NCBI GenBank assembly: GCA_902801485.1 | Contig: CADCIP010000024.1 | Coordinates: 1-46,566 of the forward strand | Source: an uncultured Bacteroidales bacterium | Lineage (GTDB): Bacteria > Bacteroidota > Bacteroidia > Bacteroidales > Bacteroidaceae | DNA: 46,566 bases | Reading direction: 5' to 3' | Shown: one piece after another, positions 1 through 46,566 of the stretch | Layout: every line of letters begins with the position of its first letter | Position numbering within the stretch: the stretch's first letter is position 1 | The notes under the pieces: model-generated | The model's input: only the letters and a program-made list of their open reading frames with translations | Told to the model about the DNA's origin: nothing | Database searches by the model: none | Program-made: the position numbers and the translations under genes

Positions 1-634
1 TGCCTCTTGCAACAGCGATGACAATGTGGAGAGGAGGCTGACGACCAATCAAAAAGAGAGGTATGCACAGAATATTTCGGGCGAATATTCTGGTGAGTAT
101 ATCATTGTCTATAAGGACAAGGATTGCACAGACATGACGGACGAGAAGGGGCGACACATAATAACAAAAGCCCATGAAGCAACATTCGGTGACGTGCAAC
201 TTGATGTGTCCGACTACAAGATGCAGCATGTATTCTTTCAAGACTTCCCCGTATCACTGATTTCAAAGGTCGTGGATGCGGACGAAGAACTGAGCCAGGC
301 ACTTGCCGAAACCTCCCCGCAGGCCATCACAGCCCGTTATGGCTTCGACTATGATACGGACTATTCGCACATCAAATGGGCTTTCATCCCCAACGTCATG
401 CTGCTGAACTTGAACTACGTCGGTGCCGACCACCACATTCGCTTGGAGTTTAACAACAACAGCCAGTATTACACATTTACGAAGGACGAACTGCAACAGC
501 CAAAAGCGTTCCGTTCACTTGCCGAAAACGGCATCACCCTGCAACTGGAAGCTATCTACGACGGCTCCACTCTCATACAGCGCTTCGGCTATGAGAAAGG
601 GAACTATATGCATATTATCTTTAAGACAAAATAA
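1..634 (+). CDS. Putative lipoprotein, 5' end cut by window edge (DUF4840-like)
   Basis: The frame is open from the first bases of the window. Before the GTG at 26 it reads A-S-C-N-S-D-D, which looks like a lipobox (ASC) followed by an acidic patch, the usual Bacteroidetes signal for export to the cell surface. The true start and signal peptide therefore probably lie outside the window, and the GTG at 26 is not the start. About 210 residues are visible, with no catalytic motif that I recognise. The size and the style of the mature part (N-terminal GEYSGEY, C-terminal half rich in aromatic and beta-type segments) resemble DUF4840-type lipoproteins of Prevotella and Bacteroides, but that is recall and not a search result. 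Function unknown. The next gene begins 19 bp downstream on the same strand and may be co-transcribed. Confidence 0.7.
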   Translation, partial: ASCNSDDNVERRLTTNQKERYAQNISGEYSGEYIIVYKDKDCTDMTDEKGRHIITKAHEATFGDVQLDVSDYKMQHVFFQDFPVSLISKVVDADEELSQALAETSPQAITARYGFDYDTDYSHIKWAFIPNVMLLNLNYVGADHHIRLEFNNNSQYYTFTKDELQQPKAFRSLAENGITLQLEAIYDGSTLIQRFGYEKGNYMHIIFKTK

Positions 635-653
635 TATAAAAATACAAATTTAT

Positions 654-989
654 ATGGTCGTATCAAAGAAATCTCTTGGAGTAATCGTCCTGTTGTTTAT
701 ACCTTGTTTCGCTGCTGGACAAAACTGCGTGGACAGTACAACGGTCAAGCAAGACAGCATAGCCATTAGTCTACACTCTATATTCCAGCGGGATGTTATG
801 TGCAATTACGATATCATTAGAAAAGACAGTAGTCAACAGCAGTATAGACTATCTTTTGTCCGCAAAGAGCAAGGACTGACACGAGGCATAAGTCCTAATG
901 CTGTAAAAAAGCAGAAGTTCGATCCATATAAGAAGAAATTTACCGATATGCGGATAATGGAAGCTATAGGCTCGCACATAAGCAGATAA
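654..989 (+). CDS. Small secreted protein of unknown function (111 aa)
   Basis: ATG at 654 starts a protein with a clear signal peptide: basic MVVSKK, hydrophobic LGVIVLLFIPCF, then AAGQ as a likely signal peptidase I site near residue 22. The mature part is about 90 residues, polar and basic towards the C-terminus (KKQKFDPYKKKF), with a single Cys just after the predicted cleavage site (QNC) and no known domain. It starts 19 bp after the upstream lipoprotein gene and is probably in the same transcript. The reading frame remains open for 84 more codons after the TAA at 987-989. Those codons do not look like protein, and the last part covers a hairpin. I do not recognise a family. Confidence 0.6.
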   Translation: MVVSKKSLGVIVLLFIPCFAAGQNCVDSTTVKQDSIAISLHSIFQRDVMCNYDIIRKDSSQQQYRLSFVRKEQGLTRGISPNAVKKQKFDPYKKKFTDMRIMEAIGSHISR

Positions 990-1399
990 GCTAAACTCCA
1001 ATTTATCGGACTGCTACCATATAACAGCTGCCTATCTCGATATCCCTTGTTGGAACTTCTGTATGCGACCATCGTATCTGCCATCAGCAATGTCGTGGAC
1101 TTCATGGTCTGCACGTCTGAGTTCGTTGGCATTGAACCTGCCTCAATTGGAAAACTTGAAATAACACCATCCCTTTCCCCCTTACCGGCGAGAGGGATAT
1201 TTCGTTTTGGCGATATGGTGTCAGGCGTTTCATTTCAGTAATTTTATGAGAGGGCTACCTGCGAGGACAAAATACTGATTCTTTTTCATGTTTTTAAGTT
1301 GATTGATTATTTATTGTTTGTTCATTTCTCAAACTTAGATTTGCCTGGTAGGATTTCTTCCAAGCGATTCTATTCACTACAAATAACAAGTGATGCGAC
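990..1399. other. Gene-poor stretch of about 410 bp
   Basis: No convincing gene is seen. The frame of the upstream 111-residue protein stays open to 1241 after its stop, but the implied peptide has no protein-like features. A minus-strand frame (833-1132) overlaps the real gene and is rejected. A C-rich hairpin-like sequence (CCCTTTC ... GAGAGGG, about 1175-1198) could end transcription of the plus-strand pair, although no T run follows it. The rest is AT-rich up to the stop of the minus-strand LRR gene. Confidence 0.4.
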
Positions 1400-2254
1400 T
1401 TAGTATTTTGGCGTATGTATTTCCAGAAATTTTATGTAGGAACCTGCAACGGAAACTCGTTCGTTTACAGAAGCTTTAATAGGTAGTATTACCTGTTTCA
1501 GTTTTGGGCAGCGATAAAACATGTCGGGGCAGAAAGAGTTCTTTTCTGTATAAGCAGAAAGGATATAACTGTCCCCTTTGCGTTTTAGCCTGTGCCCCTT
1601 GAAACGTATTGGCCTCATTGGTATGAATTCCCCATGTTTCACGCGATTCAAATTGTCTTCGAATAAACAGATTCCCGTTCGTTTGTTAGAGCTTGGCTCA
1701 TTACTCTTTCCCATTATATAATAGGGATCATCGTATCCGCCTGAATATGCCCTCTCACGATAGGGAACCTGATATGGTGAAGGTGACAAATATCTGCCTT
1801 GGCTGCTAGGATACAACTTATTCTGATATGGGGTACCCCAACCCCTATTCTTGTTGACTTCACGTTCATAGAAAAACCTTTTATCACCAGGGAAATTAAC
1901 AGATTTTTTCCTTACAGAATACGCCCAAAGCATAATTTCCTTTTCGGCATCCTCAATCTGCAAATAAGGGTCCTTGCTTGCAACTATACTGACACCAGAG
2001 AGGTCGAGTTTCTCCAAACAACCGTTCTCTCCTGCCATGTTCCTTAGTGTTATGATATCTGCCGAGTTTATCTGGCCAATAATCCTGAGTTGCGAACATG
2101 TATCCTTCTGCTCTTGTGTTAGCAACGATTCCAAAGTGCCGGCTGTTTCTACATTTATACATGTTATTTCCACCGGAAACACTGCTCCTTCCGGCTGTGC
2201 AGTAACAAAAAGACAGGAAAGGATATAAGCAATAATAAAAATAATCTGTTTCAT
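1400..2254 (-). CDS. Secreted leucine-rich-repeat-like protein
   Basis: The protein is about 284 residues when started at the ATG at 2254. That start gives MKQIIFIIAYILSCLFVTAQ, a textbook signal peptide ending in TAQ; an ATG at 2272 would add only MNDEMP in front. Residues about 25-100 carry a segment common in Bacteroidales LRR proteins (INSADI, LRNMAG, LEKLDLSGV). The C-terminus has the BspA-type phrase MFYRCPKLKQVILP. The middle (residues about 135-200) is rich in Tyr, Pro, Ser and Arg and looks disordered, so the LRR array is short and interrupted. It is probably an exported surface or periplasmic protein. A good Bacteroidetes promoter lies at 2370-2401. The gene stands alone and points away from the asnS fragment. 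Confidence 0.75.
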   Translation of the reverse strand: MKQIIFIIAYILSCLFVTAQPEGAVFPVEITCINVETAGTLESLLTQEQKDTCSQLRIIGQINSADIITLRNMAGENGCLEKLDLSGVSIVASKDPYLQIEDAEKEIMLWAYSVRKKSVNFPGDKRFFYEREVNKNRGWGTPYQNKLYPSSQGRYLSPSPYQVPYRERAYSGGYDDPYYIMGKSNEPSSNKRTGICLFEDNLNRVKHGEFIPMRPIRFKGHRLKRKGDSYILSAYTEKNSFCPDMFYRCPKLKQVILPIKASVNERVSVAGSYIKFLEIHTPKY

Positions 2255-2369
2255 AGGCATTTCATCGTTCATTCAACTCTCATTACTGTGCACGAACTAA
2301 GGACAATGACAAACAGCAGGAAAAAATACGTTTTAACGGTATTAATCATATTTGCATAATCTTTGGTGG

Positions 2370-2401
2370 CAAAATTACAACTTTTCACCCAATCTCACAA
2401 G
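2370..2401 (-). promoter_or_regulatory. Bacteroidetes-type promoter for the minus-strand LRR gene
   Basis: Read on the minus strand, TAATTTTG (-7 box, 2370-2377) is preceded by CTTG (2398-2401) with a 20-bp spacer. The expected pattern is TTTG, 19-20 bp, TAnnTTTG. It predicts a leader of roughly 100 bases for the LRR gene. Confidence 0.5.
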
Positions 2402-2458
2402 AAAAAGCGGTAAAAACAATTATTTGATAGAATTTCGGAATAACAGACTGTTCTTTAA

Positions 2459-2697
2459 GTGAGATTATAGGCGGTTCTGTCCGTGAGGCAAGCTATGATA
2501 AGTTGATGGCCGAGATAGAGCGCCGTCAGATGGATATGACCCACTTGTGGTGGTATCTTGATACCCGCAAGTACGGAAGTTGTCCGCATGCAGGCTTCGG
2601 CCTCGGTTTCGAGCGTCTGATACTCTTCGTAACCGGTATGCAGAACATCCGCGACGTCATTCCTTTCCCCCGCACACCCAAGAATGCAGAGTTTTAA
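2459..2697 (+). pseudogene. asnS: 3' fragment of asparaginyl-tRNA synthetase gene
   Basis: The 79 codons encode the exact type of C-terminus seen in Asn[12 protein letters not shown], then YLDTRKYG, class II motif 3 ([11 protein letters not shown]), [18 protein letters not shown] and the terminal KNAEF. A complete bacterial AsnRS is about 465 residues, so roughly the first 385 residues, with motifs 1 and 2, are missing. Upstream of 2459 the sequence is not AsnRS-like in any frame. No promoter or good start is visible, although ATG at 2506 could start a useless 63-residue piece. A perfect terminator follows at 2717, so the natural 3' end of the locus is retained. This is best read as a recombination or insertion scar; a complete asnS should exist elsewhere. 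Confidence 0.88.
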
Positions 2698-2716
2698 TCT
2701 GCATTCAGATAATTAT

Positions 2717-2758
2717 ACAGCGGACATAGCCCCAAGGGTTATGTCCGCTGTGTTTTTA
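2717..2758 (+). terminator. Rho-independent terminator after asnS fragment
   Basis: ACAGCGGACATA pairs with TATGTCCGCTGT, extended inwards by GCCC/GGGT-type pairs around an AA loop, and is followed by TTTTT. The long GC-rich stem indicates a strong terminator inherited from the asnS locus. Confidence 0.85.
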
Positions 2759-2811
2759 TGGTATCGTTAAGGTTAGGATATCCGTAATTCCGCAAAAAAC
2801 ATCCCATTTTC

Positions 2812-2842
2812 TTTGTACATATTATATTATTGCATATTTTTG
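2812..2842 (+). promoter_or_regulatory. Bacteroidetes promoter for the LRR-kinase operon
   Basis: TTTG at 2812-2815 and TATTTTTG at 2835-2842 are separated by exactly 19 bp, a full match to the Bacteroidetes primary-sigma consensus. The start codon at 2872 leaves a leader of about 25 bases. Confidence 0.75.
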
Positions 2843-2871
2843 CATAAGAATAAACAGGGTTATTAAGAACG

Positions 2872-3501
2872 ATGAAACGAGTATCACTTGTCATTTTCCT
2901 ACTTTTAACAAGCATTTTCGCCCTTCCTTTGAAGAATGGGGAACACTTTGTTGCTCCCATACCTTTCGGAAACGGTACCGTCACCATGAACTTTCATACA
3001 GGACTGGTTCCAGGTTATGGATGGTACTCCTCAGTCGGTTCACAAGAGTACAACAAGCCTGCTGTCGATTCCAGGTTAGAAGGAGAATTAATCATTCCCG
3101 ATGCCGTCACCTATCTGGGCATTAATATGGAAGTCTTGTGGATATCACGAGGTTCCTTCCAGTCCTGCCCCAAACTCACAAAGATTCATTTGCCGGCAAA
3201 AGTAAAGTCCATTTCCAATCTGGCTTTCCAGGGTTGCAGTTCGCTGCGCGAGATAACCATCCCGGTATGCTGCGAGGTTATTTATCCACGTGCCTTTATC
3301 GGATGCACGGCACTCAGGCGGGTTACATTCCTGTCAGACCTTCCTCCCAAGAGCTACAACAACGATACATTCGACGAGGTAACTTACTCCACAGCAACAC
3401 TTGTTGTTCCAGCCCAGTCTTCAGAAGAATATCTGAAAAATCCCATAAGTTATCGCTTCCGTTTCCATGCAGAAACCCTTCCCATTTATAAAGACAATTA
3501 A
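2872..3501 (+). CDS. Secreted BspA-type leucine-rich-repeat protein (209 aa)
   Basis: MKRVSLVIFLLLTSIFALP is a signal peptide. The mature protein carries short BspA-like (LRR_5) repeats between residues about 65 and 165: EGELIIPDAVTYLG, SFQSCPKLTKIHLP, AFQGCSSLREITIP and AFIGCTALRRVTF. It ends with the strand pattern usual after such repeats (TLVVPAQSSEEYLKN). These proteins are exported and often bind host or matrix proteins; no specific ligand can be inferred here. Its stop codon is 2 bp before the GTG start of the kinase gene, so the two are very probably co-transcribed and perhaps translationally coupled. An LRR protein made with a membrane-anchored kinase suggests a possible extracytoplasmic partner for the kinase, which is inference only. 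Confidence 0.85.
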   Translation: MKRVSLVIFLLLTSIFALPLKNGEHFVAPIPFGNGTVTMNFHTGLVPGYGWYSSVGSQEYNKPAVDSRLEGELIIPDAVTYLGINMEVLWISRGSFQSCPKLTKIHLPAKVKSISNLAFQGCSSLREITIPVCCEVIYPRAFIGCTALRRVTFLSDLPPKSYNNDTFDEVTYSTATLVVPAQSSEEYLKNPISYRFRFHAETLPIYKDN

Positions 3502-3503
3502 CC

Positions 3504-4690
3504 GTGAGTACAAAAGAACCATCCAATAACATCAATCTTGATAATTCCTTCTCCGGCTTTGCCGAAGAAGATGTCGAGCATGTCAGTCGTAAGTTCACAG
3601 AAGTGAGCCTTCTGAAGGAAACGGCAACCCACCAGCTTTTCAAGTCCAAGCATTTTGGCCGATGGTATCTTTTAAAGGCTCTATGCCCCCATCTCCGTAA
3701 GAGCGAGTTCCATCGCCAGATGCTACGTAAGGAAATGGAGATCCTTATGCAGTTGCAACATCCCGGTATCGTGGGTTGTTCGGGTATGGAGTATATAGCA
3801 GATTACACAGACAGTCAGGGCGAGACTATATCCATAGGCGAATGCATTGTTCTCGAATTTATCGATGGTCAGCCACTTTCCGAGTTGCTTAGTTCCTCCC
3901 CTCGATATGGCTGGAAGGGTGTTGTCTCCGAGCTTCTCGATGCCCTCGACTATATGCATGCTGCCGGTATCACGCATCGCGACCTGAAGCCTTCCAACAT
4001 CATGCTTACCCACAACGGACAGCATGTAAAAATCATCGATTTCTCTCTGGCCGACACCAACAGTCATGCGATACTGAAACACCCCTCTGGTACCCGTCGG
4101 TATATGGCACCAGAGCAGGAAACCATGTCTACCCCCGATGTCCGCAACGATATATATTCGCTGGGTGTTATCCTTAGCGAATTACCGCTTAAAGGTTTCT
4201 GGCCTGCTATTGCCCGTCGCTGCAACTCCCCATCGAGGAGCGTTATGCCAACATTGCCGCCCTACAGGCTGATGTAGAACGGCGTTCACGTCGTGCCACC
4301 TTTTTACGCTGGACTGCCGCATCTCTGGTCTCCCTTCTTCTTCTTTCCGTTATATTTGGTTCGGTATGGAACATCTATAAGGAACAGAACCGCATTCCGC
4401 GCCTTACGGCAAAGGCTATGGAACAACTGGAGGACAGTATCACTGCTACCCAACTTACCCAACATATAGATACGCTTACCGATTGGCGTTATCTCGACCC
4501 GCAGGTAAACGAGAAGATTCTCAGCGTAAATGCTTTCATCTACGAATATGCCGCTACGCAGTTACCCGAATGTTCCGAACACGAGCGTACTAACATCATG
4601 TACCAGATGCTCGAGCATTGGCAACACTGGCACGACCATATAGTCTGTCGCGCCAAATTTCTAATCCCCAAAAGAAAAGCTAAAGATTAA
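3504..4690 (+). pseudogene. Membrane-anchored Ser/Thr protein kinase (Hanks type), frameshifted
   Basis: The first frame (3504-4277) encodes a eukaryotic-type kinase: candidate ATP-binding Lys58 (YLLKAL), HRDLKPSN at 158-165, DFS in place of DFG at 179-181, and GTRRYMAPEQ with APE at 202-204. The Gly-rich loop is poorly conserved (ETATHQLF). After GFWPAIARRCNSP the frame is lost. The neighbouring frame, open from about 4202 to 4690, continues logically with IEERYANIAALQADVERR, a transmembrane helix (AASLVSLLLLSVIFG) and an extracellular tail of about 105 residues. One missing C in the run at 4228-4231 explains the break. Restored length would be about 395 residues. It starts with GTG 2 bp after the LRR gene. 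The break could be a true mutation, programmed slippage or a sequencing error. Confidence 0.85.
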
Positions 4691-4693
4691 AGT

Positions 4694-5254
4694 CTATTCT
4701 TCAATTTTAAAACGGATGCCATCCTTTTTTCCCACAACGTATACCATTTGCGGGCGCCCTTCGTGTATCAGGCTGCTCATGTAAAGAGGTTCGCCTTCAA
4801 TAAAAACATCACATACGAATGTATCGCCCACACTGAGTTTCGTATGCTCAGCTTCTTTCACCTCGAAGCAACCGTCTTTCCTTAGTTCAGCCACACACCG
4901 GCGGTCAGGCTGCCATGTCAGTTCCACCCGCTGTCCTATCTGTATGTCCGTCGTTCTAAGATGGCGGGCCATCACCTCATCGCTTTGTGGCTCATCCGAA
5001 GATGCCGGAGCCCAGTTGCAGAATGTCACATAATCGGCATAGCCCAGATAACGGGCCAACACATCCAAGGTGGTCTGTCGTGTGGCAACTCCCTTTCTAT
5101 AGCCCCATATACGCATAAGCGTGGAAGAACTTACAAGTTCCTTCACCCTTGCCTCTATTTTCTCCGAGAGCCACTCAAAGTCCATTGGAGTCCGCAGCTG
5201 TTTGCCAGCCTTCTGCTCCACCGCCTCACACAGTTTCCTATATTCTTGTTGCAT
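4694..5254 (-). CDS. Putative DNA-binding regulator (Bacteroidetes HTH-like, 186 aa)
   Basis: The start at 5254 (MQQEYRKLCEAVEQ) is preferred to an upstream ATG at 5329. The latter would add a leader peptide-like stretch, and a TATATTTG -7 box lies at 5277-5284, downstream of that ATG. The N-terminal 85 residues resemble a helical domain frequent in Bacteroidetes: LSEKIEARVKELVSSSTLMR-IWGY, then TTLDVLARYLGYADYVTFC, in which 'STL-RIWGY' and 'TLD-LA-LGY' are the recognisable phrases and suggest an HTH-type fold. The C-terminal 85 residues are beta-rich (IQIGQRVELTW, KLSVGDTFVCDVFIEGEPLY) and unknown to me. It faces the frameshifted kinase tail to tail, with 3 bp between the stops. Target unknown. 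Confidence 0.65.
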   Translation of the reverse strand: MQQEYRKLCEAVEQKAGKQLRTPMDFEWLSEKIEARVKELVSSSTLMRIWGYRKGVATRQTTLDVLARYLGYADYVTFCNWAPASSDEPQSDEVMARHLRTTDIQIGQRVELTWQPDRRCVAELRKDGCFEVKEAEHTKLSVGDTFVCDVFIEGEPLYMSSLIHEGRPQMVYVVGKKDGIRFKIEE

Positions 5255-5276
5255 ATACCTTATTATAATTATGTTG

Positions 5277-5284
5277 CAAATATA
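5277..5284 (-). promoter_or_regulatory. -7 box for the HTH-like regulator
   Basis: TATATTTG on the minus strand matches TAnnTTTG. No TTTG is found at the usual distance upstream, so the site is weak or needs an activator. It supports the start at 5254 rather than 5329. Confidence 0.4.
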
Positions 5285-5369
5285 CAAGAAAATCCCACAA
5301 GTACCTAACCGGATGTAAAAAAGTAGCATTTAATTCCTATATTCATAAAATGACATAGAAATGACATTA

Positions 5370-5397
5370 TTGTTCTTAGCATAAAGGCGTATTTTTG
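5370..5397 (+). promoter_or_regulatory. Promoter for the nuclease-like gene
   Basis: TTG at 5370-5372 and TATTTTTG at 5390-5397 with a 17-bp spacer, slightly short for the consensus. The coding start is 54 bp further on, with an AT-rich leader. Confidence 0.5.
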
Positions 5398-5451
5398 TGC
5401 ACTAGATATAATACCATTTTAGTTCAATCTAAATTTTTTTAAGTCACAATA

Positions 5452-6552
5452 ATGGAAACAAATTCATTTTTATTACCAAAGAATAGTAGTAATCATGACA
5501 TTTCTAATATACCTATATTTGGCACGTATAAGAATAGAGAAGACCAACTAACAGTAGCATTGCTTCACATCATTAAAGTTGGTGGTGAAGAGTTGCTCCA
5601 AGAAATTGTTGGACTAGCTGGCATTGATTTGCAAACGGCAGAAATGCAAGTGACCACGCAAGTATCCTTTGTACCAGATGATAAGGATAAAAAAGAACGT
5701 GGTTGTCGCGTTGATGGTTTTATTTTCCATGAATGCGGATACCGCCTTTATATGGAAACAAAAATTACATGTAATGCAATCAACGTTGAACAATTGACTA
5801 GTTATCGTAAAATATCCGTGGGTTGTATGCAGAAAATAATTCTATATGTAACCCCAGACGAAAAACGGCCGAAAGAATTAGACCAAAACGAGGCGTGGGT
5901 AAACTGGGAACTTCTGTTAGATTTGCTGAAAGAATACATTGCAGATGAACCAAGCGATTCATTATTGAAGGTCTACGTGGAGAACATAATTATGCTTTAC
6001 AATCTAATAGTAAGTTCCAAGATTATAAAGAAAATAAAGAAAAATCATACCCAATCCGATGAAGAATATGAAACAGAACTGTTAAAGTGGGCACAGAAAA
6101 AAACTACAAAACCAAAATCTCAATTATGGGGCGATGAGGATGCAAATGTACTTATTGTAGGCGGAAAATGGGGAGAACCTGTAGCACTCAAGTATGGTTT
6201 CTATGCATGTCAGCCAGGACGTACATTTCTTTCAACACGCTATTTGGCATTTTATCACAGGAATCGTATCAAGTACCTATTTCAGATAGAAGAAGCCCCT
6301 CATGATGTTGAAACAATTGAAGGGCTCGGCATATCCTCTAGCTATTTTTCTGAGAAAGAGCCCAACTACGAAAATTATTCCTCTGAGCAAAAACGTCGTA
6401 AATTCTTTAAACTTCAACTCGTCTATATTTTTCAAGTTCCAATTAAAAACAACACATTAAGTAAAACTGGAAAAAGGACGGCTTATACCCAAAATCAAAG
6501 ATATACCACTATAGGAAAGATGTTAACAGCATCCACTACTTCGGATTTGTAA
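5452..6552 (+). CDS. PD-(D/E)XK nuclease-like protein, orphan, possible defence gene
   Basis: The 366-residue protein has no signal peptide or membrane segment, so it should be cytoplasmic. The N-terminal part carries the pattern of a PD-(D/E)XK nuclease: an early Glu (NREDQLT, Glu30), Asp88 (RVDGF), Glu102-x-Lys104 (METK) 14 residues later, and a following helix with Gln114 (EQLTSY). The linker (about 190-222) is lysine-rich and helical. The C-terminal part (230-366) contains a compact segment with GGKWGEP, YGFYACQPGR and RYLAFYHRNRIKYLFQIEE. This is reminiscent of PUA-like/EVE-type modules, but the match is impressionistic. The coding sequence is AT-rich compared with the neighbouring kinase and housekeeping genes. 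It has its own promoter and no partner gene of a known defence type. A restriction-like or abortive role is inference. Confidence 0.6.
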   Translation: METNSFLLPKNSSNHDISNIPIFGTYKNREDQLTVALLHIIKVGGEELLQEIVGLAGIDLQTAEMQVTTQVSFVPDDKDKKERGCRVDGFIFHECGYRLYMETKITCNAINVEQLTSYRKISVGCMQKIILYVTPDEKRPKELDQNEAWVNWELLLDLLKEYIADEPSDSLLKVYVENIIMLYNLIVSSKIIKKIKKNHTQSDEEYETELLKWAQKKTTKPKSQLWGDEDANVLIVGGKWGEPVALKYGFYACQPGRTFLSTRYLAFYHRNRIKYLFQIEEAPHDVETIEGLGISSSYFSEKEPNYENYSSEQKRRKFFKLQLVYIFQVPIKNNTLSKTGKRTAYTQNQRYTTIGKMLTASTTSDL

Positions 6553-6586
6553 ATATACTTAAGTTTAATCAAGTCAATATAGTATC

Positions 6587-9562
6587 ATGAAACAGCAAAC
6601 AAAAACAATGACAATTAGGATTATTATTGCAATGATGATGTTGCAGTTTTTTGTAAATGAAGCCGTTGCGCAATATGTCATCGGACAAAAATTCACTGTT
6701 TCGAATGGCATGAAATACATAATGGCGAATAATCAATCCGGCTACTATACGATGAATGTGGAAGTAACAAACGTAAAACCAAATAATGAGTATGAGGTGA
6801 AAATTTATTCTGATGCTTATCTCAAACGGCCTGGAACAGAATCTGTAGTAAATCGCTTTGAAATACCACAAATAGTTTACAAAAATGGGGACTCTTTCAC
6901 TGTTACTTCTGTTGGAAAACTAAAGAGTAGTACAGAAGCCTATACAGCACCTAACGTAACTGTCACATCAATCGATTTACCACCAACAGTAGCTGTTATT
7001 GATGAGTATGCATTTGCCAGCTATGAATCTTTAACTCAAGTGACGGGGGCACATAATTTGAGGACAATCAGAAATTCTGCTTTTGCTAGATGTAGTAAAT
7101 TAGAATCTTTGCCTGATGTTGCAGATTTGGCATTTGTAGAAGAAATAGAAGATTATGCCTTTTATTTTTGCGATAATTTTCACATAGCTAATTTGACAAG
7201 TATAAAGAAACTTGGGAAAGGTTCTTTCTCAGTCAGATCTGGTTCTAATTATGGACTAAGCACATTGGTGTTGGGTGATCAATTGGCCGGTTCTATTCCA
7301 GAGGACTGTTTTAACAATAATAAACTACTCACTTCCGTTGAGATTCCGGCAGGTGTTAACAGTATTGAGAAAAATGCTTTCTCTTCTTGTTCAAATCTAA
7401 AAACAATTACAGTACATGCAACAATTCCTCCGACATTAGATAACCAATTTCAACGTGGTTCGACAATCTACGTTCCTTTTGGCTGCAAGAACTTATATAG
7501 TACCGCAGATGGATGGAAAGAATACAATATCGTGGAATTTGGAAGGATTGATGTCACAGGAATCTCGCTTAGCCAAGGGACACTCAATTTTACCGCAGCA
7601 GGGCAAACAGCCACACTTACTGCCATAGTTGCACCATCAAATGCCACTAACAAGAGTATCACGTGGACTAGTAGTAACAGATCTGTTGCTACAGTTGATG
7701 CTAACGGTAATGTAACGGCAGTCGCTAATGGTACTACAACTGTCACTGCTAGAACTAATGATGGGAGCAATCTAAGTGCTACTTGTAGCGTCACCGTCGA
7801 TATTTCAGAACTGAGTGGTTTCAGCAATTACAAACTTTACACACTGGCATGCAAACGTGGCGGCTTAGTTATGAATGATAATGGTACAGGTTTGGCTGCA
7901 GGACAGAAAAGAACAGATGCGCCTGAGGTAGACAAGCGTTTTGCAATCATCACTTATAATGGTGGATATTACTTATACAGCCCGACTGTGAAGAAGTTTT
8001 TGCTTGCAGATGGGAGTTTCGTGAACGGGTTGGGTTCACCCATTACTTTTGACAATAGTCATCCCGATGGCAACTACATGTATATGCTGACTACTCAGGA
8101 CACAGAAGGCACCACTTTATTTTTCAACAACAACGGTGATATTGTCATCTGTGACTGGTGGACTCCCGATGACGGCAACCGTTGGCTCATAGAACCCGTT
8201 TCTGACTTTGATCCGACCGAGGCTCTGACAATTGCTTCCAATCAGGTCTATAAAGTAACATATGAGGTGCTGTATAAAGGCAACGTGGTCGCTACTGCAA
8301 CAGAAGAAGTGCCCAAAGGCTCTGTTTTGCCCTCACCACCGGCTTCGCTATCAAACAATTTTGTCTCTCTTACGAAGTTCGGTACTCATCCCACTACTAT
8401 AACAAAGAATGAAACTATCCAATTTACAGCAACGTGGGACGGACCATTCGAATTCTCGGAAAGCGTAGATAACGCCAAGTGGTATAATATGCATATTTAC
8501 AGTGGTTGGTACGTAGGTAAGCAAGCGAGTGAGCCTTATTATCCCATTGCGAATGCGGGTGATGCACTAAACACGAAAGAATATCAATGGGCCTTTGGTG
8601 GTGATCCTTATCATATAAAAGTATATAACCGTACTTCTGGATTTGCAGAGACATTAACCAAAGATGGTGAGAATGTTGTGATGAGAATAGGTGACTATTC
8701 ATGGGACATACTGCCTAATAATGATGGATTCGTACTGAGAGAAATGGGCACATCATACAATTGTATCAATCAATATACAGGCGGAGGTGGACCATTAAAG
8801 ACTTGGAATCATTATGATTGTCCAACAAACGTCGCCTCTACATTCCGAGTTGAAGAAGTTCAACAGATAAACGATGTAGTTGTGGTCACAGATATCTCAC
8901 AATTGGATAATGCTATTTACATCGAACAGTTTGCAGCAAAAGTTGGTGAGAATACGCAAATGGAGATTTGCTTGAAGAATGCAGAAGCAGCTACAGCCTA
9001 CGTATTTGATTTGGTGTTGCCGGAAGGTATCACTGTAGCAACGAACGACAAGGGTAAATACATTGACGAATTGTCAGACCGCCACGACGACCATACGCGT
9101 ACCATTAATTATAAAGGTGAAAACATTTATAGTCTTTCCACTCTTTCTGGTAACTCGGAAGAACTAACGGGTAATGATGGCGCTATACGCTTAGTTACAA
9201 TAGCGGTTTCCGATAACATGGCTGAAGGCAATTACGCCATAGATATCAAGAACGCCTCATATTCTAAGCCCGATGGCACATTGGTATCACTCCCAGATGT
9301 CAGAGCAGTTGTAACGGTTGAGGATTATGTGCTTGGCGATGTTAACGGCAATGGAGGCGTTGACATTGGTGATGCAGTAAGTATTGTAAACTACCTGGTT
9401 GGTAAGGATTCGTCCAACTTCGTAGCTAAGGCTGCAGATACCAACAAGAACGAGCAGATAGACATCGGTGATGCTGTAACTATTGTTAACCTGCTTGTAG
9501 GAAAAATTACCAGCCTTACTCGTGAATTAAATATCAACTGGGACGATAAGAATCCGGAATAA
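6587..9562 (+). CDS. Large secreted BspA-LRR / Big2 / cohesin-like / dockerin protein
   Basis: The protein has 991 residues. A signal peptide ends near residue 28 (EAVAQ). Residues about 105-300 form a BspA-type LRR region (VIDEYAFASYESLTQV, SIEKNAFSSCSNLKTI). About 318-405 is a bacterial Ig-like Big2 domain (VTGISLSQGTLNF, TWTSSNRSVATVD, GTTTVTA). About 410-770 holds two beta-rich regions, each with the look of a lectin or trefoil-like module. About 775-912 is cohesin-like (ENTQMEICLKNAE, AYVFDLVLPEGI). About 914-975 has two dockerin-type calcium loops (GDVNGNGGVDIGDAVSIVNYLVG and DTNKNEQIDIGDAVTIVNLLVG). There is no obvious C-terminal sorting tail, so anchoring may depend on the dockerin. 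It is followed 42 bp later by another cohesin-like secreted protein; the two may interact, which is untested. Confidence 0.85.
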   Translation: MKQQTKTMTIRIIIAMMMLQFFVNEAVAQYVIGQKFTVSNGMKYIMANNQSGYYTMNVEVTNVKPNNEYEVKIYSDAYLKRPGTESVVNRFEIPQIVYKNGDSFTVTSVGKLKSSTEAYTAPNVTVTSIDLPPTVAVIDEYAFASYESLTQVTGAHNLRTIRNSAFARCSKLESLPDVADLAFVEEIEDYAFYFCDNFHIANLTSIKKLGKGSFSVRSGSNYGLSTLVLGDQLAGSIPEDCFNNNKLLTSVEIPAGVNSIEKNAFSSCSNLKTITVHATIPPTLDNQFQRGSTIYVPFGCKNLYSTADGWKEYNIVEFGRIDVTGISLSQGTLNFTAAGQTATLTAIVAPSNATNKSITWTSSNRSVATVDANGNVTAVANGTTTVTARTNDGSNLSATCSVTVDISELSGFSNYKLYTLACKRGGLVMNDNGTGLAAGQKRTDAPEVDKRFAIITYNGGYYLYSPTVKKFLLADGSFVNGLGSPITFDNSHPDGNYMYMLTTQDTEGTTLFFNNNGDIVICDWWTPDDGNRWLIEPVSDFDPTEALTIASNQVYKVTYEVLYKGNVVATATEEVPKGSVLPSPPASLSNNFVSLTKFGTHPTTITKNETIQFTATWDGPFEFSESVDNAKWYNMHIYSGWYVGKQASEPYYPIANAGDALNTKEYQWAFGGDPYHIKVYNRTSGFAETLTKDGENVVMRIGDYSWDILPNNDGFVLREMGTSYNCINQYTGGGGPLKTWNHYDCPTNVASTFRVEEVQQINDVVVVTDISQLDNAIYIEQFAAKVGENTQMEICLKNAEAATAYVFDLVLPEGITVATNDKGKYIDELSDRHDDHTRTINYKGENIYSLSTLSGNSEELTGNDGAIRLVTIAVSDNMAEGNYAIDIKNASYSKPDGTLVSLPDVRAVVTVEDYVLGDVNGNGGVDIGDAVSIVNYLVGKDSSNFVAKAADTNKNEQIDIGDAVTIVNLLVGKITSLTRELNINWDDKNPE

Positions 9563-9604
9563 AAACATCAAAAACAATAGGAAATAATCAAAAACAATAA
9601 TTGT

Positions 9605-10819
9605 ATGAAAAAGATTTTTGTATTTATCAGTCTGCTACTTTCTTTTGCAAGTAGCACGTATGCTGACGATGCGTTCAGCGTAGACAACGTCACTCTTCCC
9701 AAGAACGAGGAGGCTGACGTAGTAGTAAAATTCTCCTTGGACAATGGTAGCACCTGCTCAGGATATACCTTTTGGTTACAAGTGCCTGAGCAACTGGCAT
9801 TCGTGACGTATGTAAAGAATGAAAAGACATACGTGACTTATACTGCAGGCGACTGCTATGATGATACTCCTACTATTACTCCCAACATTGATGAAGGCTA
9901 CCTTAAGGTTGGCTGTCTGACAGCAAACAGCGACCCAATCATTGGCCAGACAGGAACACTGGTGACTTTCCGACTGAAGGTGGTAGGAGAAGTAAATGTT
10001 GGTGATGTGCTGAATGGAAAGTTGATAAAAGGCACTATCTCAGCCGAAAACGGAACGGTACACAATGTTTCTGATGCCAACTTCACCATTACTATCGCTG
10101 AGCCAACAGAAACTCGTACTATCCTTGATGAGAATTCCACAACTGCGCCAACAGCTGCATCAAACGTGGATATTCGTGTAAAGAGAACTATTAATGCTAA
10201 TTCCTGGAGTACAATCTGTCTGCCTTTCGCTATGACAGAGGCACAGACAAAAGAAGTATTCGGCAATGACGTGCAGTTGGCTGACTTCACAGGGTATGAG
10301 ACTACAGAGGATGCTGACGAGAATATTGTAGGCATTACGGTCAATTTCTCAAATGTGACAGCGTTAGAGGCTAATCATCCGTATATCATCAAAGTGTCTT
10401 CACCTGTGACAGAGTTCACCTTGGACAACGTAGAAGTCGATCCAGAAGAAGAACCGACAAATGCTGTCATAAAACGTACAAAGAAACAGTGGAGCGAGAT
10501 GATTGGAACATATGTGGCAGAAACGGAAATTGAAGCACAGATGTTATTTATTAGCGGAGGTAACTTCTGGTATTCTGCGGGTTCAACAAAGATGAAAGGA
10601 TATCGTGCCTACTTTGATTTCTATGATGTATTGACAGAAGTAGAAAATGCAGGCGTAAAAATGTTTGTTAATATTGATGGTGAAGAAGAAACGGGAATAG
10701 AAAACGTTAACGTTAACGATAACCCCAACGGTACAATATTCGACCTGAGCGGACGCAAGTTAGATAAGACACCTCAGAAGGGTGTGTACATTGTGAATGG
10801 AAAGAAAATACTACACTAA
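9605..10819 (+). CDS. Secreted cohesin-like protein with C-terminal sorting-type tail
   Basis: The protein has 404 residues. Its signal peptide is MKKIFVFISLLLSFASSTYA. Residues 22-167 form a cohesin-like beta-sandwich (VDNVTLPKNEEADVVVKFSL, then a QTGTLVTFRLKV strand). Residues about 185-345 form a module often seen in Bacteroidales surface proteins (NSWSTICLPF, ANHPYIIKV, KGYRAYF). The end, TIFDLSGRKLDKTPQKGVYIVNGKKILH, has the IFDLSGRK and GVYIVNGKK phrases typical of short type IX-like C-terminal domains in Prevotella. The fold assignment is by pattern. It sits between the dockerin-bearing protein and a small-peptide gene, all on the plus strand, and the three may form one transcript. Confidence 0.8.
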   Translation: MKKIFVFISLLLSFASSTYADDAFSVDNVTLPKNEEADVVVKFSLDNGSTCSGYTFWLQVPEQLAFVTYVKNEKTYVTYTAGDCYDDTPTITPNIDEGYLKVGCLTANSDPIIGQTGTLVTFRLKVVGEVNVGDVLNGKLIKGTISAENGTVHNVSDANFTITIAEPTETRTILDENSTTAPTAASNVDIRVKRTINANSWSTICLPFAMTEAQTKEVFGNDVQLADFTGYETTEDADENIVGITVNFSNVTALEANHPYIIKVSSPVTEFTLDNVEVDPEEEPTNAVIKRTKKQWSEMIGTYVAETEIEAQMLFISGGNFWYSAGSTKMKGYRAYFDFYDVLTEVENAGVKMFVNIDGEEETGIENVNVNDNPNGTIFDLSGRKLDKTPQKGVYIVNGKKILH

Positions 10820-10821
10820 AG

Positions 10822-10880
10822 GTTCAAGAAGTTTAAGGAGTTCAAAAAGTTCAAGAAGTTTAAGGAGTTTAAGAGTTAAT
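10822..10880. repeat. Direct repeat of 21 bp, period 27
   Basis: GTTCAAGAAGTTTAAGGAG at 10822 recurs at 10849 (identical over 21 bases), followed by a third partial unit (GTTTAAGAGTT). It lies between a gene end and the small-peptide gene. The reverse complement (AAACTTCTTGAAC) resembles strings near 25500 and 35462. Confidence 0.75.
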
Positions 10881-10902
10881 TATTAATTAAAAACGTAACG
10901 CA

Positions 10903-11082
10903 ATGAAAAAGATATATAATTCTCCACAAACTATCGTGGTAAAGATACAACAGAGTTTACCCCTTGCTACCAGCGGTGTAAGAGGTGGTGATCCATACGA
11001 CATAGATTATGGTGGCGTTGATAATGACGGAAGTATTATTCCGGAAACAAAACATTACAATGTATGGGATGACGAATGGTAA
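10903..11082 (+). CDS. Small peptide of the 'MKKIYxxP...WDDEW' type (59 aa)
   Basis: ATG at 10903, TAA at 11080-11082. The peptide begins MKKIYNSPQTIVVKIQQ, then SLPLATSGVRGGDP, a Gly/Asp/Tyr-rich centre (YDIDYGGVDNDG), and ends VWDDEW. It has no signal peptide or membrane helix. From memory, many Prevotella and Bacteroides genomes carry short peptides with the same layout: an N-terminal 'MKK-Y--P---VV', a 'L-A-S' break, a variable core and an acidic/Trp end. They often sit after secreted-protein genes. Function unknown. A leader-plus-core precursor peptide is one idea, a regulator of the upstream surface gene another. The open frame, good context and a terminator 44 bp later make it a real gene rather than chance. 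Confidence 0.75.
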   Translation: MKKIYNSPQTIVVKIQQSLPLATSGVRGGDPYDIDYGGVDNDGSIIPETKHYNVWDDEW

Positions 11083-11125
11083 TCTCCTTACTGTCCTCTC
11101 ACCATATATAAGAAGGTAGTATTCT

Positions 11126-11176
11126 GTATCCGCGGTACCGGAATTTTATGGTATCCGCGGATACTTTTTCTTTTTG
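11126..11176 (+). terminator. Rho-independent terminator after small-peptide gene
   Basis: GTATCCGCGG (11126-11135) pairs with CCGCGGATAC (11155-11164), with extra inner pairs TACC/GGTA around a bulge, followed by TTTTTCTTTTT. It closes the plus-strand block of surface genes. Confidence 0.85.
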
Positions 11177-11265
11177 CGGTACATCTTTGAAGGAAAGCAA
11201 TACCCATGATTAGGTTCTTCTTCACTTTTGTTGATAAAAACAACTTGTCAACTTGTCATCTAAAT

Positions 11266-11294
11266 GGTAAACGGTAAACTGTAAACGGTAAACG
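11266..11294. repeat. GTAAAC tandem repeat
   Basis: Four copies of (G/T)GTAAAC(G/T)-like units run head to tail in 29 bp. They are similar in style to the TGTAAAC repeat at 46413-46447. Confidence 0.7.
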
Positions 11295-11383
11295 TGAGGG
11301 TTTTCGGGGTTTTCTTTCAATTTTCCACATTTCAACAAAATTGACGAAGAACCATGTCATTTCGATAAAAACCTTTGGTTTTC

Positions 11384-11414
11384 TTTGTGCGTATTATAAT
11401 AATCGTTATTTTTG
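11384..11414 (+). promoter_or_regulatory. Bacteroidetes promoter, full consensus
   Basis: TTTG (11384-11387), 19 bp, TATTTTTG (11407-11414), 41 bp before the next start codon. Confidence 0.75.
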
Positions 11415-11455
11415 CAAAGAGTAATAATCACAATAAAACAAAAGCTATTTGAAAT

Positions 11456-11722
11456 ATGGAGAGTGACAACGAGAAACTGAAGAAACTGTCTGATTTGGCT
11501 GGCAAGATGAAAGATGAATACGTGGAAAAGGCCAAAAAGGGCGACGAACATGCCATGAGCCGTGCTGGTGAAATGACGATGCTTCAGCATTGGGCTGAAA
11601 AGGTGAGGAATTGTGACCATACTTACGAATGGAAAGATGGCAGACGCGTCTGCTCAAAGTGCGGTCTTGAGGACCCAGACTCTCTGTCGATAGAAGAAAA
11701 GTGGGCTGAAGCATGGAGTTAA
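11456..11722 (+). CDS. Small zinc-ribbon-like protein (88 aa)
   Basis: The protein is 88 residues, with no signal peptide. Residues 1-50 are helical and charged (KKLSDLAGKMKDEYVEKAKKG). Residues 53-69 hold CDH ... CSKC, giving Cys53, His55, Cys66 and Cys69 as a plausible zinc site (CxH, 10 residues, CxxC). The tail is acidic and contains two Trp. No family is recognised; the ribbon could bind nucleic acid or protein. It has a full-consensus promoter in front and is followed by two hypothetical genes on the same strand after about 100 bp. Confidence 0.7.
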   Translation: MESDNEKLKKLSDLAGKMKDEYVEKAKKGDEHAMSRAGEMTMLQHWAEKVRNCDHTYEWKDGRRVCSKCGLEDPDSLSIEEKWAEAWS

Positions 11723-11825
11723 CTTTAGAGATTAGAAGTTGTGCCCAAAGCGGATAAAGGGTTTATTATTGACAAGAGAAGAGTTAAGAGCAAGTAATTG
11801 ATATTAAAGTATTTAATTATAGATT

Positions 11826-12494
11826 ATGGATAATAAATGGTTGGAAGACTGGGAAAGAAATAACATAAACGGTCGAATCGCAGCTAGGATTAAAGAAATA
11901 GCTAAAGACAAAAAAGAAAAGGTCTATGCGAATGAATATGATCGGAATGGCTTTGTATATCAAGGTAGGCGAATTAGTGTCGGATTAATAGTAAGTGGAG
12001 TAAAAGTAGGGGATATTCCCGGCGACGACTACTACTGCTACGTCGTTGAATTGGGAGATTTGACAGTCTGCGACGATTTCCGCCAAGCTCTATTTGACTT
12101 GCAATCGGAAGAGCATAACTCTATGCAGATTTCTGAATACATTAGTTTTAGCGACTGCGTGAAAGTATTGGGTGAGAAGTATCAGGGTATTTTAAGTGCC
12201 CTCGCAGAGATTGAACAATCCCAGGATGTCATCGAAAAGGAAACATACTGCAATATTATCTCAAGAATCACCGGCAAACTTAATCTTCGTATGCAAGATT
12301 TTACTATAGCCATTAGAGATAATTGGGAATTATGGTTACATGCCTCAGACCTTATGTCAAAAAGATCTGTCTACCTGAAAGAGCCTTCCTTCATCGAGGA
12401 GATGGATAGGATAAAAGAATACTTTGATGAAAACCTTACCATGATTAAGCAATGGATTCAAGATGCCATCATCGCAAAGAAGAATGATATATAA
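11826..12494 (+). CDS. Hypothetical protein (222 aa)
   Basis: Cytoplasmic-looking protein without signal peptide or membrane helix. The N-terminal third is basic and helical (RIAARIKEIAKDKKEK), followed by a beta segment (RRISVGLIVSGVKVGDIPGDDYYCYVVELG). The rest is largely helical with a regular heptad-like pattern (residues about 100-215). I do not recognise the fold. The phrase 'FVYQGRRISVGLIVSGVKVG' resembles 'EVRAGGRRISFGQISHYEYN' in the next protein (both have a 'GRRIS-G-I' strand). The two may therefore share a small beta module, a hint that they are related partners. The gap to the next likely start is 14 bp. Confidence 0.65.
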   Translation: MDNKWLEDWERNNINGRIAARIKEIAKDKKEKVYANEYDRNGFVYQGRRISVGLIVSGVKVGDIPGDDYYCYVVELGDLTVCDDFRQALFDLQSEEHNSMQISEYISFSDCVKVLGEKYQGILSALAEIEQSQDVIEKETYCNIISRITGKLNLRMQDFTIAIRDNWELWLHASDLMSKRSVYLKEPSFIEEMDRIKEYFDENLTMIKQWIQDAIIAKKNDI

Positions 12495-12508
12495 AGTAAT
12501 TGTTAGTT

Positions 12509-13390
12509 ATGCTTTTTTGTAAATCATTAGGTAATCTGGAGATTGACTACGACAAGAAAGAAGTCAGAGCTGGCGGAAGAAGAATTAGCTTCGGTCAGAT
12601 AAGTCATTATGAGTATAATCATGAGAAGACGGAATATGGCGACTACGATCCACAGGATAGCGACGCGCGCGAACATTTACTGCACCAGAAGGAAATAATG
12701 AGGGTCTGCGGCAAATGCGTTGAACTGCCGCCAAACTATCACCCGTTTTCCATAACGCCAGGTTTTGATGAAGTAGTATTACAACTCTGGTTCAATTATT
12801 ATCAAGGTGAAGAACTTAAGCAGTCTTCTTTGGACTTTACGCAGAACGACGCCCTTAAAGCAAGGAATAAACTGAAGCCGCTCATCGAACAATTGAGAGA
12901 GAGAAGAGCCTCTGATGATTTCAATATGTTTATCGGCGAAGAACATCTCAGAATTGGAAATATTGCTTCCCTCAATGTCCCGATGAAAGATTTCAACATA
13001 CAAGAAGCAGACCTTCCGATATTTGGCCCCTGTTCTGTTCATGCGTACGGAAAAGAAGTAGTAACACATATTAATTTGTCAACAGAACGGAAACTGAGCG
13101 AGGAGGAAATGCTGCCCATGCTCGAATATATGAAGAAAAGCATGCCTGTGGAATCTTATTATGAAGACAACGGCTACGGCGTTATGCCAAAGCCGCATGA
13201 GATTAACCTGTTCTGGGAACTTCCGCAGGGTAAGGTCAAAATGAGTTGGGACGGATTCAACTATACACGTGGAGATGAACCAAACCAACCAAGAGGTGAT
13301 GGAATGGATTACGTAAGAATCGAACTATGGGATTGTGTGGTATTACAGCAGACAAGAGACGAAGCATACTACAGATCGTTAGTAGATTAG
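12509..13390 (+). CDS. Hypothetical protein (293 aa), paired with upstream gene
   Basis: The ATG at 12509 (MLFCKSLGNLEIDYDKKEV) is preferred over a TTG at 12500. No signal peptide is present. Two alpha/beta halves can be guessed: residues 1-130, beginning with GRRISFGQISHYEYN and a Cys pair (VCGKC), and 135-293 with EEHLRIGNIASLNVPMKD and a strand-rich end (KVKMSWDGFNY, YVRIELWDCVVLQQ). No catalytic motif stands out. It shares the 'GRRIS-G-I' phrase with the upstream protein and probably its transcript. A small 6-bp hairpin (GAATCC GAAG GGATTC, 13396-13411) follows the stop. Confidence 0.65.
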   Translation: MLFCKSLGNLEIDYDKKEVRAGGRRISFGQISHYEYNHEKTEYGDYDPQDSDAREHLLHQKEIMRVCGKCVELPPNYHPFSITPGFDEVVLQLWFNYYQGEELKQSSLDFTQNDALKARNKLKPLIEQLRERRASDDFNMFIGEEHLRIGNIASLNVPMKDFNIQEADLPIFGPCSVHAYGKEVVTHINLSTERKLSEEEMLPMLEYMKKSMPVESYYEDNGYGVMPKPHEINLFWELPQGKVKMSWDGFNYTRGDEPNQPRGDGMDYVRIELWDCVVLQQTRDEAYYRSLVD

Positions 13391-13432
13391 AAATTGAATC
13401 CGAAGGGATTCTGCCATATATTGTTATTATGC

Positions 13433-13440
13433 TAACTTTG
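13433..13440 (+). promoter_or_regulatory. -7 box before the beta-helix/M6 protease operon
   Basis: TAACTTTG matches TAnnTTTG. A weak TCTG lies 19 bp upstream at 13410-13413. Confidence 0.45.
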
Positions 13441-13504
13441 CAATGGGAATAATAAGAAACAGGATGTTGAATACATGATTATTACGATACATAAATTTGA
13501 TATT

Positions 13505-14521
13505 ATGAAGAAATTATATTTTTTTATGTGTGCTGTTGTGATGAGTATAACAGTAGCAAAGGCTCAGCAAGCCGTAGCCGTGCTGACGCATGAGGGAACA
13601 AGTAAGACTTTTAGTGGCTATAATGCGCTCCAGAATGCCTATAAGGAGGCAGCACATGGCGACCTGATAACGCTGTCGAGCGGAACGTTCGGCGCTGTTG
13701 AAACAATAGAGAAGGCGGTGAAGATTCGTGGTGCTGGTATGGAGGCTGATACCGTATATCATACTTCACCTACTATCCTTGTGGGAGATATAACTCTGAA
13801 TATTCAAGATGCAGGAGACAATCATTTCCGACTTGAAGGGATATATAACAACAATGTGATTTATTACATGAAAGACCAGTCCGCACCAGAGTTTATCAAA
13901 TGTAGATTGAACACAATTACAACAGGAAATTATGAGGAACTAGGTCAAACTTACTACGGGAAAGTAATAAATGCAATGATATTTCACAGCAGAATATTAG
14001 GGTATATTGCGTGTACTGAAGGTAGTACAATCACTTGTATCAATAGTCACATCAAAAATCCTTATTGTTATCATGAGACTTCTTCTGTTTTTGTTTTACA
14101 AAATTGTGTTATTACAGGTGGAAATTGGAGTGATGATATAAGACTTTATGGTTCAACTCTAACAAATTGTGTTATGGCTCCGATTTATACGTATCATACA
14201 ACTCTAAATGATAAAACAATATTTAACAACTGTTTATTAAAATCAAACTTGTTACCTGATAAGACTAAAAATACATATCAGTCTTTTGATAATGTCTTAG
14301 CAGTATTTAAAACTTATAACGGTGAACATGGCCAAGATCATGATGCAGAGGATTTTATGTTAAATGATGAGTACAATTCCAAGTATGGCATGTATTCTGG
14401 CGACTTCCCTTACAGCCCTCGTTTGTCAGGCCCGCATATCCAACTGATGGAGGTAGCTCCGCGGACATCGGATGCTGGTACGCTGAACGTGAGAATCAAG
14501 GTAGAGAATACCATAGAATAA
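13505..14521 (+). CDS. Secreted beta-helix-like protein (338 aa)
   Basis: The start at 13505 gives MKKLYFFMCAVVMSITVAKAQQ, a good signal peptide; an in-frame ATG at 13475 would add ten residues before it. The mature part begins with 'FSGYNALQNAYKEAAHGDLITLSSGTF', the phrase seen at the start of many right-handed parallel beta-helix proteins (an element that sets up a coil rung). It continues with rungs such as VKIRGAGME, NNNVIYYMKDQ, STITCINSHI, VFVLQNCVITGG and TLTNCVMAPIY. Catalytic residues of a lyase are not evident. The middle (about 13850-14350) is distinctly AT-rich compared with both ends of the gene, which may mean a mosaic origin. The M6 protease gene starts 18 bp later, so the two are likely co-transcribed. 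Confidence 0.75.
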   Translation: MKKLYFFMCAVVMSITVAKAQQAVAVLTHEGTSKTFSGYNALQNAYKEAAHGDLITLSSGTFGAVETIEKAVKIRGAGMEADTVYHTSPTILVGDITLNIQDAGDNHFRLEGIYNNNVIYYMKDQSAPEFIKCRLNTITTGNYEELGQTYYGKVINAMIFHSRILGYIACTEGSTITCINSHIKNPYCYHETSSVFVLQNCVITGGNWSDDIRLYGSTLTNCVMAPIYTYHTTLNDKTIFNNCLLKSNLLPDKTKNTYQSFDNVLAVFKTYNGEHGQDHDAEDFMLNDEYNSKYGMYSGDFPYSPRLSGPHIQLMEVAPRTSDAGTLNVRIKVENTIE

Positions 14522-14539
14522 CCCCAAAAAACATCGACT

Positions 14540-17500
14540 ATGATCATACGACGATGTATCATTAGTCTGTTGGCATTGCTACTATGGCAAGGTGCAGTTA
14601 TGGCCGTTCCAGCATGGCCTAGCGTGACACAAGCACGTCAACCTGACGGTACTACGCTGAACATCCGTCTTCACGGCGACGAATACTTGCACTACTGCAC
14701 TACTGCCGACGGCTACACCATCATCAGAAACGCCCAAGGCTACTATGTCTATGCTGAGGAACTGGCCAACGGAGAGCTAGCTGCAACTAATCGTGTGGCC
14801 CACGATGCAGCTCAGCGTACGGAAGAAGAACAGACTTGGTTACAGAGCAGGACGAAATATCAGAAGCCCAAAATGAGCGAAAAGAGCACTCGCATGAGGA
14901 TAGCTGAGGGCAGGCGTCGCAGTCAGGCAATGGCTTCCCGTCGTGCTTTAGCCCGCAATCGTGCTCCACGATATGACTACAAGAATTTCCGTGGACTGAT
15001 TCTTCTTGTTGAATACAAGGATCGTCCTTTCTCAAGTAACGAATATGCTGATATCCTTGACAAGATGGTAAACAGCGAGAACTACACCGGTTACGACGAT
15101 TCAGAATACGGAGTGTATTCAGGTAGTGTGCGTGATTATTTTTCTGATAACTCCAATCATTTGTTCACACCGCATTTCGAAGTGGTAGGGCCTATCCCCA
15201 TCGACTTCAGTCAATATGATGCCAATAGTAATTCGTCAACCGATTTCTATAAGCTGGCTCAGGCTGCCATCACCGATGCCGATTTATATGTAGACTTCAG
15301 CAAGTTTGACGGCGATGGGGACGGTAAGGTGGATTTGGTGTATTTCATCTTTTCTGGCATCAGTGCCCACTATGTTGACAATGACAAACGTCTTTTGTGG
15401 CCACACGCCTACGCACTTTCGCCCAATGGGAAGATAGAATGTGATGGTGTGGAGATTGACCGTTATGCCTGTTCTACCGAACTGCTTGGCGAAAACGAAA
15501 ACTATGTTTATGAAGGCATAGGTACTATATGTCATGAGTTCAGCCATGTGTTAGGACTCCCCGACCTCTACGATTCTGATGAAGAAGAAAGTGGCGGAAA
15601 GAGCAATGACCCAAGCGACTGGAGCCTGATGGCTTCCGGTGGTCACCTGAACTATGGTCGCACCCCTGCCGGTCTTGGCCTGTTTGAACGCTGGGTGATG
15701 GGCTTTGCAACCCCCGAGACCATCACGGAAACTGGCACCTATCAGATTCAGCCCGTAGGCACGAGCAACAGTGGCTATCGCATGAATTCGGCCGTAGATG
15801 GTGAATTCTTCCTGATGGAGTACAGGCATCCCATCTATAAATGGGACAAGTACCTGCCTGGACAGGGCATGTTGGTATATCGTGTCGACTCAACCGACGT
15901 AGCTCCATGGAATGAGAACAAAGTGAATGCAGACCCAGAGCACAACTGTTATGAATTAATACGTGCAGGTGGAGGGCAAGGTGCTACCAGCAGCGATCCC
16001 TTCCCTGGCGCCTTTAAAGTTACAAAGCTGGGCAACAAGACAGAACCTGCCAACCTGCTATCGCATTCTGGTATAGAGTCACCCTTTGAACTCTTCAAGA
16101 TTGCAGAATATGGCAGTGTTATTGCTTTCGATGTGGTTGAGCCTAAACAGGAGGAGGATGATAATCCCGACGACCCCCAACAGCCGGATGGCTATGGTAT
16201 GAAATACTGGTTTGACGACCAAAAGGAACTTGCAGGACAGATTGAGAACTATAACGCAGCATTCAGCTTGGATGTGTCTATGTTGAGCGATGGTGTACAT
16301 GCTCTACATGTGGCTCCTTACGACCTGAGTGATGGCATATATCTGGAATTGCCTGCTCAAACCTACTACTTCATCAAGCAACCCATGATGAAGAACAGCA
16401 GCAAAACTGACTACATCTTTTACATAGATGGAGAGTTGAAAGGACGTATGTCTAGTAATTTGGGCGACTTGTACGAGACCAACATACCTATGCAGGATGT
16501 GGAAGAAGGACTACACCTGCTGACAACCTTGGTGAAAGCTCCAGGCGAAGCTTCAACGATGCTGACGAATAACTATTTCCTGCGCGTGCCTACTGCAGAA
16601 GACCTGGGTAGCGTGCGCTTGACATGCAGAGTGGATAACGGAGCTTTTGTCACCTTACAACATGGCTTTGTAGGTGACAGTCTGAACTATGAGTTGGATG
16701 TAAAAGATCTGGAACCTGGACTGCACAGGTTGACGTGGCAATTGACCAGCAACAGCAGTGGACTGAACACACCGGCACAGACCGCATTCTTTATAGTAGA
16801 CCCCAAGTTAAGTGGTTATGAGTACTGGCTGAACGACGATTTCTCCACTCTGAAACGCGTGGAAAGATTGGCAACCAACAACGCCTATGAAGTAGCAGGA
16901 GAACTGAAGTTGCAATCAATGCCCATACGTAGCAGTAAATTCCACTTTACGATGGAGAATAACAAGCCTATGGTGTATGCCATTAACGACCTGACAGTAC
17001 GGTTCTTCGACAATGGAGGCGGCATGACCGACAGCACCATGCAATATATAGATGTAACGACCCGCGAGGCTGTCATGAAGGCAACACTTTTAGAACTGAA
17101 CGAACCCACTACGGTCATAGTCCCTGACGCAGGAAAAATCAAGTGGTTCCGCCTAGAAGCCTATCGTGGCGATGGTATCCGCTTGCAGGCCAGTCGTCCT
17201 TGTGCCATGCAATTGTTCGCACCTGACGGTGAGGAAATATACCACGTTAGTGGCGATGCCGCCAAGGTTATTGCTGGTACAAATGGTTTGCTAACGGGCA
17301 CTTACTATGTGGCTGTGCATGACATCAGTGACACGAACGAAAGTCGCGAAATAACTGTGACCTACTACCCGGGAGCCAGTATCTTAACAGAACAGCCCAT
17401 GGCGTCATTGGCAGACAGTACAATGGTATACCGCCATGCTCCGGTGACGCTGACTTGCAATACGCCCAATGCTGTCATCTGGTATTCTACTGATGGCACA

Positions 17501-19120
17501 GAGCCTTCACTTGAGAGCGAGACCACTCACCGTTATGACGGAAATCCTATCAGAATTGAGGGTAAAACGCTGATTCGCGCCATTGCCACTTGCAACAATA
17601 TGTTAGTGAGCGATGAAGCTACCTATCACTATAATACATATAAAACTAATCTGCGATGGGACTTTTCTAAGCGTTGGCAGTGGATATCTCACAACATGGC
17701 AGACGATATGGATCCAAATGAACTTTACGACTATGTTGAGTACATGCAAAGTGAAACGCAGGAGGTAAGCATCATCAATGGTCAGCCTGTTGTTGGTAGC
17801 ATGGATCCATTGACTGCGATGGCCTCTTACAAGGTTAAGTCTGTCTCGCCTGCTATTGTAGAACGAAAGTTAGACCAGATTGATCCTGCTATAACCTCAA
17901 TGGAGTTACACAAGGGATGGAACTGGATAGGCTATCCCATTGGACATAGCCAAACGCTTGACGAGGCCTTTGGTAATCAGGCCCGTGAGGGTGACATTAT
18001 CAGTGGACAGCTGGGTTATGCTATTTTCGAGAATGGTCAGTGGTCTGGTACATTGATGACCCTCGATAACGGACGTGGCTATTTGCTGATGTCAAAGAGC
18101 AACCGTGTACTGACATTCCGTGATGTAGGAAAAACGACTACCGAGCCCCAAAAAGAGCCGTTCGAAGACAGAGAAGGACTGAAAGTCGATATATATGCAT
18201 ATCCTGTCACAATGAATATCACGGCACAATTGTATGTCGGTAATGAACGTCAGGATGACGGTTTTGCCATAGGAGCATTCTGTGGTGACGAGTGTCGTGG
18301 TGTGGCAGAACTGATAGACGGACGCTACTATCTGACCGTTTACGGCAACGACGAGGATGCTATCACACTAAAGGCTGTCAAAGCACATACCTTGGAATTA
18401 CTCGACATTTCAGAGACATTCCAACTAACTCAAGAGGCTTACGGTTCACGCGTCAGTCCGTTGCGTCTTAGCACAGACTTCCCAACTGTGGTAACCGTCA
18501 CAAACATCACGCGCGAATATGGTGAGCAAAATCCTGAATTGGCCTACACGATAGATGGCGCAGCCTTGCGAGGCATACCGCAGTTGTCGTGCGAGGCCGA
18601 CCAACAGTCGGCAGTAGGTGAGTATCCTATCGTTATAGACAAGGGTTCTGTAGAGAATATGAATGTTACTTACGTGGGTGGTACACTAACAGTCACTAAG
18701 GCCCCGCTGACAGTTTATGTAGACGACTACTCTCGCTTGGAGGGTGAGGAAAATCCTATCTTTACCATCCTGTACGATGGATTTAAGAATGGTGAGACAC
18801 CAGACGTTCTGATAGAGGCTCCTACAGTTACTACAGATGCTAAAACAGGAAGTCCAATGGGAGAGTACGACATCATTGTTAGTGGCGGTGATGCTCAGAA
18901 CTATGAGTTTATTTATGTCAATGGTAAATTGACGGTCACAATGTCTGATGATGTTGCTGAGATTATAGCCTCAGGAAGATTTAATGTATATACATTGAGA
19001 GGCCAGTATGTGGCTAAGGATGTTTCCTCCCTAAAGGAACTTTCGCCGGGTATTTATATTCTCCGACCAATTGATGGCCGTTTGGATAATAAAAAGATTA
19101 TAAAGGTCATAGTGAAGTGA
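14540..19120 (+). CDS. Large secreted M6-family metalloprotease
   Basis: The protein has 1526 residues. Signal peptide at 1-22. Residues 25-150 are a propeptide-like region ending in a very Arg/Lys-rich stretch (about 114-151). The zinc site HEFSHVLGLPD is at 332-342 (His332, Glu333, His336, Asp342), as in M6 (immune inhibitor A-like) proteases. About 553-830 holds three to four repeats of about 65-70 residues ('YWFDD', 'GVHALHV', 'YYFI' type). About 957-1034 looks like a CHB_HEX_C module (IWYSTDGTEPS, LIRAIA). Two Trp-rich units follow (WQWISHNM, WNWIGYP). Two MBG-like domains lie at about 1317-1470 (ITREYGEQNPEL, YSRLEGEENPIF). The end (FNVYTLRGQYV, GIYILRP) is a type IX-like sorting tail. 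It probably acts outside the cell. Confidence 0.88.
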   Translation: MIIRRCIISLLALLLWQGAVMAVPAWPSVTQARQPDGTTLNIRLHGDEYLHYCTTADGYTIIRNAQGYYVYAEELANGELAATNRVAHDAAQRTEEEQTWLQSRTKYQKPKMSEKSTRMRIAEGRRRSQAMASRRALARNRAPRYDYKNFRGLILLVEYKDRPFSSNEYADILDKMVNSENYTGYDDSEYGVYSGSVRDYFSDNSNHLFTPHFEVVGPIPIDFSQYDANSNSSTDFYKLAQAAITDADLYVDFSKFDGDGDGKVDLVYFIFSGISAHYVDNDKRLLWPHAYALSPNGKIECDGVEIDRYACSTELLGENENYVYEGIGTICHEFSHVLGLPDLYDSDEEESGGKSNDPSDWSLMASGGHLNYGRTPAGLGLFERWVMGFATPETITETGTYQIQPVGTSNSGYRMNSAVDGEFFLMEYRHPIYKWDKYLPGQGMLVYRVDSTDVAPWNENKVNADPEHNCYELIRAGGGQGATSSDPFPGAFKVTKLGNKTEPANLLSHSGIESPFELFKIAEYGSVIAFDVVEPKQEEDDNPDDPQQPDGYGMKYWFDDQKELAGQIENYNAAFSLDVSMLSDGVHALHVAPYDLSDGIYLELPAQTYYFIKQPMMKNSSKTDYIFYIDGELKGRMSSNLGDLYETNIPMQDVEEGLHLLTTLVKAPGEASTMLTNNYFLRVPTAEDLGSVRLTCRVDNGAFVTLQHGFVGDSLNYELDVKDLEPGLHRLTWQLTSNSSGLNTPAQTAFFIVDPKLSGYEYWLNDDFSTLKRVERLATNNAYEVAGELKLQSMPIRSSKFHFTMENNKPMVYAINDLTVRFFDNGGGMTDSTMQYIDVTTREAVMKATLLELNEPTTVIVPDAGKIKWFRLEAYRGDGIRLQASRPCAMQLFAPDGEEIYHVSGDAAKVIAGTNGLLTGTYYVAVHDISDTNESREITVTYYPGASILTEQPMASLADSTMVYRHAPVTLTCNTPNAVIWYSTDGTEPSLESETTHRYDGNPIRIEGKTLIRAIATCNNMLVSDEATYHYNTYKTNLRWDFSKRWQWISHNMADDMDPNELYDYVEYMQSETQEVSIINGQPVVGSMDPLTAMASYKVKSVSPAIVERKLDQIDPAITSMELHKGWNWIGYPIGHSQTLDEAFGNQAREGDIISGQLGYAIFENGQWSGTLMTLDNGRGYLLMSKSNRVLTFRDVGKTTTEPQKEPFEDREGLKVDIYAYPVTMNITAQLYVGNERQDDGFAIGAFCGDECRGVAELIDGRYYLTVYGNDEDAITLKAVKAHTLELLDISETFQLTQEAYGSRVSPLRLSTDFPTVVTVTNITREYGEQNPELAYTIDGAALRGIPQLSCEADQQSAVGEYPIVIDKGSVENMNVTYVGGTLTVTKAPLTVYVDDYSRLEGEENPIFTILYDGFKNGETPDVLIEAPTVTTDAKTGSPMGEYDIIVSGGDAQNYEFIYVNGKLTVTMSDDVAEIIASGRFNVYTLRGQYVAKDVSSLKELSPGIYILRPIDGRLDNKKIIKVIVK

Positions 19121-19191
19121 TTTATGACTATACAGTTAGTAATGTAATGCTTTTTTCCTACAAAGGATAAGATTGTGTAGAGGGAACGAGT

Positions 19192-19233
19192 CGTTCAGAT
19201 AATCCCTTACCCCTATAAAGTCCTATCTGAATG
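19192..19233. terminator. Possible bidirectional terminator between convergent genes
   Basis: CGTTCAGATA pairs with TATCTGAATG (one G-T pair) across a 22-base loop. No clear T run is present on either side, so the call is weak, but the position between two converging genes fits. Confidence 0.35.
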
Positions 19234-19284
19234 AGTCGTGGAGATAAGGGGAATGAAGCAAAGGTTAAAGGATGAGGAACAGGA

Positions 19285-22131
19285 TCACCAGCGCTGTTCA
19301 CTACGCTCGTCACTGGTACCCATAGTATTCTTGCCCGCTATGATACTGAAGCGATAGATGAGGGTGAACAGACCGTACTGGTAAATATCGTTGGTACGCG
19401 TATCACTACGGCTGAACTCTGATACCCAACGGCTGATGTTGCTCTGCTGGCCTAAGATATCGAAGAACTCTGCCTTTATCGTCAGCGCCTTTCCTTTTAG
19501 GAAGGAATGAGCCAGAGAAGCGTTCCATATCATCTCGGTGGTATTCATGTCATCACGGGAATAACCTCTTCGGCACTGTACTCCATAGTCTGTTGACAAC
19601 TTGGTACCCCAAGGCATGGTCCATTCTACACGCGGACCGTACGAGAAGCGGTAGGTATTGTTATTACCGGTGTCGGTAACATTATTCTTGGTGTACTGAT
19701 AATTCAGTGAGCCACGCATACCGGCATCTATCCAGTCGTTGCGATACGAGAACTGCAAAGTACCGCTGGTGCGCAGGTTATGGGTTACGGAGGTGATGTC
19801 CAGGTCATCGTCCTGCTGGGCAGTGACATTATTAAAGAAACCTACATTATGGTTATAATTGATGTGGGCATCTAAACTCAGGAAGAAACGTTTTTTCTTG
19901 CCCAAAGCAGTATTAAAGCCTGCACCAGTTCCACCACCCCAGTTGCCGTTGATATTCATCGGCTTAGTGGTTCGGATACCTGTTACAGGATCGTAAGTAG
20001 TCTTGTTGCTGATACCATTGTGAGTGATATTGGCATAGAGGTAACTCCAAAGTCCCTGTTGCTTTTCGGCATCATAGGTATTGAAGTGTCCGTTCAGGTT
20101 ATGCGTGAAGGATGGCTTCAGCTCCGGGTTACCACGCGAAATGTTCAGCGGGTCGGAGTCGTCGGTAATATCCAAAAGGTTGGTCATACTGGGCTGACTG
20201 GTACGTCCGTTATAACGGAAATCCAAGTTGGTCTGCTTCGAGAAGTTATACTTGAAGTACATTCGGGGAGCCATATTGAAGACGTTGCGAACAACCTCAG
20301 GATACTCTTGCCCCATATACTTGTAGTTCAATTTTGTGCGCTGGGGCAAGGCATCTACACCGATGTTGAAGTTGTACTTCTCGCGGACACGACGGAACTG
20401 CAAGCTGATGTTATGATTGTAGTTGCGATACTCCGAGAACTGGCTCAATGCTACAGTATCGCGCAGTTCCCATCCTTCCAGTTCCATCATTAGGAGGGCA
20501 TCTTCTATCTCATAGTGATTATCTTCGATGTAACTGGCGAGAGTCTGATAGGCATCCGAGTCATAAACGTATGCCTTGCGGTCGTTACGGTTATAGCTGT
20601 AATTATACCGATAGTTGATTTGTATGTAGGTACGGTCGGCAATGGGTTCGCTATAAGTGAACTGACCGCCTATGTTGTAATTCAACGAAGGTGTGTTGTA
20701 GTAACGGTTGTTACGGTCGTTCTGGATGTTGACGGTATCCTTACGGTAGAAAATGTTGGCAGCAGAGAGCTGTTGGCTACGCCCCTGGGAGAAACCGCCG
20801 AATGTCCTGACGGTGATGTTACGTCCTTTATTATTAAGCTTACGGTTGTACTGTAACCATCCATTAACCCAAGCATTATGATTGTTGCTGTTGTTATGGC
20901 TGTTATTGGTGTTGACCGTATCAACCAGATTCAACTCTTCAAAAACATCGTAGTTAACAGACGAATTATGTCCATAACCGTAGCCCTTGGTATAGCCGAA
21001 GTTGGGACGGAACATGACATTGGTCATGGTATCCGGTTTCCATTCCAACCGGATATTTCCATCGAAGTTGTGATTGCCATTCAGCGTAGCACTAATCGAA
21101 TTGGACAATTTTCCTCGTGCGGCCACAAAGTTTTCCGACTCGGAGACATTCTCCACGTCCGACCCACGGTAACGGTAATTGACGCTTCCGCCCACCTCCA
21201 GTTTCTCTTTCTTTATGGTGAAATTGGAACCTATCTCTTTGGTGTTATGAAGACCGCTGTTGCCGCCCCATCCCCAACGTTCGGGTGTATTACGGATGCT
21301 ACCCAGTATGGTAAAGTTGTTATCGTCCCAGAAGCGGTTGGCCATTACGCGGTTGTTGTAGCGACGTTGTGTTCCGTAGCCGGCATTCGCATTTCCAAAC
21401 CATCCCTGTTTCATACCTTTCTTGACGGAGAGATCTAACACGGTCTCTTCTTCTCCGTCATCGATTCCTGTGATACGGGTAAGGTCGCTCTTTCGTTCAT
21501 ACGACTTGATTTTCTCGATCATCTCGACAGGGATATTCTTCATGGCAATATCCTTATCGTTCAGGAAGAACTCTTTCCCGTCAACAAGTATCTTGGTAAC
21601 TTCTTTTCCGTTGATGGTTATCTTTCCGTCATCGTCTATCTTGGCTCCGGGAAGGAGTTTCACCAGCGCCTCCAACGTAGAACCTTCCTGAACACGATAG
21701 GCTGTAGGGTCATAGACCAAGGAGTCACCGTCCATACGGACCTTGAGCGCCGTACCGGTTATGGTGGTTTCCTGCATCAGTTTGGCATCGGACTGAAGGG
21801 TGATGAAACCCAGATTATTATCGCCCTTATGCACTTCGGTTAAATCCATAAAACGCGTAATATATCCGATACAGCTGACCTTTAACGAAAGACGTTTTCC
21901 GTGCTTGGGTTCCTTAATGTCCACCAAGCGGAAAACGCCCATCGAATCGGTGTATATTCCATCAACCATTGAGCTGTCTGGCAGCAACATAAAACGTACG
22001 GTTGCTGCCATAACAGGCTCGTTGGTTTCCTTTTCTATAATGGTTCCAGACAAATTTATCTTGCTCTGGGCAAATGTCTGGGATATGGCAAAACAAGCAG
22101 CAAGAGCCACTAAGGTTCTGTACACATTCAT
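19285..22131 (-). CDS. Outer membrane beta-barrel protein, TonB-receptor-like
   Basis: The protein has 948 residues. Signal peptide MNVYRTLVALAACFAISQTFAQ. Residues about 25-115 form a CarboxypepD_reg-like domain (INLSGTIIEKETNEPVMAAT, GIYTDSMGVFRL). Residues about 140-240 are plug-like (STLEALVKLLPGA, ILVDGKEFFLNDKDIAMKNIP). The rest is a beta-barrel with many Tyr/Asn-rich strands (NYRYNYSYNRND). This layout fits the Bacteroidetes OMP_b-brl family rather than SusC, as no SusD gene is next to it. The C-terminus lacks a terminal Phe. It starts 28 bp after the M16 peptidase and is very likely co-transcribed; perhaps it exports or imports peptides linked to that protease. Substrate unknown. Confidence 0.85.
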   Translation of the reverse strand: MNVYRTLVALAACFAISQTFAQSKINLSGTIIEKETNEPVMAATVRFMLLPDSSMVDGIYTDSMGVFRLVDIKEPKHGKRLSLKVSCIGYITRFMDLTEVHKGDNNLGFITLQSDAKLMQETTITGTALKVRMDGDSLVYDPTAYRVQEGSTLEALVKLLPGAKIDDDGKITINGKEVTKILVDGKEFFLNDKDIAMKNIPVEMIEKIKSYERKSDLTRITGIDDGEEETVLDLSVKKGMKQGWFGNANAGYGTQRRYNNRVMANRFWDDNNFTILGSIRNTPERWGWGGNSGLHNTKEIGSNFTIKKEKLEVGGSVNYRYRGSDVENVSESENFVAARGKLSNSISATLNGNHNFDGNIRLEWKPDTMTNVMFRPNFGYTKGYGYGHNSSVNYDVFEELNLVDTVNTNNSHNNSNNHNAWVNGWLQYNRKLNNKGRNITVRTFGGFSQGRSQQLSAANIFYRKDTVNIQNDRNNRYYNTPSLNYNIGGQFTYSEPIADRTYIQINYRYNYSYNRNDRKAYVYDSDAYQTLASYIEDNHYEIEDALLMMELEGWELRDTVALSQFSEYRNYNHNISLQFRRVREKYNFNIGVDALPQRTKLNYKYMGQEYPEVVRNVFNMAPRMYFKYNFSKQTNLDFRYNGRTSQPSMTNLLDITDDSDPLNISRGNPELKPSFTHNLNGHFNTYDAEKQQGLWSYLYANITHNGISNKTTYDPVTGIRTTKPMNINGNWGGGTGAGFNTALGKKKRFFLSLDAHINYNHNVGFFNNVTAQQDDDLDITSVTHNLRTSGTLQFSYRNDWIDAGMRGSLNYQYTKNNVTDTGNNNTYRFSYGPRVEWTMPWGTKLSTDYGVQCRRGYSRDDMNTTEMIWNASLAHSFLKGKALTIKAEFFDILGQQSNISRWVSEFSRSDTRTNDIYQYGLFTLIYRFSIIAGKNTMGTSDERSEQRW

Positions 22132-22159
22132 TAGGTGTTTAAGAATTGGATGCTCTTAT

Positions 22160-24967
22160 TTACTTGGTTGGAGACTTCATACCAACTACAAGACGGTTGC
22201 CGCTCTTGAATATCTTCTGAGCCAGCTCCTTGAGGTCGGCTGTGGTGATGCTCTGAACCATCTCGTCGTAACCTGTTACATAGTCTTTCTTTAAGCGGGT
22301 AAGAGTAACCATCTGATTCATCCAGTATCCGTTCTTCTTCAGGTTCTCGGCATGAGAGCGAACCATATATTCCTTTATCTTCTGCAGATAATCCTCGGAA
22401 GGACCTTCGCTGCAAACCTTCTCTACACCATCGTAAACAACCTTCATCATGCGATCCATCTTGTCGGGCGCTGTGGGCAACTGAATCTGTACAACGGCAA
22501 TCTCCTCGGGGTAATCGGTAAGAGATGCACTGACGGGAACGCCATAAGCACCGCCTTCATCCTCACGAACGGTCTCTGTATAGAGCATAGACATTGCCTG
22601 TTCCAGCATATCGACCATAATATCGTTTCGCAAGTTCTCCTTTAAAGGTGCGTGATATACAAAGTTTACCGTTGCATTGGGGGTATCCTGCTCCTTATCG
22701 AAGATGCAGGTACGTTCACCCTTAGTAAGGCGACGGTCGATAACCTCGAACTTCTCAGCCTTCTTGCTTACAGGCAATGCGCCTAAGTACTTAGCCAACA
22801 TAGGAGCTACGGAGTCAGCATTCAGGTCGCCTACGAAATAGAAGTCGAAGTCGGCGGCATTGGCAAAACGCTCTTTGTAGATTTCCAGTACACGGTCGTA
22901 GGAAATCTTCTCGATATCCTCTGTACGCATACGCCTAGCACGGACATTGTTGTTATACAGAATGCTTGCGACACTATCGCGAAGAGCTGTCTGGGGATTC
23001 AGGTCCTGATTCTTCAGGGCATCCTGCAAACGGGCCATGGTACTCTGGAAAGCTTCATCATCGCGATGAGGAGCGGTAAAACAGAGATAGGTGAGTTGCA
23101 GAAGAGTTTCGAAATCCTTCTTCACACAGTTACCGTTCAGGCTCTCGACACGGTCGCCGACAGTGGGATCGACGGAAGCCTGAATACCAGAAAGCTTCTT
23201 GCTCAACTGGGTAGCAGTGAAGGTTCCCCAACCGCCCAAGCTTACCATCCCGGCATTACCGGAACAGAAATACTCATCGTTGGGATAAAGGCTATTACCA
23301 CCCCAGCTTACAGCTTTCATAGAAATCTGATTGGGTGCATAATCTGTCTGCTTTACGCGTACCTTTATGCCATTGCTGAGCGTAATCAGCTTAGAACCGA
23401 ACACATCATCCTTTATGCTCTTAACCTTTGTCTTTGAAGAAAGTTCAGGAACCAAAGGATCTGTATTCACCTCTTCCTTAAAGACCTCGATTTCCTCAGC
23501 ATCCACATCGGCCAGCGTTTTCAGGATTTCCTCCTTTGTAGGATACTGCAGGCCTTCCTTTTCAGGCATAAAGAGGGCAATCGCTCTGTTCTTGTCTGAA
23601 ATCAACTCGGTGAATGCCTGATTGACAGCCTCAATAGGCAGCAGAGGAATGATGGTCTTCATATTCTGATGCTTCCACTCAATACCGGGAGCAGGCTCGT
23701 TATCCAGGAAATAACGCACACACTCATTAACATAAGCAGTATTCTGCACCTTGTCACGAGCCTCGTACTGAGCATCCAGGCGCGACAGGTACTCCTGCTT
23801 GAAGCGCTCAAATTCAGCCTCGGTGAATCCACCGCGCTTAGCACGCAGCAACTCGCGGTAAACCGATGCTATGGCATTCAGATACTGTCCTTCCTTCATA
23901 ACAATCGTAGCATTCACACTCTCCTTGGACTTGGCCACCAGATACTCACCGAAATCTATGCCGGCATAAACAAATGGGCAATCGGGCTTCTGTGACAATT
24001 CCTCCAGACGCTCTTCAAACATGCCAGAGATAGCACCTTCCATAAACTGCAGGAAGAGGTAGGGCATCGTACTCTTGACTTCGCGAGGAGTAGCATCGTG
24101 CTTGAACATAAGAAGAGCGTAGGCAGCTGTCTGCTCCTTATCTTTCTGGATAGAAGCCAAAGGCTCTTCGTTATCGGGCACAGGGATAACCTCGCGCTTG
24201 GCAGCATCAGCGGCAGCGGGAGCGATGTCGGCAAACATATCCTTTATCTTCTGCTCAATCTCGTCGGGGTTAACATCGCCCACAATAACAAGCCCCTGAA
24301 GGTCGGGACGATACCAACGACGGTAGTAAGAACGCAAATCATCGTAAGGGAAGTTCATGACGATGTCCATGGTACCAATGGGCATACGGTCGGCATAGCG
24401 ACTGCCAACAAACAGATCCTTGAAGGCTGCCTCCTGCATACGCATCATGGCAGAACGGCGCATACGCCACTCTTCGTTGATAACGCCACGCTCCTTGTCT
24501 ATCTCCTTATCTTCGAGCAAAAGGTCGTGGCTCCAGTCGTGCAGAATCAGCAAGCAAGAGTCTATCGCACCAGCTGTCTCTACATTCACATTATTAATAT
24601 TATATACTGTCTCATCGAAAGAAGTGTAGGCATTCAGGTTCTCACCGAACTTAACACCTATGCGCTCCAGATACTGCTTCAAGGCATCACCGGGGAAGTG
24701 AGTTGTTCCGTTGAAACACATGTGCTCCAAGAAGTGAGCTAAACCGCGCTGGTTCTCTTCCTCCTGAATAGAGCCCACCTTCTGGGCAATATAGAAGTCG
24801 CAACGTTTCTCGGGCCACTCGTTATGGCGAATGTAATAAGTAAGACCGTTAGGCAAAACGCCAACCTTAACAGCTGGGTCAAGGGGTACATTAGGCATCT
24901 GCTGTGCATAAATGCCCATCACTGTTGCAAGCAAAGCAACGACGATAATAAGGAATCTCTTTTTCAT
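22160..24967 (-). CDS. Exported M16 family zinc metallopeptidase (pitrilysin-like)
   Basis: The protein has 935 residues. Signal peptide MKKRFLIIVVALLATVMGIYAQ. The inverted zinc motif HFLEH is at residues 78-82 (His78, Glu81, His82), followed by a Glu-rich helix (ERGVINEEW, about 157-165) that supplies the third ligand. Four M16 half-domains are expected at this length: an active N-terminal domain pair and a C-terminal pair whose last part has the usual peptide-binding region (DEGGAYGVPVSASLTD). It acts in the periplasm or outer membrane on oligopeptides. The outer membrane barrel gene follows at a 28-bp gap. Upstream there is no clear promoter, only the AACTCT repeats at 25005-25055. Confidence 0.9.
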   Translation of the reverse strand: MKKRFLIIVVALLATVMGIYAQQMPNVPLDPAVKVGVLPNGLTYYIRHNEWPEKRCDFYIAQKVGSIQEEENQRGLAHFLEHMCFNGTTHFPGDALKQYLERIGVKFGENLNAYTSFDETVYNINNVNVETAGAIDSCLLILHDWSHDLLLEDKEIDKERGVINEEWRMRRSAMMRMQEAAFKDLFVGSRYADRMPIGTMDIVMNFPYDDLRSYYRRWYRPDLQGLVIVGDVNPDEIEQKIKDMFADIAPAAADAAKREVIPVPDNEEPLASIQKDKEQTAAYALLMFKHDATPREVKSTMPYLFLQFMEGAISGMFEERLEELSQKPDCPFVYAGIDFGEYLVAKSKESVNATIVMKEGQYLNAIASVYRELLRAKRGGFTEAEFERFKQEYLSRLDAQYEARDKVQNTAYVNECVRYFLDNEPAPGIEWKHQNMKTIIPLLPIEAVNQAFTELISDKNRAIALFMPEKEGLQYPTKEEILKTLADVDAEEIEVFKEEVNTDPLVPELSSKTKVKSIKDDVFGSKLITLSNGIKVRVKQTDYAPNQISMKAVSWGGNSLYPNDEYFCSGNAGMVSLGGWGTFTATQLSKKLSGIQASVDPTVGDRVESLNGNCVKKDFETLLQLTYLCFTAPHRDDEAFQSTMARLQDALKNQDLNPQTALRDSVASILYNNNVRARRMRTEDIEKISYDRVLEIYKERFANAADFDFYFVGDLNADSVAPMLAKYLGALPVSKKAEKFEVIDRRLTKGERTCIFDKEQDTPNATVNFVYHAPLKENLRNDIMVDMLEQAMSMLYTETVREDEGGAYGVPVSASLTDYPEEIAVVQIQLPTAPDKMDRMMKVVYDGVEKVCSEGPSEDYLQKIKEYMVRSHAENLKKNGYWMNQMVTLTRLKKDYVTGYDEMVQSITTADLKELAQKIFKSGNRLVVGMKSPTK

Positions 24968-25004
24968 ATTATTAAAATTAAATGTCTCTCAATTTTTAAA
25001 CGGT

Positions 25005-25055
25005 TAGCGGTTAGCGAAAACTCTAAACTCTAAACTCTCAACTCTAAACTCTCAC
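25005..25055. repeat. AACTCTAA-type tandem repeats
   Basis: GGTTAGC is present twice, then AACTCTA-like units (AAACTCT AAACTCT AAACTCTC AACTCT AAACTCTC) run into the 3' end of the small lipoprotein gene. Same style as the strings at 25498 and 35462. Confidence 0.75.
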
Positions 25056-25438
25056 TCCCTCATCCTCCATTTACTGTTTTGGAATATCATTGGCAGGCCC
25101 ACCTGCTCATGAACACTGTCGGCAAAGACCATATCCAGAAAGACGTAGGCCGTAGAATCTGTTGTGTAAAGGCTGTCGGAAAGGGCTTCAACCCGCACTA
25201 CTCCACCCTTCCTGGCAAGTTCTTTCGCAGCCTGTGCAACAACACTTTGCATCTGTCGGCTGTAATCCTCGGAAAAAGATGGGGAATCTGCTATTCCCTC
25301 GACAAACTGCTTAGCATCACCTTGTATAAAAAACGTATAGTAACGCTGAGCAGCCTGTTGTGCCGACTCGTGCGAGAAGGTATCTGAGTCAGTCTTTGTG
25401 CAAGCAAAGAAGAGGAAAGGGAGAAGAAGAAGTACCAT
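25052..25438 (-). CDS. Small lipoprotein, NTF2-like (DUF4878-like)
   Basis: The start at 25438 gives MVLLLLPFLFFAC with the lipobox FFAC (Cys13), then a mature part of about 115 residues. A start 20 codons upstream (25498) is possible, but its coding bases (RHSPQRGAG) lie in the GC-rich palindromic repeat at 25438-25467, so it is less likely. The mature part begins ESAQQAAQRYYTFFIQGDAKQFVEGI, a phrase typical of DUF4878/NTF2-like lipoproteins, and ends with the FQNSKWRMRE strand. It is probably a periplasmic or outer membrane accessory protein. It follows der after a gap filled by two repeat copies. Confidence 0.7.
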   Translation of the reverse strand: MVLLLLPFLFFACTKTDSDTFSHESAQQAAQRYYTFFIQGDAKQFVEGIADSPSFSEDYSRQMQSVVAQAAKELARKGGVVRVEALSDSLYTTDSTAYVFLDMVFADSVHEQVGLPMIFQNSKWRMRE

Positions 25439-25467
25439 CCCTGCCCCCCTTTGGGGGGAGTGCCTTA
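25438..25467 (-). repeat. GC-rich palindromic repeat, copy C
   Basis: On the minus strand: CACTCCCCCCAAAGGGGGGC followed by AGGG. It resembles copy B (25498-25550) and lies in inverted orientation to it, about 50 bp apart. It overlaps the upstream part of the lipoprotein reading frame. Confidence 0.65.
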
Positions 25468-25497
25468 ATGATTGATTATATATTTGGAGCCTATCCA

Positions 25498-25550
25498 CTT
25501 TAAACTTCTTAAACTGTCCCTCACTCCCCCAAGGGGGAGACGGAGGGGGC
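25498..25550 (+). repeat. Composite repeat, copy B
   Basis: TTTAAACTTCTTAAACTGTC is followed by CCTCACTCCCCCAAGGGGGA and GACGGAGGGGG. It matches copy A at 35461-35515 in both halves (AT-rich string, then palindrome). It lies 2 bp after the der stop codon. Confidence 0.7.
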
Positions 25551-25552
25551 TT

Positions 25553-26863
25553 TTACTTTTGTCTCACAAACACATTAATAGGCGTACCGTTAAAGTTCCA
25601 GCGCTCGCGGATCTTATTCTCGAGGAAACGCCGATAAGGTTCCTTTACGTACTGGGGCAAGTTGGCATAGAACACAAAAGTCGGAACATGTGTCTCCGGA
25701 ACCTGCATGCAGTATTTTATCTTTATGTACTTACCCTTCATGGATGGTGGCGGATAGGCCTCAATCAGGGGAAGCATCTCTTCGTTCAACTTAGCTGTGG
25801 AAACACGACGGCAACGGTTCTGGTAAACATCCTTTGCTGTTTCCAGCACCTTAAAGATACGCTGCTTGGTAAGTGCAGAGGCAAAGATAATAGGGAAATC
25901 AACAAAGGGAGCCATACGGTCGCGAATAGCATCTTCCATTGTTTTCATCACCTTTGTTTCCTTATCAGGTACCAAGTCCCATTTATTCACCACAACCACC
26001 AGATTCTTCTGGTTCTTCTGTATTATCTGAAAGATATTCAGGTCCTGGCTCTCTATACCGCGTGTTGCATCTATCATGAGGATGCAAACATCGCTGTTCT
26101 CTATGGCACGGATGGAGCGCATAACACTATAGAACTCCAAGTCCTCTGTTACCTTATTCTTTCTGCGGATTCCGGCTGTATCAACCAGATAGAAGTCGAA
26201 TCCGAACTTATCGTATCGGGTGTAAATGCTGTCGCGAGTGGTTCCCGCTATATCAGTCACAATATTACGGTCCTCACCAATAAAGGCGTTTATGAGTGAA
26301 CTCTTGCCTGCATTGGGACGACCGACAACAGCAAAGCGAGGGATATTCTCATCGGGCAGTTCGTTACCTTCCTTGGGGAAAAGACTGACTACAAGGTCGA
26401 GCAAATCACCCGTTCCACCTCCAGTAGCAGCAGAGATGCACTGAGGATCGCCTAAGCCCAAAGAATAAAATTCGGCTGAGAGATAAGTCTCGTTATTATC
26501 GGTCTTGTTGCACACCAACACAACAGGCTTCTTGGTCCGACGAAGAATACCGGCTACGGCCTCATCCAAGTCTGTCACACCATTATGAATATCAACAAGG
26601 AAGAGAATCACGTCAGCTTCGTCCGTGGCAAGCGTTACCTGCTTGCGGATTTCTTCCTCAAAAATGTCGTCGCTGTTCACGACCCATCCGCCTGTATCTA
26701 TGACAGAAAACTCTCTTTGTCCCCATTCACACTTGCCGTACTGGCGGTCACGCGTGGTACCGGCCTCATCACTCACAATAGCGTGACGGGTTTGTGTAAG
26801 TCGGTTGAAAAGGGTACTCTTTCCCACATTGGGACGTCCCACTATAGCTACAATATTGCTCAT
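25553..26863 (-). CDS. der: Ribosome-associated GTPase Der (EngA)
   Basis: The protein has 436 residues from the ATG at 26863 ([12 protein letters not shown]). The in-frame extension to 26911 is rejected because the promoter TAATTTTG lies inside it, at 26881-26888. There are two GTPase domains in tandem. The first has P-loop GRPNVGKST and a DTGGW switch II; the second has [14 protein letters not shown] and NKWD. A C-terminal KH-like domain ends [12 protein letters not shown]. This double-GTPase layout is unique to Der, which works in 50S subunit assembly. It has its own promoter here and is separated from era by the 7-kb signalling operon. Confidence 0.97.
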
Positions 26864-26880
26864 AACTTCTAATTTGGCTG

Positions 26881-26912
26881 CAAAATTACGACTAAGTGAG
26901 TGATTTTCCAAA
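26881..26912 (-). promoter_or_regulatory. Promoter of der
   Basis: On the minus strand TTTG (26909-26912), 20 bp, TAATTTTG (26881-26888), 17 bp before the start codon. It makes der an independent unit. Confidence 0.7.
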
Positions 26913-27063
26913 TATATTTGAGAAAATCCGAACGTAAGTAATTTAGAAACGTAGTTTCAAAGTTACGAATAAGCATTAGATAAACGAAATAAAATAACTT
27001 TTTTATTTCCTTATCCAAGCAGAAGTATGTTTAAAATCTAAATAGAGAATCTCCGTAACAACG

Positions 27064-27186
27064 TCACGCCATAACCTTCATGACAAACAGCAATGGATTT
27101 CCCCCAAAGGAACCGGCAGATAACGGTTTTTGTCCATACACGCAACCACAGAGGAAAACTGCTAAGATTCCAACGCCAACAATATA
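27064..27186 (-). other. Possible tiny lipopeptide frame lacking a standard start
   Basis: After the hydrolase stop codon a minus-strand frame reads (CTG)KKLKYIVGVGILAVFLCGC, a good lipoprotein signal with lipobox LCGC, then about 25 residues (VYGQKPLSAGSFGGNPLLF) to a TGA. The codon in the start position is CTG, not ATG, GTG or TTG. An ATG start exists only far upstream, inside the hydrolase gene (27282). It may be a decayed gene, a non-standard start or chance. Confidence 0.3.
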
Positions 27187-27202
27187 TTTCAGTTTCTTCA
27201 GT

Positions 27203-27793
27203 TTAAATTCTGTCGTCAGATCCAAAAACCTGATTAACAAGGCATTCGAACTCCTTATAAGCGAAAGTATCGCGAAGTTCACTTAACGATGCGGCTAACC
27301 CACGATAATGCCACTCGTGATCCTTGCGCGACTTGGAATGGAAACGGGTCCAAAGGGAATCTCCCAAAACGGCATAGTCGCGGGCGATGGCTCGCATGTT
27401 TGAGAGTTTATCACCCAGCGCTACGATTTTGGCTTCTCGGGAAGCTGCAGCGATGCGGTCGATGGCTGCCTGCTTACGGGCACGCCAATCTTCTACACTA
27501 TCATGGCCCTGATGGGGCTCGTCACTCTCTATGTCGACAAATGATGCTACGCGTTCACCAAATTCTGCACATATCTGCTCCAACGTGACATCAGTATCCT
27601 CTACTGTGTCGTGAAGGATGGCTGCGGCCAAGAGCTCCTGATCGGAGGACATCGTAGCCACAATCACTACAGCTTCCATAGGGTGAACAATATAAGGGAA
27701 TCCCTTACTACGTCGCTCGGTCCCGGCATGAGCACGAACCGCAAATACAATAGCACGGTCTAACAATGAGGTGTTCAACGGATTATTTGCCAT
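27203..27793 (-). CDS. HD-domain small alarmone hydrolase (SpoT/MESH1-like)
   Basis: The protein has 196 residues. The hydrolase signature of RelA/SpoT proteins is present in order: His22 (VRAHAGT), RRSKGFPYIVHPME with His37, LHDTVEDT with His61-Asp62 and Glu65-Asp66, and a later ALGDKLSNMRA with Asp128. These match the Mn-dependent (p)ppGpp 3'-pyrophosphohydrolase fold; no synthetase or regulatory domain is attached, so it is a single-domain SAH. Its first 11 bases overlap the end of the synthetase gene (27783-27793), which suggests translational coupling and a joint set point for (p)ppGpp. It is the last gene of the six-gene operon. It could act on other nucleotides, as MESH1-type enzymes can. 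Confidence 0.88.
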   Translation of the reverse strand: MANNPLNTSLLDRAIVFAVRAHAGTERRSKGFPYIVHPMEAVVIVATMSSDQELLAAAILHDTVEDTDVTLEQICAEFGERVASFVDIESDEPHQGHDSVEDWRARKQAAIDRIAAASREAKIVALGDKLSNMRAIARDYAVLGDSLWTRFHSKSRKDHEWHYRGLAASLSELRDTFAYKEFECLVNQVFGSDDRI

Positions 27794-28871
27794 CGTTTGA
27801 TTCTTTATTCATATGCATAAAAGACAATGTCCTTGCCTGCTCGAACATGAGGTCGGCCAGCATACCGTTGGCATCGGACTCGCCATTAATGTTATCGTAA
27901 ATTAACTTCAGCCCTTTGCGTCCTCCTCCACACTTGAGCACATGTACCATACTGAGATACAGAAGGGCTGCACTGGAGGATAAAATATCCAAGTCGGTGA
28001 GCGCCAAGTGTGAAAGTGCCAGTTGGTAGGCATCGTCGCTATTATTGTCAATAAAATTCTGCACATCACCGAGAGACTTTAATCCGAAGGATTCTAACAG
28101 CGACAGAAAGGGCATCAGTGAGGCATGGTAGATTTCAGCTTGGTTGACAGCAGCAATACGACGATTCAGGCGATCAAAGGGATGCAATTCGAGATAGTTG
28201 CGGAATGTATCGGCAGACAGGGGTACTTCGTCGAGACGCCCATTCTTCACCAGAGACTGTACCTGGCGACGATAGTCGGTGAGTACAATGCGCAGTCGGC
28301 TGAACTCGTCATCGATAAGTTCGAGCATACCCGCCAAGCGGTTAAACTGCCGTATAAACTCGTCGGGAATTTTTACATCGTTCTTATAGCCAGTATCATG
28401 CTCGATGGTGGACCACACATGCTGGAGTGCCGTACGCATTTGCAGTTCGAAGCGAGGACCACCCGTCTTGAGCCGACAAATGTAGTGAAGCGAGTTATAG
28501 CCGAAAGAATCCAATTGGTGCAGTTTGCGCTTATCTACGCTCTCTTGCCAGTCGATATCGAATACACGTTTCGCAATGGCTGCAACCTTGTCCACCTCAT
28601 CTGTGTAGAAAGTAATGACACGCAGGCCTACAAGGTCGGTGACATCCTCGATACTCTTGTACTTCGCACCTTTCAGTTCCAACTTTCCAATCAGTGAGTT
28701 CTCGGACTTAATACGGTATTCGATGGCCGTAACATAAATATCCTTCTCTTCAAGAGCTTGGCGTAACTGTTTGTTAGCTTCTTGGGCTAACTGCTTCAAA
28801 GTGGGGAGTAGTTCGCGATACTGTTGTATCAGCGACTCGCCATGCAGATCCAGTGTCAATGGGCTCACCAT
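27783..28871 (-). CDS. RelA/SpoT-type small alarmone synthetase with extra C-terminal domain
   Basis: The protein has 362 residues. The synthetase core (about 20-210) has the family residues: YRIKSENSLIGKL (52-64), DLVGLRVI (79-86), GYNSLHYI (124-131), ELQMRTALQHVW (142-153) and IEHD (156-159). These correspond to the GTP-binding and pyrophosphate-transfer elements of RelA and RelQ/RelP enzymes, so activity is expected. About 150 residues follow that are not TGS/ACT: helical, beginning HPFDRLNRRI and including LALTDLDILSSSAALLYLS. This domain is unknown to me and could receive the partner-switch signal. The gene lies 12 bp after the STAS gene and overlaps the hydrolase gene by 11 bp. A toxSAS-type toxin is the alternative reading. 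Confidence 0.88.
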   Translation of the reverse strand: MVSPLTLDLHGESLIQQYRELLPTLKQLAQEANKQLRQALEEKDIYVTAIEYRIKSENSLIGKLELKGAKYKSIEDVTDLVGLRVITFYTDEVDKVAAIAKRVFDIDWQESVDKRKLHQLDSFGYNSLHYICRLKTGGPRFELQMRTALQHVWSTIEHDTGYKNDVKIPDEFIRQFNRLAGMLELIDDEFSRLRIVLTDYRRQVQSLVKNGRLDEVPLSADTFRNYLELHPFDRLNRRIAAVNQAEIYHASLMPFLSLLESFGLKSLGDVQNFIDNNSDDAYQLALSHLALTDLDILSSSAALLYLSMVHVLKCGGGRKGLKLIYDNINGESDANGMLADLMFEQARTLSFMHMNKESNDGK

Positions 28872-28883
28872 AGCTTCTGCTAT

Positions 28884-29186
28884 TTATTTGAACTCGAAGA
28901 GGTTGACAAACCCCGTCATGGCAAAGACTGCACGAATGCTATCAGAAATGCCTTTGATATAGACGTGGTCACCCTTGGGCTTAGCACTCTTCAAGATGCT
29001 TAGAAAAATACGCAACCCTGCAGATGAGATATAATCCATCTTCGAACAGTCGAGGATGATGTCATGACCAGAACTTTCCTTCAAGGGTGCAACAGCCTTC
29101 TCGACCTCAAGAGCCGAAGCGGTATCGAGACGACCTTCGAAATACATCACTAAATCGTTGTTTTCTTCTTTTAAAACAGTATTCAT
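28884..29186 (-). CDS. STAS-domain anti-anti-sigma-factor-like protein
   Basis: The protein has 100 residues, a complete stand-alone STAS domain. The phospho-acceptor loop reads MDYISSAGLRIFL, with Ser54/Ser55 in the position of the regulated serine of SpoIIAA/RsbV. The ends VYIKGISDSIRAVF and FVNLFEF fit the last helix. In known partner switches such a protein is phosphorylated by an RsbW-type kinase and dephosphorylated by a SpoIIE/PP2C phosphatase; both domains are present in one protein two genes upstream. No sigma factor or separate anti-sigma kinase is in the window, so the downstream target is open. It lies between the transporter and the alarmone synthetase (gaps 9 and 12 bp). Confidence 0.92.
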   Translation of the reverse strand: MNTVLKEENNDLVMYFEGRLDTASALEVEKAVAPLKESSGHDIILDCSKMDYISSAGLRIFLSILKSAKPKGDHVYIKGISDSIRAVFAMTGFVNLFEFK

Positions 29187-29195
29187 AAATGTGTA

Positions 29196-30995
29196 TTAAT
29201 ATAGTGGGTAAATAATGTTTATAATAAATAAGGTTATGATAAGCAATACGATATGCACACAGATACCCAGACGGGCAAAGTCGGTAAACCGGAAAGAACC
29301 GGGACCATAGATGAGCATGTGCGTACTGCTACCTACAGGTGAGGCAAAGCTGAAGGTTACACAGAGCATGAGCGACATGACGAATGGCATAGGGTTGCAA
29401 CCCAGCATTTCAGCCTGTTGATACATAATGGGGAAGAAAATAGCACTGGCTCCCACATCGCTGACGAACTCGCTGACGAACGAAGCCAAAATGCACATAA
29501 CACACATGACAATATAGGGATTATTTCCACAGAGCAGGAGGATGTCGCTTGCAATGCTATCAGCAATACCCGTCTTGGTAATGGCTGCGGAGAAAACAAC
29601 CGTGACACCCAAAACGAGGAGTAAATCCCATTCTATGTATTTGGTGACGCCAGTCATACGACAACAACCAAAAATCAGCATTAATCCTGCTGTCAGCATA
29701 GTAGTTGCCATGAGTGGCATAAAGTGGAAAATTGAAATTACGAACATCATCAGAAAGATAATTGCCGAAGTAATTGTCTTTGAACCCAATTGTGGTACAA
29801 AATGGCTGTCGAAGAAAGTGAGTGAACGACGGTTGTCGCGTTCGAACTGTTCTTCACCCTTGGGTGGGCACTCCAGAAGCAGCGTATCACCAGCTTCTAT
29901 GAGTATTTCACGAGGCTGCCCTTTTACACGATGTCCTTGACGAGCCACAGCGATAAGAGCGACATTATTCTTTTCTTCAAAATCACAATTTGCCATAGAC
30001 TGTCCTATAAGGTCGCTGCCAAAAGTAACATAGGCCGTACGCATGCGACGTTTGGTGTCTATATCATTGATACTCCACACGTGGTGGTCAGCTGCCGCCA
30101 AACCATGGGTTCGCTTCAATTCCAGAATCTCGTTAATCTGTCCAGCATAAATAAGACGGTCACCTCCAAGAATCCACTCGTCTTTGGGAACAGGCATGAT
30201 AATCTCTCGGTCGAAATGAACAATTTCTACTAAAGAACCACCCTTAACGTTGTACAGACCTGCGTCATAAACAGTCTCGCCAACAGCAGGATTGTCGGTG
30301 GGCACAAGTAATTCCACTGTGTAATCGCTTGTCGTTTCGAACGACTGTTCTGCAGATTCACGAGAGGGGATAAAGCGTTGCAGTAAGATAACCATAAGAA
30401 CACCGACAACTGTAAGGATAAAACCAGGTATCAGGGGCTCGAATACGTTAAGCGAATGACCGGTTTTATTCATATAGAGACCCGCAATAACAAGGCTTGA
30501 CGAATTACCCAGCAACGTACACATTCCGCCAAGTGTAGCAGCATAACTAAGTGGCAACAACAACTTAGAGGGGGCTATATTGAGTTTGCGTGACCAAATC
30601 TTCACAACATCAATGAACATAGCAACCACATTCATGGAATTCAACAGGGCAGCCATTATACTTGTAGGCACCATCAGACGAAGCAAGGCATTATTGTAAT
30701 TCTTAGGATCACCGAGCACATTCTTTGACAGCCAATAAAGCACGCCAGTATGCAGGAGTCCGGCAATAATTACAAAGTACGCAGCATGTATTACAACCGG
30801 TTCACTTCCAAAACCAGCCATTCCTTCCTCCTCGGTAACGACTCCTGTAACCAGTAATATGGTAAGGGCACCCAGGAAGACGACCTCAACAGGAACCCGA
30901 CTAGACCGGGCCATCACGACAAAGATGCCTATGAGAGTAAAGATTGTAATCCAGGCATGAATATTAAATCCAAAAACGATTTGATCAAATATCAT
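29196..30995 (-). CDS. SLC13-family permease with two RCK_C (TrkA_C) domains
   Basis: The protein has 599 residues. N-terminal membrane half (about 1-210) with a hairpin motif (LLNSMNVVAMF) and GNSSSLVIAG. Two cytosolic RCK_C domains follow (about 225-300, YTVELLVPTDNPAVGE; about 310-395, RMRTAYVTFGSDLIGQS). The second membrane half (about 415-599) has the matching VSDVGASAIFF and ASPVGSSTHMLIYGPG. This inverted-repeat layout is that of DASS/CitT-type anion:Na+ symporters with ligand-sensing loops. The substrate could be a dicarboxylate or sulfate. Regulation by the neighbouring STAS protein is plausible, as STAS domains regulate SLC26 anion carriers, but that is inference. Gaps are 3 bp to the phosphatase gene and 9 bp to the STAS gene. 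Confidence 0.88.
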   Translation of the reverse strand: MIFDQIVFGFNIHAWITIFTLIGIFVVMARSSRVPVEVVFLGALTILLVTGVVTEEEGMAGFGSEPVVIHAAYFVIIAGLLHTGVLYWLSKNVLGDPKNYNNALLRLMVPTSIMAALLNSMNVVAMFIDVVKIWSRKLNIAPSKLLLPLSYAATLGGMCTLLGNSSSLVIAGLYMNKTGHSLNVFEPLIPGFILTVVGVLMVILLQRFIPSRESAEQSFETTSDYTVELLVPTDNPAVGETVYDAGLYNVKGGSLVEIVHFDREIIMPVPKDEWILGGDRLIYAGQINEILELKRTHGLAAADHHVWSINDIDTKRRMRTAYVTFGSDLIGQSMANCDFEEKNNVALIAVARQGHRVKGQPREILIEAGDTLLLECPPKGEEQFERDNRRSLTFFDSHFVPQLGSKTITSAIIFLMMFVISIFHFMPLMATTMLTAGLMLIFGCCRMTGVTKYIEWDLLLVLGVTVVFSAAITKTGIADSIASDILLLCGNNPYIVMCVMCILASFVSEFVSDVGASAIFFPIMYQQAEMLGCNPMPFVMSLMLCVTFSFASPVGSSTHMLIYGPGSFRFTDFARLGICVHIVLLIITLFIINIIYPLY

Positions 30996-30998
30996 ACG

Positions 30999-33344
30999 CT
31001 ATATTTTTTTTAAGAGTGTGAGGACATTTCGTCCATCAATATATTCGTAGTTTATACTATCCATAATCTGCCGGATAAGGTGAATACCAAGTCCACCTAT
31101 ATTACGTTCCTCAGCAGAAAGTGTTGTGTCAACCTCTGCTTTGGCTGTAGGATCGAAGGGAGTACCATTGTCGTTAATGACAAATTTCAACCCCTTACTA
31201 CTGATAGTTGCATCAATATTCACCATACCCTTAACACCCTTGGGGTATGCATAGTTCATTACATTAACAACAGCCTCTTCAATAGCAAGGTTCAATTGCA
31301 TGCACATGTCCATATCGAAGCCTGCAGCCTCGCAAACGGTTTCAATGAACTCGGACAATTGCGGAATTGTCTGCACATCGTTAGGCAGGGTCAGACTGCG
31401 CTGATAGAGAACATCGGGATGCTGGTGTTTAAATTGCAAGGCCAGCATGGTCAGGTCGTCACTCTGTTCTGCATCACCAACAAACTGATGCACAGCCTGG
31501 GTCATAGCCTCTATGATTTGCAGGGGGACGTTTGGCGCTTGTTTTATTACATTAAGAATCCTTTGTTCTTGGAACTGATCATGATTTTTGTTTTCCGCCT
31601 CGGTCAATCCGTCTGTATAAAGGAATATTGTAGTAAAAGGGTCAATTGTTGTTTCTTGTGGTGTATATACCCAATCTTGCATGACGCCAACAGGAACATT
31701 TGAATCACAGGGTAACAATCCAACCCCGCTACCGATTAATATCGGCGCATCATGCCCCGCATTGCAATAGCGCATACGGCCCGTAAGCATGTCCAACACA
31801 CCGACAAAAAGCGTAACGAACATGTTCGATTCGTTGTTTGTTGCCATCGTGTTGTTAATATTGTTGACAATGTGGTCAGGCAAGGCTTCATGAGCAGCTA
31901 CAGAGCGGAACAGAGTACGGGTAACAGCCATTACTAAAGAAGCAGGAACGCCTTTGCCGGACACATCGCCAATGCAGAAAAACAGTTTTTCGTCGCGTAT
32001 GAAGAAATCAAACAAGTCGCCACCAACCTCTTTGGCAGAAACAAGTTTCCCGAAGATATCAATATCGTCTCGTTCAGGATACGGTGGATAAACTTTGGGA
32101 AGCATAGCCATTTGTATGTCGCTTGCAATACGAAGGTCACTCTCTATTGAAGCCTTTTCTGCTGTAGTTTCCTTCAGTTCTCCAATATATTTAACGAGTG
32201 AATGCTGCATGTCAGAGAACGAGTGGCTAAGTTGGCCTATCTCATCGATACGCTGCAACTCGGGCAGCTTGGTATCGAACTGTCCCGAGGCAATCGTCTC
32301 AGCCTCCTTGGCGAGCCGATGGAGAGGTTTCAGTTCGCTAGTGATGATACGGATGAAGAAAACAAGCATGAGCAGAAGTCCTAGCAGAACTATCGCTCTT
32401 ACACTATTTCGTAAGCGGTCAAAACCACCAAAAATATCACTCTCAGGACAGACTATAGCCATGCTGCAGCCCGTTTTGCCGAGAGGCTTATAGAACACAT
32501 AGCAGTTCTGTCCATCCATTTCCATTTGCTTCACGCCTTCCTCGCCTCGCTGCATGGCATGACCCAGAGAGGTAATAGCTGTGTCCGGACGTTCAATGGT
32601 CTGAGTGAAAATGGTCTGACGGGTAATTTTTGTGGTATCGGGGTGTACAATAAAAGTGCCGCCACGACCAATCATGATGCTATAGGAATTGGGATAAGGT
32701 TTCACGGCGGAGACTGTCTGTGAAAGTCGGTTGAGTGACAGACTCGTATTGATAACGCCTATCATTTTACCTTGCTCGTTCTTTATCCCCTGACAGTAGC
32801 TGGTCACCATTTCGCTTGTATTTGTAGCTGCGTCTATATCCACGTAGGGTTCCGTCCAGCACGGGTGGTCAAGCAACATGGGCATAAGATACCAATCTGT
32901 ATAGAAATACTGATAAAGGTCACTACCACCTTGTATCGTGCGGATGGTATCGTTAACAATCTTTGAGTAAGCCGAGAAATAGAGACCTTTATCCTTAAAA
33001 TAATAAGGCTCAAAGGCGATGGAACAGTTATAGAAATCGGGATTGTTCAATAGCATGCCACGGCTATATACAAACATGGAGTCTGCCACATCGGGATGCC
33101 GTTGAACAAGCCATTCTGTCATGTTCGTAGCAACCTCCACGCGATTCATGATACCCTCAATATGCAGTGAAGTCTTGTCCAATGTTTGCATGGCACGATT
33201 GATAGCCTCTTGTCGAACTGCCTCACGAGCCTGATAGAACAAGAATCCAAGGGCGACATTGAAGATGATGGCAGCGAAAAAAACTACCCACAAGCTAACT
33301 CTGACGGAGAGTTTTCTACGGATATAATTAAGGATTTCTTTCAT
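30999..33344 (-). CDS. Cache-HAMP-SpoIIE phosphatase fused to an RsbW-like kinase domain
   Basis: The protein has about 781 residues from the ATG at 33344 (MKEILNYIRRKL); an ATG at 33359 would add MAYFI. (Residue numbers below count from 33344.) A transmembrane helix at about 18-38 (WVVFFAAIIFNVALGF) precedes a periplasmic dCache-type sensor (about 40-315) and a second helix (VLLGLLLMLVFFIRI). HAMP lies at about 340-395 (ELKPLHRLAKEAETIASGQF). The PP2C/SpoIIE domain (about 415-640) has GGDLFDFF, IGDVSGKGVPA, YCNAGHDAP and DDLTMLAL, the metal-binding Asp residues. The last 125 residues are a GHKL/HATPase domain of RsbW type (NLAIEEAVVNVMNYAYP, INDNGTPFDP, GGLGIHLIRQIMD). One protein could thus both phosphorylate and dephosphorylate the STAS partner. 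It lies 3 bp before the permease gene and 39 bp after the binding-protein gene. Confidence 0.93.
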   Translation of the reverse strand: MKEILNYIRRKLSVRVSLWVVFFAAIIFNVALGFLFYQAREAVRQEAINRAMQTLDKTSLHIEGIMNRVEVATNMTEWLVQRHPDVADSMFVYSRGMLLNNPDFYNCSIAFEPYYFKDKGLYFSAYSKIVNDTIRTIQGGSDLYQYFYTDWYLMPMLLDHPCWTEPYVDIDAATNTSEMVTSYCQGIKNEQGKMIGVINTSLSLNRLSQTVSAVKPYPNSYSIMIGRGGTFIVHPDTTKITRQTIFTQTIERPDTAITSLGHAMQRGEEGVKQMEMDGQNCYVFYKPLGKTGCSMAIVCPESDIFGGFDRLRNSVRAIVLLGLLLMLVFFIRIITSELKPLHRLAKEAETIASGQFDTKLPELQRIDEIGQLSHSFSDMQHSLVKYIGELKETTAEKASIESDLRIASDIQMAMLPKVYPPYPERDDIDIFGKLVSAKEVGGDLFDFFIRDEKLFFCIGDVSGKGVPASLVMAVTRTLFRSVAAHEALPDHIVNNINNTMATNNESNMFVTLFVGVLDMLTGRMRYCNAGHDAPILIGSGVGLLPCDSNVPVGVMQDWVYTPQETTIDPFTTIFLYTDGLTEAENKNHDQFQEQRILNVIKQAPNVPLQIIEAMTQAVHQFVGDAEQSDDLTMLALQFKHQHPDVLYQRSLTLPNDVQTIPQLSEFIETVCEAAGFDMDMCMQLNLAIEEAVVNVMNYAYPKGVKGMVNIDATISSKGLKFVINDNGTPFDPTAKAEVDTTLSAEERNIGGLGIHLIRQIMDSINYEYIDGRNVLTLLKKI

Positions 33345-33383
33345 GATAAAATAAGCCAATGCATAATAGTAGTGGAATACTTC

Positions 33384-34412
33384 CTACTTTTCACATATAA
33401 GTTCTTCATACTTTACTTCGCGACTCAACATATTGTTTTCCTTCATCAGACGACTGGCCAGATGCACCATGTCCGGACGCAGACGGTACTCTCGTTTTTT
33501 TGACTCACGGTCCACAAGTAGGCGCAACACTTCCTTGAGCATCAGCTGTTGCATCACACGGTTTGTGGCAATATGGTCCTTATTGACGTACTGCATAACG
33601 ATGTCCAAAGCCTCTTCAGGGTGACGAACTGCCCATTCCCAACCCTTCTGGCTGGCCTTAGCAAACTTCTTCGCCTGTTCGGGATGTCGCTCATAATATT
33701 CCCGAGTCATATAAACACCGTCTTCCTGTACATTATAGCCGTGGTCGCAGAAACGATAGACATTTTTATCCGTTATTTCGATACCCGCTTGGATTAGCTG
33801 GTTGTACTCATTGTAACTCATAACCAGAGTTGCATCAAGGGCACCAGCAACAAAAAGATTAACATCTTGAGCGAAGCGCACCCACTGATAGTTCAGGTGA
33901 TCCTTGATGCTCATACAGATAGCTAAATGACCAAAGCCCGCACTCCAGATGCCGACTTTGGCACCTTTTTGCGTTAAGGGGTCTTTGCCGCGGGCTGAGA
34001 CAATGACCATCGCATTGTTCATCGATGTCTGCAAAATGTTCACCAACGATATGCCTTTGTCCAAATTCTCCAAAGCTTGACAAACCTGCATTGTCGTTGC
34101 CTGACAATCGCCAGAGAGTAGTCGGTTGATGGCTGGCTGCGTAGTCGTCGGATGTTCTATGTGCACATTTAGCCCTGCCTCTCGATAGAAACCTTTATAT
34201 TCTGCCACGTAATAGCCGACAAACTGCGCCTGAGCAGTCCACTGAGGAGTAAAGACAATAGTCTCTTCCTTTGCTGTCGTTGCAAATACCATATTACCAC
34301 AGAAAACAAACATGGTAAAGAAGGCAGCAATTAATAGAGAGCGACATAAATTTACAGACCTACCCGAGGACAAATAAACGCGTCTGGATATCAATATCCG
34401 TTCCTTAATCAT
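33384..34412 (-). CDS. NMT1/THI5-like periplasmic binding protein, orphan
   Basis: The protein has 342 residues. A long basic N-region is followed by a hydrophobic core (LLIAAFFTMFVFCGNMVFA) and ATTA-K as a likely cleavage site near residue 46. The mature part opens with VFTPQWTAQAQFVGYYVAEYKGFYREAGL, the hallmark of NMT1/THI5-type (ABC transporter SsuA/ThiY-like) binding proteins, and has GDCQATTMQV and GIWSAGFGHLAIC in expected places. No ABC permease or ATPase gene is next to it. Instead it heads the operon with the Cache/SpoIIE protein, so it may present a ligand to that sensor. Ligand class (pyrimidine, sulfonate, other) cannot be told. A promoter lies at 34445-34476. Confidence 0.85.
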   Translation of the reverse strand: MIKERILISRRVYLSSGRSVNLCRSLLIAAFFTMFVFCGNMVFATTAKEETIVFTPQWTAQAQFVGYYVAEYKGFYREAGLNVHIEHPTTTQPAINRLLSGDCQATTMQVCQALENLDKGISLVNILQTSMNNAMVIVSARGKDPLTQKGAKVGIWSAGFGHLAICMSIKDHLNYQWVRFAQDVNLFVAGALDATLVMSYNEYNQLIQAGIEITDKNVYRFCDHGYNVQEDGVYMTREYYERHPEQAKKFAKASQKGWEWAVRHPEEALDIVMQYVNKDHIATNRVMQQLMLKEVLRLLVDRESKKREYRLRPDMVHLASRLMKENNMLSREVKYEELICEK

Positions 34413-34444
34413 TTTCTTTATTGGTATTTTGTTACTTCACGCTG

Positions 34445-34476
34445 CAAAGATACGGATAAGCAAACAAAAAAACAAA
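34445..34476 (-). promoter_or_regulatory. Promoter of the six-gene signalling operon
   Basis: On the minus strand TTTG (34473-34476), 20 bp, TATCTTTG (34445-34452), followed by a leader of about 27 bases to the start at 34412. Together with the era terminator it separates this operon from era. Confidence 0.7.
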
Positions 34477-34495
34477 CGAATTTAAGTATTTTCGA

Positions 34496-34527
34496 AAGGG
34501 GATGTGCCGTTTTTGGCACATCCCCTT
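34496..34527 (-). terminator. Terminator after era
   Basis: A perfect 13-bp stem (AAGGGGATGTGCC with GGCACATCCCCTT) and a six-base loop, 23 bp after the era stop. The T run on the minus strand is interrupted (TCGAAAATACTT). Confidence 0.8.
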
Positions 34528-34549
34528 GTATTCTGTTTGAGTGTTACAC

Positions 34550-35431
34550 TTACTCCAACTGATAACCGTATGACTTCATAGCGCGCTCACTCTGACGCCA
34601 ATCCTTATCTATTTTAACAAACACCTCCAAGTAAATACTCTTGCCGAAGAACTTCTCCAGGCTTTTGCGTGCTTCAGTACTAACACGTTTCAAGGCTACA
34701 CCCTGATGACCTATGATAATACCCTTCTGACTGTCACGCTCAACATAAATAACGGCATTGATATGGATATTATTATCTGTCTCCTTGAACTGCTCCACCA
34801 CGACTTCTACACTGTAAGGGATTTCCTTATCATAATAGAGCAGGATCTTCTCGCGAATAATCTCGGTCACAAAGAAACGGGCAGGCTTATCTGTCCACTG
34901 ATCCTTATCAAAGTATGCTGGACTTTCTGGCAGAAGCTCCTGAATGCGCTTAAGTACTACATCTACATTGAATTTATGCAAGGCACTGATGGGGATAATC
35001 TCTGCCTTGGGCAGGACAGCATGCCACTCCTCCACCTTCTGGGTGAGAACCTTCTGGTCCGAGATATCTATCTTGTTAATAAGTACCAGAACGGGCACCG
35101 TCATGCGCTGAACCTTCTCCAAGAACCCGGCATTCTTGTCAGGTGTCTCCACCATATCCGTTACATAGAGCAGGACATCGGCATCCTGAAGGGCGCTCTC
35201 AGAGAATTGCAGCATCTGCTCTTGCAACTTGTAGTTGGGTTTCAAAACGCCTGGAGTATCAGAAAAACAGATCTGCATCTCAGGTGTATTAAGGATTCCC
35301 ATAATACGGTGGCGAGTAGTTTGAGCCTTGAACGTAGCAATACTAATGCGCTCACCCACCAGAAGATTCATGAGCGTGCTCTTACCTACATTGGGATTAC
35401 CTACTATGTTTACAAATCCTGCTTTATGCAT
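34550..35431 (-). CDS. era: GTPase Era
   Basis: The protein has 293 residues, the normal length for Era. The GTPase domain has P-loop GNPNVGKST, switch motif SDTPGVL and NKID. The C-terminal KH domain (GHQGVALKRVSTEARKSLE, FGKSIYLEVFV) binds the 3' end of 16S rRNA during 30S maturation. It has its own promoter (TAACTTTG at 35451-35458). It follows fabH by 94 bp, a gap containing composite repeat copy A, and ends at a perfect terminator. Confidence 0.97.
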   Translation of the reverse strand: MHKAGFVNIVGNPNVGKSTLMNLLVGERISIATFKAQTTRHRIMGILNTPEMQICFSDTPGVLKPNYKLQEQMLQFSESALQDADVLLYVTDMVETPDKNAGFLEKVQRMTVPVLVLINKIDISDQKVLTQKVEEWHAVLPKAEIIPISALHKFNVDVVLKRIQELLPESPAYFDKDQWTDKPARFFVTEIIREKILLYYDKEIPYSVEVVVEQFKETDNNIHINAVIYVERDSQKGIIIGHQGVALKRVSTEARKSLEKFFGKSIYLEVFVKIDKDWRQSERAMKSYGYQLE

Positions 35432-35450
35432 GTTATTTTTAATGAAGAAT

Positions 35451-35481
35451 CAAAGTTACCTTTAAACTCTAAACTGTCAAC
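35451..35481 (-). promoter_or_regulatory. Promoter of era
   Basis: On the minus strand GTTG (35478-35481), 19 bp, TAACTTTG (35451-35458). The -33 element lies inside the AT-rich half of repeat copy A, so the repeat contributes part of the promoter. Confidence 0.5.
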
Positions 35482-35515
35482 TCCTCCCTCCCATTTGGGG
35501 GAGGGCCGGGGAGAG
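35461..35515 (+). repeat. Composite repeat, copy A
   Basis: TTTAAACTCTAAACTGTC is followed by CTCCTCCCTCCCATTTGGGG and GAGGGCCGGGGAGAG. It is a palindromic GC-rich core with the same AT-rich lead-in as copy B at 25498-25550. It sits between fabH and era. Confidence 0.7.
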
Positions 35516-35525
35516 AGGCCATCAA

Positions 35526-36605
35526 CTATTTTCTCTTAGCGTACCACTCTTCGCGGGTAATCTCGCCTTCTTTATAGAACTCAGCGGGTTCTTTAGCAGC
35601 TTCTGCAGCACCGTCGTACCCCCAAATCATATAGCTGGCTCCCCAGGTGAAACCAGCGCCAAAAGCTGTGAACACCAATTTATCGCCTTTCTTCAGTCGT
35701 GGTTCATACTCCCAAAGACATAGGGGAAGAGTTCCTCCAGAGGTATTGGCCATGTGATCAATATTGACCATTACATGGTCTTCGTCAACACCTATACGCT
35801 TAGCCACAGAAACCTCTATATTTATATTTGCCTGATGAGGAATAACCCAAGCAATATTGTCTTTATTCAGGCCGTTTCGTTCTGTAAGTGTCTTAACAGC
35901 ACTGCTCATATCCAAAACAGCATGCTTGTAAACGGCCCGACCTTCCTGATACACAAAATGCTCACGAGCATCAACAGTCTCGTGACTTGGCATCTTGGCA
36001 GAACCGCCAGCTGCCATGTGAAGATTCTGATATCCTTTTCCGTCAACTCTATAATATCCGTCCATCAAGCCGAGTTTCTCTGTTGTTGCTTCCATCATTA
36101 CACAAGCTGCACCGTCACCAAAAATAGGACATGTATTGCGATCCTCATAGTTAGTCATACTACTCATGTGGTCACCACCACAGATTATGATGCGTTTGTA
36201 ACGTCCGCTGCGAATATATGAGGCGCCGGCCTCCATGGCATAAAGGAATCCTGCACACGCAGCTTCCATATCGTATCCAAACGCATTTTTTAAACCACAG
36301 TCGCCTATAACTAATGAGGCCGTAGAGGGAAAATGATAGTCGGGAGTCGTGGTCGCACAGATAACCAACTCTATACTATCCGGATTAGCGCCTGTCTTAC
36401 GCAGAAGTTGCTGAACAGCACGAGTCATCATATATGATGTACCACTTCCCTGCTCAGGTTTAAGAATATGGCGTGTCTTCACTCCTATTCGCTCCATAAT
36501 CCACTCATCAGAAGTCTCAACTATGGTTGACATCTCCTCGTTATCCAGAATATAGTCCGGTACATATCCTCCGACACCGGTTATTACGGCATTAATTTCT
36601 TCCAT
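35526..36605 (-). CDS. fabH: Beta-ketoacyl-ACP synthase III
   Basis: The protein has 359 residues. Catalytic Cys117 lies in AACAGF, the His in IPHQANINI and the Asn in NTSGGTLPL, giving the Cys-His-Asn triad of FabH. The GDGAACVM and FGAGFTWGA loops are typical of the thiolase fold. It condenses acetyl-CoA (or branched acyl-CoA) with malonyl-ACP to start fatty acid synthesis. The C-terminal about 25 residues (EEWYAKRK) extend slightly beyond the E. coli enzyme length of 317, as is usual in Bacteroidales. It follows rpmF in the classical yceD-rpmF-fabH order, although a hairpin after rpmF may reduce read-through. Confidence 0.96.
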   Translation of the reverse strand: MEEINAVITGVGGYVPDYILDNEEMSTIVETSDEWIMERIGVKTRHILKPEQGSGTSYMMTRAVQQLLRKTGANPDSIELVICATTTPDYHFPSTASLVIGDCGLKNAFGYDMEAACAGFLYAMEAGASYIRSGRYKRIIICGGDHMSSMTNYEDRNTCPIFGDGAACVMMEATTEKLGLMDGYYRVDGKGYQNLHMAAGGSAKMPSHETVDAREHFVYQEGRAVYKHAVLDMSSAVKTLTERNGLNKDNIAWVIPHQANINIEVSVAKRIGVDEDHVMVNIDHMANTSGGTLPLCLWEYEPRLKKGDKLVFTAFGAGFTWGASYMIWGYDGAAEAAKEPAEFYKEGEITREEWYAKRK

Positions 36606-36629
36606 TATCCTTTAACGTAATTTACAATA

Positions 36630-36676
36630 AAAATAAAGCCGCATGAGCCCAAAATATAAGGGCTATTGCGGCTTAT
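36630..36676 (-). terminator. Terminator or attenuator after rpmF
   Basis: On the minus strand AAGCCGCAATAGCCC pairs with GGGCTCATGCGGCTT (one small mismatch area), followed by TATTTTTATT. It sits between rpmF and fabH, so it may end or attenuate the yceD-rpmF message. Confidence 0.75.
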
Positions 36677-36693
36677 TTCTTTACCTTAGAAGA

Positions 36694-36873
36694 TTATGCT
36701 TCTTTCTCGATAGCAACCTTGCCGCGGTAATATCCGCATGCAGGGCATACTGTGTGATAAATGTGGAACTCACCGCAGTTAGGGCATACTGCCAATGCAG
36801 GAGCTACAGCCTTATCATGAGTTCTTCTCTTGAGGGTCCTAGTCTTGGACTGTCTTCTTTTAGGATGTGCCAT
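36694..36873 (-). CDS. rpmF: 50S ribosomal protein L32
   Basis: The protein is 59 residues: MAHPKRRQSKTRTLKRRTHD, then the zinc-ribbon pairs CPNCGEFH and CPACGYYRG, ending KVAIEKEA. This is a full-length L32 of Bacteroidales type. The four Cys (30, 33, 43, 46) identify the zinc-binding paralogue. It starts 6 bp after the yceD stop and is certainly co-transcribed with it. Confidence 0.96.
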   Translation of the reverse strand: MAHPKRRQSKTRTLKRRTHDKAVAPALAVCPNCGEFHIYHTVCPACGYYRGKVAIEKEA

Positions 36874-36879
36874 TTTGTT

Positions 36880-37401
36880 TTATTTTTTATTGTTATCTAA
36901 TATTTTCTTTAATTCGTTCCAGCGAGGGTCTATTGATTTTTCTTTCTCCTCTGCCGGTGCGAGAGAATCTAATGCCACCGTCATCTGCTGGCTGCATGCT
37001 CCGTCTGGATGAACATGACGAAGGGGAATCTCCAGAGCAGCAAACTCATAGATGTTCCATGCTACATTCAGTACGCCATCGTCCTTAGGAACAACAATCA
37101 AATCGCCATCATCGGCAAATTCATCTCCCAGCTTTGCACGCAATACGTGCTCTGCTCTGATGGGGCAATCCATATAATCCAAGCAACGGTCGCACAAGAC
37201 TTTAACTGTACCATCCAACTGGAACTTCAGTTCATAGGCACCAGCCGTCCGCTTCACCCGTAATGCGACATCCAGCTGACCCTGCTGAATTTCAGGACCC
37301 TGAACAGCGGAGAAGAAGTCATCCTCTACACGCCAGTTGTACGACACAGTACCTTCCGACATGCCTTTCAGATCCACTTTATAGCTATCCAGTTTCTCCA
37401 T
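36880..37401 (-). CDS. yceD: YceD family protein (DUF177)
   Basis: The protein has 173 residues. The DUF177 core has the Cys pair LCDRCLDYM (about residues 68-76) and the acidic C-terminal signature DPRWNELKKIL. YceD proteins are linked to 23S rRNA or ribosome metabolism and are almost always found directly before rpmF, as here. A TAATTTTG -7 box lies 8 bp upstream of the start, at 37409-37416. Confidence 0.93.
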   Translation of the reverse strand: MEKLDSYKVDLKGMSEGTVSYNWRVEDDFFSAVQGPEIQQGQLDVALRVKRTAGAYELKFQLDGTVKVLCDRCLDYMDCPIRAEHVLRAKLGDEFADDGDLIVVPKDDGVLNVAWNIYEFAALEIPLRHVHPDGACSQQMTVALDSLAPAEEKEKSIDPRWNELKKILDNNKK

Positions 37402-37408
37402 CGGGCTG

Positions 37409-37416
37409 CAAAATTA
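37409..37416 (-). promoter_or_regulatory. -7 box for yceD-rpmF
   Basis: TAATTTTG on the minus strand; CTTG 21 bp upstream (37438-37441) is a weak -33 match. The site is very close to the start codon (short leader). Confidence 0.5.
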
Positions 37417-37464
37417 CAAAAAAAACAAATAACGACGCAAGAATTTGCTCTAAAATTTGGTCTA

Positions 37465-38622
37465 TTAGCGTTTTTTGAGCTCAATACGGAACGTTGTACC
37501 TTTCCCAATCTCGGAATTTTTCACAAAAATGCGTCCATTATGATATTCTTCCACAATTCTCTTCGCTAATGAAAGACCTAAACCCCAACCACGCTTTTTG
37601 GTAGTGAAGCCTGGGGTAAAAACATTCTTAAAATGATTCTTGGGAATACCCTTTCCTGTATCTGTTATCTCAACAGAAAAACAATTAGCTTCTTCACAGG
37701 CCACCAATGTTATTCTCCCACTCCCATCCATAGCGTCAATGGCGTTCTTGCAAAGATTTTCGATTACCCATTCAAAGAGCGGGGCACAGATATTGACTAT
37801 AATGGGAGTCTGAGGCAATCGGCACGTCATACTTACACGGTTGCTGGTACGGCGGTTGATGTATTGAACCACCTGCTCCACCACTTCGTTCAGACTCTCG
37901 GGTTTGGGCTCTGGCTGTGAACCAATCTTACTGAAACGCTCAGCAATTCGCTGCAAACGCTGCACGTCTTTTCCCATCTCAGGCAAAAGCTCATCATCGG
38001 GATAGGTTTCACGCAACACTTCCTGCCAAGCCATCAGACTGCTAATAGGTGTTCCCAACTGATGAGCAGTTTCCTTACTGAGGCCCACCCACACTTTATT
38101 CTGCTCGGCTTTCTTGCTACTCAAAAGGGCAAAGATAGCCACAACGACAAATATCAGCACAATTCCCAACTGTACATAGGGCCACCATGCCAATCGCCAC
38201 AATATAAGGCTGTCATCATAACAAATCTCCATATAGTCGGAGGAAGAAAGGTTTATACGTATCACTCTGCCTGATTGACGCATTTGCATGGACTTGGCCT
38301 TCACCACATCATTCTCATTCTGACGTTCATGTTCAGATATGGGTATGTTACGATAGTCCTGTACATTCCCTTCGCGATCAAGAACAACTACCGGAATAGT
38401 ATTATTGCTATTAAGGACTGTCCACACAAGAGTAAGATCGGTATTCTCATCGGCATTGTTCAGGCTCCGCATGGCTTCTGCCCAAATCTCCATCTTGCGC
38501 TGTTCCTCTAGTTTGAGGTCACGCACAAGAACATTTGATACCACCAATGAGGCCACACTCAGAATAATTGCGGCAACCACCAGCAGAATTTTTACCTGAC
38601 GAATTCTGTTTATCCACTGCAT
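37465..38622 (-). CDS. Sensor histidine kinase, orphan
   Basis: The protein has 385 residues. Two membrane helices (about 10-33 and 147-167) flank a short periplasmic loop of about 110 residues. The phospho-acceptor is His187 in KETAHQLGTPISSL, a variant frequent in Bacteroidetes kinases. The ATPase has an N-box ENLCKNAIDAM and the G-boxes ITDTGKGIP and GWGLGLSLAKRIV. There is no response regulator gene nearby, so the partner is elsewhere. The start codon (38620-38622) overlaps a perfect 19-bp palindrome, a possible operator. It ends 64 bp before yceD. Confidence 0.92.
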   Translation of the reverse strand: MQWINRIRQVKILLVVAAIILSVASLVVSNVLVRDLKLEEQRKMEIWAEAMRSLNNADENTDLTLVWTVLNSNNTIPVVVLDREGNVQDYRNIPISEHERQNENDVVKAKSMQMRQSGRVIRINLSSSDYMEICYDDSLILWRLAWWPYVQLGIVLIFVVVAIFALLSSKKAEQNKVWVGLSKETAHQLGTPISSLMAWQEVLRETYPDDELLPEMGKDVQRLQRIAERFSKIGSQPEPKPESLNEVVEQVVQYINRRTSNRVSMTCRLPQTPIIVNICAPLFEWVIENLCKNAIDAMDGSGRITLVACEEANCFSVEITDTGKGIPKNHFKNVFTPGFTTKKRGWGLGLSLAKRIVEEYHNGRIFVKNSEIGKGTTFRIELKKR

Positions 38623-38639
38623 ACGTTATAATAACGTAT
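38621..38639. promoter_or_regulatory. Perfect 19-bp palindrome over the kinase start codon
   Basis: ATACGTTAT A ATAACGTAT is a nine-base perfect inverted repeat with a one-base centre. It overlaps the ATG of the histidine kinase gene and looks like an operator for a dimeric regulator. Confidence 0.55.
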
Positions 38640-38713
38640 AAAATAACCGACTTATTGTGCAAAAAAGAAGAATGAAAAGTCGAGAGTTAAGATTTATGAA
38701 TTAGCTGAAGATT

Positions 38714-38741
38714 ATGAATTATGAATTATGAATTATGAATT
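38714..38741. repeat. Tandem 7-bp repeat (ATGAATT x4)
   Basis: Four perfect copies of ATGAATT, with two further single copies just upstream. They lie directly before the -7 box of the C11 protease gene, in the place expected for its -33 element. Confidence 0.8.
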
Positions 38742-38749
38742 AAAATTAT

Positions 38750-38757
38750 TACCTTTG
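38750..38757 (+). promoter_or_regulatory. -7 box for the C11 protease gene
   Basis: TACCTTTG matches TAnnTTTG but ends only 5 bp before the ATG at 38763, so the message may be leaderless or nearly so. Confidence 0.4.
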
Positions 38758-38762
38758 CCCCC

Positions 38763-39914
38763 ATGAATACAAAATTACTATACATAATTATATATTTGGG
38801 GATGTTTTTTGCTTTCTCTTCATGTAGCGACAGCATGGATTTCCCTGACCTTTATGAGAATATCACCATTATTTACTGGATGGGGGATAATGGACTTAGT
38901 TCTACTGCAGAAAAGGATATTGAAGAACTTGTGCAAGGCAAAGACAAAATTCCTGCCAACAGTAAAATTATAATATATTACGACAAGACAAATGATTATC
39001 CCGTCATTTATCAACTGGATGCTGAAAACGGGAAAAAGATATGGAAACAATTCACTCGGGAAGAGGATTGCACTGATTCGCTAACCATTCTTACCAACCT
39101 GAAAGATATTATCAGAAATTTCCCCGCCAAAAATTACGGGTTAGCCTTCGGTTCACATGGCTCAGGATGGGTATGGCAACGACGAATGGCTTTAGGGCCA
39201 GACATCAGCCACAATAGCAATTATCTGAATATTCCCACTTTACGAGGTGTATTAGAGCAGTTACCACACTTTAAATACATCTTTTTTGATGTTTGTTTTA
39301 TGCAAGGCATAGAAGTGGCTTATGAACTGCGTAATGTTACGGATTGGATTGTTGGCTCTCCTGCTGAGATTCCCGGACCTGGTGCCCCTTACAGCATCAT
39401 TACCGAAGCATTATGCAAAGGTGACATAAATGGTATTGTAGAAGGGTACGAAGACTATTACCCTATCGGCAATTACAACGGTGTCGTTCTCTCCGCAATA
39501 AAATGCGATGAACTGGAAAACTTTGCAATCTGCACACGCCAATACATTGAACAAGCCTTTGCTAACAGGCAAACCATCTCGGCCAGTGATATTCAGGCCA
39601 TTCAAAAGTATTCTTCAGAATTCAGTTCCTACACATACTGTTTCGACATGAATTCAGCCATGTCACGCATTCTTTCGGAAGAAGAATACCTTAACTGGTT
39701 CCAATCATTTGACAAGACCGTCCCTATACGCCAGGCTAAAACCGGTAAATGGTATGCACGTTATTGTTACGATGCAACAATCTACGATTCGGAACATTTT
39801 GGAGGTTTCTCAATGTACATTCCCAAAGATGATTATGAAGGGAATATCAAGAACACCGATTTGCGACGTTTCCAATGGTACAAAGCAGTTGGATGGGATA
39901 GAACCGGATGGTAA
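38763..39914 (+). CDS. Clostripain-like (C11) cysteine protease lipoprotein
   Basis: The protein has 383 residues. A signal peptide with lipobox FSSC (Cys21) is followed by an acidic tether (SDSMDF), so it should be a surface or outer membrane lipoprotein. The clan CD dyad is visible: His132 in FGSHGSGW and Cys178 in FFDVCFMQG. A block after the Cys (GSPAEIPGPGAPYS) is also typical of C11/clostripain enzymes, which prefer Arg or Lys at the cut site. The family is known from Bacteroides fragipain and related proteins. It stands alone before the aminopeptidase gene (58 bp), perhaps one transcript. Confidence 0.9.
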   Translation: MNTKLLYIIIYLGMFFAFSSCSDSMDFPDLYENITIIYWMGDNGLSSTAEKDIEELVQGKDKIPANSKIIIYYDKTNDYPVIYQLDAENGKKIWKQFTREEDCTDSLTILTNLKDIIRNFPAKNYGLAFGSHGSGWVWQRRMALGPDISHNSNYLNIPTLRGVLEQLPHFKYIFFDVCFMQGIEVAYELRNVTDWIVGSPAEIPGPGAPYSIITEALCKGDINGIVEGYEDYYPIGNYNGVVLSAIKCDELENFAICTRQYIEQAFANRQTISASDIQAIQKYSSEFSSYTYCFDMNSAMSRILSEEEYLNWFQSFDKTVPIRQAKTGKWYARYCYDATIYDSEHFGGFSMYIPKDDYEGNIKNTDLRRFQWYKAVGWDRTGW

Positions 39915-39972
39915 ACACCCACCCTTAAATCATAATTTACAATAACCCATAATCAAAAAAACACAAACAAAT

Positions 39973-41370
39973 ATGTTATTCAACAAACAGACATACGTAC
40001 AACGACGAACTTCACTGAAAGAGCAGGTTGGTTCTGGCATCATTCTATTGCTGGGCAATAACGATTCACCCGCCAATTATCCTTCGAACACATACCGATT
40101 CCGTCAGGACAGTTCTTTCCTTTATTACTTCGGACAGCATCGTGATGGCTTGGCAGGTATTATTGACATTGATAACAATCGTGAGTACCTCGTAGGTAAC
40201 GACATTGACATTGAAGACATTGTGTGGTTTGGCAGTGTTGACAGTGTAGCTGATATGGCTACACAATGTGGTGTGGGAAACACCTTTACCATGAACCAAA
40301 TGGCAGATTTCCTGTCTCAGGCAAAAAAAGAAGGAAGAACCATTCACTTCCTGCCCCCCTATCGTCACGATTTAATGATTCAGCTTATGGACATTCTGGG
40401 CATACATCCCAGCCAGCAGCGTTCACAAGCTTCCGTTGCCCTCATCAAAGCTGTGGTAAACCAACGAGCTGTTAAGACTCCCGAAGAGATTGCAGAGATT
40501 GAGCGTGCCTGTGCCATTGGCTACGAGATGCACACCACAGCTATGAAGATGTGCCGGCCAGGTGTCACTGAACAAGAGATAAGTGGCCGCATCAGTGGTA
40601 TTGCCTGCAGCTACGGTTGTATGGTGTCGTTCCAGAGCATCGTTAGCATGCATGGTGAGATTATGCATGGATACCCAAGCCCTCGCCCTTTGGAGGCTGG
40701 CCGTTTGTTACTGTGCGATGCAGGAGCCGAGACCAACGAGAACTACTGTAGCGATAATACACGTACTACTCCTATCAGTGGAAGATTTACACAACGCCAG
40801 AAGGAAATATACAGCATCGTAGAAGAATGTCATGACTATGCGCTCTCCCTTGCTGCACCTGATATTAAATGGTGGGATGTTCACTTTGGCGTCTGCCGTC
40901 TGATGACAGAAAAGCTGAAGGATTTGGGCCTTATGAAGGGAGATACCGAAGAGGCCGTCATGGCTGGTGCCCATGCCATGTTCATGCCTCACGGTCTGGG
41001 ACACATGATGGGAATGGATGTGCATGACATGGAAGGTCTGGGGCAGACTTACGTTGGTTTTGATGACGAAGTCCGGCCCAATCTGGAGCAGTTCGGAACC
41101 AATTGCCTACGCTGTGGACGTCGTCTGCAGGAAGGTTTCGTAATGACCGACGAACCTGGTATCTATTTCATCCCCGCCCTTATAGACGAGTGGAAGGCCA
41201 GCGGACATTGTGCCGAGTTTCTGAACTTCGACCTTCTGGAAACCTACAAGGACTTTGGCGGAATACGCATTGAGGACGATATCCTTATCACAGCCGACGG
41301 TTGCCGCTATCTGGGTAAAGACCGAATCCCTTATCACATTAGCGATGTAGAAGAATTTATCAACAAATAA
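39973..41370 (+). CDS. pepP: Xaa-Pro aminopeptidase (aminopeptidase P, M24)
   Basis: The protein has 465 residues. N-terminal domain (1-165) followed by the M24 pita-bread domain. The five metal ligands can be placed: Asp249 (CDAGAE), Asp261 (SDNTRTTP), His344 (HGLGH), Glu394 (DEPGIY) and Glu434 (RIEDD). It removes the first residue of peptides with proline in position two. No signal peptide, so cytosolic. The next gene, another peptidase, starts 16 bp later; with the C11 protease upstream this is a small peptide-degradation cluster. Confidence 0.95.
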   Translation: MLFNKQTYVQRRTSLKEQVGSGIILLLGNNDSPANYPSNTYRFRQDSSFLYYFGQHRDGLAGIIDIDNNREYLVGNDIDIEDIVWFGSVDSVADMATQCGVGNTFTMNQMADFLSQAKKEGRTIHFLPPYRHDLMIQLMDILGIHPSQQRSQASVALIKAVVNQRAVKTPEEIAEIERACAIGYEMHTTAMKMCRPGVTEQEISGRISGIACSYGCMVSFQSIVSMHGEIMHGYPSPRPLEAGRLLLCDAGAETNENYCSDNTRTTPISGRFTQRQKEIYSIVEECHDYALSLAAPDIKWWDVHFGVCRLMTEKLKDLGLMKGDTEEAVMAGAHAMFMPHGLGHMMGMDVHDMEGLGQTYVGFDDEVRPNLEQFGTNCLRCGRRLQEGFVMTDEPGIYFIPALIDEWKASGHCAEFLNFDLLETYKDFGGIRIEDDILITADGCRYLGKDRIPYHISDVEEFINK

Positions 41371-41386
41371 CAAACATTATTATTTT

Positions 41387-42610
41387 ATGAAAAAAATTTT
41401 CCTTATTGCTTTGGCAGCTTTGACTGTTATGCCTGCTGGAGCTAAAGACAAAGACAAGAAGAAAGATGCAGACAAAGACAGCCTTATCTTCACCACGATT
41501 ATTGAGCATCCTGTAACAAGCATCAAGAACCAGAATAGCAGTGGTACTTGCTGGGCATATTCCTCTTTGGCATTTCTGGAGAGCGAAGCCATCAAGAAGC
41601 ATCCTGAGATGAAGGACGACATAGACCTTTGTGAGTCTTTTCTCATTAGCAAAACTTATGTGGACCGTGCTGACAAGCATGTCCGTACACATGGTGATGC
41701 CAGCTTCAGCCAAGGAGGTTCCTTCGAGGACGCGCTCTACTGCATGGAACACTATGGACTTATCCCTGAGGGTATTATGCCCTACCCTATTACGAACTAC
41801 GGAGATTCACTTTTTAACTTCGGTTCGTTGTTTCCTCCAATGGAAGCATACCTAAAGAGCATTGCTCCAAAAGGCGCAAAGAAAATTCTGCATAAGGGTT
41901 GGAAGCAAGCTTTGCAAGGCATGCTCGACGGTTACTTCGGCACTTGCCCCACCGAATTCGAGTACAAGGGCAAGCGTTACACTCCCCAGTCCTTCGTTAA
42001 GGAATATCTTACCCTTGATCCAAACGACTATGTCAGCCTGACCAGTTATACACATCATCCCTATTATAGCACCTTCGCCCTCGAAATTGAGGACAATTGG
42101 CGTTGGGCAAGCAGCTACAACTTGCCTTTGGACGAGTTTATGCGTGTGATGTACGAGGCTGTACAGAACGGTTGGACTTTTGCTTGGGGTGCTGATGTCA
42201 GCGAAGAAGGTTTCAGCCGTCGCAACGGCAAGAACAAGAGCGTAGCTATGGTACCCGATACTAAGTTCAAAGCCGGAGTTGGTAGCGACCAGGCTCGCTG
42301 GACTGGCGAGAAGGGCTCTGATAAAGTTGAGATTGTAAGCGCCAACGCAGAGAAGAAAATTACTCCTGAAATGCGCCAAGAGGCTTACGACAACTGGGAA
42401 ACAACTGATGACCACGGCATGCTGATTTATGGTTTGGCCAAGGATCAGTACGGCAAGGAGTACTTTATGATGAAGAATTCATGGGGTGAAAGTGGTCCCT
42501 TCAAGGGTTTCTGGTACGTTAGCCAGCCATATGTCGCCTACAAGACCATGAACATTGTTATTAACAAGAACGCCGTTCCTGCCGATATCCGCAAAAAACT
42601 CGGATTCTAA
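41387..42610 (+). CDS. Exported C1-type aminopeptidase (bleomycin hydrolase/PepC-like)
   Basis: The protein has 407 residues. MKKIFLIALAALTVMPAGA is a signal peptide, unlike cytosolic PepC. After a Lys/Asp-rich spacer (KDKDKKKDADK) comes the papain-type active site: Gln49 and Cys55 in QNSSGTCWAYSS, His343 in DDHGMLIYG and Asn364 in MKNSWGESG. The extra domain between Cys and His matches C1B (bleomycin hydrolase) proteins. It should trim peptides in the periplasm. Its stop overlaps the recQ stop by a few bases (convergent genes), with no terminator visible. Confidence 0.93.
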   Translation: MKKIFLIALAALTVMPAGAKDKDKKKDADKDSLIFTTIIEHPVTSIKNQNSSGTCWAYSSLAFLESEAIKKHPEMKDDIDLCESFLISKTYVDRADKHVRTHGDASFSQGGSFEDALYCMEHYGLIPEGIMPYPITNYGDSLFNFGSLFPPMEAYLKSIAPKGAKKILHKGWKQALQGMLDGYFGTCPTEFEYKGKRYTPQSFVKEYLTLDPNDYVSLTSYTHHPYYSTFALEIEDNWRWASSYNLPLDEFMRVMYEAVQNGWTFAWGADVSEEGFSRRNGKNKSVAMVPDTKFKAGVGSDQARWTGEKGSDKVEIVSANAEKKITPEMRQEAYDNWETTDDHGMLIYGLAKDQYGKEYFMMKNSWGESGPFKGFWYVSQPYVAYKTMNIVINKNAVPADIRKKLGF

Positions 42611-44505
42611 TTCCCGGAAGCCAATCTGATAAAAGGTCCGTCCGCCACCAGTTCTTCCTTGGCACGCATGTAATCCAATGCCCAAGTAAGACTGTCCGGG
42701 CGGATTCCTTTTATATCTATATCGGAAGCCCTGACTGGCCCATGTTGTAACTGACCGACAATATGCTCCCTAATCCTTAAGTATTCGTCTTCTGTAAAAC
42801 CTGTCGTATCTTCTTGTTCACAGACATCACATATACCACATTTATGAGTATCTGTTTCTCCAAAATAACGAAGCAGCAAACGACTCCTGCACTCCTCTGT
42901 ATTTATACAATAAGTCAGCAAAGCCTTAAGCCGAAATTCATAAGCTTCTTTGCGCATAGCATAGACTCCAAAAGAAAACTCCAAATCCTCCTTCATCACC
43001 CTACGTCGTAGGAATGTTATCAGCGGCATACGCTTACGTGGTATGTAACTTACCAGTCCTCTACGTGCCAGTTCCTTCAATTCCTGGTAAATGACATCCA
43101 TTGTTAAGCCGGTATCCCTACTTATCATGTCCTCATCTATGAACACCATATCTATAAAGATTCCTCCATAACGACGAAGCATAGCTAACACGATCTGCTC
43201 TCCTTGGTTATCAAGGACGCTAAACAACTGGTTTCTGGTGGCATCAATACGTAAACGACTTGTACCCTCCTCCGCATCACGATACGCTATATAACCGGCT
43301 TTATCAAGAATATCAAGGGCACTTGTCAGCATCAGTGGATGATAATGGAAGTTAACACAAAAACGTTCCATGTTAAACTCACGCGTGACATTCATACCAT
43401 CGCCGACCGCTAACTGAAGGAAACAGCATACATCCTCGTATGCTTTCCTGACATAATCCAAATCAGGAAAATGAAGTTTAACCCTTCGACCAGAGAGTTC
43501 AAGTTCTTTTCCATCCATCACAATAACAGAACATGCAGGTTTTCCGTCTCTACCCGCTCTGCCAGCTTCCTGGAAATATTCTTCTACAGAATCGGGCAGG
43601 TCAACGTGTACCACCAGCCGAACATCTGGTTTATCTATTCCCATTCCAAAAGCATTTGTAGCTACAATTATGCGATAATTTCCCCTAAGCCAAGCATCCT
43701 GTCTTACATCTTTCTCAGCCGCTTTTAAACCTGCATGATAATAGGTTGACGAAAAGCCATATTCTACCAATTGTTTGGAAAGATCTTCGCATTTCTGCCT
43801 GTTTCGAGTATATACAATACAAGAACCCTCAGTTGTATTCAGTAGTTGTAGCAAGCCCAAGAAAGTTGCGTCAGCATGTAACACCCTATAGGCCAGATTT
43901 GGACGAAAGAAACTCATCCGATACACATTTTCCTCCTTAAAACCAAGGTTTTTCTGAATATCCTTAGTGACTTCTGGTGTTGCGGTTGCCGTAAGTGCCA
44001 AAATAGGACTGTCAGGCTTGACCTTTCTTACCTGAGCAATCTGCAAATAGGAAGGTCGGAAATCATAACCCCACTGACAAATACAATGCGCTTCGTCAAC
44101 AGTAATAAAACAGATGTTCATGTGACCCAGCTTCCGTAAAAAAAGTTCCGACGAGAGACGCTCTGGCGATATGTACAGGAATTTATACGCATTGAAAACA
44201 CTATTCTCCAATATCACAAGTGTCTGTTCATGCGACAAGCCCGAATGTACGCACGCAGCCTTTATACCTCGGCTGTTCAGTGCTTCTACTTGGTCTTTCA
44301 TCAAAGCAATAAGGGGGGTAATCACCAGACACAATCCTGGTTTTGCAAGGGCAGGAACCTGAAAGGTTATACTTTTCCCGCCACCTGTTGGCATAAGACC
44401 TAACGTATCATGTCCACTGCCAATACTTTCTATTATATCACGCTGAATACCGCGGAAATCATCATATCCCCAGTATCTTTTCAGAATAGAAAGATAGGTG
44501 TCCAT
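42607..44505 (-). CDS. recQ: ATP-dependent DNA helicase RecQ
   Basis: The protein has 632 residues. Motif I is MPTGGGKSITFQ, motif II TVDEAHCICQWGYDFRPSY (DEAH plus the RecQ aromatic loop), motif III ALTATAT, and motif VI region QEAGRAGRDG. The RecQ zinc-binding domain follows: a Cys in YCINTEEC and CGICDVC. A winged-helix region precedes the end; an HRDC domain is not obvious, so this is the shorter form common in Bacteroidetes (the E. coli enzyme has HRDC). It acts in recombination and repair of DNA with RecJ, whose gene lies 11 bp upstream in the same operon. Confidence 0.96.
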   Translation of the reverse strand: MDTYLSILKRYWGYDDFRGIQRDIIESIGSGHDTLGLMPTGGGKSITFQVPALAKPGLCLVITPLIALMKDQVEALNSRGIKAACVHSGLSHEQTLVILENSVFNAYKFLYISPERLSSELFLRKLGHMNICFITVDEAHCICQWGYDFRPSYLQIAQVRKVKPDSPILALTATATPEVTKDIQKNLGFKEENVYRMSFFRPNLAYRVLHADATFLGLLQLLNTTEGSCIVYTRNRQKCEDLSKQLVEYGFSSTYYHAGLKAAEKDVRQDAWLRGNYRIIVATNAFGMGIDKPDVRLVVHVDLPDSVEEYFQEAGRAGRDGKPACSVIVMDGKELELSGRRVKLHFPDLDYVRKAYEDVCCFLQLAVGDGMNVTREFNMERFCVNFHYHPLMLTSALDILDKAGYIAYRDAEEGTSRLRIDATRNQLFSVLDNQGEQIVLAMLRRYGGIFIDMVFIDEDMISRDTGLTMDVIYQELKELARRGLVSYIPRKRMPLITFLRRRVMKEDLEFSFGVYAMRKEAYEFRLKALLTYCINTEECRSRLLLRYFGETDTHKCGICDVCEQEDTTGFTEDEYLRIREHIVGQLQHGPVRASDIDIKGIRPDSLTWALDYMRAKEELVADGPFIRLASGN

Positions 44506-44516
44506 CTTATTCTCCC

Positions 44517-46235
44517 TTACAAGGCTGGCTTAATGTCTTCAATCTGTAGTTGGACGTCACCATGTTTGTGACTATTTTCCTCAAGCGAGTAAACAATATC
44601 AAAAGCCTGCTTTGTTTTTATATAACGGGCTTGGGAACTCTGACCAAAAGCAATACCATTCATAACCCTGCTGCTCTTACTGTCAACTAGTTCCAGTTTT
44701 ATATGCTCTTGCTCACGCCCCACTACCCTACTAGTTCCATAATCATAAACTTGTTCCGTACAGAACATTGGCTTGGGATTCTCTGGTCCGAAGGGACTAA
44801 AACGCTTCAAGTCTGAGAAAAAGCGATAGTTTATATCCTTGAAATCTATTTTTGCCTCATACGTAAGCACTGCATTAGTTTGCTCTGGCAGGATATATTT
44901 ATCAACATATTCCTCAAACCTCCGCTTGAATTCGGGCACATTCTCGACCCTTAGGCTCAACCCCGCAGCATAAGTATGGCCACCGAAGTTTTCCAACAAG
45001 TCCCTGCAACTGTCTATGGCACTATATACATCGAAACCGGCGACAGAACGAGCAGATCCCGTAACCATATCATCAGTCCGTGTCAGCACAACCGCAGGAC
45101 GGAAGTATATCTCAGTAAGACGTGATGCCACAATACCAATTACACCCCTATGCCACTCTTCATTATAAAGAACAATTGCCTTATGTTCATGCTGATGATC
45201 CAAGGATGCAACAATATGGTTAGCCTCCTCTGTCATGGATTTGTCCAGGTCTTTACGTTGTTCATTGTATTCGTTGATGGTTGCGGCCTTTTCTTTTGCT
45301 GCTTTGCTATTTTTTTCTATCAGCAAAGATACGGCTTCTTTTCCATTCTGCATACGACCAGATGCGTTAATACGCGGACCTATCTTAAAGATAACATCAT
45401 TCAGAGAAAGATCCTTTCCCGTCAGTCCACAGATATCAATCAATGCTTTTACACCTGTACTGGGGTTTTGGTTCAATTGCCGCAAGCCATGATATGCAAG
45501 AATTCTATTCTCGCCCATAATAGGAACAATATCTGAGGCAATACTAATAGCGCAGAGGTCAAGAAGTGGTATCAGATTACAGAATTCTATACCATTGTTA
45601 ATGGCAAATCCCTGCATAAATTTAAAACCTACGCCACAACCGCACAAATCTTTATAAGGATAGGTACTATCCTCACGCTTGGCATTCAGAATAGCCACAG
45701 CAGGGGGTAATACTGTATCTGGAACATGGTGATCACAGATGATAAAATCTATACCCAGTTCTTTGGCATATACAATCTCATCAACTGCCTTAATGCCACA
45801 GTCTAAAACTATTACCAGGCTAACGCCAGTTTCATGAGCATAGTCAACACCCTGACGGGAAACGCCATACCCTTCTTCATTTCTACTGGGGATGTAATAG
45901 TCTATGTTTGAGTAGTATTGCTGAAGGAATCTGTAAACCAAAGCCACTGCTGTACAGCCATCCACATCATAGTCACCATACACCAGAATGCGCTCTTTCT
46001 TACCTAAAGCCTCATTCAAACGGTCCACTGCCTTCTGCATATCCTTAAATAAAAAAGGATCCAAAAGGTTTGTCAGTTGGGGGCGAAAGAACCTGCGTGC
46101 CTCCTCCACCGTACGGATACCTCTGTTTACAAGTAGTGTACCCATAACGGGGTTGATTCCCAAACTGTCAGCAAGGCTTTGTGCCGTACTTTGGTCAGCT
46201 TCTGTTAGCTCATTATATTCCCAAACATAGCTCAT
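44517..46235 (-). CDS. recJ: Single-stranded-DNA-specific exonuclease RecJ
   Basis: The protein has 572 residues. The DHH phosphoesterase motifs are present: YGDYDVDGCTA (motif I), LDCGIKAVD (motif II) and CDHHVPD (motif III), followed by the DHHA1 part with SGRMQNGKEA and GGHTYAAGL. RecJ degrades single strands 5' to 3' in repair and works with RecQ, encoded right after it (11-bp gap). The start gives MSYVWEYNELTEADQ. The only weak promoter signal upstream is a TAnnTTTA. Confidence 0.96.
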   Translation of the reverse strand: MSYVWEYNELTEADQSTAQSLADSLGINPVMGTLLVNRGIRTVEEARRFFRPQLTNLLDPFLFKDMQKAVDRLNEALGKKERILVYGDYDVDGCTAVALVYRFLQQYYSNIDYYIPSRNEEGYGVSRQGVDYAHETGVSLVIVLDCGIKAVDEIVYAKELGIDFIICDHHVPDTVLPPAVAILNAKREDSTYPYKDLCGCGVGFKFMQGFAINNGIEFCNLIPLLDLCAISIASDIVPIMGENRILAYHGLRQLNQNPSTGVKALIDICGLTGKDLSLNDVIFKIGPRINASGRMQNGKEAVSLLIEKNSKAAKEKAATINEYNEQRKDLDKSMTEEANHIVASLDHQHEHKAIVLYNEEWHRGVIGIVASRLTEIYFRPAVVLTRTDDMVTGSARSVAGFDVYSAIDSCRDLLENFGGHTYAAGLSLRVENVPEFKRRFEEYVDKYILPEQTNAVLTYEAKIDFKDINYRFFSDLKRFSPFGPENPKPMFCTEQVYDYGTSRVVGREQEHIKLELVDSKSSRVMNGIAFGQSSQARYIKTKQAFDIVYSLEENSHKHGDVQLQIEDIKPAL

Positions 46236-46450
46236 AGGGTGTAAAGTTACAACAAAAAAAACATTTATACCCCAAAAACCGTCAAATATTGCGTTTTTTT
46301 AACAAAATAACCAAAGTAAATGAAAGTCAAAAAGCCATCACAACAGGGAAAGTCTTATTTGCCACGATAGTGGTCAACTCATGAAAAGTGTCGAAAGTTT
46401 CACCAGTGAAATAAACTATTATCTGTAAACTATTATCTGTAAACTATAAA
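46236..46450. other. AT-rich intergenic region between recJ and the 5S terminator
   Basis: About 215 bp without a gene. The only structure seen is the repeat AAACTATTATCTGT, present twice in tandem at 46413-46440 with a third partial copy to 46447, like the GTAAAC repeat at 11266. No strong promoter for recJ was found. Confidence 0.6.
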
Positions 46451-46498
46451 CGCAGAAAACCCTCCGGGATTTCTCTCGAAGGGTTTCTGCGTAAAAAA
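46451..46498 (-). terminator. Terminator of the rRNA operon
   Basis: CGCAGAAA(A)CCCT pairs with AGGG(T)TTCTGCG, next to the 5S 3' end. On the minus strand the stem follows the 5S gene after an eight-T run. Confidence 0.8.
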
Positions 46499-46500
46499 AA

Positions 46501-46566
46501 CGGCGGCTACCTACTCTCCCACGGGTGTGCAGTACCATCGGCGCGGGCGGGCTTAACTTCTCTGTT
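46501..46566 (-). rRNA. rrf: 5S ribosomal RNA, 3' part (gene continues past window edge)
   Basis: The reverse complement begins AACAGAGAAGTTAAGCCCGC and contains GCGCCGATGGTACTGC and GTGGGAGAGTAGG, ending GCCGCCG, the conserved 3' half of bacterial 5S rRNA. About 66 of the expected 110-115 bases are in the window. Its orientation puts the 16S and 23S genes to the right, transcribed leftwards. Confidence 0.93.

What the first reader, a model, noticed from the sequence alone, without database searches (positions are those of the whole stretch)
27203..34412. Six-gene operon joining a binding protein, a SpoIIE/RsbW/STAS partner switch, an anion permease and a (p)ppGpp synthetase-hydrolase pair
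Seen: one promoter-led, tightly packed minus-strand operon (gaps 39, 3, 9, 12 and -11 bp) encodes an NMT1-like binding protein, a dCache-HAMP-SpoIIE protein with a C-terminal RsbW-type domain, an SLC13 permease with RCK_C domains, a STAS protein, a RelA/SpoT-type synthetase and an HD hydrolase. Known: partner switches usually end in a sigma or anti-sigma factor, and SAS/SAH enzymes are usually separate. Inference: a periplasmic ligand sets the phosphorylation of STAS, which controls the permease or the alarmone synthetase. That would be a direct link from nutrient sensing to the stringent response. I know of no described system with this gene set.
Basis: partly seen in the sequence, partly recalled or inferred. 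Interest (0 to 1): 0.85.

Follow-up and report, generated by a model that had tools for sequence, protein, structure and literature searches.

The report
Partner switch wired to alarmone synthetase
Prevotella-type gut bacteria carry a compact gene set that joins an outside-sensing protein switch to enzymes that make and destroy the starvation alarm signal (p)ppGpp, which suggests that an external cue may set the starvation response directly; the link between switch and enzyme is inferred from genome comparison and has not been tested.

Summary
In detail: six minus-strand genes at 27203-34412, gaps 39, 3, 9, 12 and -11 bp, with the stated domains. It is not local. All six families share a cassette in 10 of 139 genomes of the genus. 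STAS lies within 900 bp upstream of the synthetase (SAS), same strand, in 46 of 80 SAS loci. Of 8 loci from five other families, 5 keep phosphatase, kinase, STAS, SAS and hydrolase together. Xylanibacter brevis ATCC 19188 has five of the six as one tight run. SAS and hydrolase (SAH) behave as one plug-in: of 29 NMT1 cassettes SAH is in 17 of 17 with SAS and 0 of 12 without; the permease is independent (10 of 17, 9 of 12). Best reading: a partner switch whose output is a (p)ppGpp synthetase, working like SiaABCD, whose output is a diguanylate cyclase. Against: a STAS 87% identical to the window's stands beside the permease with no SAS, 33 of 92 SAS stand alone, and folding STAS with SAS gave no confident docking. 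New variant of a known kind; mechanism inferred.

The parts
34445..34476 (-). Bacteroides-type promoter-like site (TTTG-N20-TATCTTTG), first element of the operon
   Evidence: weak statistically (4 in window, 1.54 expected by chance)
34496..34527 (.). 14-pair hairpin, likely end of the upstream era-like transcript
   Evidence: listed on the + strand; the hairpin is symmetrical; such sites are not above chance in number
33384..34412 (-). NMT1/THI5-like binding protein (342 aa), no ABC permease or ATPase gene next to it in the operon
   Evidence: nearest solved chain 3ix1, an N-formyl-aminopyrimidine binding protein, 1.4e-10
30999..33344 (-). Cache-HAMP-PP2C(SpoIIE)-RsbW-type kinase fusion (781 aa): sensor, phosphatase and kinase of the switch
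   Evidence: PP2C and kinase part match Rv1364c 3ke6 (2.3e-14), kinase part RsbW 6m36 (1.4e-6), sensor part chemoreceptor and histidine-kinase sensor chains
29196..30995 (-). SLC13/CitMHS-type anion permease with two TrkA_C (RCK_C) stretches (599 aa)
28884..29186 (-). Single-domain STAS protein (100 aa); Ser55 aligns with the Ser of DSTGL in RsbV
   Evidence: 4hyl 6.8e-12; RsbV 6m36 1.7e-8
27783..28871 (-). Small alarmone synthetase (362 aa): RelQ-like catalytic domain (about 1-208) plus a conserved all-helical C-terminal domain (about 200-355)
27203..27793 (-). Small alarmone hydrolase (196 aa), HD domain with HDTVED motif, overlaps the synthetase gene by 11 bp
   Evidence: 7qoc 1.1e-20; MESH1 5vxa 1.4e-13

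Best explanation
A membrane-bound partner switch whose output is a (p)ppGpp synthetase. A ligand, probably delivered by the NMT1 binding protein, acts on the Cache sensor. This shifts the balance between the PP2C phosphatase and the RsbW-type kinase, which are one protein here. They set the phosphorylation of STAS at Ser55. Unphosphorylated STAS binds the synthetase, most likely through the extra helical C-terminal domain, and releases a brake on it, so alarmone rises; the hydrolase encoded in the same operon clears the product and resets the state. The SLC13 permease is an optional second output or a supplier of the nutrient. Shown: gene identity, conserved residues, conserved linkage, co-inheritance of synthetase and hydrolase. 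Inferred: ligand role, phosphorylation, STAS-synthetase contact, direction of control, enzyme product.
For: All parts of a partner switch are present. STAS lies at most 900 bp upstream of SAS, same strand, in 46 of 80 loci (47 under the rule, which also takes L102), with -4 to 57 bp between the matches in 45 of the 46. Largest neighbour families in the 80 SAS loci: SpoIIE 37 loci, STAS 37, SAH 36, NMT1 34, SLC13 14, next family 13. Of 8 loci from five other families (all the other strong hits), 5 have PP2C, RsbW, STAS, SAS and SAH together, 1 more has all five on one strand with the switch downstream, 2 near-identical ones have only SAS-SAH; NMT1 and SLC13 were not found there by tblastn, so the core is switch plus SAS-SAH. 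In 29 NMT1 cassettes of the genus SAH is in 17 of 17 with SAS and 0 of 12 without, Fisher 1.9e-8 (relatedness and contig ends not corrected). All 30 SAS-bearing genomes carry a STAS match against 66 of 109 others, Fisher 3.3e-6 (same caveat). SAS linkage needs 12 changes on the STAS tree, so it was gained or lost repeatedly. Catalytic-site columns are invariant in 13 SAS. Precedents: phosphorylation of SiaC prevents its activation of SiaD; a helical C-terminal domain brakes Treponema SAS.
Against: A STAS 87% identical to the window's stands in a cassette with SLC13 and no SAS (G449, L110), so such a STAS works without SAS. 33 of 92 SAS examined have no STAS within 800 bp and no phosphatase or kinase within 6 kb on their strand; 7 of 31 SAS loci in the genus stand alone (one on a 6.4-kb contig). 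L032 and L068 have the SpoIIE gene before SAS but no STAS between them. The predicted STAS-SAS chain had pTM 0.68, about what I would estimate for two domains without fixed contact, so no docking support. No transcript or biochemical data.
Confidence: 0.58

Rival explanations
1. STAS controls the SLC13 permease (for example through its RCK_C domains), and SAS-SAH only rides along as a co-expressed nutrient-response pair.
For: NMT1-SpoIIE-STAS cassettes without SAS exist with SLC13 directly before or after STAS (L110, L111, L113, L131, L132); SLC13 lies in 9 of 12 NMT1 cassettes without SAS. The window STAS groups with that branch.
Against: SLC13 is missing from 7 of 17 NMT1 cassettes that have SAS, was not found near any of 8 SAS loci of other families, and lies in 14 of 80 SAS loci against 37 for STAS. 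SAS follows STAS within 57 bp in 45 of the 46 linked loci.
Confidence: 0.2
2. The switch controls both outputs: uptake through the permease and alarmone synthesis, as one decision to import or to slow growth.
For: All six families in one cassette in 10 of 139 genus genomes; 26 of 29 NMT1 cassettes have at least one of the two outputs (counted from the table).
Against: Presence of SLC13 and of SAS shows no association (p 0.45), so there is no sign that they need each other.
Confidence: 0.12
3. SAS-SAH is a toxin-antitoxin pair (toxSAS with a hydrolase antitoxin, as FaRel-ATfaRel), possibly defensive, and the partner switch gates the toxin.
For: SAS-SAH adjacency is known there (PMC11782079, passages); the SAS catalytic part matches PADLOC candidate PDC-S33 (2e-14) and, weakly, 7ztb (7.9e-4; I recall 7ztb as CapRel).
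Against: Best sequence and structure matches are the (p)ppGpp synthetases RelQ/RelP. 7 of 31 SAS loci in the genus have no SAH within 9 kb and 6 of 30 SAS genomes have none detected (assemblies are incomplete). I did not scan the neighbouring genes against the defence library.
Confidence: 0.1

Closest known systems
SiaABCD of Pseudomonas aeruginosa (and BgrSTUWV-BgrR, HsbA-HsbD)
   Same: Phosphatase, kinase and STAS-like protein control a nucleotide second-messenger synthetase (PMC8457831, passages). The NCBIfam SiaA model matches the SpoIIE protein far below its cut-off (87.9 against 700 bits).
   Different: Output there is a diguanylate cyclase; SiaC is DUF1987, SiaB a separate kinase; here a PF01740 STAS, a fused RsbW domain, a RelA_SpoT synthetase and a hydrolase.
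SigB-type partner switch RsbU-RsbV-RsbW
   Same: PP2C phosphatase, GHKL kinase and STAS protein by homology.
   Different: No sigma factor gene in the six-gene cassette.
Rv1364c-type fused phosphatase-kinase
   Same: PP2C and RsbW-type kinase in one chain (3ke6).
   Different: Membrane Cache-HAMP sensor here; STAS is a separate protein.
Tde-SAS (DsRel) and Tde-SAH of Treponema denticola
   Same: SAS with a C-terminal domain of about 180 aa that brakes synthesis, and a SAH in the same genome (PMC10434055, abstract and passages).
   Different: TPR domain there, no Pfam hit for the domain here; the word STAS does not occur in that paper's main text.
FaRel-ATfaRel toxSAS module
   Same: SAS and SAH genes adjacent (PMC11782079, passages).
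   Different: Toxin-antitoxin there; here 7 of 31 SAS loci in the genus have no SAH near, and a partner switch is a frequent neighbour.

Membership tests
Partner-switching system (general) | PP2C/SpoIIE phosphatase with metal-site motifs | tested here: met
   Pfam SpoIIE 1.9e-47; GGD, GDVSGKG, YTDGL and DDLT align with 3ke6; that these hold the metal is recalled
Partner-switching system (general) | GHKL kinase of RsbW type | tested here: met
   HATPase_c_2 7.9e-24; RsbW 6m36 1.4e-6; activity not tested
Partner-switching system (general) | STAS protein with phosphorylatable Ser | tested here: met
   Ser55 of ISSAG aligns with Ser of DSTGL in RsbV; that this Ser is the phosphosite is recalled
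Partner-switching system (general) | STAS phosphorylation switches a partner | not testable with these tools
   needs biochemistry
SigB/SigF-type partner switch | Sigma factor as target encoded with the switch | tested here: not met
   No sigma family among the six genes (Pfam); the flanking era-like and der-like genes were named by eye
Small alarmone synthetase (RelA_SpoT synthetase domain) | Synthetase domain with conserved catalytic columns | tested here: met
   RelA_SpoT 6.2e-19; R53, K55, K63, D79, E142, R146, H158, K163 invariant in 13; SAS1 fold (5ded); which columns are catalytic is recalled
Small alarmone synthetase (RelA_SpoT synthetase domain) | Makes (p)ppGpp | not testable with these tools
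   no assay
RelP/RelQ subfamily | Short protein of about 200-260 aa without extra domain (size recalled; solved chains of 201-255 aa) | tested here: not met
   362 aa with a folded helical domain after residue 200; NCBIfam YjbM model 56.8 bits, cut-off 320
DsRel (Tde-SAS) | C-terminal TPR domain | tested here: inconclusive
   No Pfam hit for the C-terminal domain up to E 5; helical model; no confident fold match
Small alarmone hydrolase | HD domain with HD..ED motif | tested here: met
   HD_4 1e-17; HDTVED aligned with HDTLED of 7qoc
toxSAS toxin-antitoxin | Toxic SAS with a neutralising partner | tested here: inconclusive
   SAH near 24 of 31 SAS loci in the genus; 6 of 30 SAS genomes with none detected; toxicity not tested
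SiaABCD | GGDEF output and DUF1987 SiaC | tested here: not met
   The synthetase is RelA_SpoT and the switch protein PF01740 STAS

The most novel reading that the evidence does not exclude
The first partner switch whose direct target is a (p)ppGpp synthetase: phosphorylation of a STAS protein, set by an outside ligand, turns a dedicated alarmone synthetase-hydrolase pair on or off, so part of the stringent response in Prevotella-type bacteria is run by an extracellular cue and not by ribosome starvation.
Probability: 0.5. Interest if true: 0.85.

Novelty: new variant of a known kind. Interest (0 to 1): 0.72.

Why it matters
Known inputs to (p)ppGpp are mostly intracellular (recalled). A sensor-phosphatase-kinase-STAS chain ending in an alarmone synthetase would give a direct signalling route from an outside ligand to the stringent response, add (p)ppGpp to the outputs of partner switches beside sigma factors and c-di-GMP, and give a reason why this genome keeps a third synthetase beside two long RelA/SpoT frames. 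The 2011 RSH survey lists only Rel and RshB for 8 Bacteroidia genomes (PMC3153485, passages). A cultured strain, Xylanibacter brevis ATCC 19188, carries five of the six genes as one tight run, so it can be tested.

Tried and rejected

'SLC13 and SAS are alternative outputs': seemed likely from the loci that I had picked, but shows no association in the genus census (10 of 17 against 9 of 12, p 0.45). Rejected.

'SAS-linked STAS form their own clade': not so; 12 changes on a poorly resolved tree of 100 STAS rows, 96 different.

Faster change of the C-terminal domain in stand-alone SAS: at matched catalytic-domain distance it is slightly more diverged in all five bins (for example 0.190 against 0.152), but pairs are not independent and the difference is small; not used as support.

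Rfam gave nothing above the gathering scores at 24000-38000. The phylum search found the SAS profile in 3 of 395 genomes at E 1e-40, own included; in the two others tblastn found no switch genes within about 7.5 kb.

Full report
Observation. The six ORFs, their strand and the gaps are exactly as reported. Pfam confirms the domains. The operon lies between an era-like GTPase gene (34550-35431) and a der-like GTPase gene (25553-26911), both on the same strand (the names are mine from the sequences). A hairpin and a Bacteroides-type promoter-like site separate it from the era-like gene; neither kind of site is clearly above chance in number. No Rfam family reached its gathering score there.

Parts. 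The SpoIIE protein is sensor (Cache-HAMP), PP2C phosphatase and RsbW-type kinase in one chain. The STAS protein has a Ser at the RsbV position. The synthetase has a RelQ-like catalytic domain and a second domain of about 150 residues, present in all 13 members aligned first, that folds with confidence as helices and has no Pfam hit and no confident PDB match. The hydrolase keeps the HDTVED motif. The binding protein is nearest to a formyl-aminopyrimidine binder, the permease to SLC13 structures. The own genome has two further RelA_SpoT genes in long frames (779 and 753 aa).

Spread. With the synthetase as query, 30 of 139 genomes of the genus have it at E <= 1e-30; 23 of 393 genomes of the order at E <= 1e-5, of which 9 are strong (over 300 bits, own included); and 3 of 395 of the phylum at 1e-40, own included. 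Their titles name Prevotella, Prevotellaceae, Bacteroidaceae, Bacteroidales or Xylanibacter, one only 'bacterium UBA3734'; many are rumen samples. In X. brevis SAH, NMT1, SpoIIE, STAS and SAS run as one block with overlaps of 4 and 4 and gaps of 13 and 11 bp (mechanical starts, SpoIIE from a GTG).

Neighbours. In the 80 loci the largest neighbour families are SpoIIE (37 loci), STAS (37), SAH (36), NMT1 (34) and SLC13 (14); the next has 13, a cytidylate-kinase-like protein. By tblastn STAS lies upstream on the same strand within 900 bp in 46 of 80; some loci are cut short by contig ends. The 8 other strong hits come from five other families (three from one, two near-identical from another): 5 have phosphatase, kinase and STAS together with SAS and SAH, 1 has the switch downstream on the same strand, 2 have SAS-SAH only. 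None of these 8 shows NMT1 or SLC13 by tblastn with the window proteins.

Census in the genus. The same 139 genomes were searched with each of the six proteins. SAS is in 30 genomes, SAH in 25, shared 24. STAS matches are in 96 genomes, including all 30 with SAS and 66 of 109 without. Of 29 NMT1 cassettes, 17 have SAS, and SAH goes with SAS exactly (17 of 17, 0 of 12), while SLC13 does not (10 of 17, 9 of 12). The tests do not correct for relatedness, incomplete assemblies or contig ends. All six families are in one cassette in 10 of 139 genomes (for four families; STAS and SpoIIE read); in one of these (G519) SLC13 is matched over residues 4-304 only. The exact window order recurs in G442, G452 and G505 (coordinates) and in L039. 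Of 31 SAS loci in the genus, 24 have a switch within about 6 kb and 7 do not, one of them on a 6.4-kb contig. The two sets overlap: at least three contigs of the 80 loci have the same lengths as contigs of genus genomes (L067 and G035:C28, L069 and G026:C45, L073 and G005:C50), so they are not independent.

The switch is a general device. SpoIIE matches are in 99 of 139 genomes. Other SpoIIE cassettes stand beside SLC13 alone (several), or, in single cases examined by Pfam, a PS-decarboxylase-like gene, an NRPS gene, or a HlyD-type gene (that one without STAS). So SAS-SAH looks like one of several outputs plugged into a common switch. On the STAS tree the SAS label needs 12 changes, SLC13 13; on the SAS tree STAS adjacency needs 20 and SAH 17. 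Repeated joining supports a working link but also shows that neither part depends on the other.

Mechanism. By analogy with SiaABCD, where unphosphorylated SiaC binds and activates the cyclase SiaD (PMC8457831, passages), and with Tde-SAS, whose C-terminal domain brakes synthesis (PMC10434055, abstract and passages), I propose that unphosphorylated STAS releases the C-terminal brake of SAS. The kinase is tethered to the membrane sensor, which makes sequestration of SAS by the kinase less likely than direct action of STAS (inference). The direct structural test was inconclusive.

Literature. The listings (open-access PMC only) showed no report of a partner switch with an alarmone synthetase. 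Of PMC6994654, on ppGpp in Porphyromonas, I saw only passages, which deal with the two enzymes Rel and RshB.

Verdict.

Noticed in passing
L011:72-1493 (other family of the order); L007:2625-3461; L112:10464-11303: An APH-type phosphotransferase is fused to the hydrolase (HD_4-APH, L011, Pfam) or sits between SAS and SAH (L112 by Pfam, L007 by eye); a family that looks alike by eye has 10 genes in 7 of the 80 loci. A small-molecule kinase may be part of the system.
   Followed up: partly
L129 (own genome C13), L143, L144: SpoIIE-STAS followed by a gene of about 450 codons and a very long one; in L129 the long one is an NRPS (Pfam) and the other weakly resembles alginate export below its cut-off: perhaps another output of the same kind of switch.
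   Followed up: partly
L121:10271-11551: A phosphatidylserine-decarboxylase-like gene just upstream of SpoIIE-STAS; gene pairs of similar size stand there in several other loci.
   Followed up: partly
L140 (own genome C38): NMT1-SpoIIE without the RsbW part and without a STAS found, followed by HlyD-type and TolC-like genes, preceded by an ABC exporter (TolC by eye).
   Followed up: partly
L032, L068: Cassettes in which the SpoIIE gene is followed directly by SAS with STAS missing (in L032 the RsbW part too).
   Followed up: no
window 26881-26912: A second promoter-like TTTG-N-TANNTTTG site on the minus strand, at the start of the der-like gene.
   Followed up: no
L163, L164: Two genomes of another order of the class have a distant SAS (about 33% identical) with no switch genes found within about 7.5 kb.
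   Followed up: no
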